A stretch of DNA of 64,000 nucleotides, from assembly GCA_037043015.1 (NCBI GenBank), contig CM073330.1:3249263-3313262 (forward strand), in the 5' to 3' direction. Shown here in pieces: positions 1 through 64,000 of this stretch (the first letter of the stretch is position 1; each line of letters starts with the position of its first letter). This stretch comes from Bryum argenteum. Its lineage: Eukaryota; Streptophyta; Bryopsida; Bryales; Bryaceae. A program made the position numbers and the translations under genes. The notes beneath the pieces were generated by a model, which saw only the letters and a program-made list of their open reading frames with translations, was not told where the DNA came from and did no database searches.

Positions 1-240
1 ATACCGTGGGCGCTTTTTGGGATTGACTAGATCTCCAGCGGTTGCTTCGCCACAAGCCGCGTTTCCGGTACAAGACGTCATTGTCAAGTCATGAGTGCAT
101 GATCGGACTTTCATCGACACAGAGAAGTTGAGTCGCTGTTGCCTCGCTGTTTGGGGACGCAGGGTCCGTGCGACGGTGGACTTCCTCTGCAGGATGCAAT
201 GACCGTTTCAGATTTTGCGTCGACATTACTCTGCTGAAAT

Positions 241-1300
241 CACTCCTACCTCAGGCCCAGCATGTTCAACCACTTAATTACATCCTCCAGCATGTTCAAC
301 CACTTGATTACATCCTCCAGCATGTTCAACCACTTAATTACATCCTCCAGCATTGTTACGGAAGTCGGGAAGTGTCGACATTGCTCCGCTAAAATTACTC
401 CTAGTACCTCAGGTTGAGCATGTTCAACCATTTAATTACATCCTCCTGCATTGTTACGGAACTTGTACGCAAACATTCTCATACTTTCAACTGTTTCAAG
501 GTTTCTCGAAGAAGAGAAACGCCAACCTATTTATTAAAGCCCATTCTCATACTTTCAAGTTTCTAGAAGAAGAGAAACTCCAACTTATTTAGAGCCTGGC
601 GTCATGAATAAAGTGTTCGATTGACTTATACTTATATGTATGCTCGGAGGTCAACACACCAATGGTTGAAATTACTCCTACCCCAGGCCCAACATGTTCA
701 ACCACTTAACCCTTAAAAGTCCCTTGGGGATAGTATATACGCTGTCGTATAATTAGGATTTGCTACCAACAAGAAATTCTAAACTGGAATCGTAATAGCT
801 CACTAGAACCGCATCAATTCAAATGTCAACTTCTTCTTTGAACTCAAACCCATTAAAGGTGTGCATTCACTCCAAATACAACCAAAATACACCGTATTCT
901 ACTGGTCGCCACGGCACGCTCAGACCTTGAGGGGTTAATTAGATCTTCAACCTATCCTTGAATGTATGCTCGGAGGTCAACACACGGACCGTGCATGTTC
1001 AACCACTTCATTACATCCTCAACCTATCCTTGAATGTATGCCTAGAGGTCAACACACCAATAGTTGAAAAAACTCTTACCGAGCATGCCCGAAGGTCAAC
1101 ACACCTATGCTTGAAATTACTCTTACCTCCAGGCAACACACCAATGGTTGAAATTACTCTAACCTCGGGCCCAACATGTTCAACGACTTAATTACATCCT
1201 CCAACATTCACACCAATGGTTGAAATTACTCTTACCTCAGGCCCAACATGTTCAACGACTTAATTACGGTCATCCTCCAACATTGTTAAGTATGCAAACA
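241..1300. repeat. Degenerate minisatellite built on a 30-bp unit
   Basis: Near 257-350 a 30-bp unit containing GTTCAACCACTTAATTACAT stands three times in tandem. Variants of it, joined to blocks such as AATGGTTGAAATTACTCCTA and AGGTCAACACACCAATGG, recur at 415-450, 640-710 and 960-1290. The copies are diverged, so the array is not young. The small open frames here are by-products of the repeat and I do not call them genes. A TTAA-flanked MITE sits inside the array at one of its own TTAA sites. Confidence 0.75.
706..938. mobile_element. piggyBac-type MITE in the minisatellite
   Basis: The element is bounded by TTAA on both sides, with inverted ends CCCTTAAAAGTC on the left and GACCTTGAGGGG on the right. 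The flanks, CAACCAC before it and TTAGATC after it, match the surrounding minisatellite unit, which naturally reads ACCACTTAATTA. This supports insertion at a pre-existing TTAA. TTAA target duplication with CCC/GGG ends is the piggyBac signature; the family call is inference. It has no coding capacity. Confidence 0.6.
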
Positions 1301-2409
1301 TCCTCATACTTTCAAGTTTCTCAAAGAAGAGAAACTCCAACCTATTTAGAGGCCGGAGTGACTGTAGGTCATCACACCAATGGCGGGACTACTAACTCCT
1401 CAACTAGAGAGCTTGTTCGACCTATCCTTGGATGTATGCCCAGAGGTCATCACACCAAATCACCAATGGCAGGACTGCTAACTCCTATTGGGGTGAACAC
1501 TATGCTACAGTAGTTACTACCCAGCTACTAGTGCCTTAGATATATCCAACATGGTATTCATCCAAAGGGGCAAACTAAGGGCTTTGAGATACTCATACAA
1601 CGAGGTCGTTGAATCCCCCACCATAGTTGGGTGGACCATGGTTGTGAGCACCACGCCGACATGAGGAGTAGAATCCACGACCTCCTCATTGGGGGCCATG
1701 AGTCCTGAGCATCAAGTCAAAGCTTGTGGTGCCTTTCAAGTTTCTAATACATACTTATGCCTGAAGACATACAACTTTGACAGTTATGTTATTTAATCAT
1801 AAATACTCCTAATAAAAATATTCAGAAGTATGGAGAGAAACATATCTATGTAGAAGATCATTGACACAAGTACTACATATATTCCTTGTACTTTGGTGTA
1901 TCCTTGTCACCTATAATGGTGGTCAAGACTCAAGAACAAGAAGAAGTTTTGGTAACTTAAATAAATTGACAACTCATTCTAGGTTGTATTTGTTCTAAAA
2001 TGCCACTTATTATGGGCATACTCGTTGGTATAGTTACTAGAATACTCAAACCAACTTTCCACTAATATCTGGCACATCGAGATTACACATAAAGTAATGA
2101 CTTTTAAATAAATCAATGACTGAGTCCAATTGTAGAGCACACCGACGCTATTGAATTGACTAGGTCTCCAGCTTTGGCTTCGTTCGTGACCGTCACGCAC
2201 CGTGTGCTTTTAAACAATCGGTACAATCGGACATTTCACCTTGTCTGTGATCTCCTAGCCTCGTGAGTCGTGATGGTAGAAGAACTGAATGCCTCACTGT
2301 CAAGCTTTGTGACAACTACGGCTGCAATTAAGTGAACAGTAAATAGATCATCTTCGTCCTGGTCTGTGTTACAAATGTACAGACTATACATCCGTGTCAA
2401 GTCCCACCA
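1300..2409. other. No gene recognised
   Basis: This is AT-rich sequence with degenerate pieces of the upstream repeat to about 1500. The segment TTGACTAG-TCTCCAGC at about 2157 also occurs near position 22, so some of this is a dispersed repeat. Open frames are short and unlike known proteins. Confidence 0.5.
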
Positions 2410-3260
2410 TTAACCCCTAAAGTCGAAAGCCCCCAAAACTGTCACAAATCCTGAAAACCACCCTCTTTCAATGCAAGATGAAAATTTTAAAGGTTTCACG
2501 TAATCTCAAGTATGTAACCGTAAGATCTTGTACCTAACTTGTCCGTGTATGTGTGTACCAAAACTTAGTTTGAAATTCCTTACCAATTGTGAGATCGTAT
2601 CATTCAAAGTTGAAAAAAAAGTTTTTTTCCCATGTTGCAAAATGGGTTCGAAGTTTTTTGTGAGCCCAAAAAACCAACTTAAAGAGTAAACTTGAAATGA
2701 GGCTCTTTAAATTCTTGTTCCTAAGTGAGTTAGGAACATGCCTATGCAATTCTTACCCTCATGCGACCCATAAAACATAAAGAAATGCTTGATTATTCAC
2801 ATGGAGGTATGCTGAAATTCAACTTCAAAGACCCCTCTTTGACGATAAAAATGGCATGTGAAGAATAATTGGATGACAGATCCAAACGGTGAAACTATGC
2901 TTTAAAACCTTATTTCCAAGTACAAAAAACAAAACTTCGAAAAAAGTATAATCTCAATTTTTGGTGAATTTTTGAAGTTCCTGCGATCTTATTTATTTTG
3001 GGCAGATTTTGAGAATAAACGAGCATATACCTCAGTTTGGGCAGTTTTGGGCAGATTTCAAATAGTGTTTTCAAACTTTGACCGAGAATATCTCCTAAAG
3101 TATGAGGAATTTTGGAGCATGAAATGACTTTTCGGAAAGCTAAGGAAAAACTCTTCAACTTGCAAAAGGTTTCAATGTCAGACGAACTAAAGATAGTAAG
3201 TACAGGGCTGACCAGACTGCAAACGACCCGATTCGGGCTCTTTTCGACTTTAGGGGTTAA
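2410..3260. mobile_element. Large piggyBac-type MITE (851 bp)
   Basis: TTAA borders both ends (2410-2413 and 3257-3260). The inverted ends are long and clear: CCCCTAAAGTCGAAAG on the left and CTTTTCGACTTTAGGGG on the right. Internal blocks such as AACCGTAAGATCTTGTA and GTGAGATCGTATCATTCAAA resemble blocks in the elements at 4113 and 63196, so they form one superfamily. No transposase frame is present. Confidence 0.75.
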
Positions 3261-3735
3261 TGATGAGAGTTACAGGGTTGTGTCTGCTGTTACAGGGAGC
3301 GGAAGAGAAGAAGTTCGAGGTTGTGGTCTACGCAGTGAAGACTACGGTAGTGTACTATGGTTCACATTCAAGGCCTAGTGGATGGTTCAAATTCTTGCAG
3401 GGGTCCCTTGCTGGAGTGTCTTCGTGCTCAGAAGTTTGTTTCTCCCTGGCTTGTCCGAAGAGGGAGTGTCTTTGCATAGAAAAACTATTTTTTGCTAAAA
3501 AAAGAAAAAAATTAATCACTTTTTGAGTGCCTTGGTCACCTCTCACATTGTGAAGTGAATTTGAACCAACCAACCAGGATGTGTATGAGCTCATTTATTA
3601 ATTTGAGTATTCTCATCTTTCACTCTCACAGTATCACTCTCACAGTCTTACTCTCGATATTTCATTGATTCCTACAGGATTTAATCCGGATTTTCTTTGA
3701 CAAAGAGTTTAAAATTGAGTCCCTCTCCTACCTGA

Positions 3736-3963
3736 TTAACCCTTAAACGTCATATGCTTTCCTGATACCACACCCAAAATCTCTTTTAAACTCCATTTTT
3801 AGCATTATTCTATTTTTAATTTGCTTGAGCTCTATTCTAAGAAAGTATAGATCTCTTTAAGGTGCTCAGTTTGGAATTCTAAAAATTCCATTTGGTATAA
3901 TGGAGTGTAAGTTATGAGCAAGATTCTCTCAAAAATGGGCTGGGTCTGACGTTTAAGGGTTAA
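3736..3963. mobile_element. Short piggyBac-type MITE, copy 1
   Basis: TTAA flanks a 220-bp element with inverted ends CCCTTAAACGTCA and TGACGTTTAAGGG. It is nearly identical by eye to the element at 34934-35176 in this window, differing by a few substitutions and a short insertion, so both copies moved or were copied recently. It is non-coding. Confidence 0.85.
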
Positions 3964-4112
3964 GCAACTCCTGTGCGTGATTGAGCGAGTGCTTGATTGA
4001 TCGTCTCTAGTGCGCGCGATTGAGAGTGCGTAATTGAGCGCCTTTGTTGCGCGATTGAGCGCTTTTAATGTGCGATTGAGCGCCTCTATTGTGTGGTTGA
4101 GCGCGTGTGTAA
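3964..4112. repeat. Degenerate GCGATTGAGCGC repeat
   Basis: Variants of GCGATTGAGCGCCTCTATT recur about six times at uneven spacing between two TTAA elements. Similar GAGAGCGAT strings occur in the LTRs further right. No function can be read from it. Confidence 0.55.
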
Positions 4113-4370
4113 TTAACCCCTAAAAATCCAAGCATTTCCTCGACCTGCCATTTTTGACCTCCGTTGGGAAATGGGGGAATGAAGAAACTTTTTTTTTTCT
4201 TCTTTTTTCAGACATCGAACCGTAGGATCTTGTAACTAACCCGTATACAAAGGACCGGTCAAAAGTTCAACCGGTGGATGTTTGTCATTTGTGAGATCAT
4301 AACGATCAAAATTTGTCCAACACATTTTTTTTGCCGCTGCCCGAGAGGCATTGTCTAAATGGTGCCAAAG
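4113..4370. mobile_element. One-ended piggyBac-type MITE fragment
   Basis: It begins with TTAA followed by CCCCTAAAAATCCAAGC and carries the blocks AACCGTAGGATCTTGTA and GTGAGATCATAACGATC seen in the 63196-63464 element. I find no matching right terminus, so the right boundary is approximate and the copy is probably truncated. Confidence 0.5.
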
Positions 4371-4801
4371 GCAACTTGATGATTATTATTCCAAACATTT
4401 TTCCCTTATTGTTTTCCATGTAGCAAACCAAGTTGGGAACATAAATGCAATTTTTTTTTGACCACATATGTATGCTTCTAGAACCTTCATCTAAATTGTT
4501 TTGGTGATGGAGGTATAAAAGCAAGGGAAATCTTAGGTTTGGTGAAAGTGAGCATAGTACCAAAAATATATGGGTACCTCTAAATCCAAATGGTGAACAT
4601 ATGTGTATATAGTATTTTGTTTTTTTCGTAATTTAAAAAAAAAAATGTGAAATCTTGAATTCTTATGAATTTCTAAGCAAAAGAAATGTAAAAACCCTTG
4701 TAAATTGAGACGGGCAAGAGAGGGAAATTGGGTCTCCCCTTACACATGTTGGGCCACTATACAAAAGCTCATAATTGTTCTGCCAAAAGTGGCTGCATAA
4801 G

Positions 4802-5728
4802 TGTTAACCGGGGATTTACCTAGCCAGTAAAAGAGTAGATCTGCTAGTAGCCTATTAAGACCACTAGACTTTAGAGTCCTGGGATGAAATCCTGTTCTGG
4901 GATGAAATCCTGTTCTGGGATGAAATCCTGTTCTGGGATGAAATCCTGTCCTGGGATGAAATCCTGTTCTGGGATGAAATCCTGTCCTGGGATGAAATCC
5001 TGTTCTGGGATGAAATCCTGTCTTGGGATGAAATCCTGTCCTGGGATGAAATCCTGTCTTGGGATGAAATCCTGTCTTGGGATGAAATCCTGTCTTGGGA
5101 TGAAATCCTGTCCTGGGATGAAATCCTGTCCTGGGATGAAATCCTGTCCTGGGATGAAATCCTGTCCTGGGATGAAATCCTGTCCTAGGATGAAATCCTG
5201 TCTTGGGATGAAATCCTGTCCTGGGATGAAATCCTGTCCTGGGATGAAATCCTGTCCTGGGATGAAATCTTCTCCTGGGATGAAATCATGTGGATGGATG
5301 AAGGCGGCTAGGGTTGGAGATTAGGGTTTGGCGGCCAGGGGTTTGGAGGAGTTTTGGAGCTCTCTCTCTCGTGCTGGAGCTAGGTGTGTGTGTGTGTGTG
5401 GAGTGTTGGATAGTGACAGGAACTACGGCTTAGGGCAGTTCATGGTACCGGAAGGACCGGAGCACGCCAGCCCGGGCGAAATGCTTGTACCACTATCATT
5501 TTTTCAATGACATTATGAAAGGATTTGTATGTAAAGGTGTTAAACTTAAGTGTTGAGATTTACGTAGTATTGAGAGCGATGTGGGAGCGAGATTGATTGA
5601 GAGCGATATTGAGAGCGCGATGATCGGGAGCGATATTGGGTGACAGTATATAGAATTTTTAGGGTTTCAGAGAGTTACAAAATCATAGGTAAGGTATTTG
5701 GAGGGGTATGAAGAATACCACTTTCACA
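4802..5728 (+). repeat. 5' LTR (927 bp) with internal minisatellite
   Basis: The LTR runs TGTTAAC...TTTCACA. Between about 4879 and 5290 it contains about 23 tandem copies of an 18-bp unit, TGGGATGAAATCCTGTCC. Because 18 is a multiple of three, the array reads as a spurious MKSCPG-type repeat peptide. Downstream come a short GT tract and GAGAGCGAT repeats. The partner LTR has only about 12 units, so the copy number changed after insertion or during reverse transcription. Confidence 0.92.
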
Positions 5729-6497
5729 TTGGCGACCATGCTTAAGTTCGAACCATGTGGCTCTTGCTGCACACGTCAGGGCAGTACCACAGTGGTAGTG
5801 TTGGGGCGGTGGTAGGCACAGTGACCATCTAGGGAGGGGCGCAGACAATTGTTCAACCTAGAAGTTACCCAGCAGATACTGGACAGTGGATGACCAGGGA
5901 GCCGTCACCAGGAGTTGAGGTACTATCCCAGGAGCTGAGGGCAGCTCTGCACTACAAAGGGGGATGGGTGCCCATATTCAAGTAAGCTCTCACTCACCAC
6001 TGTTCTGATTAACTTGTTGGACAACAGTAGAAAATATTAGAAGCGAAAATAGAACAAAGGAGGAACATCAGAGTTGAAATGAGCAGGGTTGGGATCACCA
6101 GAACTGTATCAACCAGAACTAATAATATAAAAAAACTAGAGAAGCATAGGAAATGCGCCTAGGCATAGACTTGTAGGACTGTATTGCACCATTATCTGGT
6201 AAAAATCCTAGACTAAGCAATACCTTGAAAACCTATAGGATAGTGGAAATCTAATTAGGAGCAGTAACTACTGACGGATCCAATCAAGGACCAGACTGGG
6301 GTGGCAGAGGGATGTACTGGCCAGGAACCAGAAGTACGAAGGACTAGCACGCAGAGACCGGAGGGGTTGAGACAGAGATCCTCAACACCTACCCAAGAAA
6401 TCACCTGGAGGAGCAGACTCGACTTACTGGAGAAGCAAGGCAGACCGGAGAACATCACCAGATAGTGCCAGGAGGGAGAAGCAGCAGCTGCACTATA
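5729..6497 (+). other. Gypsy untranslated leader
   Basis: This 770-bp stretch lies between the left LTR and the first gag ATG at 6498. It starts with the primer-binding-type sequence TTGGCGACCATGC and has no long forward frame of its own. Confidence 0.65.
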
Positions 6498-9400
6498 ATG
6501 GATCGAGACTACAAAGAAGGCATCAAGGAGGACATAGCCAGGAGACAAGCAGAAGAAAGGCTGGCCAGATTTGAGCTCAGGGAGCGGAGGGCAGCAGTCA
6601 ATACAAAGAAGAATATGGGAGGGCAGATCAGCTCAGATGAGAGCGTTGCCAAAGACAGCAACATAGACTTAATCGATATGGATGTGGTCGGAGAGAACTC
6701 CAGCCAGGAGACAATAATGGGAGTAAGCACAAAAACAAGACGTACAAGAGCAGAACCTGGACCCAGTTTCAAGGACTGGCAGGAGAAGCAGGAAATTAGG
6801 AAGTATGAAGGCCGGGTACCATCACCAAGGACCAGCAGAAGAGAATTTTCTGGACCAGGAGATAGAGATGCACAACAATACTGGCGTCCTACAATAGGAC
6901 GGGTCAGTTCTTTTGACCAACACCAAGAGGAGGACATGAGAGGTGGTAGCAGACCAAACACCCTAGGACCAGGAGGTCAGAATTCTGGTGAATTGGTGGA
7001 GATGATCGAAACTCTGAAGAAGAAGTTGGACAAGGTCCGGGCTGAGGAGAGGGCAACAAGAGCAGCATCCATACCTCCAGAAATGCCTAAGACTAGCAAG
7101 CACGAGCAACCAACTCCACGGAAGCAGACAGTACACTTTTCACAAGACAAACTACAAGAAGTAGTTTACGATGAAGAGGAGGAAGACAGATGGCGTTTTG
7201 AAGAATTCAAGGCCAGACAGCACGACGAAAGGGAAAAGAAAAACGAGCAGGCCAGAAAGGACCAGTATACCCGACAAATGGAGGAGTTGGAGCAAGCAAC
7301 TCAATTCAAGTACAGGCAGGAGGCTCAACGAAGAGAAGAACAGAAGAAGGAAGCAGAAAGAGCCGAAGCCCTACAGCAGGAGACTCTTCGCCAGGAAGCG
7401 CTGCGGTTGTGGCAGGAGGCCCAAAGACTAGAAGAGCAGAATAAGGAGGCTCAAAGGCAGGAAGAGCAACGTGAAGCTGCCATACTCCAGTGGCAGGAAG
7501 TGTTGAGAAAAGAAGAACAAGCACGGGAGGCTCAGCATAAGGCTACCCAATGGTTATGGCCAGGACCACCTGAGGTGCAGGAGGGGCGAATCATCCAAGG
7601 GGGTGGACGAGAAGTATTGGGGATTCCGATTTCTCCAGCAGCTGCCGCCAGCGGACCAGAGGGAACACAAACTGGCCCGTTGAGAGGAGGCACAATCCCA
7701 CCGACCTATGAAGATCACCTAACTGGTGATGAATATCTACCAGAGGCGCCCAAGCCAGCATACTGGCCAGGTGAGGGAGTTAGGGCTGAGGCAGGAGCTT
7801 CATCAGCAAGTCCTGGATTTCGTGGGTCGGGAGGGCCACCACTAACCAGTAGGGCGCCTGAAGTACGCCCTATGCCAACACTAGGGAAGGGAATACCCCC
7901 CATACCACGAGGAAGCGGTTATCCTATACTGGGCATGCCTTTGACTGGCAGGGTCCCACCAGCATCTGGACCAGGAGTACCACCAGTATACGGACCAGGA
8001 GTACCACCCGTATACGGACTAGGAGTACCACCGGTACTTGGAACGGGTGTACCACCAGTATCGAGACCAGACCTACCACCAGTATCCGGACCAATCACCG
8101 TGGCACAGAGGAAGCCGTTGCCGTACACAAAGTACAAGGAGGGAACTAATCCAGATGCTCATATCCGACAGTTTGAACGAACGTTGTGGCACAACGGAGA
8201 GGGAGAAGAACAGGTGATTATCAACCTATTGGGTACCACCTTGTTGGATAAAGTAGGTGCCTGGTATGAGAATTTCTTGGAGAGTCATCCCTACTGCTCT
8301 TGGGAGGAAGTGAAGGCTGCTTTTCGGAGACGATACCGAGACCAGACCACAGATGAGGCTGTGTACCGGGAGCTGAAGTCATTCAAGCAAGGAGACAAGG
8401 AGAAGGTGCATGATTATTATGATCGCTTTATGACATTGATCAAGTGTCTCCAGTCCGACCCTGGAGAGGGATTCCGGATCACTAACTTTCGAGCTGGTTT
8501 ACTGGAGTACATCAAGATTACGACCAGTGTAGCTCCGGTACGCAGTCTGACGGAATTGGTTGACGCTGCTCTGCGGTGTGAAGAGAACTGCACTGATTCC
8601 AGTGGCAAGCCGACCAAGTTTGAGGTCAGGAAGGTGGAGACCCCAGGAAAAACAGCGAATGTGGCCAAGAAAGAGCCTGAACCAGAAGCAGCCAGAGTAC
8701 AGTGTGGACTATGTAAGAAGTTTGGTCATATTGACAAAAACTGCTGGTTCAACCCGGCAAACCAAAGGCAACCGGGCGTTACGAAGGATGATGGGGGACC
8801 AGTAGGAGTGAATGAAGTGTCGGTGCACAAGTCATCAACAACTTACCAGAGGCCAGCAACTTCAAAAGCAGGTACCAGTCAGCAAGGAGGTTATCATGAT
8901 CGACCCGATATATGCTACTTGTGTGGTCAACCAGGACACAGGAGTTGGAACTGCTCTCTAAAGGCCCAATGGGAACAGTTTTTAGCGGACAAGGACCAGA
9001 AAGCTAAACAACCGGCCCACCATGTAAGTAACGTGGAGATTGAGTTGCTGGAAGAGGAGAAGGATCCGGTCGACGTGACCAGTATGACCCGGGCCCAACG
9101 CCAAAAGGCTGGATTACCACCAATCCAAGAGGAACCTGAGGCACCAGAACCCCGGAAGGCTAGAACCAAGGAAGATTGGAAGGAGGAGGAGCGGATTAGA
9201 AACCTCATGTTTGACACCTTGAAGGAAATCGAGCTTAAGGAGGAGGAAGAGAGAAGAGTAGCAGATAAGGCTCGAGATGCTGTTCTGTCTGAGAATACAA
9301 ACGGGGGTCCAACAGAGTTGCTGGACAATGAGTGGGCAGGATTTCCTGACTCTGACACTCTACACTATACAACGAAGTTGGCTGAACCGGTTCCAAGAAC

Positions 9401-11290
9401 ACCCCAGGACACCAGTACCAGACAAGACCAGGACGAGCATTTTGCAATAGAAGTGGGTAGGCAAATCCTGGCCAGCCCAATAACATTAACGGTGGGCCAA
9501 TTGTTGCAGATGGCCCCAAATATAACCGAGTTCGTCAAGGCCCATGTATTTACTGAGTTGGGACATCACCAGGTTTCTGGTATAGCCCAATCTCCAGTAG
9601 CGAAGCCAATGACCGGACAAAGAGGTAAGAACGATGTCATAGCTAGTTTGGCTATAGATGTGGACAGGGAATTACCGGTGTTAGCCGTGCGGATTGGCAA
9701 CGGGGTTCTCGAAAATGTACTGTTGGACGGAGGATCCGGTGTTAATCTAATCACTGATGAAGAGCGGAAGCGCCTAGGATTGAAGGACCCACAACCAGCC
9801 CCATTCAGACTCAGAATGGCGGACCAGACAGTCGTCGACCCGGAGGGATTGATACGTAATGTCCGGATTCACATTCATGGTATCCCTTACCTTATCACTC
9901 TAACAGTAATTAAAAATAAGGAAGTTAATGAAGCATATAGCATGCTGTTAGGACGTCCTTGGTTAATTGATGCTAAGGTTAATCATGACTGGGATAATAA
10001 TACAGTCACAATTCGAGGCAACGGAACAGTCAAGACAGTATCGGTAAGTCAAAGGAAGGGACCCAGACCTAAATTACCAGAGGTCCTAGTCTGCTATAAT
10101 TTTGCTGAGGGACTAACAGATGAGGAAGAGGCACGTTGGCTGGCTACCGAGCAGGACGTACTAGTCTTTGGAACAGTCACACTACCTCGAATGGACCAGG
10201 ACCAAGACCAGGCCAGGGACCATGACCAGTTGGGGGGACCAGAACGAGTGTACCCTGACCATTTCTACACTTTCGAAGAAGGAGATATTGAGGTGGATGA
10301 AACTCCAGCCAGAGAGAAGGTGAAGAATTTGAAAATTGCTGCCTGGAATCTACCAGAATCGGAGCAGTTACGGAACGTGAACCTGGGTACAGAAGACGAA
10401 CCTCAGTTGCTCCGGATAAACGCCGACATCAGTCCGGAGCAGGCTAATGAGGCAGAGATACTCTTCCGGGAGTACAAGGACGTGTTCGCCTGGACATACA
10501 AGGACTTGAAGGGTATTCCCCCTTCAATTGCGCAACACCGCATTGAGCTAGAGAAGGACATACCACCATCACACCAGGCCAGATACCGGATGAATCCGAA
10601 CTACGCCAGCATTGTGAAGCAAGACTTGGACAAGCTGCTCCAAGCAGGATTCATTGCACCAGTGGAGGATGCCACCTGGCTGTCACCCATTGTCATTGTG
10701 CCGAAGAAAAACGGAAAATTGAGGATTTGCATTGATTTCAGGAAGTTGAACGCTGCTACTAAAAAGGATCCTTACCCCTTACCATTTACTGAGGAAGTGT
10801 TAGATTCTGTGGCAGGGCATGAAATGTATTCATTTCTGGACGGGTACTCAGGGTACCATCAAATCCAGATCGCACCAGAAGACCGGTTTAAGACTGCTTT
10901 TGTGACGGACTGGGGAGCCTTCGTTTGGGTGGTCATGCCATTCGGCTTGAAGAATGCACCACCAACTTACCAAAGGGCAGTAAACCGATCCTTTCGTGAT
11001 TATATTGGAGATTTTATGAAATTGTTCTTAGATGATTTCAGTGTATACAGTGACGTCACTAGTTATCTAGCCAAGTTGAGACTATGTTTTGAGAAATGTC
11101 GGGAATATGGCATAAGCTTGAACCCAGAAAAATGTTTCTTACTGGTGTATTCAGGAATCATCCTGGGACATGTGGTGTCAAAGGAAGGTAAATTCCCGGA
11201 CCTAAAGAAGCTTGAGGTGATAGCCAACATGCCAAGGCCAAAGAAACCAGTTGATGTGCAGGTTTTTAACGGTTTTGCCCGATTTAATGA
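6498..11290 (+). CDS. Gypsy gag - protease - reverse transcriptase region (fossil)
   Basis: One long forward frame opens at the ATG at 6498. It starts with a charged coiled-coil gag segment rich in QEEQRREE-like repeats, then a Pro/Gly-rich linker with VPPVYGPG repeats. A retrotransposon gag core follows (about 8090-8580), then two CCHC zinc knuckles, CGLCKKFGHIDKNC and CYLCGQPGHRSWNC. The retropepsin-type motif LLDGGSGVNLI lies near 9720. Reverse transcriptase motifs include IVIVPKKNGKLRICIDFRKL, MPFGLKNAP and the catalytic-box variant FLDDF near 11030. It is part of the element at 4802-15738, and the pol region as a whole is broken. Confidence 0.9.
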
Positions 11291-11539
11291 GATGCTACAT
11301 CAAGACGTATGCACACATCATGGAACCCATCACAAAACCGATGCGGAAATCGAGGAGTTTACCTGGTCGATGATGAGTGTGAGGCGTGGAAGGCGATCGA
11401 GGACAAGTACCGAGAATGCGCCTATCCCGATTGCACCATGATGGGACCTGAGTTTCATGTGCATACTTGATCGTCGGCCATAGCGATTGGAGTAATCTTG
11501 TAACCCAACAGGAGTGTGACCACCAATTTCTTACGCATC

Positions 11540-13200
11540 CAGACTTTTGAATTCTGCTGAAAAGAACTATAGTACCACCGAGAGAGAAGCTCTTGCAATG
11601 GTTTATGCGTTGAACAAGTATAGGCATTATTTGCTAGGCAACAAGTTTGTATTTTTCGTTGATCACATGGCCCTAGTGTACCTGGTGAACAAGCCACAGG
11701 TATCCGGCAGGATTGCTCGATGGTTGCTGCTGTTCCAGGAGTATGACTTCAATGGTCTACAAACCAGGCAAAACTCATGGCGTAGCAGATGCGCTGTCAA
11801 GACTACCAAATAGAGAACCAGCTACTGGTGTGGCGGACCAGACGAAGGATGCAAGTTTGTTCTATGTCAAGCCAGAATGGTTGGAGGATGTCACTGCTTA
11901 TCTACAGACGGGAGTTGTTCGACAAACATTAACTAAGGAGGAGCAGAGGAGGTTGATCTTGAAATCGTTACCGTATACACTCAACGAGGGCGTCTTTGTC
12001 AAGAAGGGCCGAGATCCGGTGCTACGAAGAGTCTGGACCCAGCTCAAGCGGAGACAGTAATGAAGGAGATGCACTACGGTGTGGGGGGTGGTCACTTTTC
12101 ACAAGAAATCACCACAAGGAAGATTTTGGATGCCGGGTATTGGTGGCTAGCCATCCACAAAAATGTGGCTGAATACTGTAAGGCCTGTGATAGGTGTCAG
12201 AGGGTGGGCAATATGGCAACACTGCCTGCCCGGTGGTGACCAATATGCACCCGAACCATTTATGAAATGGGGGTTGGATTACATCGGTCCAATCAAGCCA
12301 ATGGCAGCAAAGACGGGGAACCGGTATATACTGGTGGCCACGGACTATGCCACTAAGTGGGTGGAGGCTAGGGCTTTGAGGACCAATACAAAGAAATTTA
12401 ATAAATAGGTTTTTGTATGAGCAGTCTTTCACGGCAGACGGTGTCCGTTGACACTGATTAGTGACCAGGGCTCTCATTTCATAAATGAGGCCATTGAGCA
12501 CCTGGTGGAACATTTCCTGCTCCAACATCGCACTTCTACGACATATTACCCCCAAGGTAATGGCCAGGCGGAATCAACAAACAAGGTGATAGGCCAGATG
12601 CTGACCAAGCTGGTTAATGACAAACGAACCGACTGGGATCAACACTTGCCTACGGTGTTATTCTCATACAGAACTGCTTACAAAGTGATGACAGGATATA
12701 CCCCGTTCCAGCTGGTATATGGGCTACATCCATTGATGCCCACAGAATTCTTAGTTCCGACCAAACGAACTCATTTGGACATAGAGTATACACCGACCCG
12801 GGTGTTAGTAGCCAGGATTGCTGACTTGGAGCAGCTAGATACTATACGGCAGGATGCACAGGCCGTAGCTGGGACCAGACAGTGGAACCGGTCATTATGG
12901 AGCCAACAAAGACTACCGCGAAAGGATTTCCAACTTGGCGACTATGTACTGTGGTATCCAAAAGGGCACAAGGAGCATGTTGGCAAATTCAAGAGCAGGT
13001 GGTTTGGGCCTTATAGGATCCAGTACCGGCTACCTAATAATACTGCCTTATTGGTCACAGTGGAACACTTTGACCCCAATCCGGTGATTGTCAACATCAA
13101 CAAATTGAAGCCATACCTTTTTTATGACAAGACCCAACTTGTGACAGTGGCCCCAACAATTTTGCCCAAGGGACTGGTCGACCAGCAAAAGGGGGATAGT
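11540..13200 (+). pseudogene. Gypsy RNase H and integrase region (fossil)
   Basis: RNase H-like motifs appear near 11550-11700 (YSTTEREALAMVYAL). An HHCC-type integrase zinc domain lies near 12075-12210 (CKACDRCQR). The integrase core follows, with [24 protein letters not shown] and YYPQGNGQAES (about 12270-12590). A post-core segment includes GDYVLWYPKGHK near 12940. This is the normal order after reverse transcriptase in Ty3/Gypsy elements. The region is broken as part of the fossil and is not given as a working gene. Confidence 0.88.
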
Positions 13201-13319
13201 CGTTGCGAAGGCCAGAAAAACGCCACTGAAGACCAAAAAGAAGGACCAGAATATCAGAAAAATAACCACAGAGTTGGAGTGAGGGACTTACAAAGCCAGG
13301 ACCAACAGACGGAAGGTCA

Positions 13320-13840
13320 GGACATGCAGTCAATAGCCCAAGGAATGCAGCCAAGAGGCCAGGAGATGCAGCCAAGATCCCAGGAGATGCAGCCAAGATC
13401 CCAGGAGATGCAGCCAAGACCCCAGGAGATGCCGCTAAGAAGCCAGGAGATGCCGCCAAGACCCCAGGACATGCAGCCGAGACCCCAGGAGATGCAGCCG
13501 ACACCCCGGGAGATGCAGCCGACACCCCAGAGATGCAAACAGACCCCAGAGACGCAATGAGACCCCAGGAGATGCAGCCGAGACCCCAGGAGATGCAAAT
13601 GAGACCCCAGAGATGCAAAATGACACCCTGGAGATGCAACCGACACCCCAGAGATGCAAAAGACACCCCATGAGATGCAAAAATTTGACACCCCAGAGAT
13701 GCAAATGAGACCCTGGAGATGCAAATGAGACCCCAGAGATGCGGCCGAGACCCCAGAGATGCAAATTGACCCCAGAGAGATGCAAACACCCCAGAGATGC
13801 AAATGACACCCTGAGAGATGCAACCAAGAGAGAGACAAAC
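13320..13840 (+). repeat. GAGATGCAGCCGAGACCCCAG-type minisatellite at the end of pol
   Basis: About 25 variants of a unit of roughly 20-24 bp, GAGATGCAGCCGAGACCCCAG, follow the integrase. In one frame they read QEMQPRPQEMQPRSQ. Unit length and sequence become irregular towards the right. It lies inside the Gypsy element and probably forms a variable C-terminal tail of the polyprotein. No domain is visible. Confidence 0.8.
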
Positions 13841-14974
13841 AGCAGACGAAAAATGCCAGATAGTCACCGGGAGACCAAGGCGATCAATCGGGAGGCTGGA
13901 CAATCACCGAACTCGGGAGCAAAGAATCAAAAGGCCCGGAGAAGCAGTCGACATACCAGGACAAGTCCCTGGGAGGCCAGCTAAAACACTTGGGAAGCCA
14001 GAAGACATACCCGGGAGGCCATGACAAACACCCAGGAGGCAAGGAAGAACATTTGGGAAGCCAGGAAAAGCACCCACAAGGCCACTAGATAAAGTTTTAG
14101 TGAGACAGATAGTAGACAAAAAGTAGAGAGAAAAGGAGGTGAGAAAGTAGGTGAGAAAGTAGATAAAAAGTAGACAAAAAAGTAGACAAAAAGTTGATGA
14201 AGTAGCTGAAGTTTGTAAAAAAAAAAAAAAGAATCGCAAAAGATGCGTAGAATCTGCGATTCAGAATCGCGATCACGGTAACTACAAATGACAACAGCTA
14301 CTATTCCTACCTAGCAGCGGAAATGTCGAGGGAAAAAGAAGAAGCGGTGGTTGTGCATGCGGTGGCGGCAATTGCGCATGCAGGAGTTGCGGTAGCAGCG
14401 GAAGACGAATTGGCGGTGCATGCGGTGGGAGTGCTCAAGGTCGTGAAGGAGATCAAGACCTATTCCGAGGATCAAGAGAGGACCAGCAGATACTTAATGA
14501 GGTTTGTGGAAATTACCCTACTTTTGTTTACTGGTCAGATGGAGAGCAGGAAGAGGAGGAGGACCAGTTACTACTACAATTCAGGCAGTCTGTCGACGGG
14601 GCAGGAGCTTCTTGCAGTGCCCCGGACACTATTTTAGACATTGGGACCGAGATATTGGGAGGTCCAAGCGAAGCAACACCAGTGATGGAGAGCATACCTG
14701 CAACCACCATCGATCTCGTGCCATCGTGGAGCGGACAAGCAAAAGAACACCGGAGTATCGGCATCACTGGGAGCGGTCAAAGGCGTGACCAGGAGTATAT
14801 GACTGCTTAGTAGTATTCACTACATACTTGATAGAACAATATTCCAAGTATGGGTTTTCATTTGTGTGAGGCATGTTTTTTTTACATTTTATTTTATTTG
14901 TTGTTTAACCCGGTTATTACATTTTAACCCGTAGAAGAACATCTGAGGGCAGATGTAAACCAAAAGGGGGATAA
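13841..14974 (+). other. Gypsy 3' untranslated region before the right LTR
   Basis: This contains a run of GTAGACAAAAAGT repeats (14100-14200), an A tract near 14220, an Ala/Glu/Val-rich short frame (14323-14640) that I do not recognise, and the polypurine tract AAAAGGGGG. I saw no envelope-like features such as a signal peptide or membrane segment. Confidence 0.6.
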
Positions 14975-15738
14975 TGTTAACTGGGGATTTACCTAGCCAG
15001 TAAAAGAGTAGATCTGCTAGTAGCCTATTAAGACCACTAGACTTTAGAGTCCTGGGATGAAATCCTGTTCTGGGATGAAATCCTGTTCTGGGATGAAATC
15101 CTGTCCTGGGATGAAATCCTGTCCTGGGATGAAATCCTGTTCTGGGATGAAATCCTGTCCTGGGATGAAATCCTGTCTTGGGATGAAATCCTGTCCTGGG
15201 ATGAAATCCTGTCCTGGGATGAAATCCTGTCCTGGGATGAAATCTTCTCCTGGGATGAAATCATGTGGATGGATGAAGGCGGCTAGGGTTGGAGATTAGG
15301 GTTTGGCGGCCAGGGGTTTGGAGGAGTTTTGGAGCTCTCTCTCTCGTGCTGGAGCTAGGTGTGTGTGTGTGTGTGGAGTGTTGGATAGTGACAGGAACTA
15401 CGGCTTAGGGCAGTTCATGGTACCTGGAAGGACCAGGTAGCACTGCCAGGGCAGGAAATGCTTGTACCACTATCATTTTTTTCAATGACATTATGAAAGG
15501 ATTTGTATGTAAAGGTGTTAAACTTAAGTGTTGAGATTTCTGTGTTAGTGTTGGGAGCAGTATTGGGAGCAGTATTGAGAGCAGTATTGGGAGCAGTATT
15601 GAGAGCGATTATGAGCGATATTGAGAGCGATGATCGTGAGCGATATTGGGTGACAGTATATAGAATTTTTAGGGTTTCAGAGAGTTACAAAATCATAGGT
15701 AAGGTATTTGGAGGGGTATGAAGAATACCACTTTCACA
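14975..15738 (+). repeat. 3' LTR (764 bp)
   Basis: Same termini as the left LTR, TGTTAAC...TTTCACA, followed directly by the target duplication ATAAG. It has about 12 copies of the 18-bp unit against about 23 on the left, and slightly more GGGAGCAGTATT units near 15550. Otherwise it closely matches the left LTR. Confidence 0.92.
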
Positions 15739-15743
15739 ATAAG

Positions 15744-16319
15744 GAATGAGCATTTAATTGATGGCAGTGGTGGGGCTTGATTTTAAGGTAATTGCCTTGG
15801 TAAAAGGGACCCATGGCTTGACCGCCCATGTGGAGCATGAATGGGGTCCAACTAAATTGGGGGCCCCAGCAGCTCCGGCTCCTCCACATTGCAGGTTGTC
15901 TCCTGGCTCCCCTCCTGTTGGCGCCAGACCACGACTCCCTCTGCACCTTGCTCCCGTCTGCGTGGTCGGACCACCGTCGATGGCCTCCTCTGCAGTAGAC
16001 TCTCACATTTGCTGCTCTGATTCCCAACACAATTGTGGGCCACAGAAAGAAAAAAGAAAAAGAAAAAAAAGAAAGGTGTATGAGAATTTGAACATATGTT
16101 GGCAAAGAGGTTAGTAAGGGAGAGTGCTCAAAATCGGAGATGTATCAATAGTGGAGCACTATACTTCTTCGCTCATAGGTAGATAATAGCTTCTTCATTC
16201 AATAATCAATAGTAGCATATACTCACAGAAAAAATTATAGAGTGCAAAATTAGAGCACCATGATTTTAGAAACACCTACATTTTTTTACTAATAAGGCCT
16301 CGCACAAACCTTTCTTAAA
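15744..16319. other. No gene recognised
   Basis: A GC-rich patch (15840-16000) carries open frames on both strands, but neither resembles a known domain. The rest is AT-rich. Confidence 0.4.
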
Positions 16320-17050
16320 TTAAAGGTGAGTCATAGGAGGGACGGGCTTGCCATGAAGGTTATAGTTTGTTATGCAATCAAGATAGATGATATACATGTT
16401 TAACACTGAAACATCGAGGAGGGAAAAGAAAATTCTGTGCCACCACTTATGTGAACGCACGTGGTAAGAATATGATGCTCTCAACTCGTCAGCTACATTG
16501 ACGCCACGCATGTGCGTAGTGTACTCCAGTAGTATAGATGAAGTCTGGATTTGCGGTCGAAACATACCGTCACGTCGAGGGACCGTTACAACTCTCTTAC
16601 ACAGAGCCTGAATAGGGTTACTATGAGTAGATATGAGCAGGACATGTTTCTTGTCTTTCCACATTACACAAGAAATTGTCCCACTCACGTGCATTCTGCA
16701 CAAAATAGTGCCATGAGCCACGTTGTTGAAAGACTTGAGATTCCTGAAAGCTGTAGGGAGGCCCACACAGTTGCAACGGACAGTACCAGAAGAATAGACA
16801 CCTCGGGAAAGAAGAGTAGTAAACAAGCCTATACTAGAAAAAAAATTGTCTACAGTAACAACATGTCCAACATTCCAACAATCCTCAAGTAGCCTTACTA
16901 CTACATTGTTAGCCAATCTAGCATCACCACTAATAGACACTTCTGGAGGAGGAGGGGGTACATCTTCCTTTCCAAAGTAAACCTCAAAATTCCAAACATA
17001 TTTGGCACTTACTTGCATTGTTGGTACTTGCTGAAAATGTGCCTCGGTGG
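16320..17050 (-). pseudogene. piggyBac-family transposase, C-terminal fragment
   Basis: The frame of about 230 residues carries piggyBac (DDE_Tnp_1_7) hallmarks in order: VVTVDNFFSSIGLF holding a catalytic Asp, YSSGTVRCN, VMWKDKKHVLLISTHSNP, MRGVNVADELRASYSYHVRS holding the later Asp, and KWWHRIFFSLLD. The family's normal length is about 500-600 residues. Here the N-terminal part, with the first catalytic Asp, and the C-terminal Cys-rich domain are not visible. It would act by TTAA-specific cut and paste. It fits the many TTAA-flanked MITEs in the window, but no TTAA ends were found around it. Probably a dead relic. Confidence 0.85.
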
Positions 17051-17059
17051 ACTGAGGTC

Positions 17060-18045
17060 TGAGGGAAGCATGACTGAAAATAGGAGATCACCGTCAATGC
17101 CATTGCACTCACAGTCACCGTCGCAACAAATGGCTAGTGGTAGCGAGGTTGAATCTGACAGTGCCTCACCTCAAGCACAACCATTGCTTCTACCACAACA
17201 ACCTAGTTTAAAACCAAGACCAAGGCCCCAAGGAACCTGAGCTGCGAAAGAGGATCATAGGAGCATGAAAAGTAGAGATGGTGCAATTCGAGCACAAGCT
17301 GTAGCCGCGAAGGAAATGGCGGATGCAATGAAGCGCAAAGTTGATATGCTCGAATTGAAGATCAAAACTTAATCATGCTCATGACTGCAGATGAAGCATG
17401 TATCATTAACAAAGATGCTCGAGAGTGGGTCATTCTGAAGAGGCGGATGGAGCTTCGAAAGTTGCTAAGAATGCTTGCCGACGAAGAGGAGTTTGACCTA
17501 CAGGAAGGACCACAGATCACCGGAGGAGCAATGGCTGGTAATAGCGACGGTTCGAGCTCGCTACAGTGAGTGCAAGTTGAGAGGGGCCAGCGATTGGCAT
17601 GCCCATCACACTAGCGGCGTCGCAATACCGGAGGCATTTTTGGTGGATGAGTCTCCAGCCGATCGAGACTCCCATTGCAGCTTGTCACTCTCGATTGCCT
17701 GTTGCTCCCAACATCTGAATTATCGCCTATCTCCAAATCCGTCACCTGTCGCTCGAGATCTTTATCTCATCACGAGTGGATTCCAACATCAGGAAGATCA
17801 AGTGCCATCGACATCAATAACTTTAGCAATACACCTACACCTTCACCTACATCGGAAGAGCCTGCTGATTGGTATGGTGGATTGTAACTGAGTTTGAGAA
17901 GTAGCAATTCACAAAATGTTAGTGTTCAGTGGGGCACTGAGAATGTCGAGCATAACTCGTCCCAAAGCCAAGGCACACAAAATTGGTTTGATAGAGAAGA
18001 GGAAGAGTCACAATGCGATCTCAATTTGAATACAATTTTTTTCTA
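17060..18045 (+). pseudogene. Possible Harbinger ORF1-like accessory gene, decayed
   Basis: Forward frames here hold a Ser/Gln/Pro-rich stretch (17079-17240), then a charged helical stretch around QAVAAKEMADAMKRKVDML (about 17290-17370), and a shifted continuation MLMTADEACIINKDAREWV (17375). Near 18040 an acidic tail, WFDREEEESQC, ends at a stop. PIF/Harbinger elements often carry a Myb-like ORF1 next to and divergent from the transposase, and this lies divergent to the transposase at 18174-19328. An in-frame TGA follows the first part and a frame change lies near 17370. The assignment rests on position and composition, since I see no clear Myb helix. Confidence 0.4.
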
Positions 18046-18173
18046 GTATATGCTATCACCTTTGAGCTTCTATAGATCCTCAATCAAATCCCCTCTCAAA
18101 CTAAAATGCTCAATCATATTGATTCTCTAGTTGTTGAGTTCGCGCAACAAGATCTTGGAAGGATAGGCCTCTT

Positions 18174-19328
18174 CTAACTTGTACTTGCTCTTAAGTGGTT
18201 ATAAAGTAAAGGCTGTAATCCCTCCTCTCCACTTTCATTTTCCACTATCATGTTGTGTAGTATAATACATGCTTGCATTATGTCTTGCTGTCTTGCATAG
18301 TGTTTGTGTCCCATTGTCTAGATACAAGGATTTGCAATAATTGCAAATCTCGCTTGAAGGACTCCAAAACATCTCTCTACATCTTTGCGTGCGGCCTCTT
18401 GCATCTTTGCATAGTGTGAGCGTTACTCATTTTGAGGATAGTGTATTGTTTTCAAAAAGCAACTCCATGGCGGATAAATCCCATCTGCTAAACGATAGTA
18501 CCTAGAGTATTGTTTACCGTTCACCTCAAACACAATTCCCTCTGAAGCGCCCTGCAACAAATTATTGACAAATGAAGACCTATTCAACACCTTCAAGTCA
18601 TTGTTAGACCCCGCCACTCCAAAAAATGCGTGCCACATCCACAAATCTTGAGTTGCAATGGCTTCAAGAATAATTGATCTTTGCTTATCCTTGTCTTGGA
18701 AGTGCCCTGCCCAAGCCACCGGACAATTTTTCCAAGCCCAATGTATGCAATCGATTGACCGGAACATCCCCGGAAACCCCCTCTCTTCATTGATCCGCAT
18801 GTGCCTCGCAATGTCATCGCGAGTTGGTTGCCGCAAGTATTGGCTCCCAAAAACGGCCCTAATTGCTCTAACATATCTCTTCATTGCCTCTATCGCCGTT
18901 GACTTGCTAAGTCTACAATACTCATCTACCAAATCTGCAGAAACACCGTACGCCAAAATATGCTAAGCAGTTCTGTACTTTTGGTGGCTAGATAAATCCA
19001 AAGCTCCCGCACAATTATGCTTCTGAACAAAATAGGGATCGAAATGGCAAACGACATCCATAACTCTCAAAAACAAATCACGTTGCATTCGGTAACGCCG
19101 ACGAAAAATTTCAGGACCATAAATAGGCTCATCTGCAAAATAATCCTTCATCATTCTCTCATGCCCTTCAAGATGCGACATGTTAATGTTGGGTCCCTTT
19201 CCTGGCCTTGATCCACTACCTCCATTCCTCTCAACCTCCTCACTTTGCACACCCAACCCTGAAAGGAAACCTTGAAGCACTATATCATCTTCTTGATCAT
19301 CCTCCCAAAAGTCCCTCTTCTGCTTCAA
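18174..19328 (-). pseudogene. PIF/Harbinger DDE transposase with three in-frame stops
   Basis: A single minus-strand frame runs about 385 codons from ATG 19328 to TAG 18174. Motifs in order are YGPEIFRRRYRMQRDLFLR, MFRSIDCIHWAWKNCP (first Asp), GVAGSNNDLKVLN (second Asp), ADGIYPPWSCF, and EAARKDVERCFGVLQARFAI (catalytic Glu). The C-terminal part ACIILHNMIVEN is typical of the family. The length matches full Harbinger transposases. Three codons are stops: TAG at about 18961, TAA at 18423-18425 and a TAG near 18311. I see no frameshift in this frame, so decay was by point change. Harbinger nucleases make TTA/TWA target duplications, as at the MITE at 20941. Confidence 0.88.
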
Positions 19329-20937
19329 TAGTCTCTTTCTCCACTCAGACTGTCAGACATCGTGAAAGAATACAAGGCGAACATATGCAACAATGGAAGT
19401 TTGCAAGGGATTATGGGGAAGGGCGGGCACAACAAAACAGCTATTAGGAGGAGGAGCTCAGCCCGGTGCTCAGATCGGAGAGATGAAGGGGGAGTTCCTA
19501 GAAGGCTAGAACCTCCCAAATGGCGTGCGGGGCCCCTAGTTGGTGGGGCATCAATCTACTTAGCGTGTCAGGCCCAAGCACGGCCCCGCCAATCCGTCCT
19601 TTCAGCCCAGTGCCCGGATCGCCATTGGTGGCGATGTTTTTACGGCAGCTGAACTGATCACAGCCTTGCGGAGATTGCACAATCGGTCGAAAGGAATTCC
19701 AGAAATTCTACAACTGATCGATAGATCTACTCAAGGAATCAAATAATGATATTTTAAAATAATACCATTATTGCTTACCATTATTGTACAGAATAGCGTA
19801 CATGATTCACAACATTGAAAGGCTCTTGAAAGTTTATAATATTAGCAATATCTTAGTTTTGATTTTAACTCCTGAATGGTTTGACTCATGCGTAGTAAAA
19901 GTGGCACATTCTCACAAGAAGTTTCATAAATGGAAAAAGGTAAGTCTTTCAGATTGCAACTGTACAATCTTGTAGACGGTAGGCATATTATGCATCATGT
20001 GAGTTAAATTATCAGTAATGAGACTTCATATATTGCGAGATCATAACGTATTAGTAATCAAAAACATCACAAAGTCTTAACATTCTCACTTTGAAATGAA
20101 ATTCTACCAATAGACTTATTGCAATGAAAGTAGAGACAACTACAAAGAGGTTTTGTCAATTTTATCTCAATAAAACCTTTGCTAAAAAAAAATCACCAAA
20201 AAAAATCCTTTGCTCATGTAGTAGCCTTGCATTAGTAAAAATTGCCACAAAATTTACAAGGAAAAAAAGCCCAAAACTAGACCCCTTACCCCTTTCACTA
20301 AAAATACATGCCATGTCTTCCTCACACCCTGGATGAGTTTGAGGTTTCTCTTAGTCACTATACTAGAGTCATATTAGTATCCAACCCAACAAACAATATT
20401 GAAATTCAACAGTAGGTGAATGAGAAACAACTTCTCAAAACACATGTATTTTTTGTTTTAAAAGTTCAATAGAGAAACATCATTGCAAATCCAGTACCTA
20501 ATTAATTCAAATCAAAAATCTTCCAATTAAAAAGTTGTTGGATTTCATCTTGAGAACATACTTATACTTACTGAGAAAAAAAAAAGAAAAAAAGAAAAAA
20601 AAAAGAAAAAAGAAAAAAGAAAATTGAATTGTACATGATCGGTTTGAAAGGGTAAATTATGCCCCATGTTTGAAAACTCAAAAATATGCGCTCCCTTCAC
20701 TAAAATGCATGCCATAAATCAATAACTTGTACGACTGTGCGATATTTACCACATACTAGAGTGGATTTGGGACCTGGCAACCCATGGTCGTGTTTTTATC
20801 CAAAACAAACTCTCGATGAATAAGTTATGGCTCTTTAAAGTTGCTACCTTCAATCATATTTTCAAAATTCCTTAAAATTGTGTTGAATTTTCGCCATTTG
20901 ACCACCGAAGTATACATCGACTGCCATGGGAACACCC
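19329..20937. other. No gene recognised; AG-rich tract
   Basis: 19400-19680 is GC-richer and may be the outer part of the Harbinger element, but no terminal repeat could be fixed. From 19740 the sequence is AT-rich. At about 20578-20622 there is an A-rich polypurine run of AAAAAAG units. Confidence 0.4.
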
Positions 20938-20940
20938 TTA

Positions 20941-21414
20941 GAGCATCCGCTGCCTTACACTGCAAACGGTCCCGCTGAGGTTGTGAGCGGGCCCGGCCAA
21001 GGAAAGTGTGCCGCAACGGCACTATGCCAACGGTCGGCAAAAAGGCGGGCTCGTCAAATGAAGTGGTTTTGACACCAACTTGATGTCACTTGACGGGGTC
21101 ACGGTACAGCCTCAGGAACCACGTCCAGGATATCCGCATCGCCGCAGCACTGCCGGAAGGGACGGAAAAGGTGAGCCTGAGGAGCAGATTCTGTGCAGAG
21201 GAGCTCTGATTGGCTGCAACTGTGGAACCAAAAACTGATCATGTACTCAACTTGGCTTGTCCATTTCGCTGGAGAGTGGAGACACTGACCCTATAGCCAG
21301 CCACGGGTGCGGAGGGACACACACCATCGGAGCTACACGATAAACAGGGACTCATTATTGCACGCCAAAAACCACTTACCGAGTCATTTTACAGGGTATA
21401 CGCAGCGGATGCTC
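20941..21414. mobile_element. Harbinger-type MITE (474 bp) with TTA duplication
   Basis: Perfect 13-bp inverted ends GAGCATCCGCTGC and GCAGCGGATGCTC are flanked by TTA on both sides (20938-20940 and 21415-21417). A 3-bp TTA duplication with a GAGCATC-type end is the known pattern of PIF/Harbinger (Tourist-like) MITEs. The interior is GC-rich and non-coding. The decayed transposase 1.6 kb to the left belongs to the same superfamily, but shared termini could not be shown. Confidence 0.85.
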
Positions 21415-21469
21415 TTAACAAATAGACAACTTCTTCAACAACCGAACTCACAAGTGACAAATCAGGCTA

Positions 21470-21592
21470 GAACAGTGTAACCACCTTCTTTTCGCACGAC
21501 CTTCGATAAGGGATAAACGTCAGCCGCCTAAGAACAGTGTAACCACCTTCTTTTCGCACGACCTTCGATGAGGGATAAACGTCAGCCGCCTA
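21470..21592. repeat. Two tandem copies of a 61-bp unit
   Basis: The unit, containing GAACAGTGTAACCACCTTCT and ending AAACGTCAGCCGCCTA, occurs twice head to tail with one substitution (GATAAGGG against GATGAGGG). The near identity shows a recent local duplication. Confidence 0.85.
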
Positions 21593-21887
21593 CAGTATGC
21601 AAGCATGTGTACAGTGCATCGGTATATTCTGAATACGGAATATCGGCGGAGGAGCCATGTAGGTCTGTCTGAACGTTGTAGGATCACTGTTAGTAGATTT
21701 GGAGTGTTGGTGGTTCAGAGTAGGTTCGACGATCTGACTCTGGAAATTATGCAGCCGCAGGCCATTAATGCTGTTCCGAATTTAGTGGGCATCTTTCTCG
21801 ACACTGCAGTAGCCATAAACAACGAGCGTCATGATCCATAATAGTTCCTTCAGTTGAGAGCTTGCCTCGGAACCTCAATTTCTTCTC

Positions 21888-22075
21888 ACGACATGACACT
21901 GTATTTCATGAGTCACGACATGACACTGTATTTCATGAGTCACGACATGACACTGTATTTCATGAGTCACGACATGACACTGTTTTTCATGAGTCACGAC
22001 ATGACACTGTTTTTCATGAGTCACGACATGACACTGTTTTTCATGAGTCACGACATGACACTGTATTTCATTTAT
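21888..22075. repeat. 27-bp minisatellite, about seven units
   Basis: CACGACATGACACTGTATTT followed by CATGAGT repeats about seven times, with TATTT/TTTTT variants. It is open on both strands and reads SHDMTLYFM on the plus strand. The paralogous locus near 29970 has a single GACACTGTTTTTCAT unit, so the array expanded after duplication. There is no sign that the frames are genes. Confidence 0.9.
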
Positions 22076-22541
22076 TACGTCAAAGTAGTTTTGAGCAAAT
22101 CTGGTGAGCAAGTTGCAAACGATTTGCCACTTATCATAGTAAGCTTGCTTGAGCTGAGCTCAACATGAGGTCAATCAAGAAGAATGACTTGAGATCTGAT
22201 GCCCTGAGCTGAATCTAGTACTCGATTCGTCTGTAGTCTCTTTCACTCTTTTCATATCCTTGTCATGAGATACTTTGTTAATGTCGGACTTAATTCGTAC
22301 TATCACTTTACTGCAAATATAAATGCTACATGTATGAAGTTTGTCGCCGTAGACTGTATTCAATTATACCTTAAAATGGTTGAATTTGATCTTTATGCAA
22401 ATCTACCGAGTCCATATATTCTATCTTCAACAAAATCTAGTATGAAGTATGCATGTGCAGAACTCATCAACCAGGTGGTTGATTAAAATTTGGTTAAAGA
22501 ATGATCATGACAAATACACAACCAATCAACACCATACTGAG

Positions 22542-22694
22542 CAGGGTTGTCTTATCAGACAAAATTCCTATTCATTTGTCACACACAACTTACATGAGAT
22601 GTACATTCGATAATTTGATGACGTCTTGGATGTACATCTCATCTAAATTGTGTCTGACAAATGAATAGGAAATTTGTCTGATAAGACAATCCTG
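22542..22694. mobile_element. hAT-type foldback MITE (153 bp)
   Basis: An 8-bp direct repeat ATACTGAG (22534-22541 and 22695-22702) flanks a near-perfect inverted repeat with arms of about 60 bp and a loop of about 30 bp. The ends are CAGGGTTGTCTTATCAGAC and its complement with one mismatch. An 8-bp duplication with CAGGG ends is the hAT pattern. The element is absent from the paralogous site near 30440. A transcript would fold into a long hairpin. Confidence 0.85.
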
Positions 22695-22763
22695 ATACTG
22701 AGCCGCTAGAATTCCAATCAGCTTCCAAACAGACCTCTGACTGTTACTACGACAAAATATGCC

Positions 22764-23190
22764 AGATTCCATTTTCGATGAACAAGTAGCACGCTGTCAA
22801 CGTTCACTTGGTGGATCTCTCAGCTACTGAACTTGAAGAAACACTGGGCGTTCAAAAATTCTGTGGGCTTCAGTCCAGTTTTTAGAGACTGCCCTGAGCT
22901 GAAGCAAGTTATTCACAGTGAGCTTAGATTTGATAATGGATTCTACCGCGGAAATAAAAATGCAAGACTCAAGCAAGAATATTTAGGCTGGACATATAGC
23001 AAGGAGACATGAACTAGACATCAATTTGATAGTGCTGCAGCAGAAGCAGGTTCGACGGTAACTGTCGCCAAGATCGTCGTCATCAGGCAGAGTATGAGTC
23101 GACATCTCGCTATCGATCTATTCAAGATCTCGTTAAGGAGGTCTCCATATCCGGTTGTAATTTTCGAGTTAGTGAAGAACTGCTAACTGT
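22764..23190 (-). pseudogene. F-box gene relic (N-terminal part)
   Basis: Read on the minus strand this matches the first third of the F-box gene at 30480-31904. Shared plus-strand strings include CGATGAA-AAGTAGCACGC-GTCAAC (22776, 31412), AAATGCAAGACTCA (22966, 31672), ATCGTCGTCATCAG against ATCGTCGTCTTCAG (23074, 31787) and CAACTCGCTATCTAT-like sequence (23100, 31812). Many indels leave no usable frame, and the kelch part is missing. Confidence 0.8.
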
Positions 23191-23200
23191 GTTTGCCATT

Positions 23201-24510
23201 GCTTAACTGAACTATGGGCAATCCACACGGGAGGGGGAGGAAGCTGTGAAACTTCTTACAACGTGGCACCTTGCCTTTAAAAAATTTTCTTTTCCTTGAT
23301 TTTCTCCTTACAATGTGGACTTCCAACTCACTTCCAGGCACTAGTGCCCGATAGTGGAGTGGTAGTATTTATTGTGTCAAGTCATTGCCATATAGATCCC
23401 AAAGCAACATCCAAAGCCAATTCCAAAGCTACAAAGTTGTTCCATGTCATTCTTGCTACTCTCCCTACTTCCTCTCATGTAGCAACCACTTGCTAATTTG
23501 AACCAATGCTATTCATCCAACTCATTGCCTTTCCTCTCGTTTAAATTGCCCCTGAGCTTGCGGACAGATCAGAGACTGCGACGAGTCTTTAGCCGAGAAA
23601 CAAGCAACTTTACTGATTACTTCTATTTAGACCAATACTGGGCATTTTCAAATTGTCATTACTTGTAACTCAATTTTTGTCCAAATTGAGCATATGAGGT
23701 GTTTTTTAAATCTACTTATCGTGAAGATGTCAATAACACCTCACATGTTGAATTTGGATAAAATTTGAGTATGTTATGGCCATTTAAAAATGCCGATGAT
23801 TGGCTCTTTTGTCTAGTTTCAATGAAATACGCAATTTGTTCGACTCGAGGTAAAGCAGATTTTCTCAAAATTATTAAACAGTCCCACTATATCGAAATAC
23901 ATGTTCAATTGCCTTGTGCTTTATGAACTAAACAAATGAGGGCATTGACTCATCTGTTTAGGTCGGTGTATGACTTACATGACCTTTACTTAGTCTATTA
24001 CAAGATTGTAATGACATTAAGATCTGAGCTACTTACTTTCATTTTCATGTTTAATAATATTATTTCTTGGATAAAAATAGGCAGAGACGTATAGAAATTA
24101 AACCTGACTTTAAAAGGCGGAAGTGTGGAACTGGAGAATGAGGTACTGCAAAAGGGTGCCCACTGTGATCGGGGCATGCAAAATGCACGCATTGATAAAA
24201 AAATTGTCACTGTTAAGAAGAGATCATTTTTTGTCACAAACAGTAACAGAGGTCTGTACCGGAAGCTGTCGGTATTGTGTGTCGGTATCGAGTGCTGTCT
24301 GGCGCCATCTGTTTTATGAACCTGACTAGCACAAGGCGTACAGTATCTTAAAAATTCAAACGGAGCACAACTTCCAGGTCAAGGGAGGCATTACCGACAA
24401 TCTCTGGGTAAAAGTCGTAAGGTGCAAGCCACGGTGAGCAGAGCACATTGAATCTTTCCCATGCATCTCCAGTAAATCTGACCCAGCACTAATAAGATTG
24501 GAAGATTTAT
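23201..24510. other. No gene recognised
   Basis: This is AT-rich sequence with only short frames. A small open segment near 24123-24330 in two overlapping frames has no recognisable motif. Confidence 0.45.
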
Positions 24511-24514
24511 GACA

Positions 24515-25115
24515 AAGAATATTCTCGTATCAATTGTCAGTGAGCTTGGTGGGAAACAACGATACTCAATTATGCTGCATGCATGTTCATGAGTCGGTCT
24601 CTAACAAACCAGTGTTAGATAATTGTAACTGTCAGTACAGACACGTCACTCTTCTTAGAGAATGTCTAACTCCCGTAAAACTTTCACCGACTTGACTAAG
24701 TCTCCGTTAATGCTCGCCTCGAGTGTCCCAATGAACTTTTCCTGTCCGATCGAGGCAACGACAGCTATAAAGTTTTCCATAATTTTGCATTTTGCAATTG
24801 AGTTCAATAATCAGAAACTTTACCTCAAGTGAAACTGATTCAATATTCAGACGACGGAGGTTGAAGATTTGAGAAAATGGCGTAACTCTTTGTATTTAAT
24901 GATTTGAGCTCGGTGAAAAACAACGATACGCGCTGCATCGGTACTCAATCATGAGTATGCTGCACGTTCATGAGATGGTAATCAAGAACACATTGTTAGA
25001 TAACTCTGAACGTCAGTAATCTACAAATCTGTCTATCTTGTAATAGGATGTCTTCCCATTGATAAGTCTAACGGAATTTCACCGACATAACTCACTCTCC
25101 AATCACTAGCGCTCA
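24515..25115. repeat. Degenerate direct repeat, two units of about 220 bp
   Basis: 24530-24735 and 24905-25100 share blocks in the same order: AACAACGATAC, ACTCAATTATGCTGCA against ACTCAATCATGAGTATGCTGCA, GTTCATGAG, GTTAGATAA and TTTCACCGAC. Identity is modest and the units are separated by unrelated sequence. Confidence 0.5.
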
Positions 25116-25601
25116 CCCGGCTAGCTGTTAAGGGCGGTGTCCCTGTGAACTTGACCTGCAGCTTTGAACCTTTGCGCCGTCATTCCACCTCAGACAGATT
25201 GTACTCCGTACAGAAAGTTAACCATTTTGGCTGTATCCCACGGTGCCAATCCCAAAGTAACCACGAGGACGGATAGATTTCGAGGTTGCATGTATCATTT
25301 TTCTGACCAACTAGTTAGACTTAGAAACTGTAAAGGCACCGTCGGCGGCGCCTTTAGAGTTGACAAGTCTTCAGCGTTCGCTCCGTCAAGCACTGAAGCC
25401 GCGACTTCTTACGACCTATACAAGATGTCATGTTGTCTTTTAATGATGATTAATAAACGGAGAATCTCACTGTCAAGCGTTGTCACAGCCACCGAGTCAA
25501 CTATACTTGCCATTCTGTAGAGTTGTTCACTTTTCCTGCTCAATTAGTAGATACGCAAGAACAAGTTCAACCACCAGTTCTTAATTCGTATCAATTTTAA
25601 G

Positions 25602-25841
25602 TAGGGTTGTCTTGTGCGACATGGACACGATGTTGAACACGACATGTCAGAGTGACAATAGACCCTTTGTTTGAGAATATACCATATTCCTAGAATATAC
25701 ATAGAATATTTTAGAATATGCTCACATATTCTTGAATATTCGAGCATATTTCATTCAATTTGTGTAACGTACTAGACATCTGACAAACATGACAACTCGA
25801 CAGACATTGCTAAAAATGTGTTGAAGAAGACAACCTTGATT
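25602..25841. mobile_element. Possible hAT-type MITE
   Basis: The ends TAGGGTTGTCTTG and GAAGACAACCTTG are inverted relative to each other and resemble the termini of the hairpin MITE at 22542. The flanking 8-mers (ATTTTAAG, ATTTAGTG) match only partly, so boundaries are uncertain. Inside is an ATATTC-rich tract (25675-25750). Confidence 0.4.
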
Positions 25842-26592
25842 TAGTGGCATGTTGGAAAGTCCACAGACTGTGCCTCGTAAAGGAATTGGTAGTTGAACTT
25901 GTATTCAAGATTGTATAAATAATTGACACTATCAGAATTTGACCCTATTTGCTATGTTTGTGTTTTCATGAAAGCCACGTTTGGGGAGTAACTTAGACCA
26001 TAATTTAAAATATTTTTGTTAAAATGTAGCTTTAGAAACTACGATGTGGAAGAATCATGTTAAAACGTAATTTAAGCTACTTCCAAAATGTGACTTTCAT
26101 GAAAACAAAAACGTACTAGCAAATTGGGTCGAATTCTAGTAGTGTGAGTAGGAAAATTGAATCATAAATCTACAAAATTGGCCGTAGGATGTTTACCGTT
26201 CGAGTGACTCTAAACTCAAAAGTTTGTCTCCCAAGTTTTTATTTTGGGCATTGTGAATATTGTTCTTGAAATTTCTGAAGGTTGTCCTTGTAAAATCGGT
26301 AAACTTTATGACTTGATTCGATTTGAAATTTGAGTAGTGATTTCATAATGAACATATCTCAAAATTAAACGAATCAAAGTTTACGTTTTTAAGCTACTTG
26401 AAACAAAAAAAAATAGATGAAGATTCAAAAGTTGTACAAAATATACCACATACACCTTGAATTATAAAGAGCACCAAGTGAAGATCTCACGCAAGAATAT
26501 TACTTCTAACCCCTTCATCTAGGCTGCCCGAAATTGCAGAATCCCATTCCGGATATCAAGAACAGGGAGGGGGTTAAGAGATTTGATGGCCT
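25842..26592. other. No gene recognised
   Basis: AT-rich. 26100-26500 has long runs of short AT words and no frame above 60 codons. Confidence 0.45.
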
Positions 26593-26722
26593 TGAAACTG
26601 ACACACTCAGACTTTGAAACTAACACAAACTTTGAAACTGACTTAGACTTCGAAACTCACACGGACTTTGAAACTCACACAGACTTTGGAAGTCACACAG
26701 ACTCTGAAACAAACACAGACTA
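26593..26722. repeat. Degenerate 18-bp repeat ACACAGACTTTGAAACTC
   Basis: About seven variants of ACACAGACTTTGAAACTC follow one another with substitutions and a few length changes. No coding signal. Confidence 0.7.
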
Positions 26723-27896
26723 GGCTACCGACACATGGGAGCTCACTCAGGTAATTTCAAAGCTTGCGCCTCACTTTACACGAGTGGTGGACATCACAGA
26801 AAGATCTGGAATGAGTCTGTACTTGTCTGTGAAGCAAAAATTCTCCAAGAAACTCAAATGAACAATTAATAAGTAATACAGACATTTTGTGCCAACTTAA
26901 GTCTAGCATGCAGAAGCGACCTCCTCTGCGTAAGGGAATCCATCCAATACAAGCCCAGTCCTCAAATTTGAAATGCTTACGTCATATGCGGCGCCATTAA
27001 ATTGCGTCATATTCAAATCTGGAATTCTTACGTCGTGCAGTTTTCAATTCTCATATATTCAACATTCTCGCTGGCTCTCTCTGTCTGCTTTTGGTTCTTA
27101 CAGAACCGAAAGTCTCGATGTGACTAATAACACCAAACACGCGTTGTATACTGTTCAAAGCAACGCATGCTTGACATAATTAATTTTTGAAATAATCAAT
27201 ATATCATCCAGTTAAGCAGATAAACACATGAGCTAGAGCATTTGCATGCTCAGCAGAAGACCTAAATTCTTTTATGATTTTCTACACCCCTGCCTACTAG
27301 ATAGTGGCATGCTTGAGAATGTTCATGGGAATGTTCATGAGAATGTTACATGCGCTCTCGAGATGATACAGACTCGGCTGTTTCTAGGCAAGAATGGATC
27401 GTTTGCATCATTGCATGAATGGCATGGGTGCTTCCACGATAGCTTCAGTATATAGCAATAGTGAAGCTACTGCACTGTGGGGACAGGAAGACGTTGTGGG
27501 GCTTTGGGACTCGAAAAGGGCGACCCGCATTTTTGTGCCAGAGGCGGGTCGTTCCCGACGACCTTCCGCATTGTCAATGCATTGACCACCACGATGCGGC
27601 CCTAAAACATACAAAAAACATGCAGAGGCCGGCTGATCCGGCAATTAGATGAAGATCGAGTAGAACAGTTGCTGGGCAACTCGGAGTCCTACAGGCTCAG
27701 GCTTGTTTCTGGACAAAGCAGTAAATTCTCTTTTATAGCACAGTGATCCTCTCTGTGAACAGTTACATTGACTTCCGACCGTGTTCATGTATTGATTACC
27801 ATTATTCTAATACCCCGGAAATGACCTTTGAAGACATGCGGGGAGGCCGACCCTGAGTCTATCTCGTGAGCCGCTTGGCCGCGTTCAAGCACCTCT
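26723..27896. other. No gene recognised
   Basis: Mixed composition. Small plus-strand frames at 26973-27180 and 27246-27660 show no known motif. A short GAATGTTCATG triplication lies at 27318-27350. Confidence 0.4.
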
Positions 27897-28454
27897 TTAA
27901 CCCCTCATAGCCCAATTAATCAACCATTTTATGGTCAATCCCGAATTTAGAGGAGCTGTAATACACTTAAATAAAATAAGAATTGGAATTTTATTTTATT
28001 TTTTTCTTTCGAGAATTCTAGTAAGTGTAGAACTACATCCAATTTACAAAACCTCGTTTGGATTCATGAATTGTTCAAAATAAGCCTTCAAACACAAACA
28101 CGGCAAAGTTTCGGTCCTTACTATTGGAAAACCTACTATTTTGAGAAACTAATAATGGTTCTCTTAGGACATTAGTGGGCCTTTCTCTATATTATCATAT
28201 AATATGTGATTCTAGCGTTAATCATAATAATTCCAATCATTACAAGTAGAAAGTGTATATTCTAGTGATTTTCAAAGTTTTACTCTCTTCGATTCATTGT
28301 CAGTTACTATATCTTGAAATTTAACCAAATTGATGTGATTTAAGCATTATGATCTTCATGTTGTTTTTTGAGCATAATTTTATAAGAAATATAGAATGCA
28401 TATTTTATAACATGTCTAAGTTTTCTCCAAACTCCTTGTACCTATAGAAGTTAA
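27897..28454. mobile_element. piggyBac-type MITE, 558 bp, inverted copy of the element at 60910
   Basis: TTAA bounds both ends. Its left end, CCCCTCATAGCCCAATTAAT followed by CAACCATTTTATGGTC, is the reverse complement of the right part of the 60910-61449 element. Its right part, TATTTTATAACATGTCTAAG, matches the reverse complement of that element's left part. The right terminus is eroded. It is non-coding and older than the 3736/34934 pair. Confidence 0.7.
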
Positions 28455-29689
28455 ATTAGTTAAATTGGTCGTTCGCGAGAAGAATGGCGGCCATTTCGAG
28501 GTTTGGCGAAATACTCCTTAGATTCAGAGCGCTGTGCCCAAATCATGAATTGAATGGCCATGATGGATCGGGTGAAAATCTGGTATGAACTGCCTCAGAA
28601 GGTGAGGCGCCTGACATCCATCCGGTGGTAGGAAGTTACGATCAGCTATACATTGACCAACATTTAGGTAATGGGGACACCTAAAATTGCCTGCAGGCTG
28701 CAAGCCTAAACAAGACTTGTGCAACCTGGCCGGAAACGAGGACTTACACCAAAGACGCCGATGTGGCGTTGCGCTCGCTTTGGGAGCTCTACGGGCATGT
28801 ACACGAAAAACGTATTGACTTCTTACTAAGTTAAACGTATCTACTCACGAATCTTTGGAGTCTAAAGTAACGAACGCATCAAAACTGAAACTGAAGTTGA
28901 TACATTGATTGATTGATTAAAATAGACTTATACAACCTGTTTTCCACTGATCCAACTCACATTGACGCACCTTTCTTTCAGCCTGGTAATAGGGCTTGCA
29001 CGATCGAGTATAGCCTTCTTATTACGGCTCAATTGATTGCGGAGGTTGCAGTATCGGTCGAAAGTTATTGCACGGTTTCGGCAAGAGTTACAGCACTAAT
29101 GGATCTGATCGATCGTTCAAATTCTGTGTCATTCGATCACTCGGAAAGGGATTAAATCAATGATAGAGATGCATTTAAAATTCGATTGAACCTCAGAAAA
29201 TCCCCAAATTTGATGAATTTGGTCATATGAAACCATTTTTCAGCGGAAACAAGTCCGAAACTTTCGAATGATTGACATTTACGTACGTTGTCGATGACAA
29301 CGTAAAACATGCATGCAAACGTCGATTAAGAATACCTCTTCGTTGATCAAGACCTCTCTAACGGATAGTGCTCCACCTCTCTTGGCAGTGATCGTTCAAA
29401 TAAATTTGAAAAATCTTACCGATACGCAAATCAAATTTCACAGTTAACTATTGCTTAGAATTTGCTGTACCGGTTACCATATATACCAGAATACATGCTT
29501 TACAGCAATGGACGGCTCATGTCCACTAAATCAGCAATATTGCATGTTCGTTAAAAATTGGGCAGTTGGCCATTATGACCATTTCGGTGTATGTGAACTA
29601 CTCCCGTAATAGGCTGCGCCGCCAACTGACGAACAGGCTATAACTGTATTCTGTTCACAAACGCTAGTGTCCAGCCGCAAACATGTACA
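28455..29689. other. No gene recognised
   Basis: A GC-richer patch at 28500-28800 has short frames without known motifs. The remainder is AT-rich. Confidence 0.4.
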
Positions 29690-30479
29690 GTATACAATGG
29701 AAGCAGTTTCTTCTGGCCCCGGGTAGGAGCAGTGTACTGTTGTAGGTCTGTAGGTTCGGAGAACGGTCGGCGTGGGGCCGGAGTAGGTTTGCTGATTCGA
29801 CTCTGTACGTAGTAATTACGCAGCCGTCTCGCCATTAATGGGTTGTTCGGAAATCAGAGGGCTACCTTCTTGATACCAGCTACGAAAGAACGAGCATCCT
29901 GATCCGAAATAGTTCCCTTCGAGCTTGCTTCGAAATCAATCACTCCTCAAAACAAGCGCAATTTGGGTCATGGCAGACACTGTTTTTCATCCAATTACGT
30001 CGAAAGTGTTGAACTTGGAGTTTTCGGCTGATATGGCCTGCAAGTTGCAGATGTATTTGCACTTATCATGATAAAAATTCTTGGGTTGGGTTGAACATGA
30101 GGTTGATCAAGTAGAGTCGCTTCAGATTTGATGCACTGATGAGAACTCTGTATTGAATGTATCAATCAGTTCCTCTGTTGTGAACCTTGTAATGAGAATA
30201 TTTTTTCAGAGTCGGCCTTACGTCGTATAAATGTTATTGCAGACATGAATGCAACATATATGACGTTTGTACTAGAGTGTATTCAACTATGACCTATAAA
30301 TGTTCTATATGCAATTCTGCCTACAGTCGAGCTAGAATTGGTTCGTAGATCTCCTAAAAAACTGAATGGAGTTTGCATGGCACCTGCCGAACCAGGTGAA
30401 TACTCAAAATTTGGTTGTAGATTGTTTTAAACTATTACTCAATCAACACTAAACTTTGCCGCTCGAACTCTGGCAACCA
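29690..30479 (-). other. Downstream flank and probable 3' UTR of the F-box gene
   Basis: It lies just downstream of the F-box stop codon on the minus strand. Its similarity to 21604-22500 shows that this flank was duplicated together with the gene. No separate gene is visible. Confidence 0.5.
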
Positions 30480-31904
30480 CTAGACTTTAGCGTTGAACCT
30501 GAGCTCAATCGCAAAAGTCATAGGATTCAAGCAAAAGGAACTTAGCTCCCCTCGGAATCCTTTTTCGGGCAGGGCCGGAAGTCCTTCACGCACTTGAGGG
30601 TCTTCAACATCAAACACATCACCAGTATGATCAACAGTATTGTAAAGACACAATTGTTGATCACTGAACGGAACCAGAGCAGATTCCGGGTACACCTCCA
30701 AGCTCCGACCACCACTCTTATTCTTCTTGACGACATTCACAAGCTCATCATCTAGTATCCGATCAACACAGTGCTCAGTGGCTCGACCATTTTCACGCTC
30801 CGAGAATAGATACATCTCACCATTGCTCATCACAAGTTGGAGAATTGCAGAGCTCGGGATCACAACCCCAGCCATCCACTTCCTATCTGCAAGGCTGAAT
30901 CCCCAGATCCCCTTCACGATCTGTTCGCGGCGCTCCTGAAAGGCGATGCAATAAATGGTACCGTTTCGATAGATTCCCGACTGATACTCATTTAGAGCGA
31001 ACGCTGGTCCTGGTAGATCATCCACTCGTTCCCATCGTCCGGTTCTGGAACTGTAAAGCTCAGTGATCTTCGAAAGCTCCTCGTCACCTGAGCTTGAGCT
31101 TCCAGCAACAAGTATCTGGTACGACTGTGTGAGTTCGTCCACCATCATGTGCATGAGAACGGGGTTACGCCGATGCAGCAACGGTGGAAGCACCCGCCAT
31201 TCTTGAGTTAGCGGGTTAAAGACGATGATCCGCTCCTTGTGTGGTGACTTCGAGAAGTTCATGGCCACCAGTCCCTTACTGGCGCAAATGAGGAACTGCT
31301 TGAACAGGTCTTCATCGGGGGTGCAATCGGGCGGAAGGAATCCGAGAGGTGGCATCCTCCGCCATCGATTTCTGCTTGGATCGATCCCCGCCCATTGCCA
31401 GACTCTGTTCTCGATGAAAAAGTAGCACGCGGTCAACTTCGGTGGGTTCTTAAGAGACAGGGCTTGAATAAATCCGGGGCTTTGTATCAAGGCCTTCCAG
31501 CCTCTTGATACTGCCTGGATCTGAATAACTTGCTCGTAGTCGAGACACTCGAGAATTCCACCCTTGATTTCAGAGGGAAAACTGTCGACGTCGACTTTGT
31601 CCACCTCTTCCTGTTCACTACAAGATTCATAGCCACGTTTAGAACTGACATTGGACTCTACTGAGCATGGCAAAATGCAAGACTCAGGCAGCCTTTCCTT
31701 CCCTGAGCCACCATTAACAGTTAGATTTGACAACCAATCGATAGTGCTGCATTTGGAGTGGGGTGAATGGTAGCCATCGCCAGGATCGTCGTCTTCAGAT
31801 GGAGCATCAGTCGACAACTCGCTATCTATGCTGAATCTCTTTGAAAAGGTCCCAATACTCATAATTGAGCTAGCGGAAAAGTACCGACAGGGGGTTGCGA
31901 TCAC
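30480..31904 (-). CDS. F-box/kelch-type protein, 474 aa
   Basis: This is the best-preserved host gene in the window: one exon from ATG 31904 to the stop at 30480. Residues 1-105 are acidic and Ser-rich with a PSEDDDPGDGY stretch. An F-box follows at about 107-150 (FPSEIKGGILECLDYEQVIQ, then VSRGWKALIQSPGF). A beta-propeller of kelch/F-box-associated type fills the rest, with IVFNPLTQEWRVLPPLL, ITELYSSRTGRWERVDDLPG and IYCIAFQERRE. Plant F-box proteins of this kind recruit targets to SCF ubiquitin ligases; the target here is unknown. A second ATG (residue 15, MSIGTFSKR) could also serve as the start. A decayed paralog lies 8 kb downstream in the gene's direction of transcription. Confidence 0.92.
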   Translation of the reverse strand: MIATPCRYFSASSIMSIGTFSKRFSIDSELSTDAPSEDDDPGDGYHSPHSKCSTIDWLSNLTVNGGSGKERLPESCILPCSVESNVSSKRGYESCSEQEEVDKVDVDSFPSEIKGGILECLDYEQVIQIQAVSRGWKALIQSPGFIQALSLKNPPKLTACYFFIENRVWQWAGIDPSRNRWRRMPPLGFLPPDCTPDEDLFKQFLICASKGLVAMNFSKSPHKERIIVFNPLTQEWRVLPPLLHRRNPVLMHMMVDELTQSYQILVAGSSSSGDEELSKITELYSSRTGRWERVDDLPGPAFALNEYQSGIYRNGTIYCIAFQERREQIVKGIWGFSLADRKWMAGVVIPSSAILQLVMSNGEMYLFSERENGRATEHCVDRILDDELVNVVKKNKSGGRSLEVYPESALVPFSDQQLCLYNTVDHTGDVFDVEDPQVREGLPALPEKGFRGELSSFCLNPMTFAIELRFNAKV

Positions 31905-32220
31905 ACGACTATGGTTGGCTGCAGACTGATCAGACTGAATGCTATGAGCGATCGTACCGACATCACTACTTCTGAGTTTGTCTTTCTCTGAAGGGAGCTG
32001 CGGACTTCAGGAAAATATAAAGGCGATTAGTACAGACAATTTTTACCACCATAGCATCACTTCCTTCATAAATAATTTTATTTATTAAAAACGTAAAAAA
32101 TTAGAAATTACAAGCCAAGAGGAACGAAGAGTTGGGAAATGAGTTACTACGAAACTCAACTGGATGAGTTCCTACAACACTTAGAGCCTCCGGTTCATCA
32201 CTTTTCTTTGTATAGGATTT

Positions 32221-32255
<35 letters not shown>

Positions 32256-32520
32256 GAATTTCAGAAAAATCTATTTCTCGCATGCGAACCTTATTTTCTC
32301 ATTTTTGACCCCCTCAATGTCATCATTTTGGGGTAAAGCTGGAATCTACACCCCCAGTTTACCCAAGAGAACTCCCCACAGAATTAAGGGCTTCTACCGT
32401 TCAACGCAAAAGAAATATTGGGCACCCTTTTGTCAGCCCCCTCCATATTTAGAAACTCTAGGGGACAACTCGAATTGAACTTAGAGTCCGGCCGATATAT
32501 GTGCCAATGTATGGTAGAAG
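31905..32520. other. F-box 5' flank and A32 tract
   Basis: The first 120 bp upstream of the F-box start are GC-richer and probably 5' UTR. At 32223-32254 there is an uninterrupted run of 32 A residues. No separate gene is recognised. Confidence 0.5.
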
Positions 32521-32522
32521 TA

Positions 32523-32891
32523 CCTAAAACCACCACCACCCCCAGTATCAACCTATAGGTCTCCCCATAACCGCACCTAGCCTGAACTAGCATTGTCAGC
32601 TCACTAAATTCAAACTGACCAATCAAAACCATCAAAAAGCTGAAGGTGGTTTTGGGTCGAATCATGAATGGAAATTTGTACCAGCTAGGTGTGACAATGG
32701 AAAAGTCTACAGATTAGTTTTGGGTCACCAAGTACTTTTGCCTTTGAAATTTTATAGGTATTTATGTAATGGAAGTTAAATTTTGAAAAATTTGCATCCT
32801 ATGAGAAAGTTTCTTTCCTACATGGGAAAAATATACCCCAAAAATAACCATTCTAAAAAAGCCTCAAAAAACTTAAGTTGGTGGTTTTAGG
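32523..32891. mobile_element. TIR repeat family, copy 1 (about 369 bp)
   Basis: The ends CCTAAAACCACCA and TGGTGGTTTTAGG are inverted repeats of each other. The whole segment recurs in the same orientation at 35428-35802 with high identity. The 12 bp to the left, ATGGTAGAAGTA, are also shared, so either the boundary lies further left or both sit in a larger duplicated unit. Non-coding; superfamily unknown. Confidence 0.7.
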
Positions 32892-34262
32892 GCATTCGAC
32901 CTTAATGAGATATTTAATGAATAGTCTTCACAAATCAATGCCACTAAGTTGAAAGTGTTTCGTTTAAGCCCCATTCCGGAATAATCAAGACAAAACACGG
33001 ACCCTTTACACTATGGACCAAGAGGCATGACCAAGAAAATTAAAATCTTTTCTATCATGATGGCTCTTGGGTAAGAGCAATGACCATGATAAATCAAAGA
33101 TGCATTTTTAAGTGGCTTGGTTACTCTTATAGTGTAAAATGGATTTCCACCACGAGAAGTTTGAGCTCAAATTTCTAAATAATATAAATCCTCATCATTC
33201 TCTCTTTTACCCTCCCCTTTTTCCTCCTTTCTCCTTGTATGATTAACCACTAGCCAATCAATGAATTTTGAGCCTCGTGGTCTTCTCGATTGTAGTAGAG
33301 TCAAGCCATGTGCTTCGACTCAACTACAATCAAGGAGTCCATGAAAACATTACCCACTACGAAAAATTTAGCATACTTTGGGAACCTCAAAGTTAGTAGT
33401 TTTTCCTTTCTTCGAGGTAGTGTAAAGCCAATGGAGCCAAGATCACTTTACTTTCCAATCCGAGATTTTGAAAGAGTGTGGTCAATCTTCCCGATCCATA
33501 GTGTAAATCGACCCTTCAATAGAAAACTGTGGAGAACAACTGTGCCTCCAATACGAATTGTGCTCGATTTGGAAACGTTTGGTTTGTATACAATTTTGTT
33601 GTTGAGGTAAATCACCTAGCAGAACCCTTTTCTGAGGTAATCCAAAGATTGACATACTCTCTATAACAATGGGCCACACTACTAAGGGCGAGTCTCCATG
33701 CTTGAACCGACCCGTAATATTTCAAGGTTCGTCCTGTAGCAAACCTTCTTTTAAAATTAGGGAGGAGAAATGATGGGTTGTTGTCATGTGAGGACCGTGC
33801 CGTGATAATCCTCCATTCAATTTAGATAAATGACAGAAAACAACTAATGCAAGCTCCTCAAACAAAGTACAACCTAAAAGCATCCTAAATTGAGGGAAGA
33901 ATAATCCAAGATAAGAAATGAGGGTCACCCCTATCAAGAGGGCTTGCCAAGCCTTCTTGGTAGACCCGTCATCCAAAAAAACGAACCGCTTTTATTAATA
34001 CGGGTCGAGTGTCTCCAAATTACATGCAAGCCACCCTCACATTCAAATAAATACGGGTCGGTTCAAGCATGCGGACATGCTCTAAGCAGGGAAGCTGCCT
34101 GTATGAGACTCATTACATCCAAAGTCTTTAAGATATACACACCTAATTTGGTGGTGTACCTAATTCCGTTTCTAAACTTGTCAATTGAGACTTTGTAATA
34201 TAAACTACATAAAGTAATAAATTAGAATTTCAAAACATCATTGAAGGGAACAGCCAAGGTAT
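32892..34262. other. No gene recognised
   Basis: AT-rich. A short hairpin at about 33287-33331 pairs GATTGTAGTAGAGTC with GACTCAACTACAATC. Frames at 33308-33610 and 33722-33976 have no recognisable motif. Confidence 0.45.
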
Positions 34263-34850
34263 GGGTATCACTTTTTGTCAAGACTAATTAGGTGATTTTT
34301 GGTTGAAACATCCAAAGTTCATCATTTTTTTCCATTTTTATCAATTATAAAGAGTACAAAATCATTTTAAAATATTGTATATGTAATTGAGATCAAGATG
34401 CACATTCCTAAGAAAAAAAAATTATTCAAATTTTTTATTTTTGGATCATTGAACCCTCTACAATAAATTGCATATTGGTCGGATTTGCAGGCATCATGGT
34501 GCAAAAATTATTAATTTTTTATTTGTCAAACTAACTATTTTATATAATGCACAAGTACATGTAAGTCATATCCAAAAATGGTATCAAAATGTGATCATTT
34601 GATGTATCGGATGATTGTTTCTTAGGATTTTGTGTAATTAGGACACAACTTACTTTTTCAACTGAAATACCTAATAAAAACTCTTAATATTCTTCAATGC
34701 GATGAAACTTTTTTTTTTTTGGTAGGTTATAAGTGCTGTAAATTGAAACCACATTTGGTGTTCTCATACTTAACTTTATTTAGAAGATAGACATGTTTGA
34801 CACACTTACATGAGCTGAAATTGTACTGGGGACAACTTTTTTGGACACCC
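34263..34850. mobile_element. Dispersed AT-rich repeat, copy 1 (588 bp)
   Basis: It starts GGGTATCACTTTTTG and ends ACAACTTTTTTGGACACCC. The ends are imperfect inverted repeats. Collinear blocks shared with 40084-40673 include GATTTGCAGGCAT-AT and GACACAACTTACTTTTTCAACT. Probably a non-autonomous DNA element; superfamily unknown. Confidence 0.6.
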
Positions 34851-34933
34851 TTAGCTTAATTGTGCCCCGTATCAAACTTTTGCCTTTGAACATCCAGATC
34901 ACAATCTCTTTGGTGCATTAGGATTCTCATGCA

Positions 34934-35176
34934 TTAACCCTTAAACGTCATATGCTGTCCTGATACCACACCCAAAATCTCTTTTAAAACTCCACTTTTA
35001 GCATTATTCTATTTTTAATTTGCGTGAGCTCTATTCTAAGAAAGTATAGATCTCTTTAAGGTGCTCAGTTTGGAATTTTAAAAATTCCATTTGGTATAAT
35101 GGAGTGTAAGTTATGAGCAAGATTCTCTCAAAAAAAAACCCAACCCCTCGGGCTGGGTCTGACGTTTAAGGGTTAA
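34934..35176. mobile_element. Short piggyBac-type MITE, copy 2
   Basis: TTAA-flanked, with ends CCCTTAAACGTCA and TGACGTTTAAGGG. It is nearly identical to the 3736-3963 element, with an extra AAAAACCCAACCCCTC-like insertion near the right end. Confidence 0.85.
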
Positions 35177-35427
35177 AAAGTTTGACGCAATGGTCCTGAG
35201 CATTAAGTTGAGAATTGGAGGCTAATAAGTAATGGATCGTGTGAAAAAAATTAATCATAGTTCACTTGGTAATTAATTGACTATGGTGGCTCCGGCCGCC
35301 CACCAGACAATCGAATGAGTTTTTGTTTAAGGCAAATAAGGCTGCATGTGCAAGTAACATATGGTTGTCTGTACCCTACCTAACGGTTAGGTCAGACATT
35401 GGCTGTTAGTTAGATATGGTAGAAGTA

Positions 35428-35802
35428 CCTAAAACCACCAGCACCCCCAATATCAACCTATAGGTCTCCCCAAAACCGCACCTAGCCTGAACTAGCATTG
35501 TCAGAACACTCAATTCAAACTGACCAATCAAAACAATAAAAAAGCTGGTGGTTTTGGGTCGAATCATGAATGGAAATCTGTACCAGCTAGGTGTGACAAT
35601 GGGAAAGTCTATTGATTAGTTTTGGGTCACCACTCACCAAGTACTTTTGCCTTTAAAAATTTATATTTATTTGTGTAATGACAGTTAAGTTTTGAAAAAA
35701 TTTGCATCCTATGAGAAAATTTCTTTCCTACATGGGAAAAATATACCCCAAAAATAACCATTCTAAAAAAACCTCAAAAAGCTTAAGTTGGTGGTTTTAG
35801 GG
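35428..35802. mobile_element. TIR repeat family, copy 2 (about 375 bp)
   Basis: Same ends and orientation as 32523-32891, with scattered substitutions and a small CACTCACCAAG insertion. The shared left flank ATGGTAGAAGTA is present here too. Confidence 0.7.
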
Positions 35803-37456
35803 CATTGATTTCGACCTTATATCAACCCTGCTTCTAATGAATGATTATTACTCTAATTTAAAAAAAGTTACATAGGGCGATTCGAATATCTCTGTACATA
35901 CGGATTCCCAATTAAAATTTTCATACTAGATTTGTATCTTGTTCACAAAACCATGAGGGTAACCACTGATATGTTACTTCTGGTTACTTCTGGAGTGCTT
36001 CCAATTCAATAAGATCATTTGAAGATTATTTTAATTTACCCAAATTTACGGACCACTAAAATCTTAAAAAATAAGTCCTTCCATCTAAAATCAACTACTT
36101 ATATGCATATCTAATGTCACATTTGCATACATAAGGTAGAGTGTCCTATAAGCACCAACTTAAGAGATTGACCTATTTTTAGCACTAGTAAATTCAAAAT
36201 AAAATTATGACCACATTTGGAATAGATTTTCGGGAGGATTGCAAAAATTTGCAACACGTAATTCGCATTTGTGAATTTTATACAAAATTCCAAAGTGCTA
36301 AGTAAGATTTGACCCAAATGCGTTATATACAAATGAGGTACATCTGTATCTTCACAATCTGTATCTACAAATGAGGACAGATCGCTTTTGGGTCCCCTGG
36401 CGCTTTTAGGACTGCCTACCATAGTCGTTTATGAATACACCTAATACCTCACTACCACATGATCGTTCACCTATATTGCTTCTAGCTCATTCAACGAGGC
36501 TCCCCCTGAATCCACCGATGGAACTTCCGGCAGGTACTAACTTTCGATAATCCGACATTGTTTGTCAAAAAACGTGCTATCCACCAGAAAACACTTTGTC
36601 AATATGAATGTCTGCTACAACAACTCTGGACTCGACATTCAACATTCAAAGTCCCATTACCGTCAACTGATTCTGGTTCATGACATTTCTGCAATATCAA
36701 GGGAACGTGTTTGGTAGTACAAGAAGGGGATATTAAGTATTTTGAGACAAAATGGACATATTGAGATGTTGAAAAACGTACACGCAGGGGGATTAGGAAA
36801 AAGTTGTTGAAGTATTTCAAATATATGAAATTTAAATTAACATGCTAAGCAAAAAGAAAGAGTTGCAGGGTCCAATCACAAAGCAATAGATTTGAAAATG
36901 AGATCTTAATATAAATAGAAGGAAGTAGAGATCAATTTGACAATTTAATATTTCTAAAAATAGACATTCAACAATACATAGTTAAGAATCATATAGGAAC
37001 CATGTTCATATTAATTCCCGTGAGAAGTCACGATTGACTCAAGTGAGATCATAGTTGAAAGACATAGTAAAGGCTGTATTGAAGTATGAATAATACGTAC
37101 AATTGTACAAGTGTACACTATATTTTAACATTGGTATATATCGTAAAAGAATGAAATCAGAGAATGAATGTAGAGTCATTAAATGTTGTGCCTATAATAA
37201 TACTAAAGAAAGAGTAATTAAAAGAATGTTTGTAGAATATACAAAGAATATACGCGGTTTATACTAATCACAGAAGAGCTATAAATGCATAGTCACAAAG
37301 GGGATAATCCTCAAGTAAGCACAACTAGCTAAGCCCTGATATCTTAGATGTACTAGGTTCCACCAATCTGCGAAACACATTAATTATGTTGAATATATCC
37401 CGCTGATGAAGGATATCAGACCGGAGGAGGAAGAATAGAAAGGAGGAACATTAAGG
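35803..37456. other. No gene recognised
   Basis: AT-rich throughout. A minus-strand frame at 36117-36422 is made largely of AT-rich codons and has no domain. Confidence 0.45.
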
Positions 37457-38299
37457 CTAGGTCTCTTTAGATTTAGAGCCATTCTGCTTGGTTGAATTCT
37501 CCAACAACTTGGCTTCGGCCTCGTGCTGCTTCATAAGCGCGCGAATAAGATCATTGCGACGAGAGTTTGGCAAGCAATTAGTACCCAAGGTCTCACTCCG
37601 ACGGGCAAACCAGGTGTCAAAACATTCCCCATCACGCCTACGAAGGGAGTCAAGAGAACGCGAAGGACGAGAGGATGAAGGAGCTGCCGATTCTCCATGC
37701 GCAGGATACGGCCGGGGTGTGCAAGAAGCTCGCCTTGATGGTGGGGGTCGCGATGCTAGTGGCTTTGCAAGAGGCAAGAAATCCCCCTTTGAACGAAGAT
37801 GTCGCGGGGCACCGCTGAGGGATCTTGTTGCCCTGCTACTGTTGTAATTGTTGACTTGGATCGCGGGTTGTGATGTATTGGATGATCCACCCACATTGAT
37901 GGTGGAAGGAGGAACAATTGAATCTCGCAAAGGAACATCCATAGCACCCACAACGGAGTAGAGCTGCCTCTGAGGTGTTTTCGAATTTAGAGCATCGGGC
38001 GACATAGAGCGCCTCCGCGATGGTGATGTACAAAGCCGCTTCAGGGGAGACGGAGAGCAAACCGGAGTCCGAACAGGACCACGACTCGGCGGGCTGTCAA
38101 CAACATTGTCATCAACACTATCTCTTGTAAAATCCATCGTTGCGGATGCTGCGTCCGTAGCCGTGAACATATCAAAATGCCTCGACGCGAGAGAGGCGGC
38201 AACACTTGCTGAGAGTGAAACAGAACATTCCGGGACGGAGGTCTGGTTGGAGACATCATCCTCTTCACCGGACTCCTCGACGGTGGAAGGCGCCTTGAC
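37457..38299 (-). CDS. 3'-terminal exon of an unknown Ser/Arg/Pro-rich protein
   Basis: The minus-strand frame is open from a good splice acceptor (CTACAG then GTCAAGG, exon start 38299) to the stop at 37457, about 280 codons. The N-terminal part is acidic (TVEESGEEDD). The middle is rich in Ser, Pro and Arg with proline-directed sites such as CSPSPLKR and RRSMSP. The end has RRDGECFDTWFARRSETLG and a charged helix NDLIRALMKQHEAEAKLLE. No family is recognised. The low-complexity middle suggests a disordered nuclear protein, which is inference. The 5' exons are not identified; they could lie in 38400-38780. Confidence 0.55.
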   Translation of the reverse strand, partial: VKAPSTVEESGEEDDVSNQTSVPECSVSLSASVAASLASRHFDMFTATDAASATMDFTRDSVDDNVVDSPPSRGPVRTPVCSPSPLKRLCTSPSRRRSMSPDALNSKTPQRQLYSVVGAMDVPLRDSIVPPSTINVGGSSNTSQPAIQVNNYNSSRATRSLSGAPRHLRSKGDFLPLAKPLASRPPPSRRASCTPRPYPAHGESAAPSSSRPSRSLDSLRRRDGECFDTWFARRSETLGTNCLPNSRRNDLIRALMKQHEAEAKLLENSTKQNGSKSKET

Positions 38300-38364
38300 C
38301 TGTAGAATAAACCCAGATATGCAAGGAGTCGGTCAGGAAAGATGGACGCAAGAAAAATGGAAAC

Positions 38365-38545
38365 GTTATCCACAAGCGGGGATAACTAGATCTAGCCGGG
38401 GAGAACTAACGTCCTGTTCACAAGCAAAAAGCATACAAGAACATAGAAGCAAACAACCAGTGAAATCAAACTCGACATAAAGAGAACATATGACTCAATG
38501 CATACAAGCTGATACCTCCAAAGATTATCCCCGGGCCGGGCATAA
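38365..38545. repeat. Two outlying copies of the TTATCCCCGG palindrome
   Basis: A degenerate copy, GTTATCCACAAGCGGGGATA, lies at 38365-38386. A better one, centred at 38535, reads TATCCCCGGGCCGGGCATA. Both fall just upstream of a probable splice acceptor on the minus strand, so they may be intronic. They are the left-most members of the family centred on 41-47 kb. Confidence 0.8.
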
Positions 38546-38784
38546 ATGACGTCCTAACTGACAACAAAGAAAGAGTCATACAACAGAAACAACCATCAAC
38601 ATCAATCCTAAGTGAACAAGCATCCAAAAATGACGTAATAGAAATTGATCACATTGCGATGTGGTACATAAAGGATGATAAAATAATCGGCTTTTTTATT
38701 TAAACCATGATATTCATACAATAGCAACTCATTTACATGTTTGTCAACTGTGTCCTCAAAAAGGAATAAAGAGCGCCCTAACCG

Positions 38785-39799
38785 TCATCTGGACAATGAC
38801 TCAGGAAATGAAGGAGTTTCGTAAGTACGCCCTAAGTTCCTATGCGACTGCGCCATACCATCTAAAATAAACCGACCTAAATTGCTATACTTATTGATAG
38901 GCGGAATACCAATCCTATGATTGTCTACATAGGACCGAAGATTCCCAGGCCTGCAAGTGGCGAGAAGAGCGAGTAGCCATGGAGTAAGCACGGCGGACAG
39001 AGTATTGTCCTCCCGGCTAGATTTTGTCCAAGGCTGGAGGAAAATGGCGTTCCCAGTGTGGTTGCAAATACTCTTCTCAGGACTGTCGTCTATGATGAGA
39101 GTGTTATCCAACCCAAACACAACAAAGACTGTTACTAAGCGGGAACACCGCAGAGGACAATGTTTTCAAAAATATCCTCTTTTGAGCATTGGTCGGGTGC
39201 GACAAATAGACACCTCTAAACCTCAACCAATCCACAAGACTCTTGTCCGAGGATCTCAAAAGGCTTAGGAAGTCCATCAAGAGGTAGTCGATGACGGCCT
39301 CAACAAAGTGGACTTCTTCATCGAACTCCATATCACAACCTCGCAACATGGGCGGACATGGTCTCCAAGAAATTTCTCACTCCCGGGCGGCGTAAGACCG
39401 CCTTTGGGGGCACCTTCACTGGGATGTCCGGCACGAGAGCCGGTCCCGAGAGAGAGCACATGGGAGAATTCCTCCCGAGCGATGGCGGATGCACACACCG
39501 ACAAAGTATCCCGTTGATGTCGAGGACGACATTCAACCATCGAGGCGGCGCCGTCTGCCCGAGTGCAGACCTCGGCCGCGGGACACACTCAAATTGGGAA
39601 ATCAATTCTACCTGGCATAAAAGGAAACGATAATGTTGAGGATACCTGATTGAAAGCAGAGACACTGCGATCTGAGCAAATCCACAATGACGGCATGCAT
39701 TGCATCCGTGGCATTGGGGCCAGATCGATCGGATTCTGAAGCAATCTCACGGCCCGTGGGCGCAGAATGAATCCCACAGAGGTGAACTGAGAAAGACAT
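38785..39799 (-). pseudogene. FCP1/NIF-type phosphatase-like gene with variant DIN active-site motif
   Basis: Minus-strand exons encode an FCP1-homology (NLI-interacting factor) domain, the HAD-type Ser phosphatase fold of RNA polymerase II CTD phosphatases. Order: a first exon from 39799 (MSFSVHLCGIHSAP), a short GT-AG intron near 39645, then WLNVVLDINGILC, CEVVIWSSMKK, VEAVIDYLL and NTLIIDDSPEKSICNHTGN (38785-39120), ending PESLSR. The canonical first motif is DxDGT; here it is DING, keeping the nucleophile Asp but not the second acidic residue. Between IWSSMKK and VEAVIDYLL the frame shifts, with no intron evident. It is therefore probably a decayed copy, unless the assembly is wrong there. 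Confidence 0.65.
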
Positions 39800-40083
39800 T
39801 GAGGAAAATCAAATCACACTCCAATTTGAAGGCAAAAACGTTGGTATCAAAAATAAGTTTATTTACATCAATCATGTACAAGGGAAGTGTTTGTCAACTT
39901 TGACCGAAACACTACGCTGGATACTAATACTACCGAAAATCTAGAATACATGACGCACCACAGCAAACGTTGACAACTCCAGAAAAATCATAACGAATAA
40001 GGGTCGTCGATCTCCTGCAGGAGAAAATAGACGAATAAGCGAAGTTCAGGCAAGCGAATCGGTTTAGGGCAATGGTAAGCTTG

Positions 40084-40673
40084 GGGTATCACTTTTTGGA
40101 CACACTAATTAGGTTATTTTTATTGAAAGCCTCCAAAGTTTGTCTAATTTAGTCATTTTAATCAAGTAAAAAGACCCTAGAATAGAAAATAAAATATCAT
40201 GCACCTCATTGAAATCAAAGTATGTATGCCTATAGATTTTCTTTTAGATTTTTTATTTTTTTTGGATCCATTCATAGATGAGGGAAAAAGTGTTGAATTT
40301 GGGGATTTGCAGGCATTATAGTGCACAATGAATTAATTTTTTTATTATTAAATAAATTATTTTGTATTCTATACAAGAAGATGTAGGTCATATTCAAAAA
40401 TCATATTAAAATAAAAATGGTTGATATTCCATTTGCTTGATTCTATGGATTTTAGGTTATTGGGACATGACTTACTTTTTCAACTAAAAAATCAAATAAA
40501 ATTACTTCAAAATATTTTTTTTAATTTCTAATTTTTTTTCTTGATACATTATAAGTATAGACAACTAAAACCACATCTAATGAAGTCTTATTGTATTACA
40601 GTTTAAAAATGGATATGTTTGTCACACCAGCATAGAGTGCAATTGTTCATGGGACAACCTTTTTGGGTATCCC
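40084..40673. mobile_element. Dispersed AT-rich repeat, copy 2 (590 bp)
   Basis: It starts GGGTATCACTTTTTGGACAC and ends ACAACCTTTTTGGGTATCCC, with the same block order as 34263-34850. The ends are imperfect inverted repeats. It lies just downstream of the last frame of the ParB-like gene. Confidence 0.6.
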
Positions 40674-40695
40674 AACCAGACCATCACCCTTTAGG

Positions 40696-42822
40696 TTAAG
40701 GCCAAGCGACAAAATCATGACGGTTGTGACGACGACGAGTTATTGCAGACATGCGGGGGAGGGTGAAAGTACTTACATCTTCATGTGGCTCTTGCTGTTG
40801 AATCGCGTTGGTCGGGCTAGACGAATAGTCCACCAACTGCTGGTCTTCGGATTCCGGCGCCGCGACGGGCTCAGGATTGGTCTCCTCCACTACGACTCTT
40901 GGCTCCGCATTATCCCCGGCTCGGGAATAACTTACCAGCTGGTCGTACTGAGATAGTTCTAGACCAGAATCGGGTGGTTGAGCAGACTCAACCACTGGGG
41001 CAGCGGGTGCCAGACTCGATGAATCAGGACCCAAGGCAGGATCGTCGGCGGGAGGGGACACCTCAACAGAAGAGTCTGCATTATCCCCGGGCCGGGGATA
41101 ATCTCCAGACTGAGGAAGCTGATCGGCAGCAGCCTGAGATTCAGCAACGGCATCGGGCTGATCGGAAACAGCAACAGCTTCAGACACGACCTGCTCAGGT
41201 TCCCTCTCAGAGGGAATGGGCTGCGCCTGGGCGTCGGAGCCAGTCGCAGCAAGATTATCCCCGGCCCGGGGATAATCTGGTGTGGCCGTGCCCGAGGACA
41301 GCGGCAAAGGCTCGACCTCGCTGATGGGTGCAGACGCGGTGGTGGTGGCAGTATTATCCCCGGCCCGGGATAATTTGGTGTGGCCGTGCCCGAGGACAGC
41401 GGCAAAGGCTCAACCTCGCTGATGGGTGCAGACGCGGTGGTGGTGGTAGTATTATCCCCGGCCCGGGGATAATCTGTAGCAGGCTCGGAACTCGGCGTGC
41501 CCGAGGTGGAAGGATTATCCGTATTCTGGCGAGCGATTATCTCAGCAACGTGCGGTGGCATCGGCGTGCCAGATCTCAGCCATTCGAAGACGATGTTAGC
41601 CTCCGCGATCTTCCTTGCGTCCCCTGCTTCCTTCTGGGCCTTCTCTTTTTTCTGCCTCGCCTCTTCGGCTAGCCTTCTGTTGTTAGCCAGGAAGTGTTCC
41701 TCAACCTTCACACCCGGAGCACCTGGAGGAGGCGCAACTCCTGCTGCATTTGCCATTGGGTCAGTAGAGGGGTTGCACACCACGACACGTTTCTCCTTCT
41801 TCACAGGCGTGCCTTCATCCAGAGATGTCTGGTCTGAATCATCAAGGGGCCGGTTACGCAGACGGGAGCTCGAAGGTGTCGATGTCGGGAGCTCGATGGC
41901 TTCGCGTTCAGGAGCTGCGACATCGACGACATAGAATTCCTCCGACGGATCAGTGCCTTCCTCGTCACTGAGATCTATGAATACGTGGGTGGGCGCCACG
42001 AGTGCATAGAGTGGCCTCCCCCGTCTGTTAGGAACTTTACTCTGAGGGGTTGTGTCCACCGCAGGCGCCACAGTAGAAGAGGGCATGGCGCAAGACGCCC
42101 CATCCAATGGTTGACTCGGAGCCACGGTCTCAGCTGCGAGATCCAGCCGGCGTTTCAATGGCCTTCGTGAGTCGGGGTTGCCCGATGATCCGACGACAAC
42201 ATCCGCAGATGATTGAACAGGCATTGTCGTCGACGTAACGAGCCTCGACGGGATCACTGGCATGGGCTCCTTCCCAGGGCGTTGGTTCTCGGTATCAGGC
42301 CCCTGCGCCTGGTGCTCATCACCCATCGGAGTGGAGGAGATGTCTCCATTGCTTCCGGTGATGGTGCGGTTGGCGAAGCTTGCGCAGACGGTACTATGGG
42401 CGATGCCGGCTCTGATGGAGCTGTTGGCGATGCATGCGGGGATGACCTCACCGGGGAATGCCGAGTCGCCTGACGTCCCGATCGATAGTCCGAGTCGTTG
42501 GATGTGGCATCGCTGTTCCTTTTCTCCAAGGAGTCTGCGGACGTATCTGGAGCATGAGCTTGAGGGGACTGCGTGCTCTCAGCTCCCATGTCGGACACCG
42601 ACTCTGCTGCAGAAGATGAAGGTTGGCTCCCTTCGAATGAAGCCCTCGTGACGAGGCTGAGGTCCTGCAATTCGTCGGACGAAGAGCTCTTCTTGGGGAC
42701 GTAGGGACAGTCATCGTGGATGAAGTTCCTATAGTCGACCCTGGTCCTTTTACCCGCAGAGAGTAAGTATCCCCCGTAGTAGTGATTGTCTATCAGGCCA
42801 TAAAAGGCATGTTTCAGGATCT
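40696..42822 (-). CDS. Pro/Ser-rich tail region of the ParB-like gene, with palindrome-encoded DYPRPGDN
   Basis: Minus-strand frames continue the gene from a splice acceptor near 42823 (CATGCAG then ATCCTGAAACATGCC). The exon opens ILKHAFYGLIDNHYYGGYLL, then HDDCPYVPKKSSSSDE and long Ser/Pro-rich repeats (SPTAPSEPASP). The next frame (42326 leftward) holds an acidic VFIDLSDEEGTD motif, a coiled coil EEARQKKEKAQKEAGDARK, and a low-complexity tail carrying several DYPRPGDN or DYPRAGDN octapeptides. The frame changes at least twice. One change coincides with a palindrome copy one base shorter than its neighbours. The region may be a decaying gene or have unrecognised introns; function is unknown. 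Confidence 0.5.
40910..41473. repeat. Five palindromes in the tail-coding region, two in a 99-bp tandem duplication
   Basis: Copies of TATCCCCGGSCCGGGGATA are centred at 40920 (degenerate), 41091, 41265, 41364 and 41462. In the minus reading frame the full copies give DYPRPGDN or DYPRAGDN. About 97-99 bp starting near 41279 (GTGTGGCCGTGCCCGAGGAC onwards) are repeated head to tail at about 41377, each unit ending in a palindrome. The palindrome at 41353-41374 lacks one base. Centre distances of 171, 174 and 99 bp are multiples of three; the last is 98 because of the lost base. Confidence 0.9.
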
Positions 42823-43050
42823 GCATGAGAAGAAAAGAAGCGATCAATAACGGTGCGGCACAAGGGAAAAGTTATCCCCGGCCCGGGGATAACTGAGAGA
42901 CCAGAACGTGAAACTGAAGTTTTACAAGAATACCAACAACACAGGAATACACTGGTATACAATTAAAGTAATAAAAGAAGGTTAGCTATTTATCCCCGGG
43001 GCGGGGATAATGGGTCTATTTCGAGCCAAATGAGGATGCTGGGTGTCGAG
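42823..43050 (-). other. Probable intron carrying two palindromes
   Basis: The minus strand has a donor CCTG then GTAAGCTC near 43050 and an acceptor TTCTTCTCATGCAG near 42823. In the 228-bp interval lie palindromes centred at 42882 and 43000. Read through, the second one supplies a TAA stop (LSPPRG then stop), consistent with this stretch being spliced out. Confidence 0.6.
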
Positions 43051-44110
43051 CTTACCAGGGAGGCGACCATGAATTTAGAGCCGGAGAAGATCCCGAGTGT
43101 TGAGTCACCCTTCTTGCAGTACTGGCGGATGAGTCCAATGTAGAATTCCATCCGCAGCTCGGAGTACTTAGCACACCACTTGGCTTCGTTGAAGTGCCCA
43201 CTATCGATGTAATACGGTACATGGGCGGGTTTGAACTCCGCCGGGTTTGTGCCGATGAAGGCTTGCCCTTCTGGTGTCTTCTTGAACAAGAAGACAATGA
43301 ACACGTCGTTTGCGGATCTCTCTATGGCTGGCGCGTTGAAGATCCTCTCAGCTTTCGCCACCACGTACTTGGATGTGCTCATTGTGTAGGTGGGGTGGCT
43401 GAGCTGAATCATCGCCTTTAGCTTCTCAAGCTTCTTCGTAGTCCCGCCGTTCACGATCCAGACCCATACAGTAGGGTCGGTGTATGCTGGACTCGATATT
43501 ACCGCGAACTTTGCTACCAATGCTTTGAAGAACATCTTTGCAGCATTGGAGTCCTTGCAAAGCGAGAAGGCTGTATCACGCAAGTCAAACAGCCCCAGCA
43601 AAACTCTTCCCTCAGGCGCCTGGGTTGACCATTGGCCAGTAATGGTCATGGCCTTGGAGTCGAAGGTCCGAAGATCGAAAGCCTTCGTGGACTCCCGATG
43701 CTTGGACTTCTGCTGCAAGAAGCCCTTGAAGAAGTCCTCAACGTTGGGGTACAAGGACTTCAACTCCCCCGCCGTTTTGAACTTCCCCTGATTCTGCAGT
43801 CTGGTCGAGTAAAATTTTGCCTCGACGTGGCTGAGCAGCATGTTCCACGACGCCGTCGAGAAGCCCTTCCTCGACTTCCATACCTTCCATTTCTCAGGGC
43901 ATACTGCTCCGTCGTTGGGAAGGAAGAATGGTAGAGATGACCTGATCGCCTTCAGCTCTTGGTACACAACACCCTTGCACTTCTGACGAATAATCCAGTC
44001 ACCACAGGCGTGGCTCAGGCGATGGAAGTACTTCGTCTTGTGGAAGGACAACCCAGGATACTTCAGCGCACCTTCGGCGGTTTCAACGTGGACAAGGTAA
44101 GTGATGACCT
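43050..44110 (-). CDS. Middle region of the ParB-like gene
   Basis: A minus-strand frame of about 350 codons lies directly downstream of the ParB-like domain. Readable stretches include VHVETAEGALKYPGLSFHKT, SHACGDWIIRQKCKGV, WKVWKSRKGFSTASWNML, FFKGFLQQKSKHRESTKAF, GRVLLGLFDLRDTAFSLCK, VAKFAVISSPAYTDPTVWVW and finally GIFSGSKFMVASL at the splice donor. I do not recognise the family. The SSPAYTDP and FSGSKFM strings faintly resemble methyltransferase motifs (DPPY, GSGKF), and ParB domains are fused to DNA methylases in some bacteria and phages, but this is only a hint. The join to the upstream frame is out of phase. Confidence 0.5.
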
Positions 44111-45961
44111 GTCGATGTCGTCGTCGGAAAGATTTCCGAACTTCCTGAAGAGCTCCCGGCTCACATGATGCTTGTCTTGCGTGAAGTACGTTGGGTTCAT
44201 GCGATAAGATGCACCTGTATCGGGATTGATCAGATTTCCAAGCGAGTGAAGTTCGAGGAACTCTGCGAACTTATCGTACATGCTGTCTGGAAATGTGATG
44301 ATCTGGATCTCGTGCTTGAGGTCCGATGTTGTCAAAATTAACTTCCCGACCTTGGTGGGATCGATATTGCGAAACCGTATCAACAGAAGATCCGTAAATT
44401 TCTGAGAAAACATGGAAAAAAGGTTAGATGTGATGAGTGAAGGAACTTTGAATACGTCTGGAACAAACTCTGAAACAGAAGGTGGATTATCCCCGGGGCG
44501 GGGATAATCTTTGGGAATGGTGTATTGTCTTACCTTAAAATTAGTAGGATTGTAGACCGAGTCGTTATTCCGCGTCGCGTTCTCGTTCACGCTTGCGGAT
44601 GGACGCCCACATTCGATCCAAATAGACCTTCCAGGTTTTATTTGGTTGCCCCACGTCGGCTGAGCGTGCTTCAGAGGGTTTGTGGTGTTGTAGGAGGCCG
44701 ATATCGCTGTAAGGCGCTTTGGGTCGGTCTCGTAAAGAATGTAGGCATACCACGATTGAAGCTCTTTCTTCCTGTTCTCTGTCACGGGCTCGTTCTGAAG
44801 CTCCCTCGAGGCTTCCACGGAGTGCTGGCCATCAATGATGGCAAATTTTCCATCTTTGATCTCCTCCCATGTTCTCGGCCTCCTAGGGAGCAAGTTTCCA
44901 TTGGCGTCAATGGGCGTGATGATGATCGTCTGCCTCCGGGTTACATCTCCCATCATTGCGAGGAATGCCTTGGTGTTCGTAACGATGTCCCTTTCGAGAC
45001 TTCGCACAACCCATGCGTCCTTTCCCCTCTCAAGCTGGGAAATGGGCACCAGCTTCTGTTCTTTCTTGAACAAGAAAGAGTCTTTGAAGCTTTGGTTGAA
45101 GACTGTCTGCTCAGAAGCAAACCTCACATAGTCTGCCACTTCAGCAGAAGGTTTCGATGATTCCTTCTTCTGTCGGGCAGGCACTGCGACTACAGAAGTC
45201 AAGGCCGATCCTTGACTTGCGGTTGCAGGGGGAGCTGTACGCTGTCTCTTCTTCTTGGGGGCGGCACCGCCTGCAACGATCGCATCATTCATCAACCTCT
45301 TCGAAGGCACTCGCGGAGGTGCCGGTAGAGCACCACTAGACTGCGGAGCTGAAGCTTCCGTATGCATGACAACTGCAGACGCGGCGGGTGCCTTCTTCTT
45401 CTTAGCCGCTTTACTGCTTGACCCTTCATGCGTCTATGACAGCCTTGGCAGCAAGGTCGTAAGTTTAAGAACTGTATCCTCTTGGTTGATGTTCTCCCAG
45501 CTGTTGATGTTGTCCTCCCAAAACTTGACAAAGCCATGCCGAGTCTTGCGCAGCTCGGCGAGAAAGCCATGCGGGTCGAACTGTGCTCCGCAGTTTTCAC
45601 CCACCTCTACCACAATTCCGAAGTGGTAAGGGTCCCTACCCTCGTCCTGTTGTTGAAGGACACACCTGAGCATCATATACTTCTGTCTGTGTGCCTCGAA
45701 TGCTATTACCCTCACATTCTGGTGTAAGGGAAGAAAAGGGTCCGTCATGACCAACTTGGTCATAACGAGGACATGGTTCTTCACAATCTTCAAGCACCAG
45801 CTGACGACCACATCCTTGAAGAGCCAGAGGTCAAGGCTTTCGTCATCGTTATCGCGGAGGAAGGGGTTGAAGCCGAATGGGTGCTCGACCTTGTCCAAGG
45901 TCATGTCGAGAGGATTTGTGGCGCTGAGAGCCATCGTTTTGTCTGCAATCAAAAATGGCAA
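44063..45961 (-). CDS. ParB-like (IDGQH motif) protein, N-terminal part
   Basis: From ATG 45961 the minus strand encodes an N-terminal region (SLDLWLFKDVVVSWCLKIVK, then FWEDNINSWENINQED). A Lys/Ala-rich linker with a basic, nuclear-signal-like APKKKRQR follows, then the domain: AFLAMMGDVTRRQTIIITPI, ARTWEE-like RPRTWEEIKDGKFAIIDGQHSVEA kept short here as KFAIIDGQHSVEA, and KRLTAISASYNTTNP. The IDGQH box and the order of elements resemble the ParB/sulfiredoxin-like fold, which includes DNA-binding CTP switches and nucleases. One in-frame stop separates the N-terminal part from the rest. A probable 131-bp intron (44403-44533, donor TTTAAG-GTAAGA, acceptor TTTTCTCAG) contains one palindrome. 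The palindrome array starts 30 bp upstream of the ATG. Molecular role unknown. Confidence 0.6.
44487..44507. repeat. Palindrome copy in a probable intron
   Basis: TATCCCCGGGGCGGGGATA, centred at 44497, lies between the donor GTAAGA near 44533 and the acceptor near 44403. If the intron is retained it reads DYPRPGDN in the gene's frame. Confidence 0.85.
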
Positions 45962-45990
45962 CTCGTTAATACTGTTGCCTTAACAAATTA

Positions 45991-46852
45991 GTTATCTCCG
46001 AGGCGGGGATATTTTCTGTCTAGTCTAGCTATTTTTTACGGTTAGGGCGAAGAAATATCCCCGGCGCGGGGATAATCTGCTGTTTCTTTTTGTACAATGT
46101 TCACGCAAGGAGAAGTTATCCCCAGGCCGGGGATAACTTCTGCATGGACAGGTCACATAGCTGTCATGTGCAGGAAGTTATCCCCGGGCCGGAGATAACT
46201 TGTGCACACAGAGGTCACAAAGCTGCTCTTAATGGAGAAGTTATCCATGGCCCGGGGATAATTCTCTGCTCAGAGCAGAAAATTATCCCCGGGGCGGGGA
46301 TAACTTCTGCATCAAGAGGTGACAACGCTGCTCTGCATGCAGAAGTTATCCCCGGGCCGGGGATAATTTCTGCATTCAGAGGTTACAACGCAGCTCTTAA
46401 TAGAGATATTATCCCCGGCCCGGGGATAATTCTCTGCTCAGAGCAGAAAATTATCCACGGGCCGGGGATAATTCTCCTTTCAGAAGCGAAAAATTATCCC
46501 CGGCCGGGATAATTCTCTCTCGAAGCGAGAAAAATTATCCCCGGGCCGGGGATAATCTTTGCATTAAGAAGCCACAATGCAGCTCTGCATGTAGAAGTTA
46601 TCCCCGGGCCGGGGATAATTTCTGCATTCAGAGGTTACAACGCAACTCTTAATACAGAGATTATCCCCGGGCCGGGGATAATCTCTGCATTAAGAAGTCA
46701 CAATGCAGCTCTTACTACAGAGATTATCCCCGGCCCGGGGATAATTCTCTGCTCAGAGCAGAAAATTATCCCCGGGCCGGGGATAATCTCTGCATTGAGT
46801 TGTGACAATGCTGCTCTGCATGCACAAGTTATCCCCGGGCCGGGGATAACTT
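45991..46852. repeat. Array of 16 GC-rich palindromes on a 21-bp module
   Basis: Sixteen copies of the palindrome TATCCCCGGSCCGGGGATA, some with one to three changes, are centred near 46002, 46065, 46126, 46188, 46251, 46293, 46356, 46419, 46461, 46503, 46545, 46608, 46671, 46734, 46776 and 46839. Steps are 63 or 42 bp, except 61 and 62 at two positions. With its outer TTA/TAA the palindrome is 21 bp. Spacers are about 21 bp (TTCTCTGCTCAGAGCAGAAA, itself palindromic) or about 42 bp (containing TTACAACGCAGCTCT-like sequence). The array ends 30 bp before the ATG of the leftward ParB-like gene, so it occupies that gene's promoter/5' region. Both strands happen to be open for stretches and give IIPGPGI-type repeat peptides. 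Confidence 0.93.
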
Positions 46853-48500
46853 TGGTGACAAAAAGTACAAAGGGTGAATGTACACTAAACCGGTACAAAA
46901 ATGTAGTCACAGTGACAGTTTCAGGAGTGTGTGGTGTTCAATCGTATGTCAATTAAATTATAGGAGATTGTTGAGGTTTTTGGTACCATAATATGGATAT
47001 ATACTCAACCTTCTACCAATGTTTGAAGTGTTTATTAATAGATTGTGCTTCAAATGAACATAAAGAGTATATTTATATACCGACATATACCTGTCACAGT
47101 TTTGTATTAGGCACAAATATACTTTGTTGGGAAAGAGAATTTGTACAATCTAGGCGTAACTTATGGATTGTGTAATGTACACACATTGCTCTTGCATATT
47201 CAATATGGAAATATGCAAGCCATAGTCTAAATTGTCATCTATAGAAAGACTTAGCTTGTTTATTTCAACACAAAGAAAAACAAAGTGGAATTGTTTTTTT
47301 TTTGGTTTTTTTCGTAGTTACTGTTTAATGTGACTAGAATGTACGTGGGCCAGCTATAGCAGAGAATAAATTCCATTCCGTTAGCAGATATTGCCTCGGA
47401 TCTTAAAATGCAGCTGGGGAGCACTTTATGGTATGTTATATACTCTGAAGTACCTGAATGTACTCAATTACACTAGTGAGGCCTGACACAACGCCACGTG
47501 TCTCGCCTTTCCGATCAAATCGGCGGCCCTCTGACAGCCCACGACCTGCAAAAGTAACCCTCGCAATGATGACGCTCCGTTGTTGCATGAAGCTCGTTAA
47601 TATCATTGGACAGGAGTGGGTAACTGCCGCCTTCTTCTCCCTCGAAACGGATCTGAAGTGCTTGCTTTATCGCCCTTCCTTGGACTCTTCTAATTGCTAC
47701 TGCTGTAGGGCGGCGCTAGAAGGCTATCTTCAAAGCTCAGACTTCAATTGAACGTCCATTTCGTTCTAAAAATGGGAGAATTTTCTGTGAACGTTTGTCA
47801 GATGAATGGAATCCCAATGAATTTGGGAGGTTTAGGGTTTGGTGTTGTGCGGTATCGCCCTTTCTGGTCAGTTTCTTCTGTTGTTGTGTTTTTCGGAGCT
47901 GTTTCACCAAAAACTCAGAAAGTGCGAAGCCCGAAAGTGAGAAGTCGAGAATATGTTGTGCGCTTTAGAATCTGGAGGACGAAGAGAGAATCCGTGAATG
48001 CTAATAGCGGTTGGAGGAGTTGTCTAGCGCACTCAGAAGTGAAGGGCGTCGACACCAAACCCCAATCTCACCGTGGAATTTCGATCTAGGTATCACTTAT
48101 CCATAATCTGCTGCTCTTTTGTTTCAATATTCATCTGATGCTAGTCTCGCCATTGACATACTCCCGCCTAGAAGTTGAATCGTGTTTTGTTAGAATAGTA
48201 TCCAGTTAGGGAGGGATCTGAAGCCTTTAGTAGAATTTAACTGCCTGCATGCTTTCCCGCTTTCTAGAGAAATGCCCTTGATTTGTATTTGCGAGTCTTT
48301 TATCTCGTTGCGTGAGGAATGGCGTCTGGCCTGAGAGAGATCCGATGCCTGGAAGAGGATTTCACTCCAATGCCTTACGAGCAATTCCTGGTTTCGGAGA
48401 AAAACGATGCTAGATCCAAAACCTCGCATTCCTTCTGTCTGTGTTTCCGTGACTGCATTCTTCCCCGCTTCGTACAGACAACCTCCCGCTGCTAGTTATT
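46853..48500. other. No recognised gene; possible exon near 47.75-48.09 kb
   Basis: 46860-47450 is AT-rich with nothing recognisable. From 47480 to 48100 the sequence is richer in GC, and a plus-strand frame from 47748 runs 113 codons to a stop at 48089. A GT splice donor-like site (CGATCTAG then GTATCACT) overlaps its end. It resembles no family I know. Confidence 0.35.
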
Positions 48501-48506
48501 TTAACA

Positions 48507-49440
48507 TTGTCGGAAAAGTTCAACCCATGCTGCACTATTGGTTTCTCTGCTCATATGCCTTTTTTTGGAGGGAACTTTGTAGGAAACGAAATGGGAAATG
48601 CGCGGACTCAACAACGGCGTGCTGGAGTGAGACGTCCCGGACCTGCTCAGAGAGCACAAGCACTTCAAGAAGAGCTTCTTCGACCTGATGTAATTCTGGC
48701 TAGAGAGCGAGCAGCTGAGCGTCAGCGGCAATGTCGGATGAGAAAACGCGCAGTACAGGAAGCTTCGAGATTGCTCCCCACAGCTGACGATGGAGCACCA
48801 TCGCGCGATTTTGGGCGAAGAGATGCCTCTAGAGTCTCGAACAAAATCGTTCAATTCATAATCGAGGAGTTCCAAGGTGTGCGTCGGGGTCCTGAGTTCC
48901 GGAAGGCTGTGATGGAATCAATGCTTCGGAATACTGCACTAATGCCTCATCTCCCGGAGTACTACTCGTGCCCGTCTGAAGCCAGAGCTCAGCATTCGTT
49001 CATCCAAAGCTACAGGACCGAATTGGAGTCATTGAAGATACCAACTTCGAAGGAGAAGTTGGTGAGAAAGACAACTCTTCTTGAAGCTGCGATTTCCAGA
49101 AATGTTGGCGGAGTCAGAGCATTATCGAGGGTCCTGGGCACAAAGAAAAGTAACATTTCCAACGCAATTCAACGCGTCAAACTCGAATCGATTGGATCCT
49201 CGCCTTCACCTTAGTCAACGGAGAAAGCGAGAAGGCATTTCCAACAATACGAAAGCCTTAGTCAACCTATGGTGGACTTCAAACCCGAGTAAGTCCGAAC
49301 AAGAAGGACGTGACGCGAAAAGGTTGGGGCTGAAAACATACGAACAAAGACCCCTACGCATTTCCTTCTAGAAAGCCTCGGTATGTTCAACTCCACACCG
49401 TCCTAAATTTCTTACATTCTCGCAAGTTTTCGATATATGA
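48507..49440 (+). CDS. N-terminal part of an unclassified DDE-like transposase
   Basis: The plus-strand frame carries an Arg/Gln-rich helical stretch (RERAAERQRQCRMRKRAVQ), a predicted helical domain (VSNKIVQFIIEEFQGVRRGP), and a helix-turn-helix-like segment (NVGGVRALSRVLGTKKSNIS) typical of a DNA-binding head. After 49214 another frame continues with WTSNPSKSEQEGRDAKRLGL and NKDPYAFPSRKPRYVQ, so either an intron or a frameshift lies near 49200. It pairs with the catalytic-type part at 50085-52027. Animals and algae have similar uncharacterised proteins with the same domain order; this is from memory and the family is unnamed here. Confidence 0.6.
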
Positions 49441-50084
49441 TAGTACCTCGATCGGTAGAATGTATCCTGCTGAATACATGAAATGCATGATTGAAGTATC
49501 TCATTGTCCAGACGTCTATCTTAAAACTACACCACATGAATATGTGTGAAGTCAAGGCACAAAGTTGACTACATGCATGTCTATTGGTTTATAAAGTACT
49601 GTGGTTTATGTACTCCTCATACCATGCCTTGACTTTGTAGACTTTTGATAGTGTGTTGTTTAACTTAATGTACACATTTGATGTAGGATTACAAAACATA
49701 GTACCTTCTACAGGATACAATGTACTTTGAGGTGCACCGGATCGTGTATAAAGTAGATCCCACAGTCTTTGTAGACTTTAATATACATTGGCTAGTATAT
49801 GTTCGACTCTGAATTCTAATGTATGTATATGACATATACATTTCAATGTATATGTAGTGTCTGTACTGAGGATATAGACTACCATACACGTACTTCTGTA
49901 TTGTAAATACAAACCTATTCTATACTTCTCACAGTACATGATTTTATTGATCAAGTATGTCGATATAGTATTCAAGTATGCTTACTGTCCCATATAGCTT
50001 GTCAGGTATATTTACATACTTACGATGCTATCTGTGCATATACATTTGAAGTATATACTATTTTTGTTGGGTAGATTTACTTAC

Positions 50085-52027
50085 CTTCAGTGGGCATGCA
50101 CTTGATTTTGATTCTTGCAGTCTTCTTTCCATTCTCGATTCCGTATGGCGCACGAAGATCAGACAATAGGATTCAGCGCATTTGAGAGATTGAAGCCGTT
50201 TTTTGTGAAGAGGTGCAAAGATCGTAATGTTTGCTGCTGCAAATACCACGTAGAGATTGACTTGCTCCGGGAAGGGATGAACAACATGCGTAATTCCAAT
50301 AAGGGAGTACATGCTTCCTTATCTTGCAGTTGTGATTGTCCACTTTGCATAAGTACTTCCGAATTGGGTTGTTCTGCAGCAGAACAGAGTTTTAAAGGGG
50401 TGACTTCACTGTGGGAGCAAATCGTCTGTCCGAAGGCAGAGACTCATGAATTCCACAAACTTGAATGTCTGATGGGGTTGTGCGGTAATTGTGGTGCAGA
50501 CAATCTCCCAATTTGTCCTCTGGAAAGGTCAAATGAGACCTGGACCTTGAGATGGAGGTGTTTTGAGAACGAATTGGTTGGGTACACTGACAATGGGGAG
50601 CCCAGGAAGAAAATTAAGGAAGTGTTCAAAGAAACTTCTTGCTATGTCTTCATACAGTATTTGTTGCCAAGATTGCAGAAATTTGTGACTCATAATTTTG
50701 TTGCTAGGTGGCAAGATTTGCAATGCGGAAAAGTATGGAAACTTTGCCTCATGATGTCGTGTTGTCTCATATAGACTTTGCTTTGAAATTATACTTTTGA
50801 GATGCAAAACGAAATTCAATCAATGCATTGGCAATCTTCACAGTAACCATCTTAGTTCACATCACATACCGCATGGATGTGACTACAGGTAAAGTAAGGA
50901 AAGACACTCATTTCTATATTTCGGATGACCGCACTCATGATACTTTATTTGTCCAGCATTGTTTGCTTCTCCATTGGGCATGGATGAAATCTGAAGGTGT
51001 CAACCCCTCTCGCCATTGGGTGTGGAGTGATGGGTGTGCAGGGCAGTTTAAAGGGGCTAGATCTATGTACTTTGTTAGTCGTTATCCTGGACTAACGGGG
51101 GGTTGTGAGATTACTTGGAATTTCTTTGGGACAGGTCATGGAAAGGGGGAATGGGATGGAGCCGGAGCTGTGGTGAAGCGGGCTCTTCGAACAGAGCAAC
51201 TTCACAACCCGTCAAGGAGGTTGCAAGACGCCAAAGATGTGGTGGAATTCCTTACGGAGTCCATGTCAGGCCTGGTGTCGAGTTCTTTTCAATCCAAGAG
51301 AACTGTGTCGTATAGACACTTTTACAACATCAAGCCTGATGATGTGGAGAGGACACATTTACATGGATGTGACACAATCCCAGGTTCAAGGAATTTTCAT
51401 TCTATACATGCAGTCTCACCAGCGGACCCAACATTGTTAATGGTCAGAGAGCTTGCTTGCTATTGTGCACCATGTATAGATAGTGACTGGCAATCTTGTG
51501 AGAATTCATCACATGTTAAGTCTTGGAGGGTTGTGAAACTAGCCCCTACTAATGTGACTTTTGTGAGGGACCAAATGGTGCATGGTCCAGGAGAAGGAAG
51601 CAATTCTGCTGAAGAAGAGCCGTGGGATTACGTATCTGATGATGAATCACTTGGAGGTTTGGTGAAAATTGGTGACAATTTTGCTGTTCCAGCGATCCAA
51701 GGCAATCGGGAAGGTGTTGAGTTCTATGTTCTCCAATGCGAAAAAGAAAAACAACTTGTGCGAGAGAGCTTCACTTGCGTGTGGGGTGGAGAGTTCGAGC
51801 GTGGGCAACACGTTATTGCAGGTACCTACTATCAAAAGTGGGGGAATAGTGAGCAATCATATGTGTATTTGACTAATTCCCAACTTGCTTACATTGATGC
51901 GGATTTAGTTCTTGCCTGCAAGTTCACAATGGTGCCTGCTCTTCATAGAGTGAAAGGAGATGATCCTGTTTATCAGCTGAGTAGTGAAACTATCAAAGTC
52001 ATTAGGACAAGCCTTGAGGGGTTCTGA
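50085..52027 (+). CDS. Unclassified DDE-like transposase, zinc and catalytic-type parts
   Basis: The first frame (50115-50774) opens in IGFSAFERLKPFFVKRC, then a Cys-rich NVCCCKYHVEIDLL and the spaced Cys sets CSCDCPLC and CGNCGADNLPICP. The second frame (50828-52027) has FYISDDRTHDTLF, the box VWSDGCAGQFKGARSMYFV, then WNFFGTGHGKGEWDGAGAVV, which together look like Asp-based catalytic motifs of an RNase H-fold transposase. A C-terminal Cys patch (ELACYCAPCIDSDW) and a degraded tail follow. Between 50765 and 50828 the frame changes, possibly at a small intron. It belongs to a family of hypothetical proteins I cannot place in a named superfamily. No terminal repeats were found. Possibly still nearly intact. 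Confidence 0.6.
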
Positions 52028-52960
52028 TGTGTGATTAAATTGATAACAACTTTTTAATGATTTTTCGTCTTCATGATAGAGTATGTAATACTATGTGGTG
52101 GAATTCTTGGGTATGAATGCATTCTGTAAAATACTTTTAGTGTATCAGTATACTTTATGTACTCTATCGATGGGTGATGTATACTTAAAAAGTCCTGAAA
52201 TATACTTGGGTCACTGTATATACTTGGTGCATGATATGATGATACTAGCATACATGGGGGTACTGTAGAAAATCAGTTAGTGAAAAAAAAAAAAAAAAGT
52301 CCCAAACATGGACTGCCTCCGGTTTGGGTATTCAATTGTGTCATGCAAGAACCGGTCCCCCCCCACATCAAGGGCAAGGTACTTTCCCCTTATGATTTCT
52401 CTCGTCCCCGATCCAAGGACAACTCGGTGTCTTCTTGACGAAAGGACTCGATTAACTTCAGACTTATTTACCCCGTGAGGTAACTTCCCGAACAATATGG
52501 GATAAATACTTTTACTGAGCTTTTTATTTGTGATCGCATTTTTTTTGTGATCGCATTTTTCGCCAAAAATGACGAGGCGATCTATCAAACGGGCCATGGC
52601 AATACAAGAATATACATTGACAAGTGTAATTACATACCGCCATATTCCTACCCACTTTTTAAGTACTTTCATATACATGAACATGCGATCACCCACTCTG
52701 AGTAAAATTAAACCCAATAATTTGTATTATTTGAAGGAGCTCGAGTTTAATAAAACTCTTCCAATGTACATATCAAAAGTACATATACACATACTTTGCA
52801 AGGGTCTTTTAAACTACATTGCTACATGTACACATTATTCTGCGACTACTATGCACAACATTTAAACATATGGTCTTGAGGTATTTCTTCAGCACATGAA
52901 TGGCCGGCCGGGACCGGAAGACTAGCACCACCCGTATCCTCGCAGATGCTATGCTATTGC
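52028..52960. other. No gene recognised
   Basis: AT-rich, with a 16-bp A run at 52281-52296 and a repeated TTTTTGTGATCGCATTTTT near 52530-52560. Minus-strand frames at 52277-52717 have no known motif. Confidence 0.45.
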
Positions 52961-52961
52961 A

Positions 52962-54490
52962 AAGAACACCTAAACCCACATACGGTTTTAGGATTCTTGG
53001 AGAAATCCATGCCGTAGTCCCGGGTTAGCTCCTCGCCCGCCTTCACTTCTTCTTTTGTAAAAATGCTACCGCTCACACACAAGCAAACATCGGCGGTCAA
53101 ACACACTCAAACAATGCTCACACACAAGCAAACATCGGTTTAGGGCAGCTCAAACAGTGCTCACACACAAGCAAACATCGCGAGCTCTAACAGAGGATCA
53201 CATCGCTGCGTTCCTAGTGGGCGGTGGTCTTGTGAGAACGAGAATGCATCAAATGAATGTGAAAGAAAAAACAATGCATCAATGGGAACTTGGAGCTACA
53301 AACTCACATGATAGTATCTTGATTCCATTGTGTCAATCTTCACAGGAATGTCAATAAGGTTGGCGTCATAACACCTGTGGAGCAAAAAAAACGATTCATC
53401 ATGCAAGCATGCACACAAGTAGCACACAATCCCTTCTAAATACAGGAGTGCACAAAACATGCAAGCATGCACACAAGTAGCACACAATCCCTTCTAAATA
53501 CAGGAGTGCACAAAACCCGTATTATGAAGAACATGAACTCCTACTCTTACCGATGGTTCACGAAACGTGAGACATTCCCACACTTCGTTGCATCAAGACA
53601 CAAGGCCTCTTCATCTGTAAGCAAAATCTCGGACCTCCAATCGGCATCTAAATCCAGCGCATACTTGGTTTGGAATGGCCGAGTTGACATCTCCTGGTTA
53701 CTCACAATTTGGCCCACATATTCGAAGACAAACGCTCCTTTGGGAAGTTCCTCCAAAGTCCGAATACCCCACTGTTTCTTTGGGTTTGTCCAAAAAATCT
53801 GAAACACACAACAAGGCATTATAATTCACTTTCAAAACAAACACATTCACAAAAAAAAAGCATATGAATGCCAACATGATTTCATATTTATAAATACCAA
53901 CTGTAGTCTTCGTGTCGGACCTCCGCACCACCCCCGGTTTGAGCGATTTTGGGCGACATCCACATTGGGCCGAGCATTCCTTCAAAAAAGTACGCGAAAT
54001 ATGGCCATCACAGATTTGTTCCTTACCGAAATACAAACACTTCGGCCCCTCGCAATACTCGTAAACATCCTCCTCTTCTCCAAGTTTTTCTCTTCTTGCC
54101 TAGTCATCCAAATAACACATTATAAGAAACAAACATACACATAAGATTTGCCAATTCTAGAATTAACGGCATTTGTGAGTACAAGTACCATCTCTATGTA
54201 GTCTTTGGTGAAGCAAACCGTTTGCTTCGTATGGAGGAAGCATTCCATCTTGACTTGCACACGAACACCGCCTCCTCTTCGTTCGCGACCCACCGCCACA
54301 CAACTTTTTGCGTACTCACCGTCCTTGAAAATCCCCGGCAATTTTAGAGCTGCACTTCCATGACGCACACTACACTTCATATATTTAAATCGAGGTGGTC
54401 CCTGCTCTGTGCCTTCTCTGAACTGTATGTCAATAGGACATTGCTCAATCCCGACAGAAAGATCACATGAATCTTTCTTTCAAGTCTGAT
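52962..54490 (-). CDS. SUVR-like histone lysine methyltransferase (SET domain), partial
   Basis: Minus-strand exons with good splice sites carry a pre-SET and SET domain in order. About 54189-54487: PPRFKYMKCSV to CFTKDYIEM. 53898-54099: YCEGPKC, ICDGHISRTFLKECSAQCGC. 53551-53798: QWGIRTLEELPKGAFVFEYV, ALCLDATKCGNVSRFVNHR. 53308-53374: CYDANLIDIPVKIDTMESRY. About 52962-53075: TKEEVKAGEELTRDYGMDF. The NHR and GEELTxDYG boxes form the S-adenosylmethionine and catalytic pocket; such enzymes act on histone H3K9 in plant chromatin. The pre-SET segment is divergent after CGC. The last exon ends soon after GFRC without the usual post-SET CxCxxxxC. It may be a decaying or atypical copy. The exact join of the two central exons is unresolved. 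Confidence 0.78.
53069..53180. repeat. Three copies of CTCACACACAAGCAAACATCG
   Basis: The unit GCTCACACACAAGCAAACAT appears three times within 110 bp, inside what should be an intron of the SUVR-like gene. Confidence 0.8.
53399..53516. repeat. 59-bp tandem duplication in an intron
   Basis: A unit starting CATGCAAGCATGCACACAAG and ending GAGTGCACAAAAC stands twice with no difference by eye. It lies in the intron between the two central SET exons, so it is a very recent event. Confidence 0.88.
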
Positions 54491-54718
54491 CCTGCATCAA
54501 CTGATCATGAGATGTTCAAATAACAAATTGAATGCCCAAGGCTACAATGTACAAAATAATGAACAATAATATATCCAAGAGAGCCACCTAATTGCGGTAA
54601 ACTCTCAACGATCCATACATGTTGGAAGTGCCACCATAAACCTGTGATGGTAGGGCAATGCCAAAAAAAAGGGAAAATGACACAAGAAAAGGGGTTCTAC
54701 TTAAGAACCAAATAGCCC

Positions 54719-54893
54719 TGGCCGAAATGCTACACAGCTCACGGCTCTCTGTTACATGCGCCTCCCGTTAGTCACGAATAAAAAAAATTATAAAAATAAA
54801 AACTAGCACTCGGCCGAAATGCTACACAGATCACGGCTCTGTTCCATGCGGCTCTGTTAGTCACGAATAAAAAAATTAAAAAAATAAAAACTA
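54719..54893. repeat. Tandem duplication of about 85-90 bp
   Basis: GGCCGAAATGCTACACAG and the following TCACGGCTCT-GTT-CATGCG, GTTAGTCACGAATAAAAAAA blocks occur twice (about 54720 and 54813) with small differences. Confidence 0.8.
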
Positions 54894-55014
54894 AACCTTC
54901 AGATCTCTCCTACTACTTCAATCTAACTTCACCTTGTACGTCGCTTCGACTTTGTTGGTGCGACTGCGCATCACCTGTCAAGACAAGACACAATTTCTTC
55001 ATCTTCTAGCTCGG

Positions 55015-55910
55015 TCAAGGTTTAAGCGGATCTACCTTGGGCCTCTTCTCGGGTCCGCTACGAGATTTTTGTGGGGGTACATATGTAGCGGGTCCATCAC
55101 CTCGCGTCCGCACTTTATCGGTTTTGGCACGGGTATAAACCGCGGTGGGATCGCAAGTTCGCCCACGCTCCTTGTTTTCACGGGCCTCTGCGGTATTAGG
55201 TTGGTACACCTCGAACGGTGGTACATTCCTCACAACGCCTTTCGGCTCGGCTCGGGAGCGGATGGAGATTCAATTTCCTCGATCGGTCTTTGATGAATGC
55301 GGAGTCTGTCCCTTCAATGCAGCAATCTCGCCCTCAATTCTTCCAAAACTCTATCTCGGTCGGCCTCTCCAAGATTTTCAGCAACCTTCGAACCGCTCCC
55401 ATCTCCTTGGGATTTAGCTTGCCCGCACTCAAGACCACCACTTAGTGCAAAGATCACCCTCGTCATCGCCCACATTTTCTTCCACTGGGATGGGTTCCAT
55501 CTCCACATCCTCGATCTCCGTTCCTAAGTCGGGCATATGACAATCGGCGTCGGGACCCTCTTCATGGTCGTATGGGGTCTTTGGCGAATCATTGTCGCCA
55601 CCGCCTAATCCCGGATCGGCGTCCAAAGCTCTTGGGACTAAACCGTGTAGAGGACTATCCGCTTGTCCCAAGGTCCCGGGAGCATCTTTCTTCACCCTAT
55701 CGTAGTCGGGAGTATTCCTGCACTTTGTCATCTTCGGCGTCCTTGATCTTTGATCTTCCGGAATCGCCAATTCCCACTTGAATCTGCGGATTCACGGCTT
55801 GGTTGGCTTCTCCATGACTCCAAACTCCTGTACAAATGGAGCCAGGGCCGGAGGGCAATGGTTGAGATGAACTCCGCAAAACCAACAAAGATAAAGCTTA
55901 ATGCTCAAGC
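55015..55910 (-). CDS. Unknown acidic/Pro-rich exon-like frames upstream of the SET exons
   Basis: The best minus-strand frame (55770 to 55429, 113 codons) reads SRTPKMTKCRNTPDYDRVKK, then PGLGGGDNDSPKTPYDHEEG and VEMEPIPVEENVGDDEGD: acidic, low complexity, no domain. It is followed (55015-55400) by frames with EKRPKVDPLKP-type basic tails. It stands between the SET exons and the zinc-finger-like frame at 56.6 kb, on the same strand, and may be part of either gene. Function unknown. Confidence 0.35.
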
Positions 55911-56574
55911 ATCAAAGTGGTCCAAGAAGAATTAAGACGGGCATCGAATCGAACATGATATACTACTATAGTATGGAATAGGGCATCAAGGTACTCGTGC
56001 AATAGTACATTATACTACCAAAAGCTGTATATGGTATGTAAACTTACCTCTCAAGTACAAGATGTAGTATATCATACTATTACCACATCTGTGGCGCACT
56101 GGCGCAAAGTACAAACTCTTACTCGAGGTACACAAAGTACTTCGAGTAACGCACCCACAGTACACAAACACTTCGAGTACAGTAAGCAAAGTACAAACAC
56201 TTACTCGAAGTGTGTTTCCTTACTACAGGTTACAAAAATATACTTCACTGCAATTCTCTAAGTACTAACATAAACGTCTGAAAGTATTTGTTCGTAGGTT
56301 ATATACTTGCAAAGAGCTAAGTCAATACTGAAGCCAGTTTCGAAGTCTCACATGTACTCATGTGGAGTACTAAACCAGACTCTGCCCCACAAAACTACAT
56401 CTACTTCAACAATTCACACCTTCTCACTCCCGAGCATACTCTACCCATCGACTATATGTATCCGAAAAATGAATAAAAAGTAACCAAATTGTACATGAGG
56501 TTGTATAGCATAAGAGTAAGAGAGGAGTGAACTCACCAATGTCGGGAAGTTTCCCCTTCGCGATTGTGGTTCTC

Positions 56575-58148
56575 TCACATATCACTTGTTGCCGCAAAGA
56601 CCTCACAATCCAATTCCTCGGCCTTCTCCGCAAGGGCAAAGATGGGGCTCCACAAAACCGAAGCTTTTGTACCAATTAGGGTGCACTTTGTGGTGTTACA
56701 AGATTGTTCTTTACATTTCCAAGCACCCTTAAACCATGTAATCACGCACCATGGGTGGTACAGTGTTCTGACTACAAACGACGATGTCACTAAGTGGGAA
56801 GGGCATATCACAAACCACACAATTAGTCACATCAATAACACCATCATCATTCAAGCCGGATGAAATGGAGGAGGTGATAGGGTGAGGTGAAGAGGAAAAA
56901 CTAGATTGACCCGGTGGAGGGAATGCAATCGGGGTCAAAGAGGCTAATCGGCTCTCTAAAAATTCAGTCCTCTTCAAAAGAGATTGGTGTTTGTTCACCT
57001 TCACCTTCTCCTCGGCTAAAATCTTCTCAAATTCACTTCTTGCTTCATCAACGTAGACCGGTAGAAGTCGTACGTCATCTTGAGGTTCACCTTCTCCGCT
57101 CCTTCGTGTTCTCGCCTCCATCTTGGATCGACATTCTTCACATGTCTCTCTCCATTGAGCGCAACGCCATACGCATGCTGTCCACCGAACGGCATATGAC
57201 GTCCCTTTCCTTCATGGCTTCGCCCACATCCTTCTTGATGCACTCGCAGCTCTAACCCAACGACAACCAAGAGCTCGGAGATCTCGGTTTTCTTGTCGAT
57301 GATGAAGCCACACGGTTCTCCAAGCCTTCCGCCGACTACCATTGCTGGAGTGTTGTGTCGAGATGTCTGCAGCCAACACCTCGTTCTTCACCATAGGGAG
57401 ACCCTACGAAAAAAATCCGAACAAGCTTGCGTAAGTGAACCCTTACAATATCAAGTGAGCCTAAACTCAAAAATCAAACCGAGCCTAAACTCAAATTGGA
57501 ATGGGTGCATGTAAATGTACTCAAAATCAAACTGAGCCTAAACTCAAATTGGAATGGGTGCATGTAAATGTACTGCAGATCTCGTCCAAGCCCTCTTCTT
57601 CGGCCACTTCCTCGAAAGATTTACGGCGAGTTTCGCTTTTCTTGCGGGCGGTGGTCATCTTCTTCGTCCACGCTACGCTGATTGTTGTTCGATTGAGAAG
57701 CGAAGGCGGCCCACCTTACATCTAACTTCTTTACAACATCGACAATTCCTATAGCGAAGTCTTTGCCTATCAACTTGTTTTTGGGTCCATGGGGATCTTT
57801 GGTACACAATAGAGTAGATTCTATTGATCCGTTCCTAACGTCGGCATTCTTGCAATCTCCAAAAAAGAAACCGCTCTTACCTCTCTCGAGGTCCAAACAC
57901 CGCTACAAGGTCCGATTGCAGAATTCCTACAAGATCCTTGCTTTTGTGGGGGTTGATACCTTCAAATGACAAGCCAAACTTGTCGCGGAAGTCCTCCAAG
58001 GTGTATGGCGGAGGCGGCCTACCTTTCCTCAAAGACCGAAATCTTCTACATCGTCCAGCGCTAAGGACAAATCGACTCTTCTTCATCGTCCGTCCGCCGC
58101 CGCACGGTAGCTCCTTCGCTTCCCCATCTTTGCTCGCGCTCTGTGTGT
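56575..58148 (-). pseudogene. Unknown gene with coiled coil and Cys-rich zinc-finger-like region, frame-broken
   Basis: Minus-strand frames run from an ATG near 58088 (MKKSRFVLSAGRCRRFRSLR, then YTLEDFRDKFGLSFEGINPH) through GKSGFFFGDCKNADVRNG and CTKDPHGPKNKLIGKDFAIG. A Cys/His/Arg-rich part follows, then EARSEFEKILAEEKVKVNKH (coiled coil, about 57060-56960). At 56850-56700 come CVVCDMPFPLSDIVVCSQ and, in a shifted frame, YHPWCVITWFKGAWKCKEQSC, together resembling a treble-clef zinc finger of PHD/RING style. Several frame changes are needed to follow it. It may be the N-terminal half of the SET gene or an unrelated decayed gene. Confidence 0.35.
57472..57574. repeat. Tandem duplication of 53 bp
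   Basis: AACTCAAATTGGAATGGGTG followed by CATGTAAATGTACT is repeated with a shared GAGCCTA-bearing linker; two near-identical units. Confidence 0.85.
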
Positions 58149-58734
58149 CTGTCCCCGCACCGCACCACCGCAAACTTCAAAGAAACTAAAACTCAAAAAC
58201 TACGAACTTGGCAAAAGGAAGCAACGAAACAAGACGAAGGCCACAAAAACCACAAATAAGACAATACATAACACCCTAAAACTTAACCAATCTCACCTTC
58301 AAAATGGAGACTTCCGACACCGACTTCTTCTTGCCGCACTTCACTCTCCCGACCGATCTTGGACTCACTTTCCTCCACTACACCGCTTCCCAAAAACACA
58401 AAGAATAGCACCATCTTGCGAAAACCATCTACATCTTGCGGGAGTCGTTGATGACAACCCTAAACTAAACGCTCGTGTTTCTACACTCGGGAACTCGGTA
58501 AAGCACAATAATAGGGGAGAGCGAAAACGGCACACTCTCTCGGCGCTCGAAGATAAACAACCGTCAACTACACACGCTCACGCTCGAAAAACTACACACG
58601 CTCACGCTCGTAAGCCTACACACTCCGAACGCTCGAAAAACTACACACTCCAAAAGGGCGGCCTTCACTTGCACACGAACACCGCCTCCGAGCACCCTTA
58701 ACCCTAACCTTGCACACGAAAGCTTTGGAGGAGA

Positions 58735-58860
58735 GAGAAAGCTCACGAGGAGGGAGAAAGCTCGCGAGGAGGGAGACAGCTCGCGAGGAGGGAGACAGCT
58801 CGCGAGGAGGGAGACAGCTCGCGAGGAGGGAGACAGCTTGGGAGGAGGGGAAAGTTCAAA
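58735..58860. repeat. 19-bp minisatellite CTCGCGAGGAGGGAGACAG
   Basis: About six tandem units of CTCGCGAGGAGGGAGACAG, the outer ones slightly changed. Purine-rich on the plus strand and open in several frames, but no gene is apparent. Confidence 0.9.
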
Positions 58861-59481
58861 AACACGCGCAGCATGGGAAAAGCGCGCAGATGCGCCACCA
58901 AACCCTACCCGCCGAGCACCCCCAACGATCTTCCCGACATACAAAGACCACGTGTCCATTTCTGACTGGTACAGGATCCGGATATTCATGTATGACATGT
59001 ACAGTACATACTTACCACACTTGCCCATTTTGGGTCCGGTTTAGTGTACATGGACCCCAAATTAGAAGCTAATATCTACACATTCCGTAGATTTTAGAAT
59101 TCGACAGCAATTCCAACGAATTCGAGTAAGTTTTTCATGGGAAAGCAGAAAAGAAGAGAAATGCGAGCTCACCCAAAAGATTGCTATGTGATGGCTTGAT
59201 GTGCTCTTGGAAATTATAACCCAATGTGATGCTGAAAAGTGAGTAATCGGATTGCAAGACCTTAAAAGCAAAAACCTGAAACAACAAATACAAATTCGTT
59301 CGCATGAGCTGGAACCCTGGTACCAATTCGCAGCTACTGGATTGATGAACAAAAATGGACGCAATTCCAACCAATTCGAATGCGCAGCAATTCCAACCAA
59401 TTCGATAGCAATTTCAACAACCAATTACAACCAATTCGACAGCAATTCCAACCAATTCGATTTCAATTCAGAAAAATGCAA
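58861..59481. other. No gene; AATTCCAACCAATTCGA repeats
   Basis: From 59100 and again at 59360-59465 variants of AATTCCAACCAATTCGA recur about six times. No coding signal otherwise. Confidence 0.5.
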
Positions 59482-60021
59482 TACCGTAGTAGGAAGGCAG
59501 GGTCGGCAAAAAATAATTCGCTAAAAAATTGTTGAAAAAATAAATAAATTATCTAGGTATTTTGTCGGAATCAACAAAAATTAAGGCAACAAAAAGCCGA
59601 AAATAAATGAAAGAATGACAATCAAGACAAAATTTACACTAAAATTAAATTGCCCCCAATTAAGGAGAGTACTATCATACTGTGACTCTGTGAGTGGGCA
59701 TGTCAGAAATTTCATATATTAAAAGCTCAATTCCATATATAAAAAGCTCAATCAAATGTCGGAAATCAGGCATGTCAGAAGGATTGAGCTTTATGAATTG
59801 CTTAAAGTAATGCATGCACCCCTGACACAGCTTTTCTTAAGTGAAATAGCAAGGAGATTTATTACTATTATCACTTCATGAACATCCGCCGGAAGAAAAT
59901 AAACAGTAGCTTTTAGAAGCCGAATTTCCAAGAATTGTTTTTGAATGTGCCGACCCCTATTTTTTGAACTTTAATTAATTATTCGACACAAAAGTGCCGA
60001 CCCTGCCTTCCTACTACGGTA
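59482..60021. mobile_element. TIR element with TA ends (540 bp)
   Basis: Perfect 27-bp inverted ends start TACCGTAGTAGGAAGGCAGG and finish with its exact complement, CCTGCCTTCCTACTACGGTA. A TA at each border could be a mariner-type TA duplication. The interior is AT-rich and non-coding. Perfect ends in a diverged neighbourhood suggest recent activity; superfamily is tentative. Confidence 0.82.
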
Positions 60022-60909
60022 ATCATCAATCTTCACAAACTACACAAAACCCTGAAATGACCACAGAACTGTGACTACTTACACCCAAAACAGACAAATC
60101 TCAAACTAAAACTCTGAACTGCGCAGAATTTCAAACTAAAACTCTGAACTTCTCAGAAGAAAAACAAACAAACATGAAGAGGAACACAAACACGATCTCA
60201 CGAAATCGCAAAATCAGAAGGACCGAAAGCGCAATAGGAACTTACGAAATTGTGAAGCAAGAAGGAACTGACGAGCAGGAGCACAAGGCGCAGCAGACGA
60301 GCAGAAGCAGCAAATGAGGAGGAAACGAGCCGGAGTAGCAAACGAGCCTCCGCGAGCAGGAGCAGCAAACGTCAGCAAACGAGCCTCCGCGAGCTACAGC
60401 CGAGCGAGCTGCCGCGAGAGCCCAAAGCAACGGAGCCAGGCGGAGCCGGGCGCAGACACAATGCGGCGCAACAGGAGAGTAGACGACGACGACGACCAAA
60501 AGCTGCAGCGAGATATGACGCGGGGAGCGGAGGAGCGAGGCGCCAGAGAGGGAGCGAAAGACGACAAAGGATGGAGAAAATGGCAGCGGAGGGGGGTCAT
60601 CATGACCCACCCTCATCATTACCCTTATGGGCATGCCATGACCATATGCATGGGCATGGACATGAACAAATCCATGCCCATGCACATGGTCATAGGCATG
60701 GCGGCATAGGTAGCTTGTAGCCTTAACCCCACATTCTTGTAATCTAAATTGATCGCAAATATTTTAAATTTATGTATTTCTGTTTCTATTTGTACGTTCT
60801 AAAGTTGAATGTAGTCCAAAACTAAATTCATGTATTTTGAGATTTATTCAAAAATTGAAATTTAAGTTGTATTTGAATAATGAACATTCTCTGTCTTAGT
60901 TTGCTAGGG
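60022..60909. other. GC-rich patch without recognised gene
   Basis: 60260-60480 repeats GCAAACGAGCCTCCGCGAGC-like units. Long frames on both strands (60242-60685 minus, 60314-60709 plus) are probably by-products of high GC. 60610-60705 is a near-palindromic CATGGGCATG-rich stretch encoding a His/Met-rich peptide. Confidence 0.45.
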
Positions 60910-61449
60910 TTAACCCCAATAGGCCCGAGGGGTTTGAAGAAAAACTTAGATGTGTTATAAAATATGAATTCAGTAACCCTTATGAATTTGCGATCCAAAG
61001 ATAGTATAAAGACCTAAAACCCTCAATTTGATGTATACGGTTAAATTTCGTAAAATAAGTAAGATTCCTTTCATAATTAAATAAAGAGAGTAAAGCTTTG
61101 AAAATCAATATGACATGTAATTTCTATTATTAGTAATTGGAAATTGCTATGATTGGCTAAAATCACATATTATATGATAAAATGAAGAGAGGCCACAAGT
61201 AACCTTCGAGGAACTTTATTAGTTTCCCAAAATAGTAAGTTAACAAAAATTCCCTCTGTTTTTGTTTGAAGGCATATTATGAACAATCTATGAATCCAAA
61301 TAGAGTTTTGTAAATTGGATGTCGTTTCCAACTTACCAAACTTCTGGAATGTTAAAGAAAATTCAAAAAAAAATCTTTTTTTATCTAGGTACAGCTCCTC
61401 AGAAATCGAGATCGACCATAAAATGGTCAATTAGGCTCCTTGGGGTTAA
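60910..61449. mobile_element. piggyBac-type MITE, 540 bp
   Basis: TTAA flanks ends CCCCAATAGGCCCGAGGGG on the left and GGCTCCTTGGGG on the right. The interior matches the reverse complement of 27897-28454. A minus-strand frame inside (61170-61430) is AT-rich chance coding. Confidence 0.72.
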
Positions 61450-62090
61450 AGTTGTGCACGTACAAAAATTTCAGTATACATAATAAGTAAGATTGTGACT
61501 TCCTTAATTATTTTAAATGTTCGTGTACAAAGTTAATAAATACAAGTCTAATGTTCTAAGTTGAAAAATAAACCCGAGGGGCTGACAAGCGACTTCAAGA
61601 ATTAAATATTGAAAATACGTTTCTCCCATAATTATTTTCTAGCCATAAATGCAATTCGTTGTTGTTTTTTGTAATGATTTTGTGTAAGTTTAGTATTCAA
61701 CTACATACTTTTGTTAGTACATATAATTCTGAGTTAAGTATGCCAATTCATATTTTCTTTGTCTTCAGAGTAGTTTCTTTTTAAATTCGGGGCCTATTTT
61801 TTGTTACTTTTGAATTTTGTATCATATATACAAAGTTGAGCATCTTCTCTGATATTCTAAGTTTTGTGTTAGGAAGTACGTTATATGTCATGTTTAGAAG
61901 AATAAAGTTGATTTTTGTAAGGTTCATCATTTTTTCTTTGGAATTTCCACGTCAAATTTAGTATCAAATACATTTATTCATATATGTGTTTCAAAAATTA
62001 AAATATTGTTATTGTATCTTGGTTAAAGATCAAGCATTCATACTTATAATGTACAAGCTCCAACATAAGCATTTTGTAAACAAATGAACC
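61450..62090. other. No gene recognised
   Basis: Strongly AT-rich, with no frame above 60 codons and no repeat that I could define. Confidence 0.5.
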
Positions 62091-62990
62091 GAAATAATTA
62101 TTATCGTACAATTCAAATTGCATTCAATTTATGTATGAATTAGGCACATTATTATTAAAATTATATCTTCTCTTTTAGTAAGGTTGACAGTTAAGAAAAA
62201 CAAAACATAAGATAATTTATTATTTTACTACTTTTCCATTTTTCCAACGAATTTTATTAAAAAAATCAAAGTACAATAGATTATTCAAGAGAAGTAACCA
62301 CCATTTATAGTTATCCATTTTCTTCTATGGTATAGTTGGTGTTTTATTCAAATGAACTTTTGTTTCCTTGGAAGATCATCTATAACTCCTAACTTTCCTT
62401 AAAACCCGAAACGGATTTTGGAAGTTCCCGCATGAGAAAAAACTCAGCCACCTTTGACCAACTTAATCTAAAGGAAAGTGAAATTTTGTGACTTAAACCG
62501 TCTTGCAACAAGGTAATTTAGGGGTTAAGTTATGAATACAAGACTATTTTAGGTCTGTTCTATAAAGTATTTTCTAAATTAAGTATGTGAAAGACCTTTG
62601 TCTTATAAATGTATGCTACTATACACAATGTAAATACTTTTTTACAAAATAAATGAAATTTCATCCAATTTATGTATGACAAATACACATTATTACTAAT
62701 CTCCATTTGCTCTTTTAGTAGAGAATAAATCATAAGGATACAAAAAAATAAGAAAATTCTCCAAAGATCTACTATACCATGATGACACCAAGTATTAAAA
62801 TAAATTTGAAGGTATCATAGATCTTTCAAAGGAAAGTAACATTTATTTATTGTGTTTGATATTATTCAACAATAAAACCATAAAGTTCAAGTACTTAATA
62901 AAAAGAAAAATAAACTAACGAAGTATAATAGATTGTTCAAGAGAAGTAACCTACATTTATAGTTATCCATTTTCTTCTATGGTATGAGCA
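62090..62990. repeat. Local direct duplication, diverged
   Basis: Blocks at 62095-62340 recur in the same order at 62640-62990: CAATTTATGTATGA, CACATTATTA and CTCTTTTAGTA, then AGTA-AATAGATT-TTCAAGAG and AGTTATCCATTTTCTTCTAT. The second copy carries additional sequence between blocks. Confidence 0.65.
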
Positions 62991-63195
62991 TATACGTTAA
63001 TGTACCTATTTACTTAAAAAAAAACCTATCAATACTATTATACCATTATAGGTATTTTTTCATTATCCAACGACTCTATTTGAACAAATATTTTTGGATT
63101 AAATAGTAACTATGTTATATATTTGTAAGACTCTAGGGCTTGATTTATCAATCAACAATATTCTTTTTTTAAGTATATAATTGTGTACTGATGTT

Positions 63196-63464
63196 TTAAC
63201 CCCTAAAGGCCCATGATGTTTTGGGAGCTTGAAATCCCAACACTGACCACTATGTACTAATGCGGGTACGTCCAATATTTTTGGAAATTTTTGATAACTT
63301 CAACCGTAGGATCTTGAAGTAGACTACCATAGGTAGTAGTGTGAAAATTTTCAACCGTTGGATCATCACTGGATGTGAGATCATAACATTTGAAGTTGAC
63401 TGTAAATTTTTTTTGGCCCTGACCGTAAAAGCCGAATCGGCGGCCGTGGGCCTTTAGGGGTTAA
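63196..63464. mobile_element. piggyBac-type MITE, 269 bp
   Basis: TTAA on both sides, with ends CCCCTAAAGGCCCA and TGGGCCTTTAGGGG. Internal blocks AACCGTAGGATCTTGAAG and GTGAGATCATAACATTTGAA match those in the elements at 2410 and 4113. Confidence 0.82.
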
Positions 63465-64000
63465 ATTAGATTAAAATATCTTGTAATAAAACATAGGACC
63501 TTCCTATAATAGATTCTGTAAGATTCAAGATTGCAATTGTAAAGACTAACTCAGACGGTTATAGCCAAAATTTTTTTTCTTAGTGTAATTTTGATATACC
63601 TATCAATTGAAAATAATAAACTTACTTACTAAAAAAGCTGTTTATTTTGTTTCTATGCTGTGGGCGATGCATGCGGAGATTGCATGACCTGCTTGCCCGC
63701 CGCCTGATAAGCAGTACAATACTCCGAGTTGTTCGAATCGTCACCGTCGAAGGCGCTGGAAGCGTCATCACCTTTCTTCTTCTTTGATATCATAATAAGA
63801 TTTTTTTGAACTAAATCTAAATAGCATTTCTAATGTGTGAATCATTCAATCCAAGCCTTCAAAGGCGTAATTTTAATTCTCTCAAGCTAGTTGTCATTGC
63901 TATTATGAAAAAAAGTTTAGTTACATATAATGAATTATAATATAATATAACATAAATTAACATATTAAGATATAATATTATAGAGTATAATATTATACAA
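63465..64000. other. No gene recognised
   Basis: AT-rich end of the window. A slightly GC-richer patch (63655-63780) has no open frame of note. Confidence 0.45.

Follow-up and report, generated by a model that had tools for sequence, protein, structure and literature searches.

The 16 palindromes at positions 45992-46849 of the window (the whole 64-kb stretch of DNA analysed here) belong to a family of 17-20-kb DNA transposons that carry two divergent genes. Each palindrome consists of two inverted 9-bp half-sites around 3 bp, and on balance we favor the view that these are putative binding sites for a dimeric factor encoded by the element itself, most likely its ParB/methyltransferase-like protein, which would control, or un-silence, the element's own promoters.

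The array (array 1) is of the TTATCCCCG-NNN-CGGGGATAA class and starts approximately 58 bp upstream of the ParB-like gene's ATG (45934, minus strand), with centre-to-centre steps of, in order, 63, 61, 62, 63, 42, 63, 63, 42, 42, 42, 63, 63, 63, 42, and 63 bp. At an equal threshold, 26 palindrome sites were found in the window versus 1 in the reversed window; ten of these lie between 38366 and 44507, outside array 1. Genome-wide (258.8 Mb, 25 contigs), 689 exact TATCCCCGGSCCGGGGATA sites were counted versus 0 for the reversed pattern, which places the array far beyond chance and bears out the initial annotation as to its existence and its 42- or 63-bp steps, with one of 61 and one of 62. The second small palindrome described there, TCTGCTCAGAGCAGA, was likewise recovered, occupying three of the five short spacers of array 1 (46265-46279, 46433-46447, and 46748-46762); no example was seen in the spacers of three further copies that were compared.

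The initial annotation had also placed every step on an exact 21-bp grid, with all sites facing one side of the helix. Multiples of 21 account for 13 of the 15 steps in the window copy (L005), but for only 57 of 280 steps in 29 other loci of the same CC class (L006-L034), where any step up to 130 bp was taken in. L006 and L035 are one copy (the C9 copy), so that some of the sites in this analysis are counted twice. In these 29 loci 62 bp was the commonest step (88), with 63 bp found 49 times and 61 bp 48 times. Multiples of 21 were absent from the second array of the CC elements (0 of 21 steps) and of the GT elements (0 of 14), and made up 4 of 63, 2 of 30, and 1 of 7 steps in the remaining groups; step ranges in other arrays of this element type were 43-46 bp, 53-55 bp, 35-37/72/104 bp, or irregular. 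The 10.5-bp phases of the four regular groups differed (-0.2, -0.9, 3.0, and 1.4) and the other three groups showed little or no phase (R of 0.02, 0.08, and 0.32), so that no common helical grid unites the seven groups of arrays, and a strict 21-bp or 10.5-bp grid is rejected as a rule. A regular step is frequent within arrays, and the exact 21-bp grid is local to the window copy. What survives of the operator- or centromere-like array proposed earlier is therefore a set of probable protein-binding sites (putative) beside a ParB-like gene, the helical grid being the part that falls away.

Comparison of the C9 and C8 copies identifies the palindrome-bearing sequence as a mobile element. The C9 copy measures ~19.2 kb and is bounded by the inverted ends AAGGGGATATT...TATTTTGAGACAA and the TSD TAAA; the C8 copy has the TSD ATGT. 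Two divergent families have a like layout, one at C4:24803476-24823260 (terminal inverted repeat, TIR, AAGGCCATATTCG...; TSD ACTA) and the other at C6:642802-659573 (TIR AACACCATATTCA...; TSD CTAA). Both ends were thus located for two CC elements, one GT element, and one CAA element, with TIRs of about 20-25 bp and a 4-bp TSD in all four copies; a TIR search of stretches L050, L055, and L056 gave no match at up to 5 mismatches. An AT-rich centre parts the two genes, the ParB-like gene running left and the DUF7869 gene right, and the two arrays of the C9 copy lie well inside it, some 8.6 and 3.5 kb away from its ends. The palindromes were also considered as subterminal transposase sites, and this was rejected: the TIR tip and the half-site of the CC class have GGGGATA in common, but the GT and CAA TIRs are without their own words, so that, of the three families with ends found, two have TIRs that do not contain the word.

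Sites of the C9 copy occur in array 1, in a 22-site array 2 located 5' of the DUF7869 gene (steps of 43-46 bp, apart from a single one of 67), in the inferred introns 1 and 2, and in the coding tail. Once array 2 had been seen in this one family, the corresponding place was fetched in two more, yielding a GT array with steps of 53-55 bp, the fetched stretch having 16 sites in all, and 9 CAA sites, such that array 2 lies just upstream of the DUF7869 gene in three families; other words tried at the GT and CAA places, at up to 3 mismatches, were not found. In the first 2.86 Mb of contig C1, 70 of the 73 listed sites had a listed match, ParB-like or DUF7869, at a distance of 15 kb or less; the zone so defined covers 9.8% of that sequence. 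Just outside array 1, CC and GT elements also carry an imperfect conserved palindrome like ATATCTACATACGTCGTAGATTTTAG (L035:8724, L037, L041, L043, and window position 59072), perhaps a core promoter or a site for a second factor.

The window copy itself is broken by an in-frame stop, a broken tail frame, and a nested insertion. Its left TIR, AAGGGGATATTAAGTATTTTGA, lies at 36724-36745 (plus strand). A different DNA transposon is nested at 46872-59057 and splits the copy; its TIRs agree at 20 of 22 positions and its TSD is CAAA. The host element consequently resumes at 59058 (59058-64000, the first CAAA being the nested TSD) and runs off the window. Pieces 59064-59294, 61560-62333, 62911-63197, and 63461-64000 match the C9 copy and, judged against that copy, the DUF7869 gene and right TIR of the window copy lie beyond the window edge. 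The nested transposon is 12.2 kb long with the TIR GGGT..ATGTACACTAAACCGG, and its ORFs at 50112-50774 and 50801-52027 had no credible Pfam match. Elsewhere in the window, ~620 AT-rich bases at 40069-40690 are missing from the C9 copy and are 74-80% similar to parts of 34263-34679, probably representing a small non-autonomous insertion; Gypsy-like polyprotein ORFs, judged by eye, occupy 6348-13560; and an 18-bp tandem repeat at 4876-5291 recurs at 15049-15266.

The ParB/methyltransferase-like gene runs on the minus strand. Its 5' end (MALSATNP...; ATG at 45934) lies in 45434-45979, with an in-frame stop here before the next ORF (44063-45433), which takes in the ParB-fold domain (DGQHS), the inferred intron 1, and the beginning of exon 2. 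Exon 2 (42990-44270) encodes a helical region and a beta-class methyltransferase-like fold, predicted on the relative P0008, and a Ser/Pro-rich C-terminal coding tail occupies 40696-42326, its frame broken in this copy at 41354-41373. With introns placed from the exon ends of relatives, one palindrome falls in the inferred intron 1 (44487-44507), where several relatives have palindrome-coding peptides at the matching place, and two fall in the inferred intron 2 (42872-42892 and 42990-43010), where relatives read LSPGRG, LSPVRG, LSSGRG, YHRAGD, or YPRTGD. Five more lie in the tail between 40910 and 41472 (40910, 41081, 41255, 41354, and 41452), and four tail counterparts in the C9 copy read in frame as (D)YPRxGDN; two worn palindromes are found near the 3' part (38366-38385 and 38525-38545). 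In the C9 copy an NIF (FCP1-like) phosphatase ORF (PF03031, E 3.9e-10; L035:1484-2230) comes after the ParB-like gene, and the approximate stretch matching it in the window, 38780-39535 (minus strand), has no ORF of 150 aa. Values of dN/dS were 0.11-0.27 for the ParB-fold ORF in 10 chosen pairs of copies, and 0.40 and 0.58 for two parts of the coding tail compared with the C9 copy.

The ParB-like label that the initial annotation gave this gene is upheld by its predicted fold, though no Pfam ParB model matches. Structure prediction returned an N-terminal ParB/Srx CTPase-type domain and, as a second fold, a beta-class DNA N6-adenine methyltransferase, with the region after the ParB domain modelled at low confidence. 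The Pfam ParB model gave no match to P0001, P0004, P0006, and P0009 at E up to 10, and no ParB was matched among PDB sequences at E up to 1; the alignment of ParB-like sequences produced one weak and unconvincing match to PDB sequences, and searches of the ParB-like ORFs with Pfam, PADLOC, and NCBIfam produced nothing credible. The CTP-binding motif of ParB is of the GERR type, and this position reads GQHS in all eight aligned sequences that cover it, although nucleotide chemistry of another kind may apply. The catalytic motif of beta-class adenine methyltransferases, DPPY/W, is absent: 14 aligned sequences have D-(L/I/V/A)-R followed by D, E, N, V, or A, and P0028 reads DFRN at this position. 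For a DNA-reading domain, the only match was a sub-threshold winged HTH in P0010 (14.6 bits vs. a cut-off of 27).

At least 151 stretches of the genome match the ParB-like exon, several of them being pieces of one copy; the gene searches scored 148 of 901, 150 of 1669, and 49 of 1573 candidates. Neither the ParB-like ORF nor the exon-2 ORF matched phages, the exact 21-mer occurred in 0 stretches of viral contigs and 0 of the genome contigs searched, and none of the 68 pattern matches obtained with an alignment of the second half against genome contigs encoded a relative. Among the matches listed from the open-access literature, no title or abstract opening described such palindromes or such a ParB-like protein in plant transposons. 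Contig C1 (44.1 Mb, 17% of the genome) held 16 of the best 31 ParB-like matches and 30 of the 49 places found in a second search, many of its matches with internal stops, and is possibly a repeat-rich or sex chromosome. An At3g26010-like F-box gene marks the source as plant-like. One relative, P0006, is filed under an uncultured Synechococcales cyanobacterium, yet has at its end, as the transposon genes do, a palindrome-coding peptide, and may derive from a mis-binned contig.

The divergent right-hand gene of the C9 copy contains DUF7869 (PF25273, E 9.7e-43) together with weak HTH_23 and HTH_Tnp_1 matches below cut-off; its product, presumed to be the transposase, had no match among PDB sequences. 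Fifteen of the best 31 ParB-like matches had a listed DUF7869 match within 25 kb, divergent in 15 of 15 cases, as did 13 of the 49 places from the second search (12 divergent; a few of the 49 are common to the best 31), compared with a chance rate of ~3% per gene. These pairings are lower bounds, because the gene searches scored a subset of the candidates. Between families with differing words, DUF7869 identity was 67% and 63%, versus 40% and 33% for the ParB-like protein.

For 369 CC-class sites from 32 loci, picked at up to 4 mismatches, half-site positions carried 1.5-1.9 bits while the flanks carried 0-0.5 bits, with 0.8 at the base adjoining the site. Since picking at up to 4 mismatches inflates site information, a partner-arm test was added in which an exact half-site was the sole criterion and half-sites were counted on both strands. 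The partner arm matched at 8.47 of 9 positions in the CC class (2.37 in a shifted control), 7.38 of 8 in GT (1.59), and 8.70 of 9 in CAA (2.78). The sites are thus conserved, and the spacers poorly conserved. Only 1 of 265 variant columns in the CC class showed a like change in both arms, indicative of arms that are held to a word and not to each other; the corresponding figures were 22 of 150 for GT and 8 of 30 for CAA, the GT result being less clear because the set pools the sub-words GTATCGTCG, CTATCGTCG, and TTATCGTCG, which have different outer bases.

Four half-site words were read in the DNA of this one genome: TTATCCCCG, TTATCGTCG, TTCAACTCG, and TTTAGCTCG. A de novo search of distant paralogues recovered TTATCGTCG, with a variable outer base, from eight loci and TTCAACTCG from two, in each case as sites of the 9-3-9 form in corresponding places, and TTTAGCTCG was read at two loci only, where two DUF7869 copies with 62% identity have TTTAGCTCG-ANT-CGAGCTAAA arrays (23 and 15 copies listed). 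Exact genome-wide counts were 1544 for the TTATCNNCG class (reversed control 1), 995 for TTCAACTCG (control 0), and 5878 for TTTAGCTCG with the ANT centre (control 0). The four words have the frame TTNNNNNCG-NNN-CGNNNNNAA in common, and both arms change together between families. All four half-sites end in CG, such that two CpGs flank the 3-bp centre; a link of these CpGs to CG methylation would be a guess.

Additional words are suggested by the proteins of relatives. In 15 of the 22 relatives P0001-P0022, a peptide beyond the exon boundary back-translates to a palindrome of the CC, GT, CT, or AC type, some of them worn; for the clean peptides, the codons on either side would allow the arms to match. 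P0027-P0029 have VWVDRPK or VWVARPK beyond the exon end (two occurrences in P0029); back-translation of these peptides gives another possible palindrome, TTTGGGTCG, whose centre is 2 bp. The CT and AC words, like this one, are read back from peptides. Mapped onto a tree of 49 ParB-like sequences, the site classes require 6 changes versus a shuffled mean of 15.4, the minimum being 5 changes for six labels, of which one is "unknown". GT and CAA are each confined to one side of a starred branch; the labels CC and CT, needing 3 and 2 changes, are not single clades, and the CC-labelled L040, which has many one-arm departures from the word, groups with an AC-type relative.

Taken together, symmetric and family-private sites that lie 5' of both genes and persist amid drifting spacers point to a dimeric, element-encoded DNA-binding protein, which would read the two inverted 9-bp half-sites. 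The ParB/methyltransferase-like protein is the favored candidate, given that sites occur within its own gene, that it diverges with the word, and that the TIRs of two families are without the word. We infer that this protein may load onto its own element and, by analogy with VANC, control both promoters, most likely by maintaining their activity or by keeping silencing chromatin off them; a change of word between families would then insulate the families from each other. As the element is inherited as a unit, covariation of site and protein does not single out one protein, and the weak HTH matches mean that the presumed transposase, the DUF7869 protein, could be the reader, with the palindromes acting, from within the element, as enhancers or repressors of transposition. 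The position of array 2 just upstream of the DUF7869 gene in three families is consistent with such a role. We nevertheless give it a clearly smaller chance: the arrays are internal, two families have TIRs without the word, sites also occur in the inferred introns and tail of the ParB-like gene, and DUF7869 is the better conserved protein across differing words.

Readout of the sites by a host factor, either a transcription factor or a silencing complex that the elements exploit or suffer, appears unlikely. The location of arrays 5' of genes and the two CpGs flanking the 3-bp centre in the four DNA-read words would suit it, but the word varies among families within one genome, tracking the phylogeny of the elements, and a single host factor would favor one common word. 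Less likely still are RNA hairpins acting in splicing, small RNA production, or termination. Each site could fold into a 9-bp stem closed by a 3-nt loop, inferred introns or coding sequence contain several of the sites, and like changes in both arms do occur in the GT set, with its pooled sub-words, and in CAA; the single such change in the CC class, however, indicates that pairing as such is not preserved there, and arrays lie upstream of start codons. A neutral minisatellite, arising by tandem duplication of a 42/62-bp unit with functionless palindromes, is quite improbable: although a tandem repeat finder reports the arrays and neighbouring units are sometimes duplicated, in the arrays compared most spacers differ while half-sites persist, flank information is low, periods vary between families, and isolated sites are kept at the inferred intron positions of relatives. 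Lastly, the repeat-peptide gene of IIPGPGI units raised by the initial annotation is rejected for the array, even with two of the three frames through the palindrome open and some palindromes elsewhere in the element (the tail) reading in frame, because a conserved start codon lies downstream of the array, just 76 of the 280 steps counted at other loci are divisible by 3, and the spacers show little conservation.

The closest working analogue of the putative sites and their ParB/methyltransferase-like reader is the VANC/VANDAL system of Arabidopsis, described in PMC5735166 and PMC10398659 as transposon-encoded, with family-specific short motifs that are often tandem and a transposase that is better conserved than its companion protein. 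For VANC21, PMC5735166 reports that tandemly repeated motifs are located upstream of VANA21 as well as inside introns of VANB21 and VANC21, the VANC protein binds them and causes loss of DNA methylation, and the motifs vary between related elements. The present elements likewise have motif arrays that differ by family in non-coding regions. The VANC21 motif is 9 bp in one orientation and VANC proteins carry DUF1985/DUF287, whereas here we find a 21-bp palindrome, a predicted ParB plus methyltransferase-like fold, DUF7869, and 4-bp TSDs. No DUF1985 protein or MULE-type transposase was matched by Pfam in the ORFs scanned, and the element is not a member of the VANC/VANDAL family.

Bacterial ParB-parS systems pair a ParB protein with clusters of palindromic sites, and a predicted N-terminal ParB fold with clusters of palindromic sites in its own element is what we observe. 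The differences are that this is a transposon of a eukaryotic-type genome, without a Pfam ParB match and with GQHS for GERR, that the methyltransferase catalytic motif is absent, and that the sites are 21 bp and family-private; a ParA partner did not come to notice either, short of a systematic search. The order of a ParB fold and then an adenine-methyltransferase fold resembles that of ParB-methylase fusions such as Bce_0392 of Bacillus cereus, as reported in PMC5512222. The 4-bp AT-rich TSDs and short TIRs are like those of Sola2-type DNA transposons as characterized in PMC3627910. The present element, with its 17-20 kb and extra genes, differs from Sola2; its DUF7869 is without a Pfam-assigned function. 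Palindromes that sit in frame inside protein-coding regions are a feature of the Rickettsia palindromic elements, which the in-frame palindromes of the coding region recall, but those described here are tied to one transposon group and concentrated 5' of its genes.

More tentatively, and with the odds in our judgement against it, a eukaryotic transposon superfamily may have acquired a prokaryotic fusion of ParB and methyltransferase and put it to use in ParB/parS-like self-recognition. A nucleotide-switch protein would then load at family-private 21-bp palindromes located at its promoters and introns, spread along the element, and defend it from silencing, with diversification of the half-site word insulating the families. 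If the proposed reading is true, private DNA address systems, located at the elements' own promoters and introns, would have evolved at least twice in transposons, with unrelated proteins. The four words in one genome, with at least two more inferred in relatives, would constitute a natural specificity series from which to learn how the word of a DNA-reading protein changes. With more than 8,000 exact sites (1544 + 995 + 5878), the words also matter for genome annotation. Importantly, a ParB-type domain would thereby enter the conflict between transposons and plant-like hosts.
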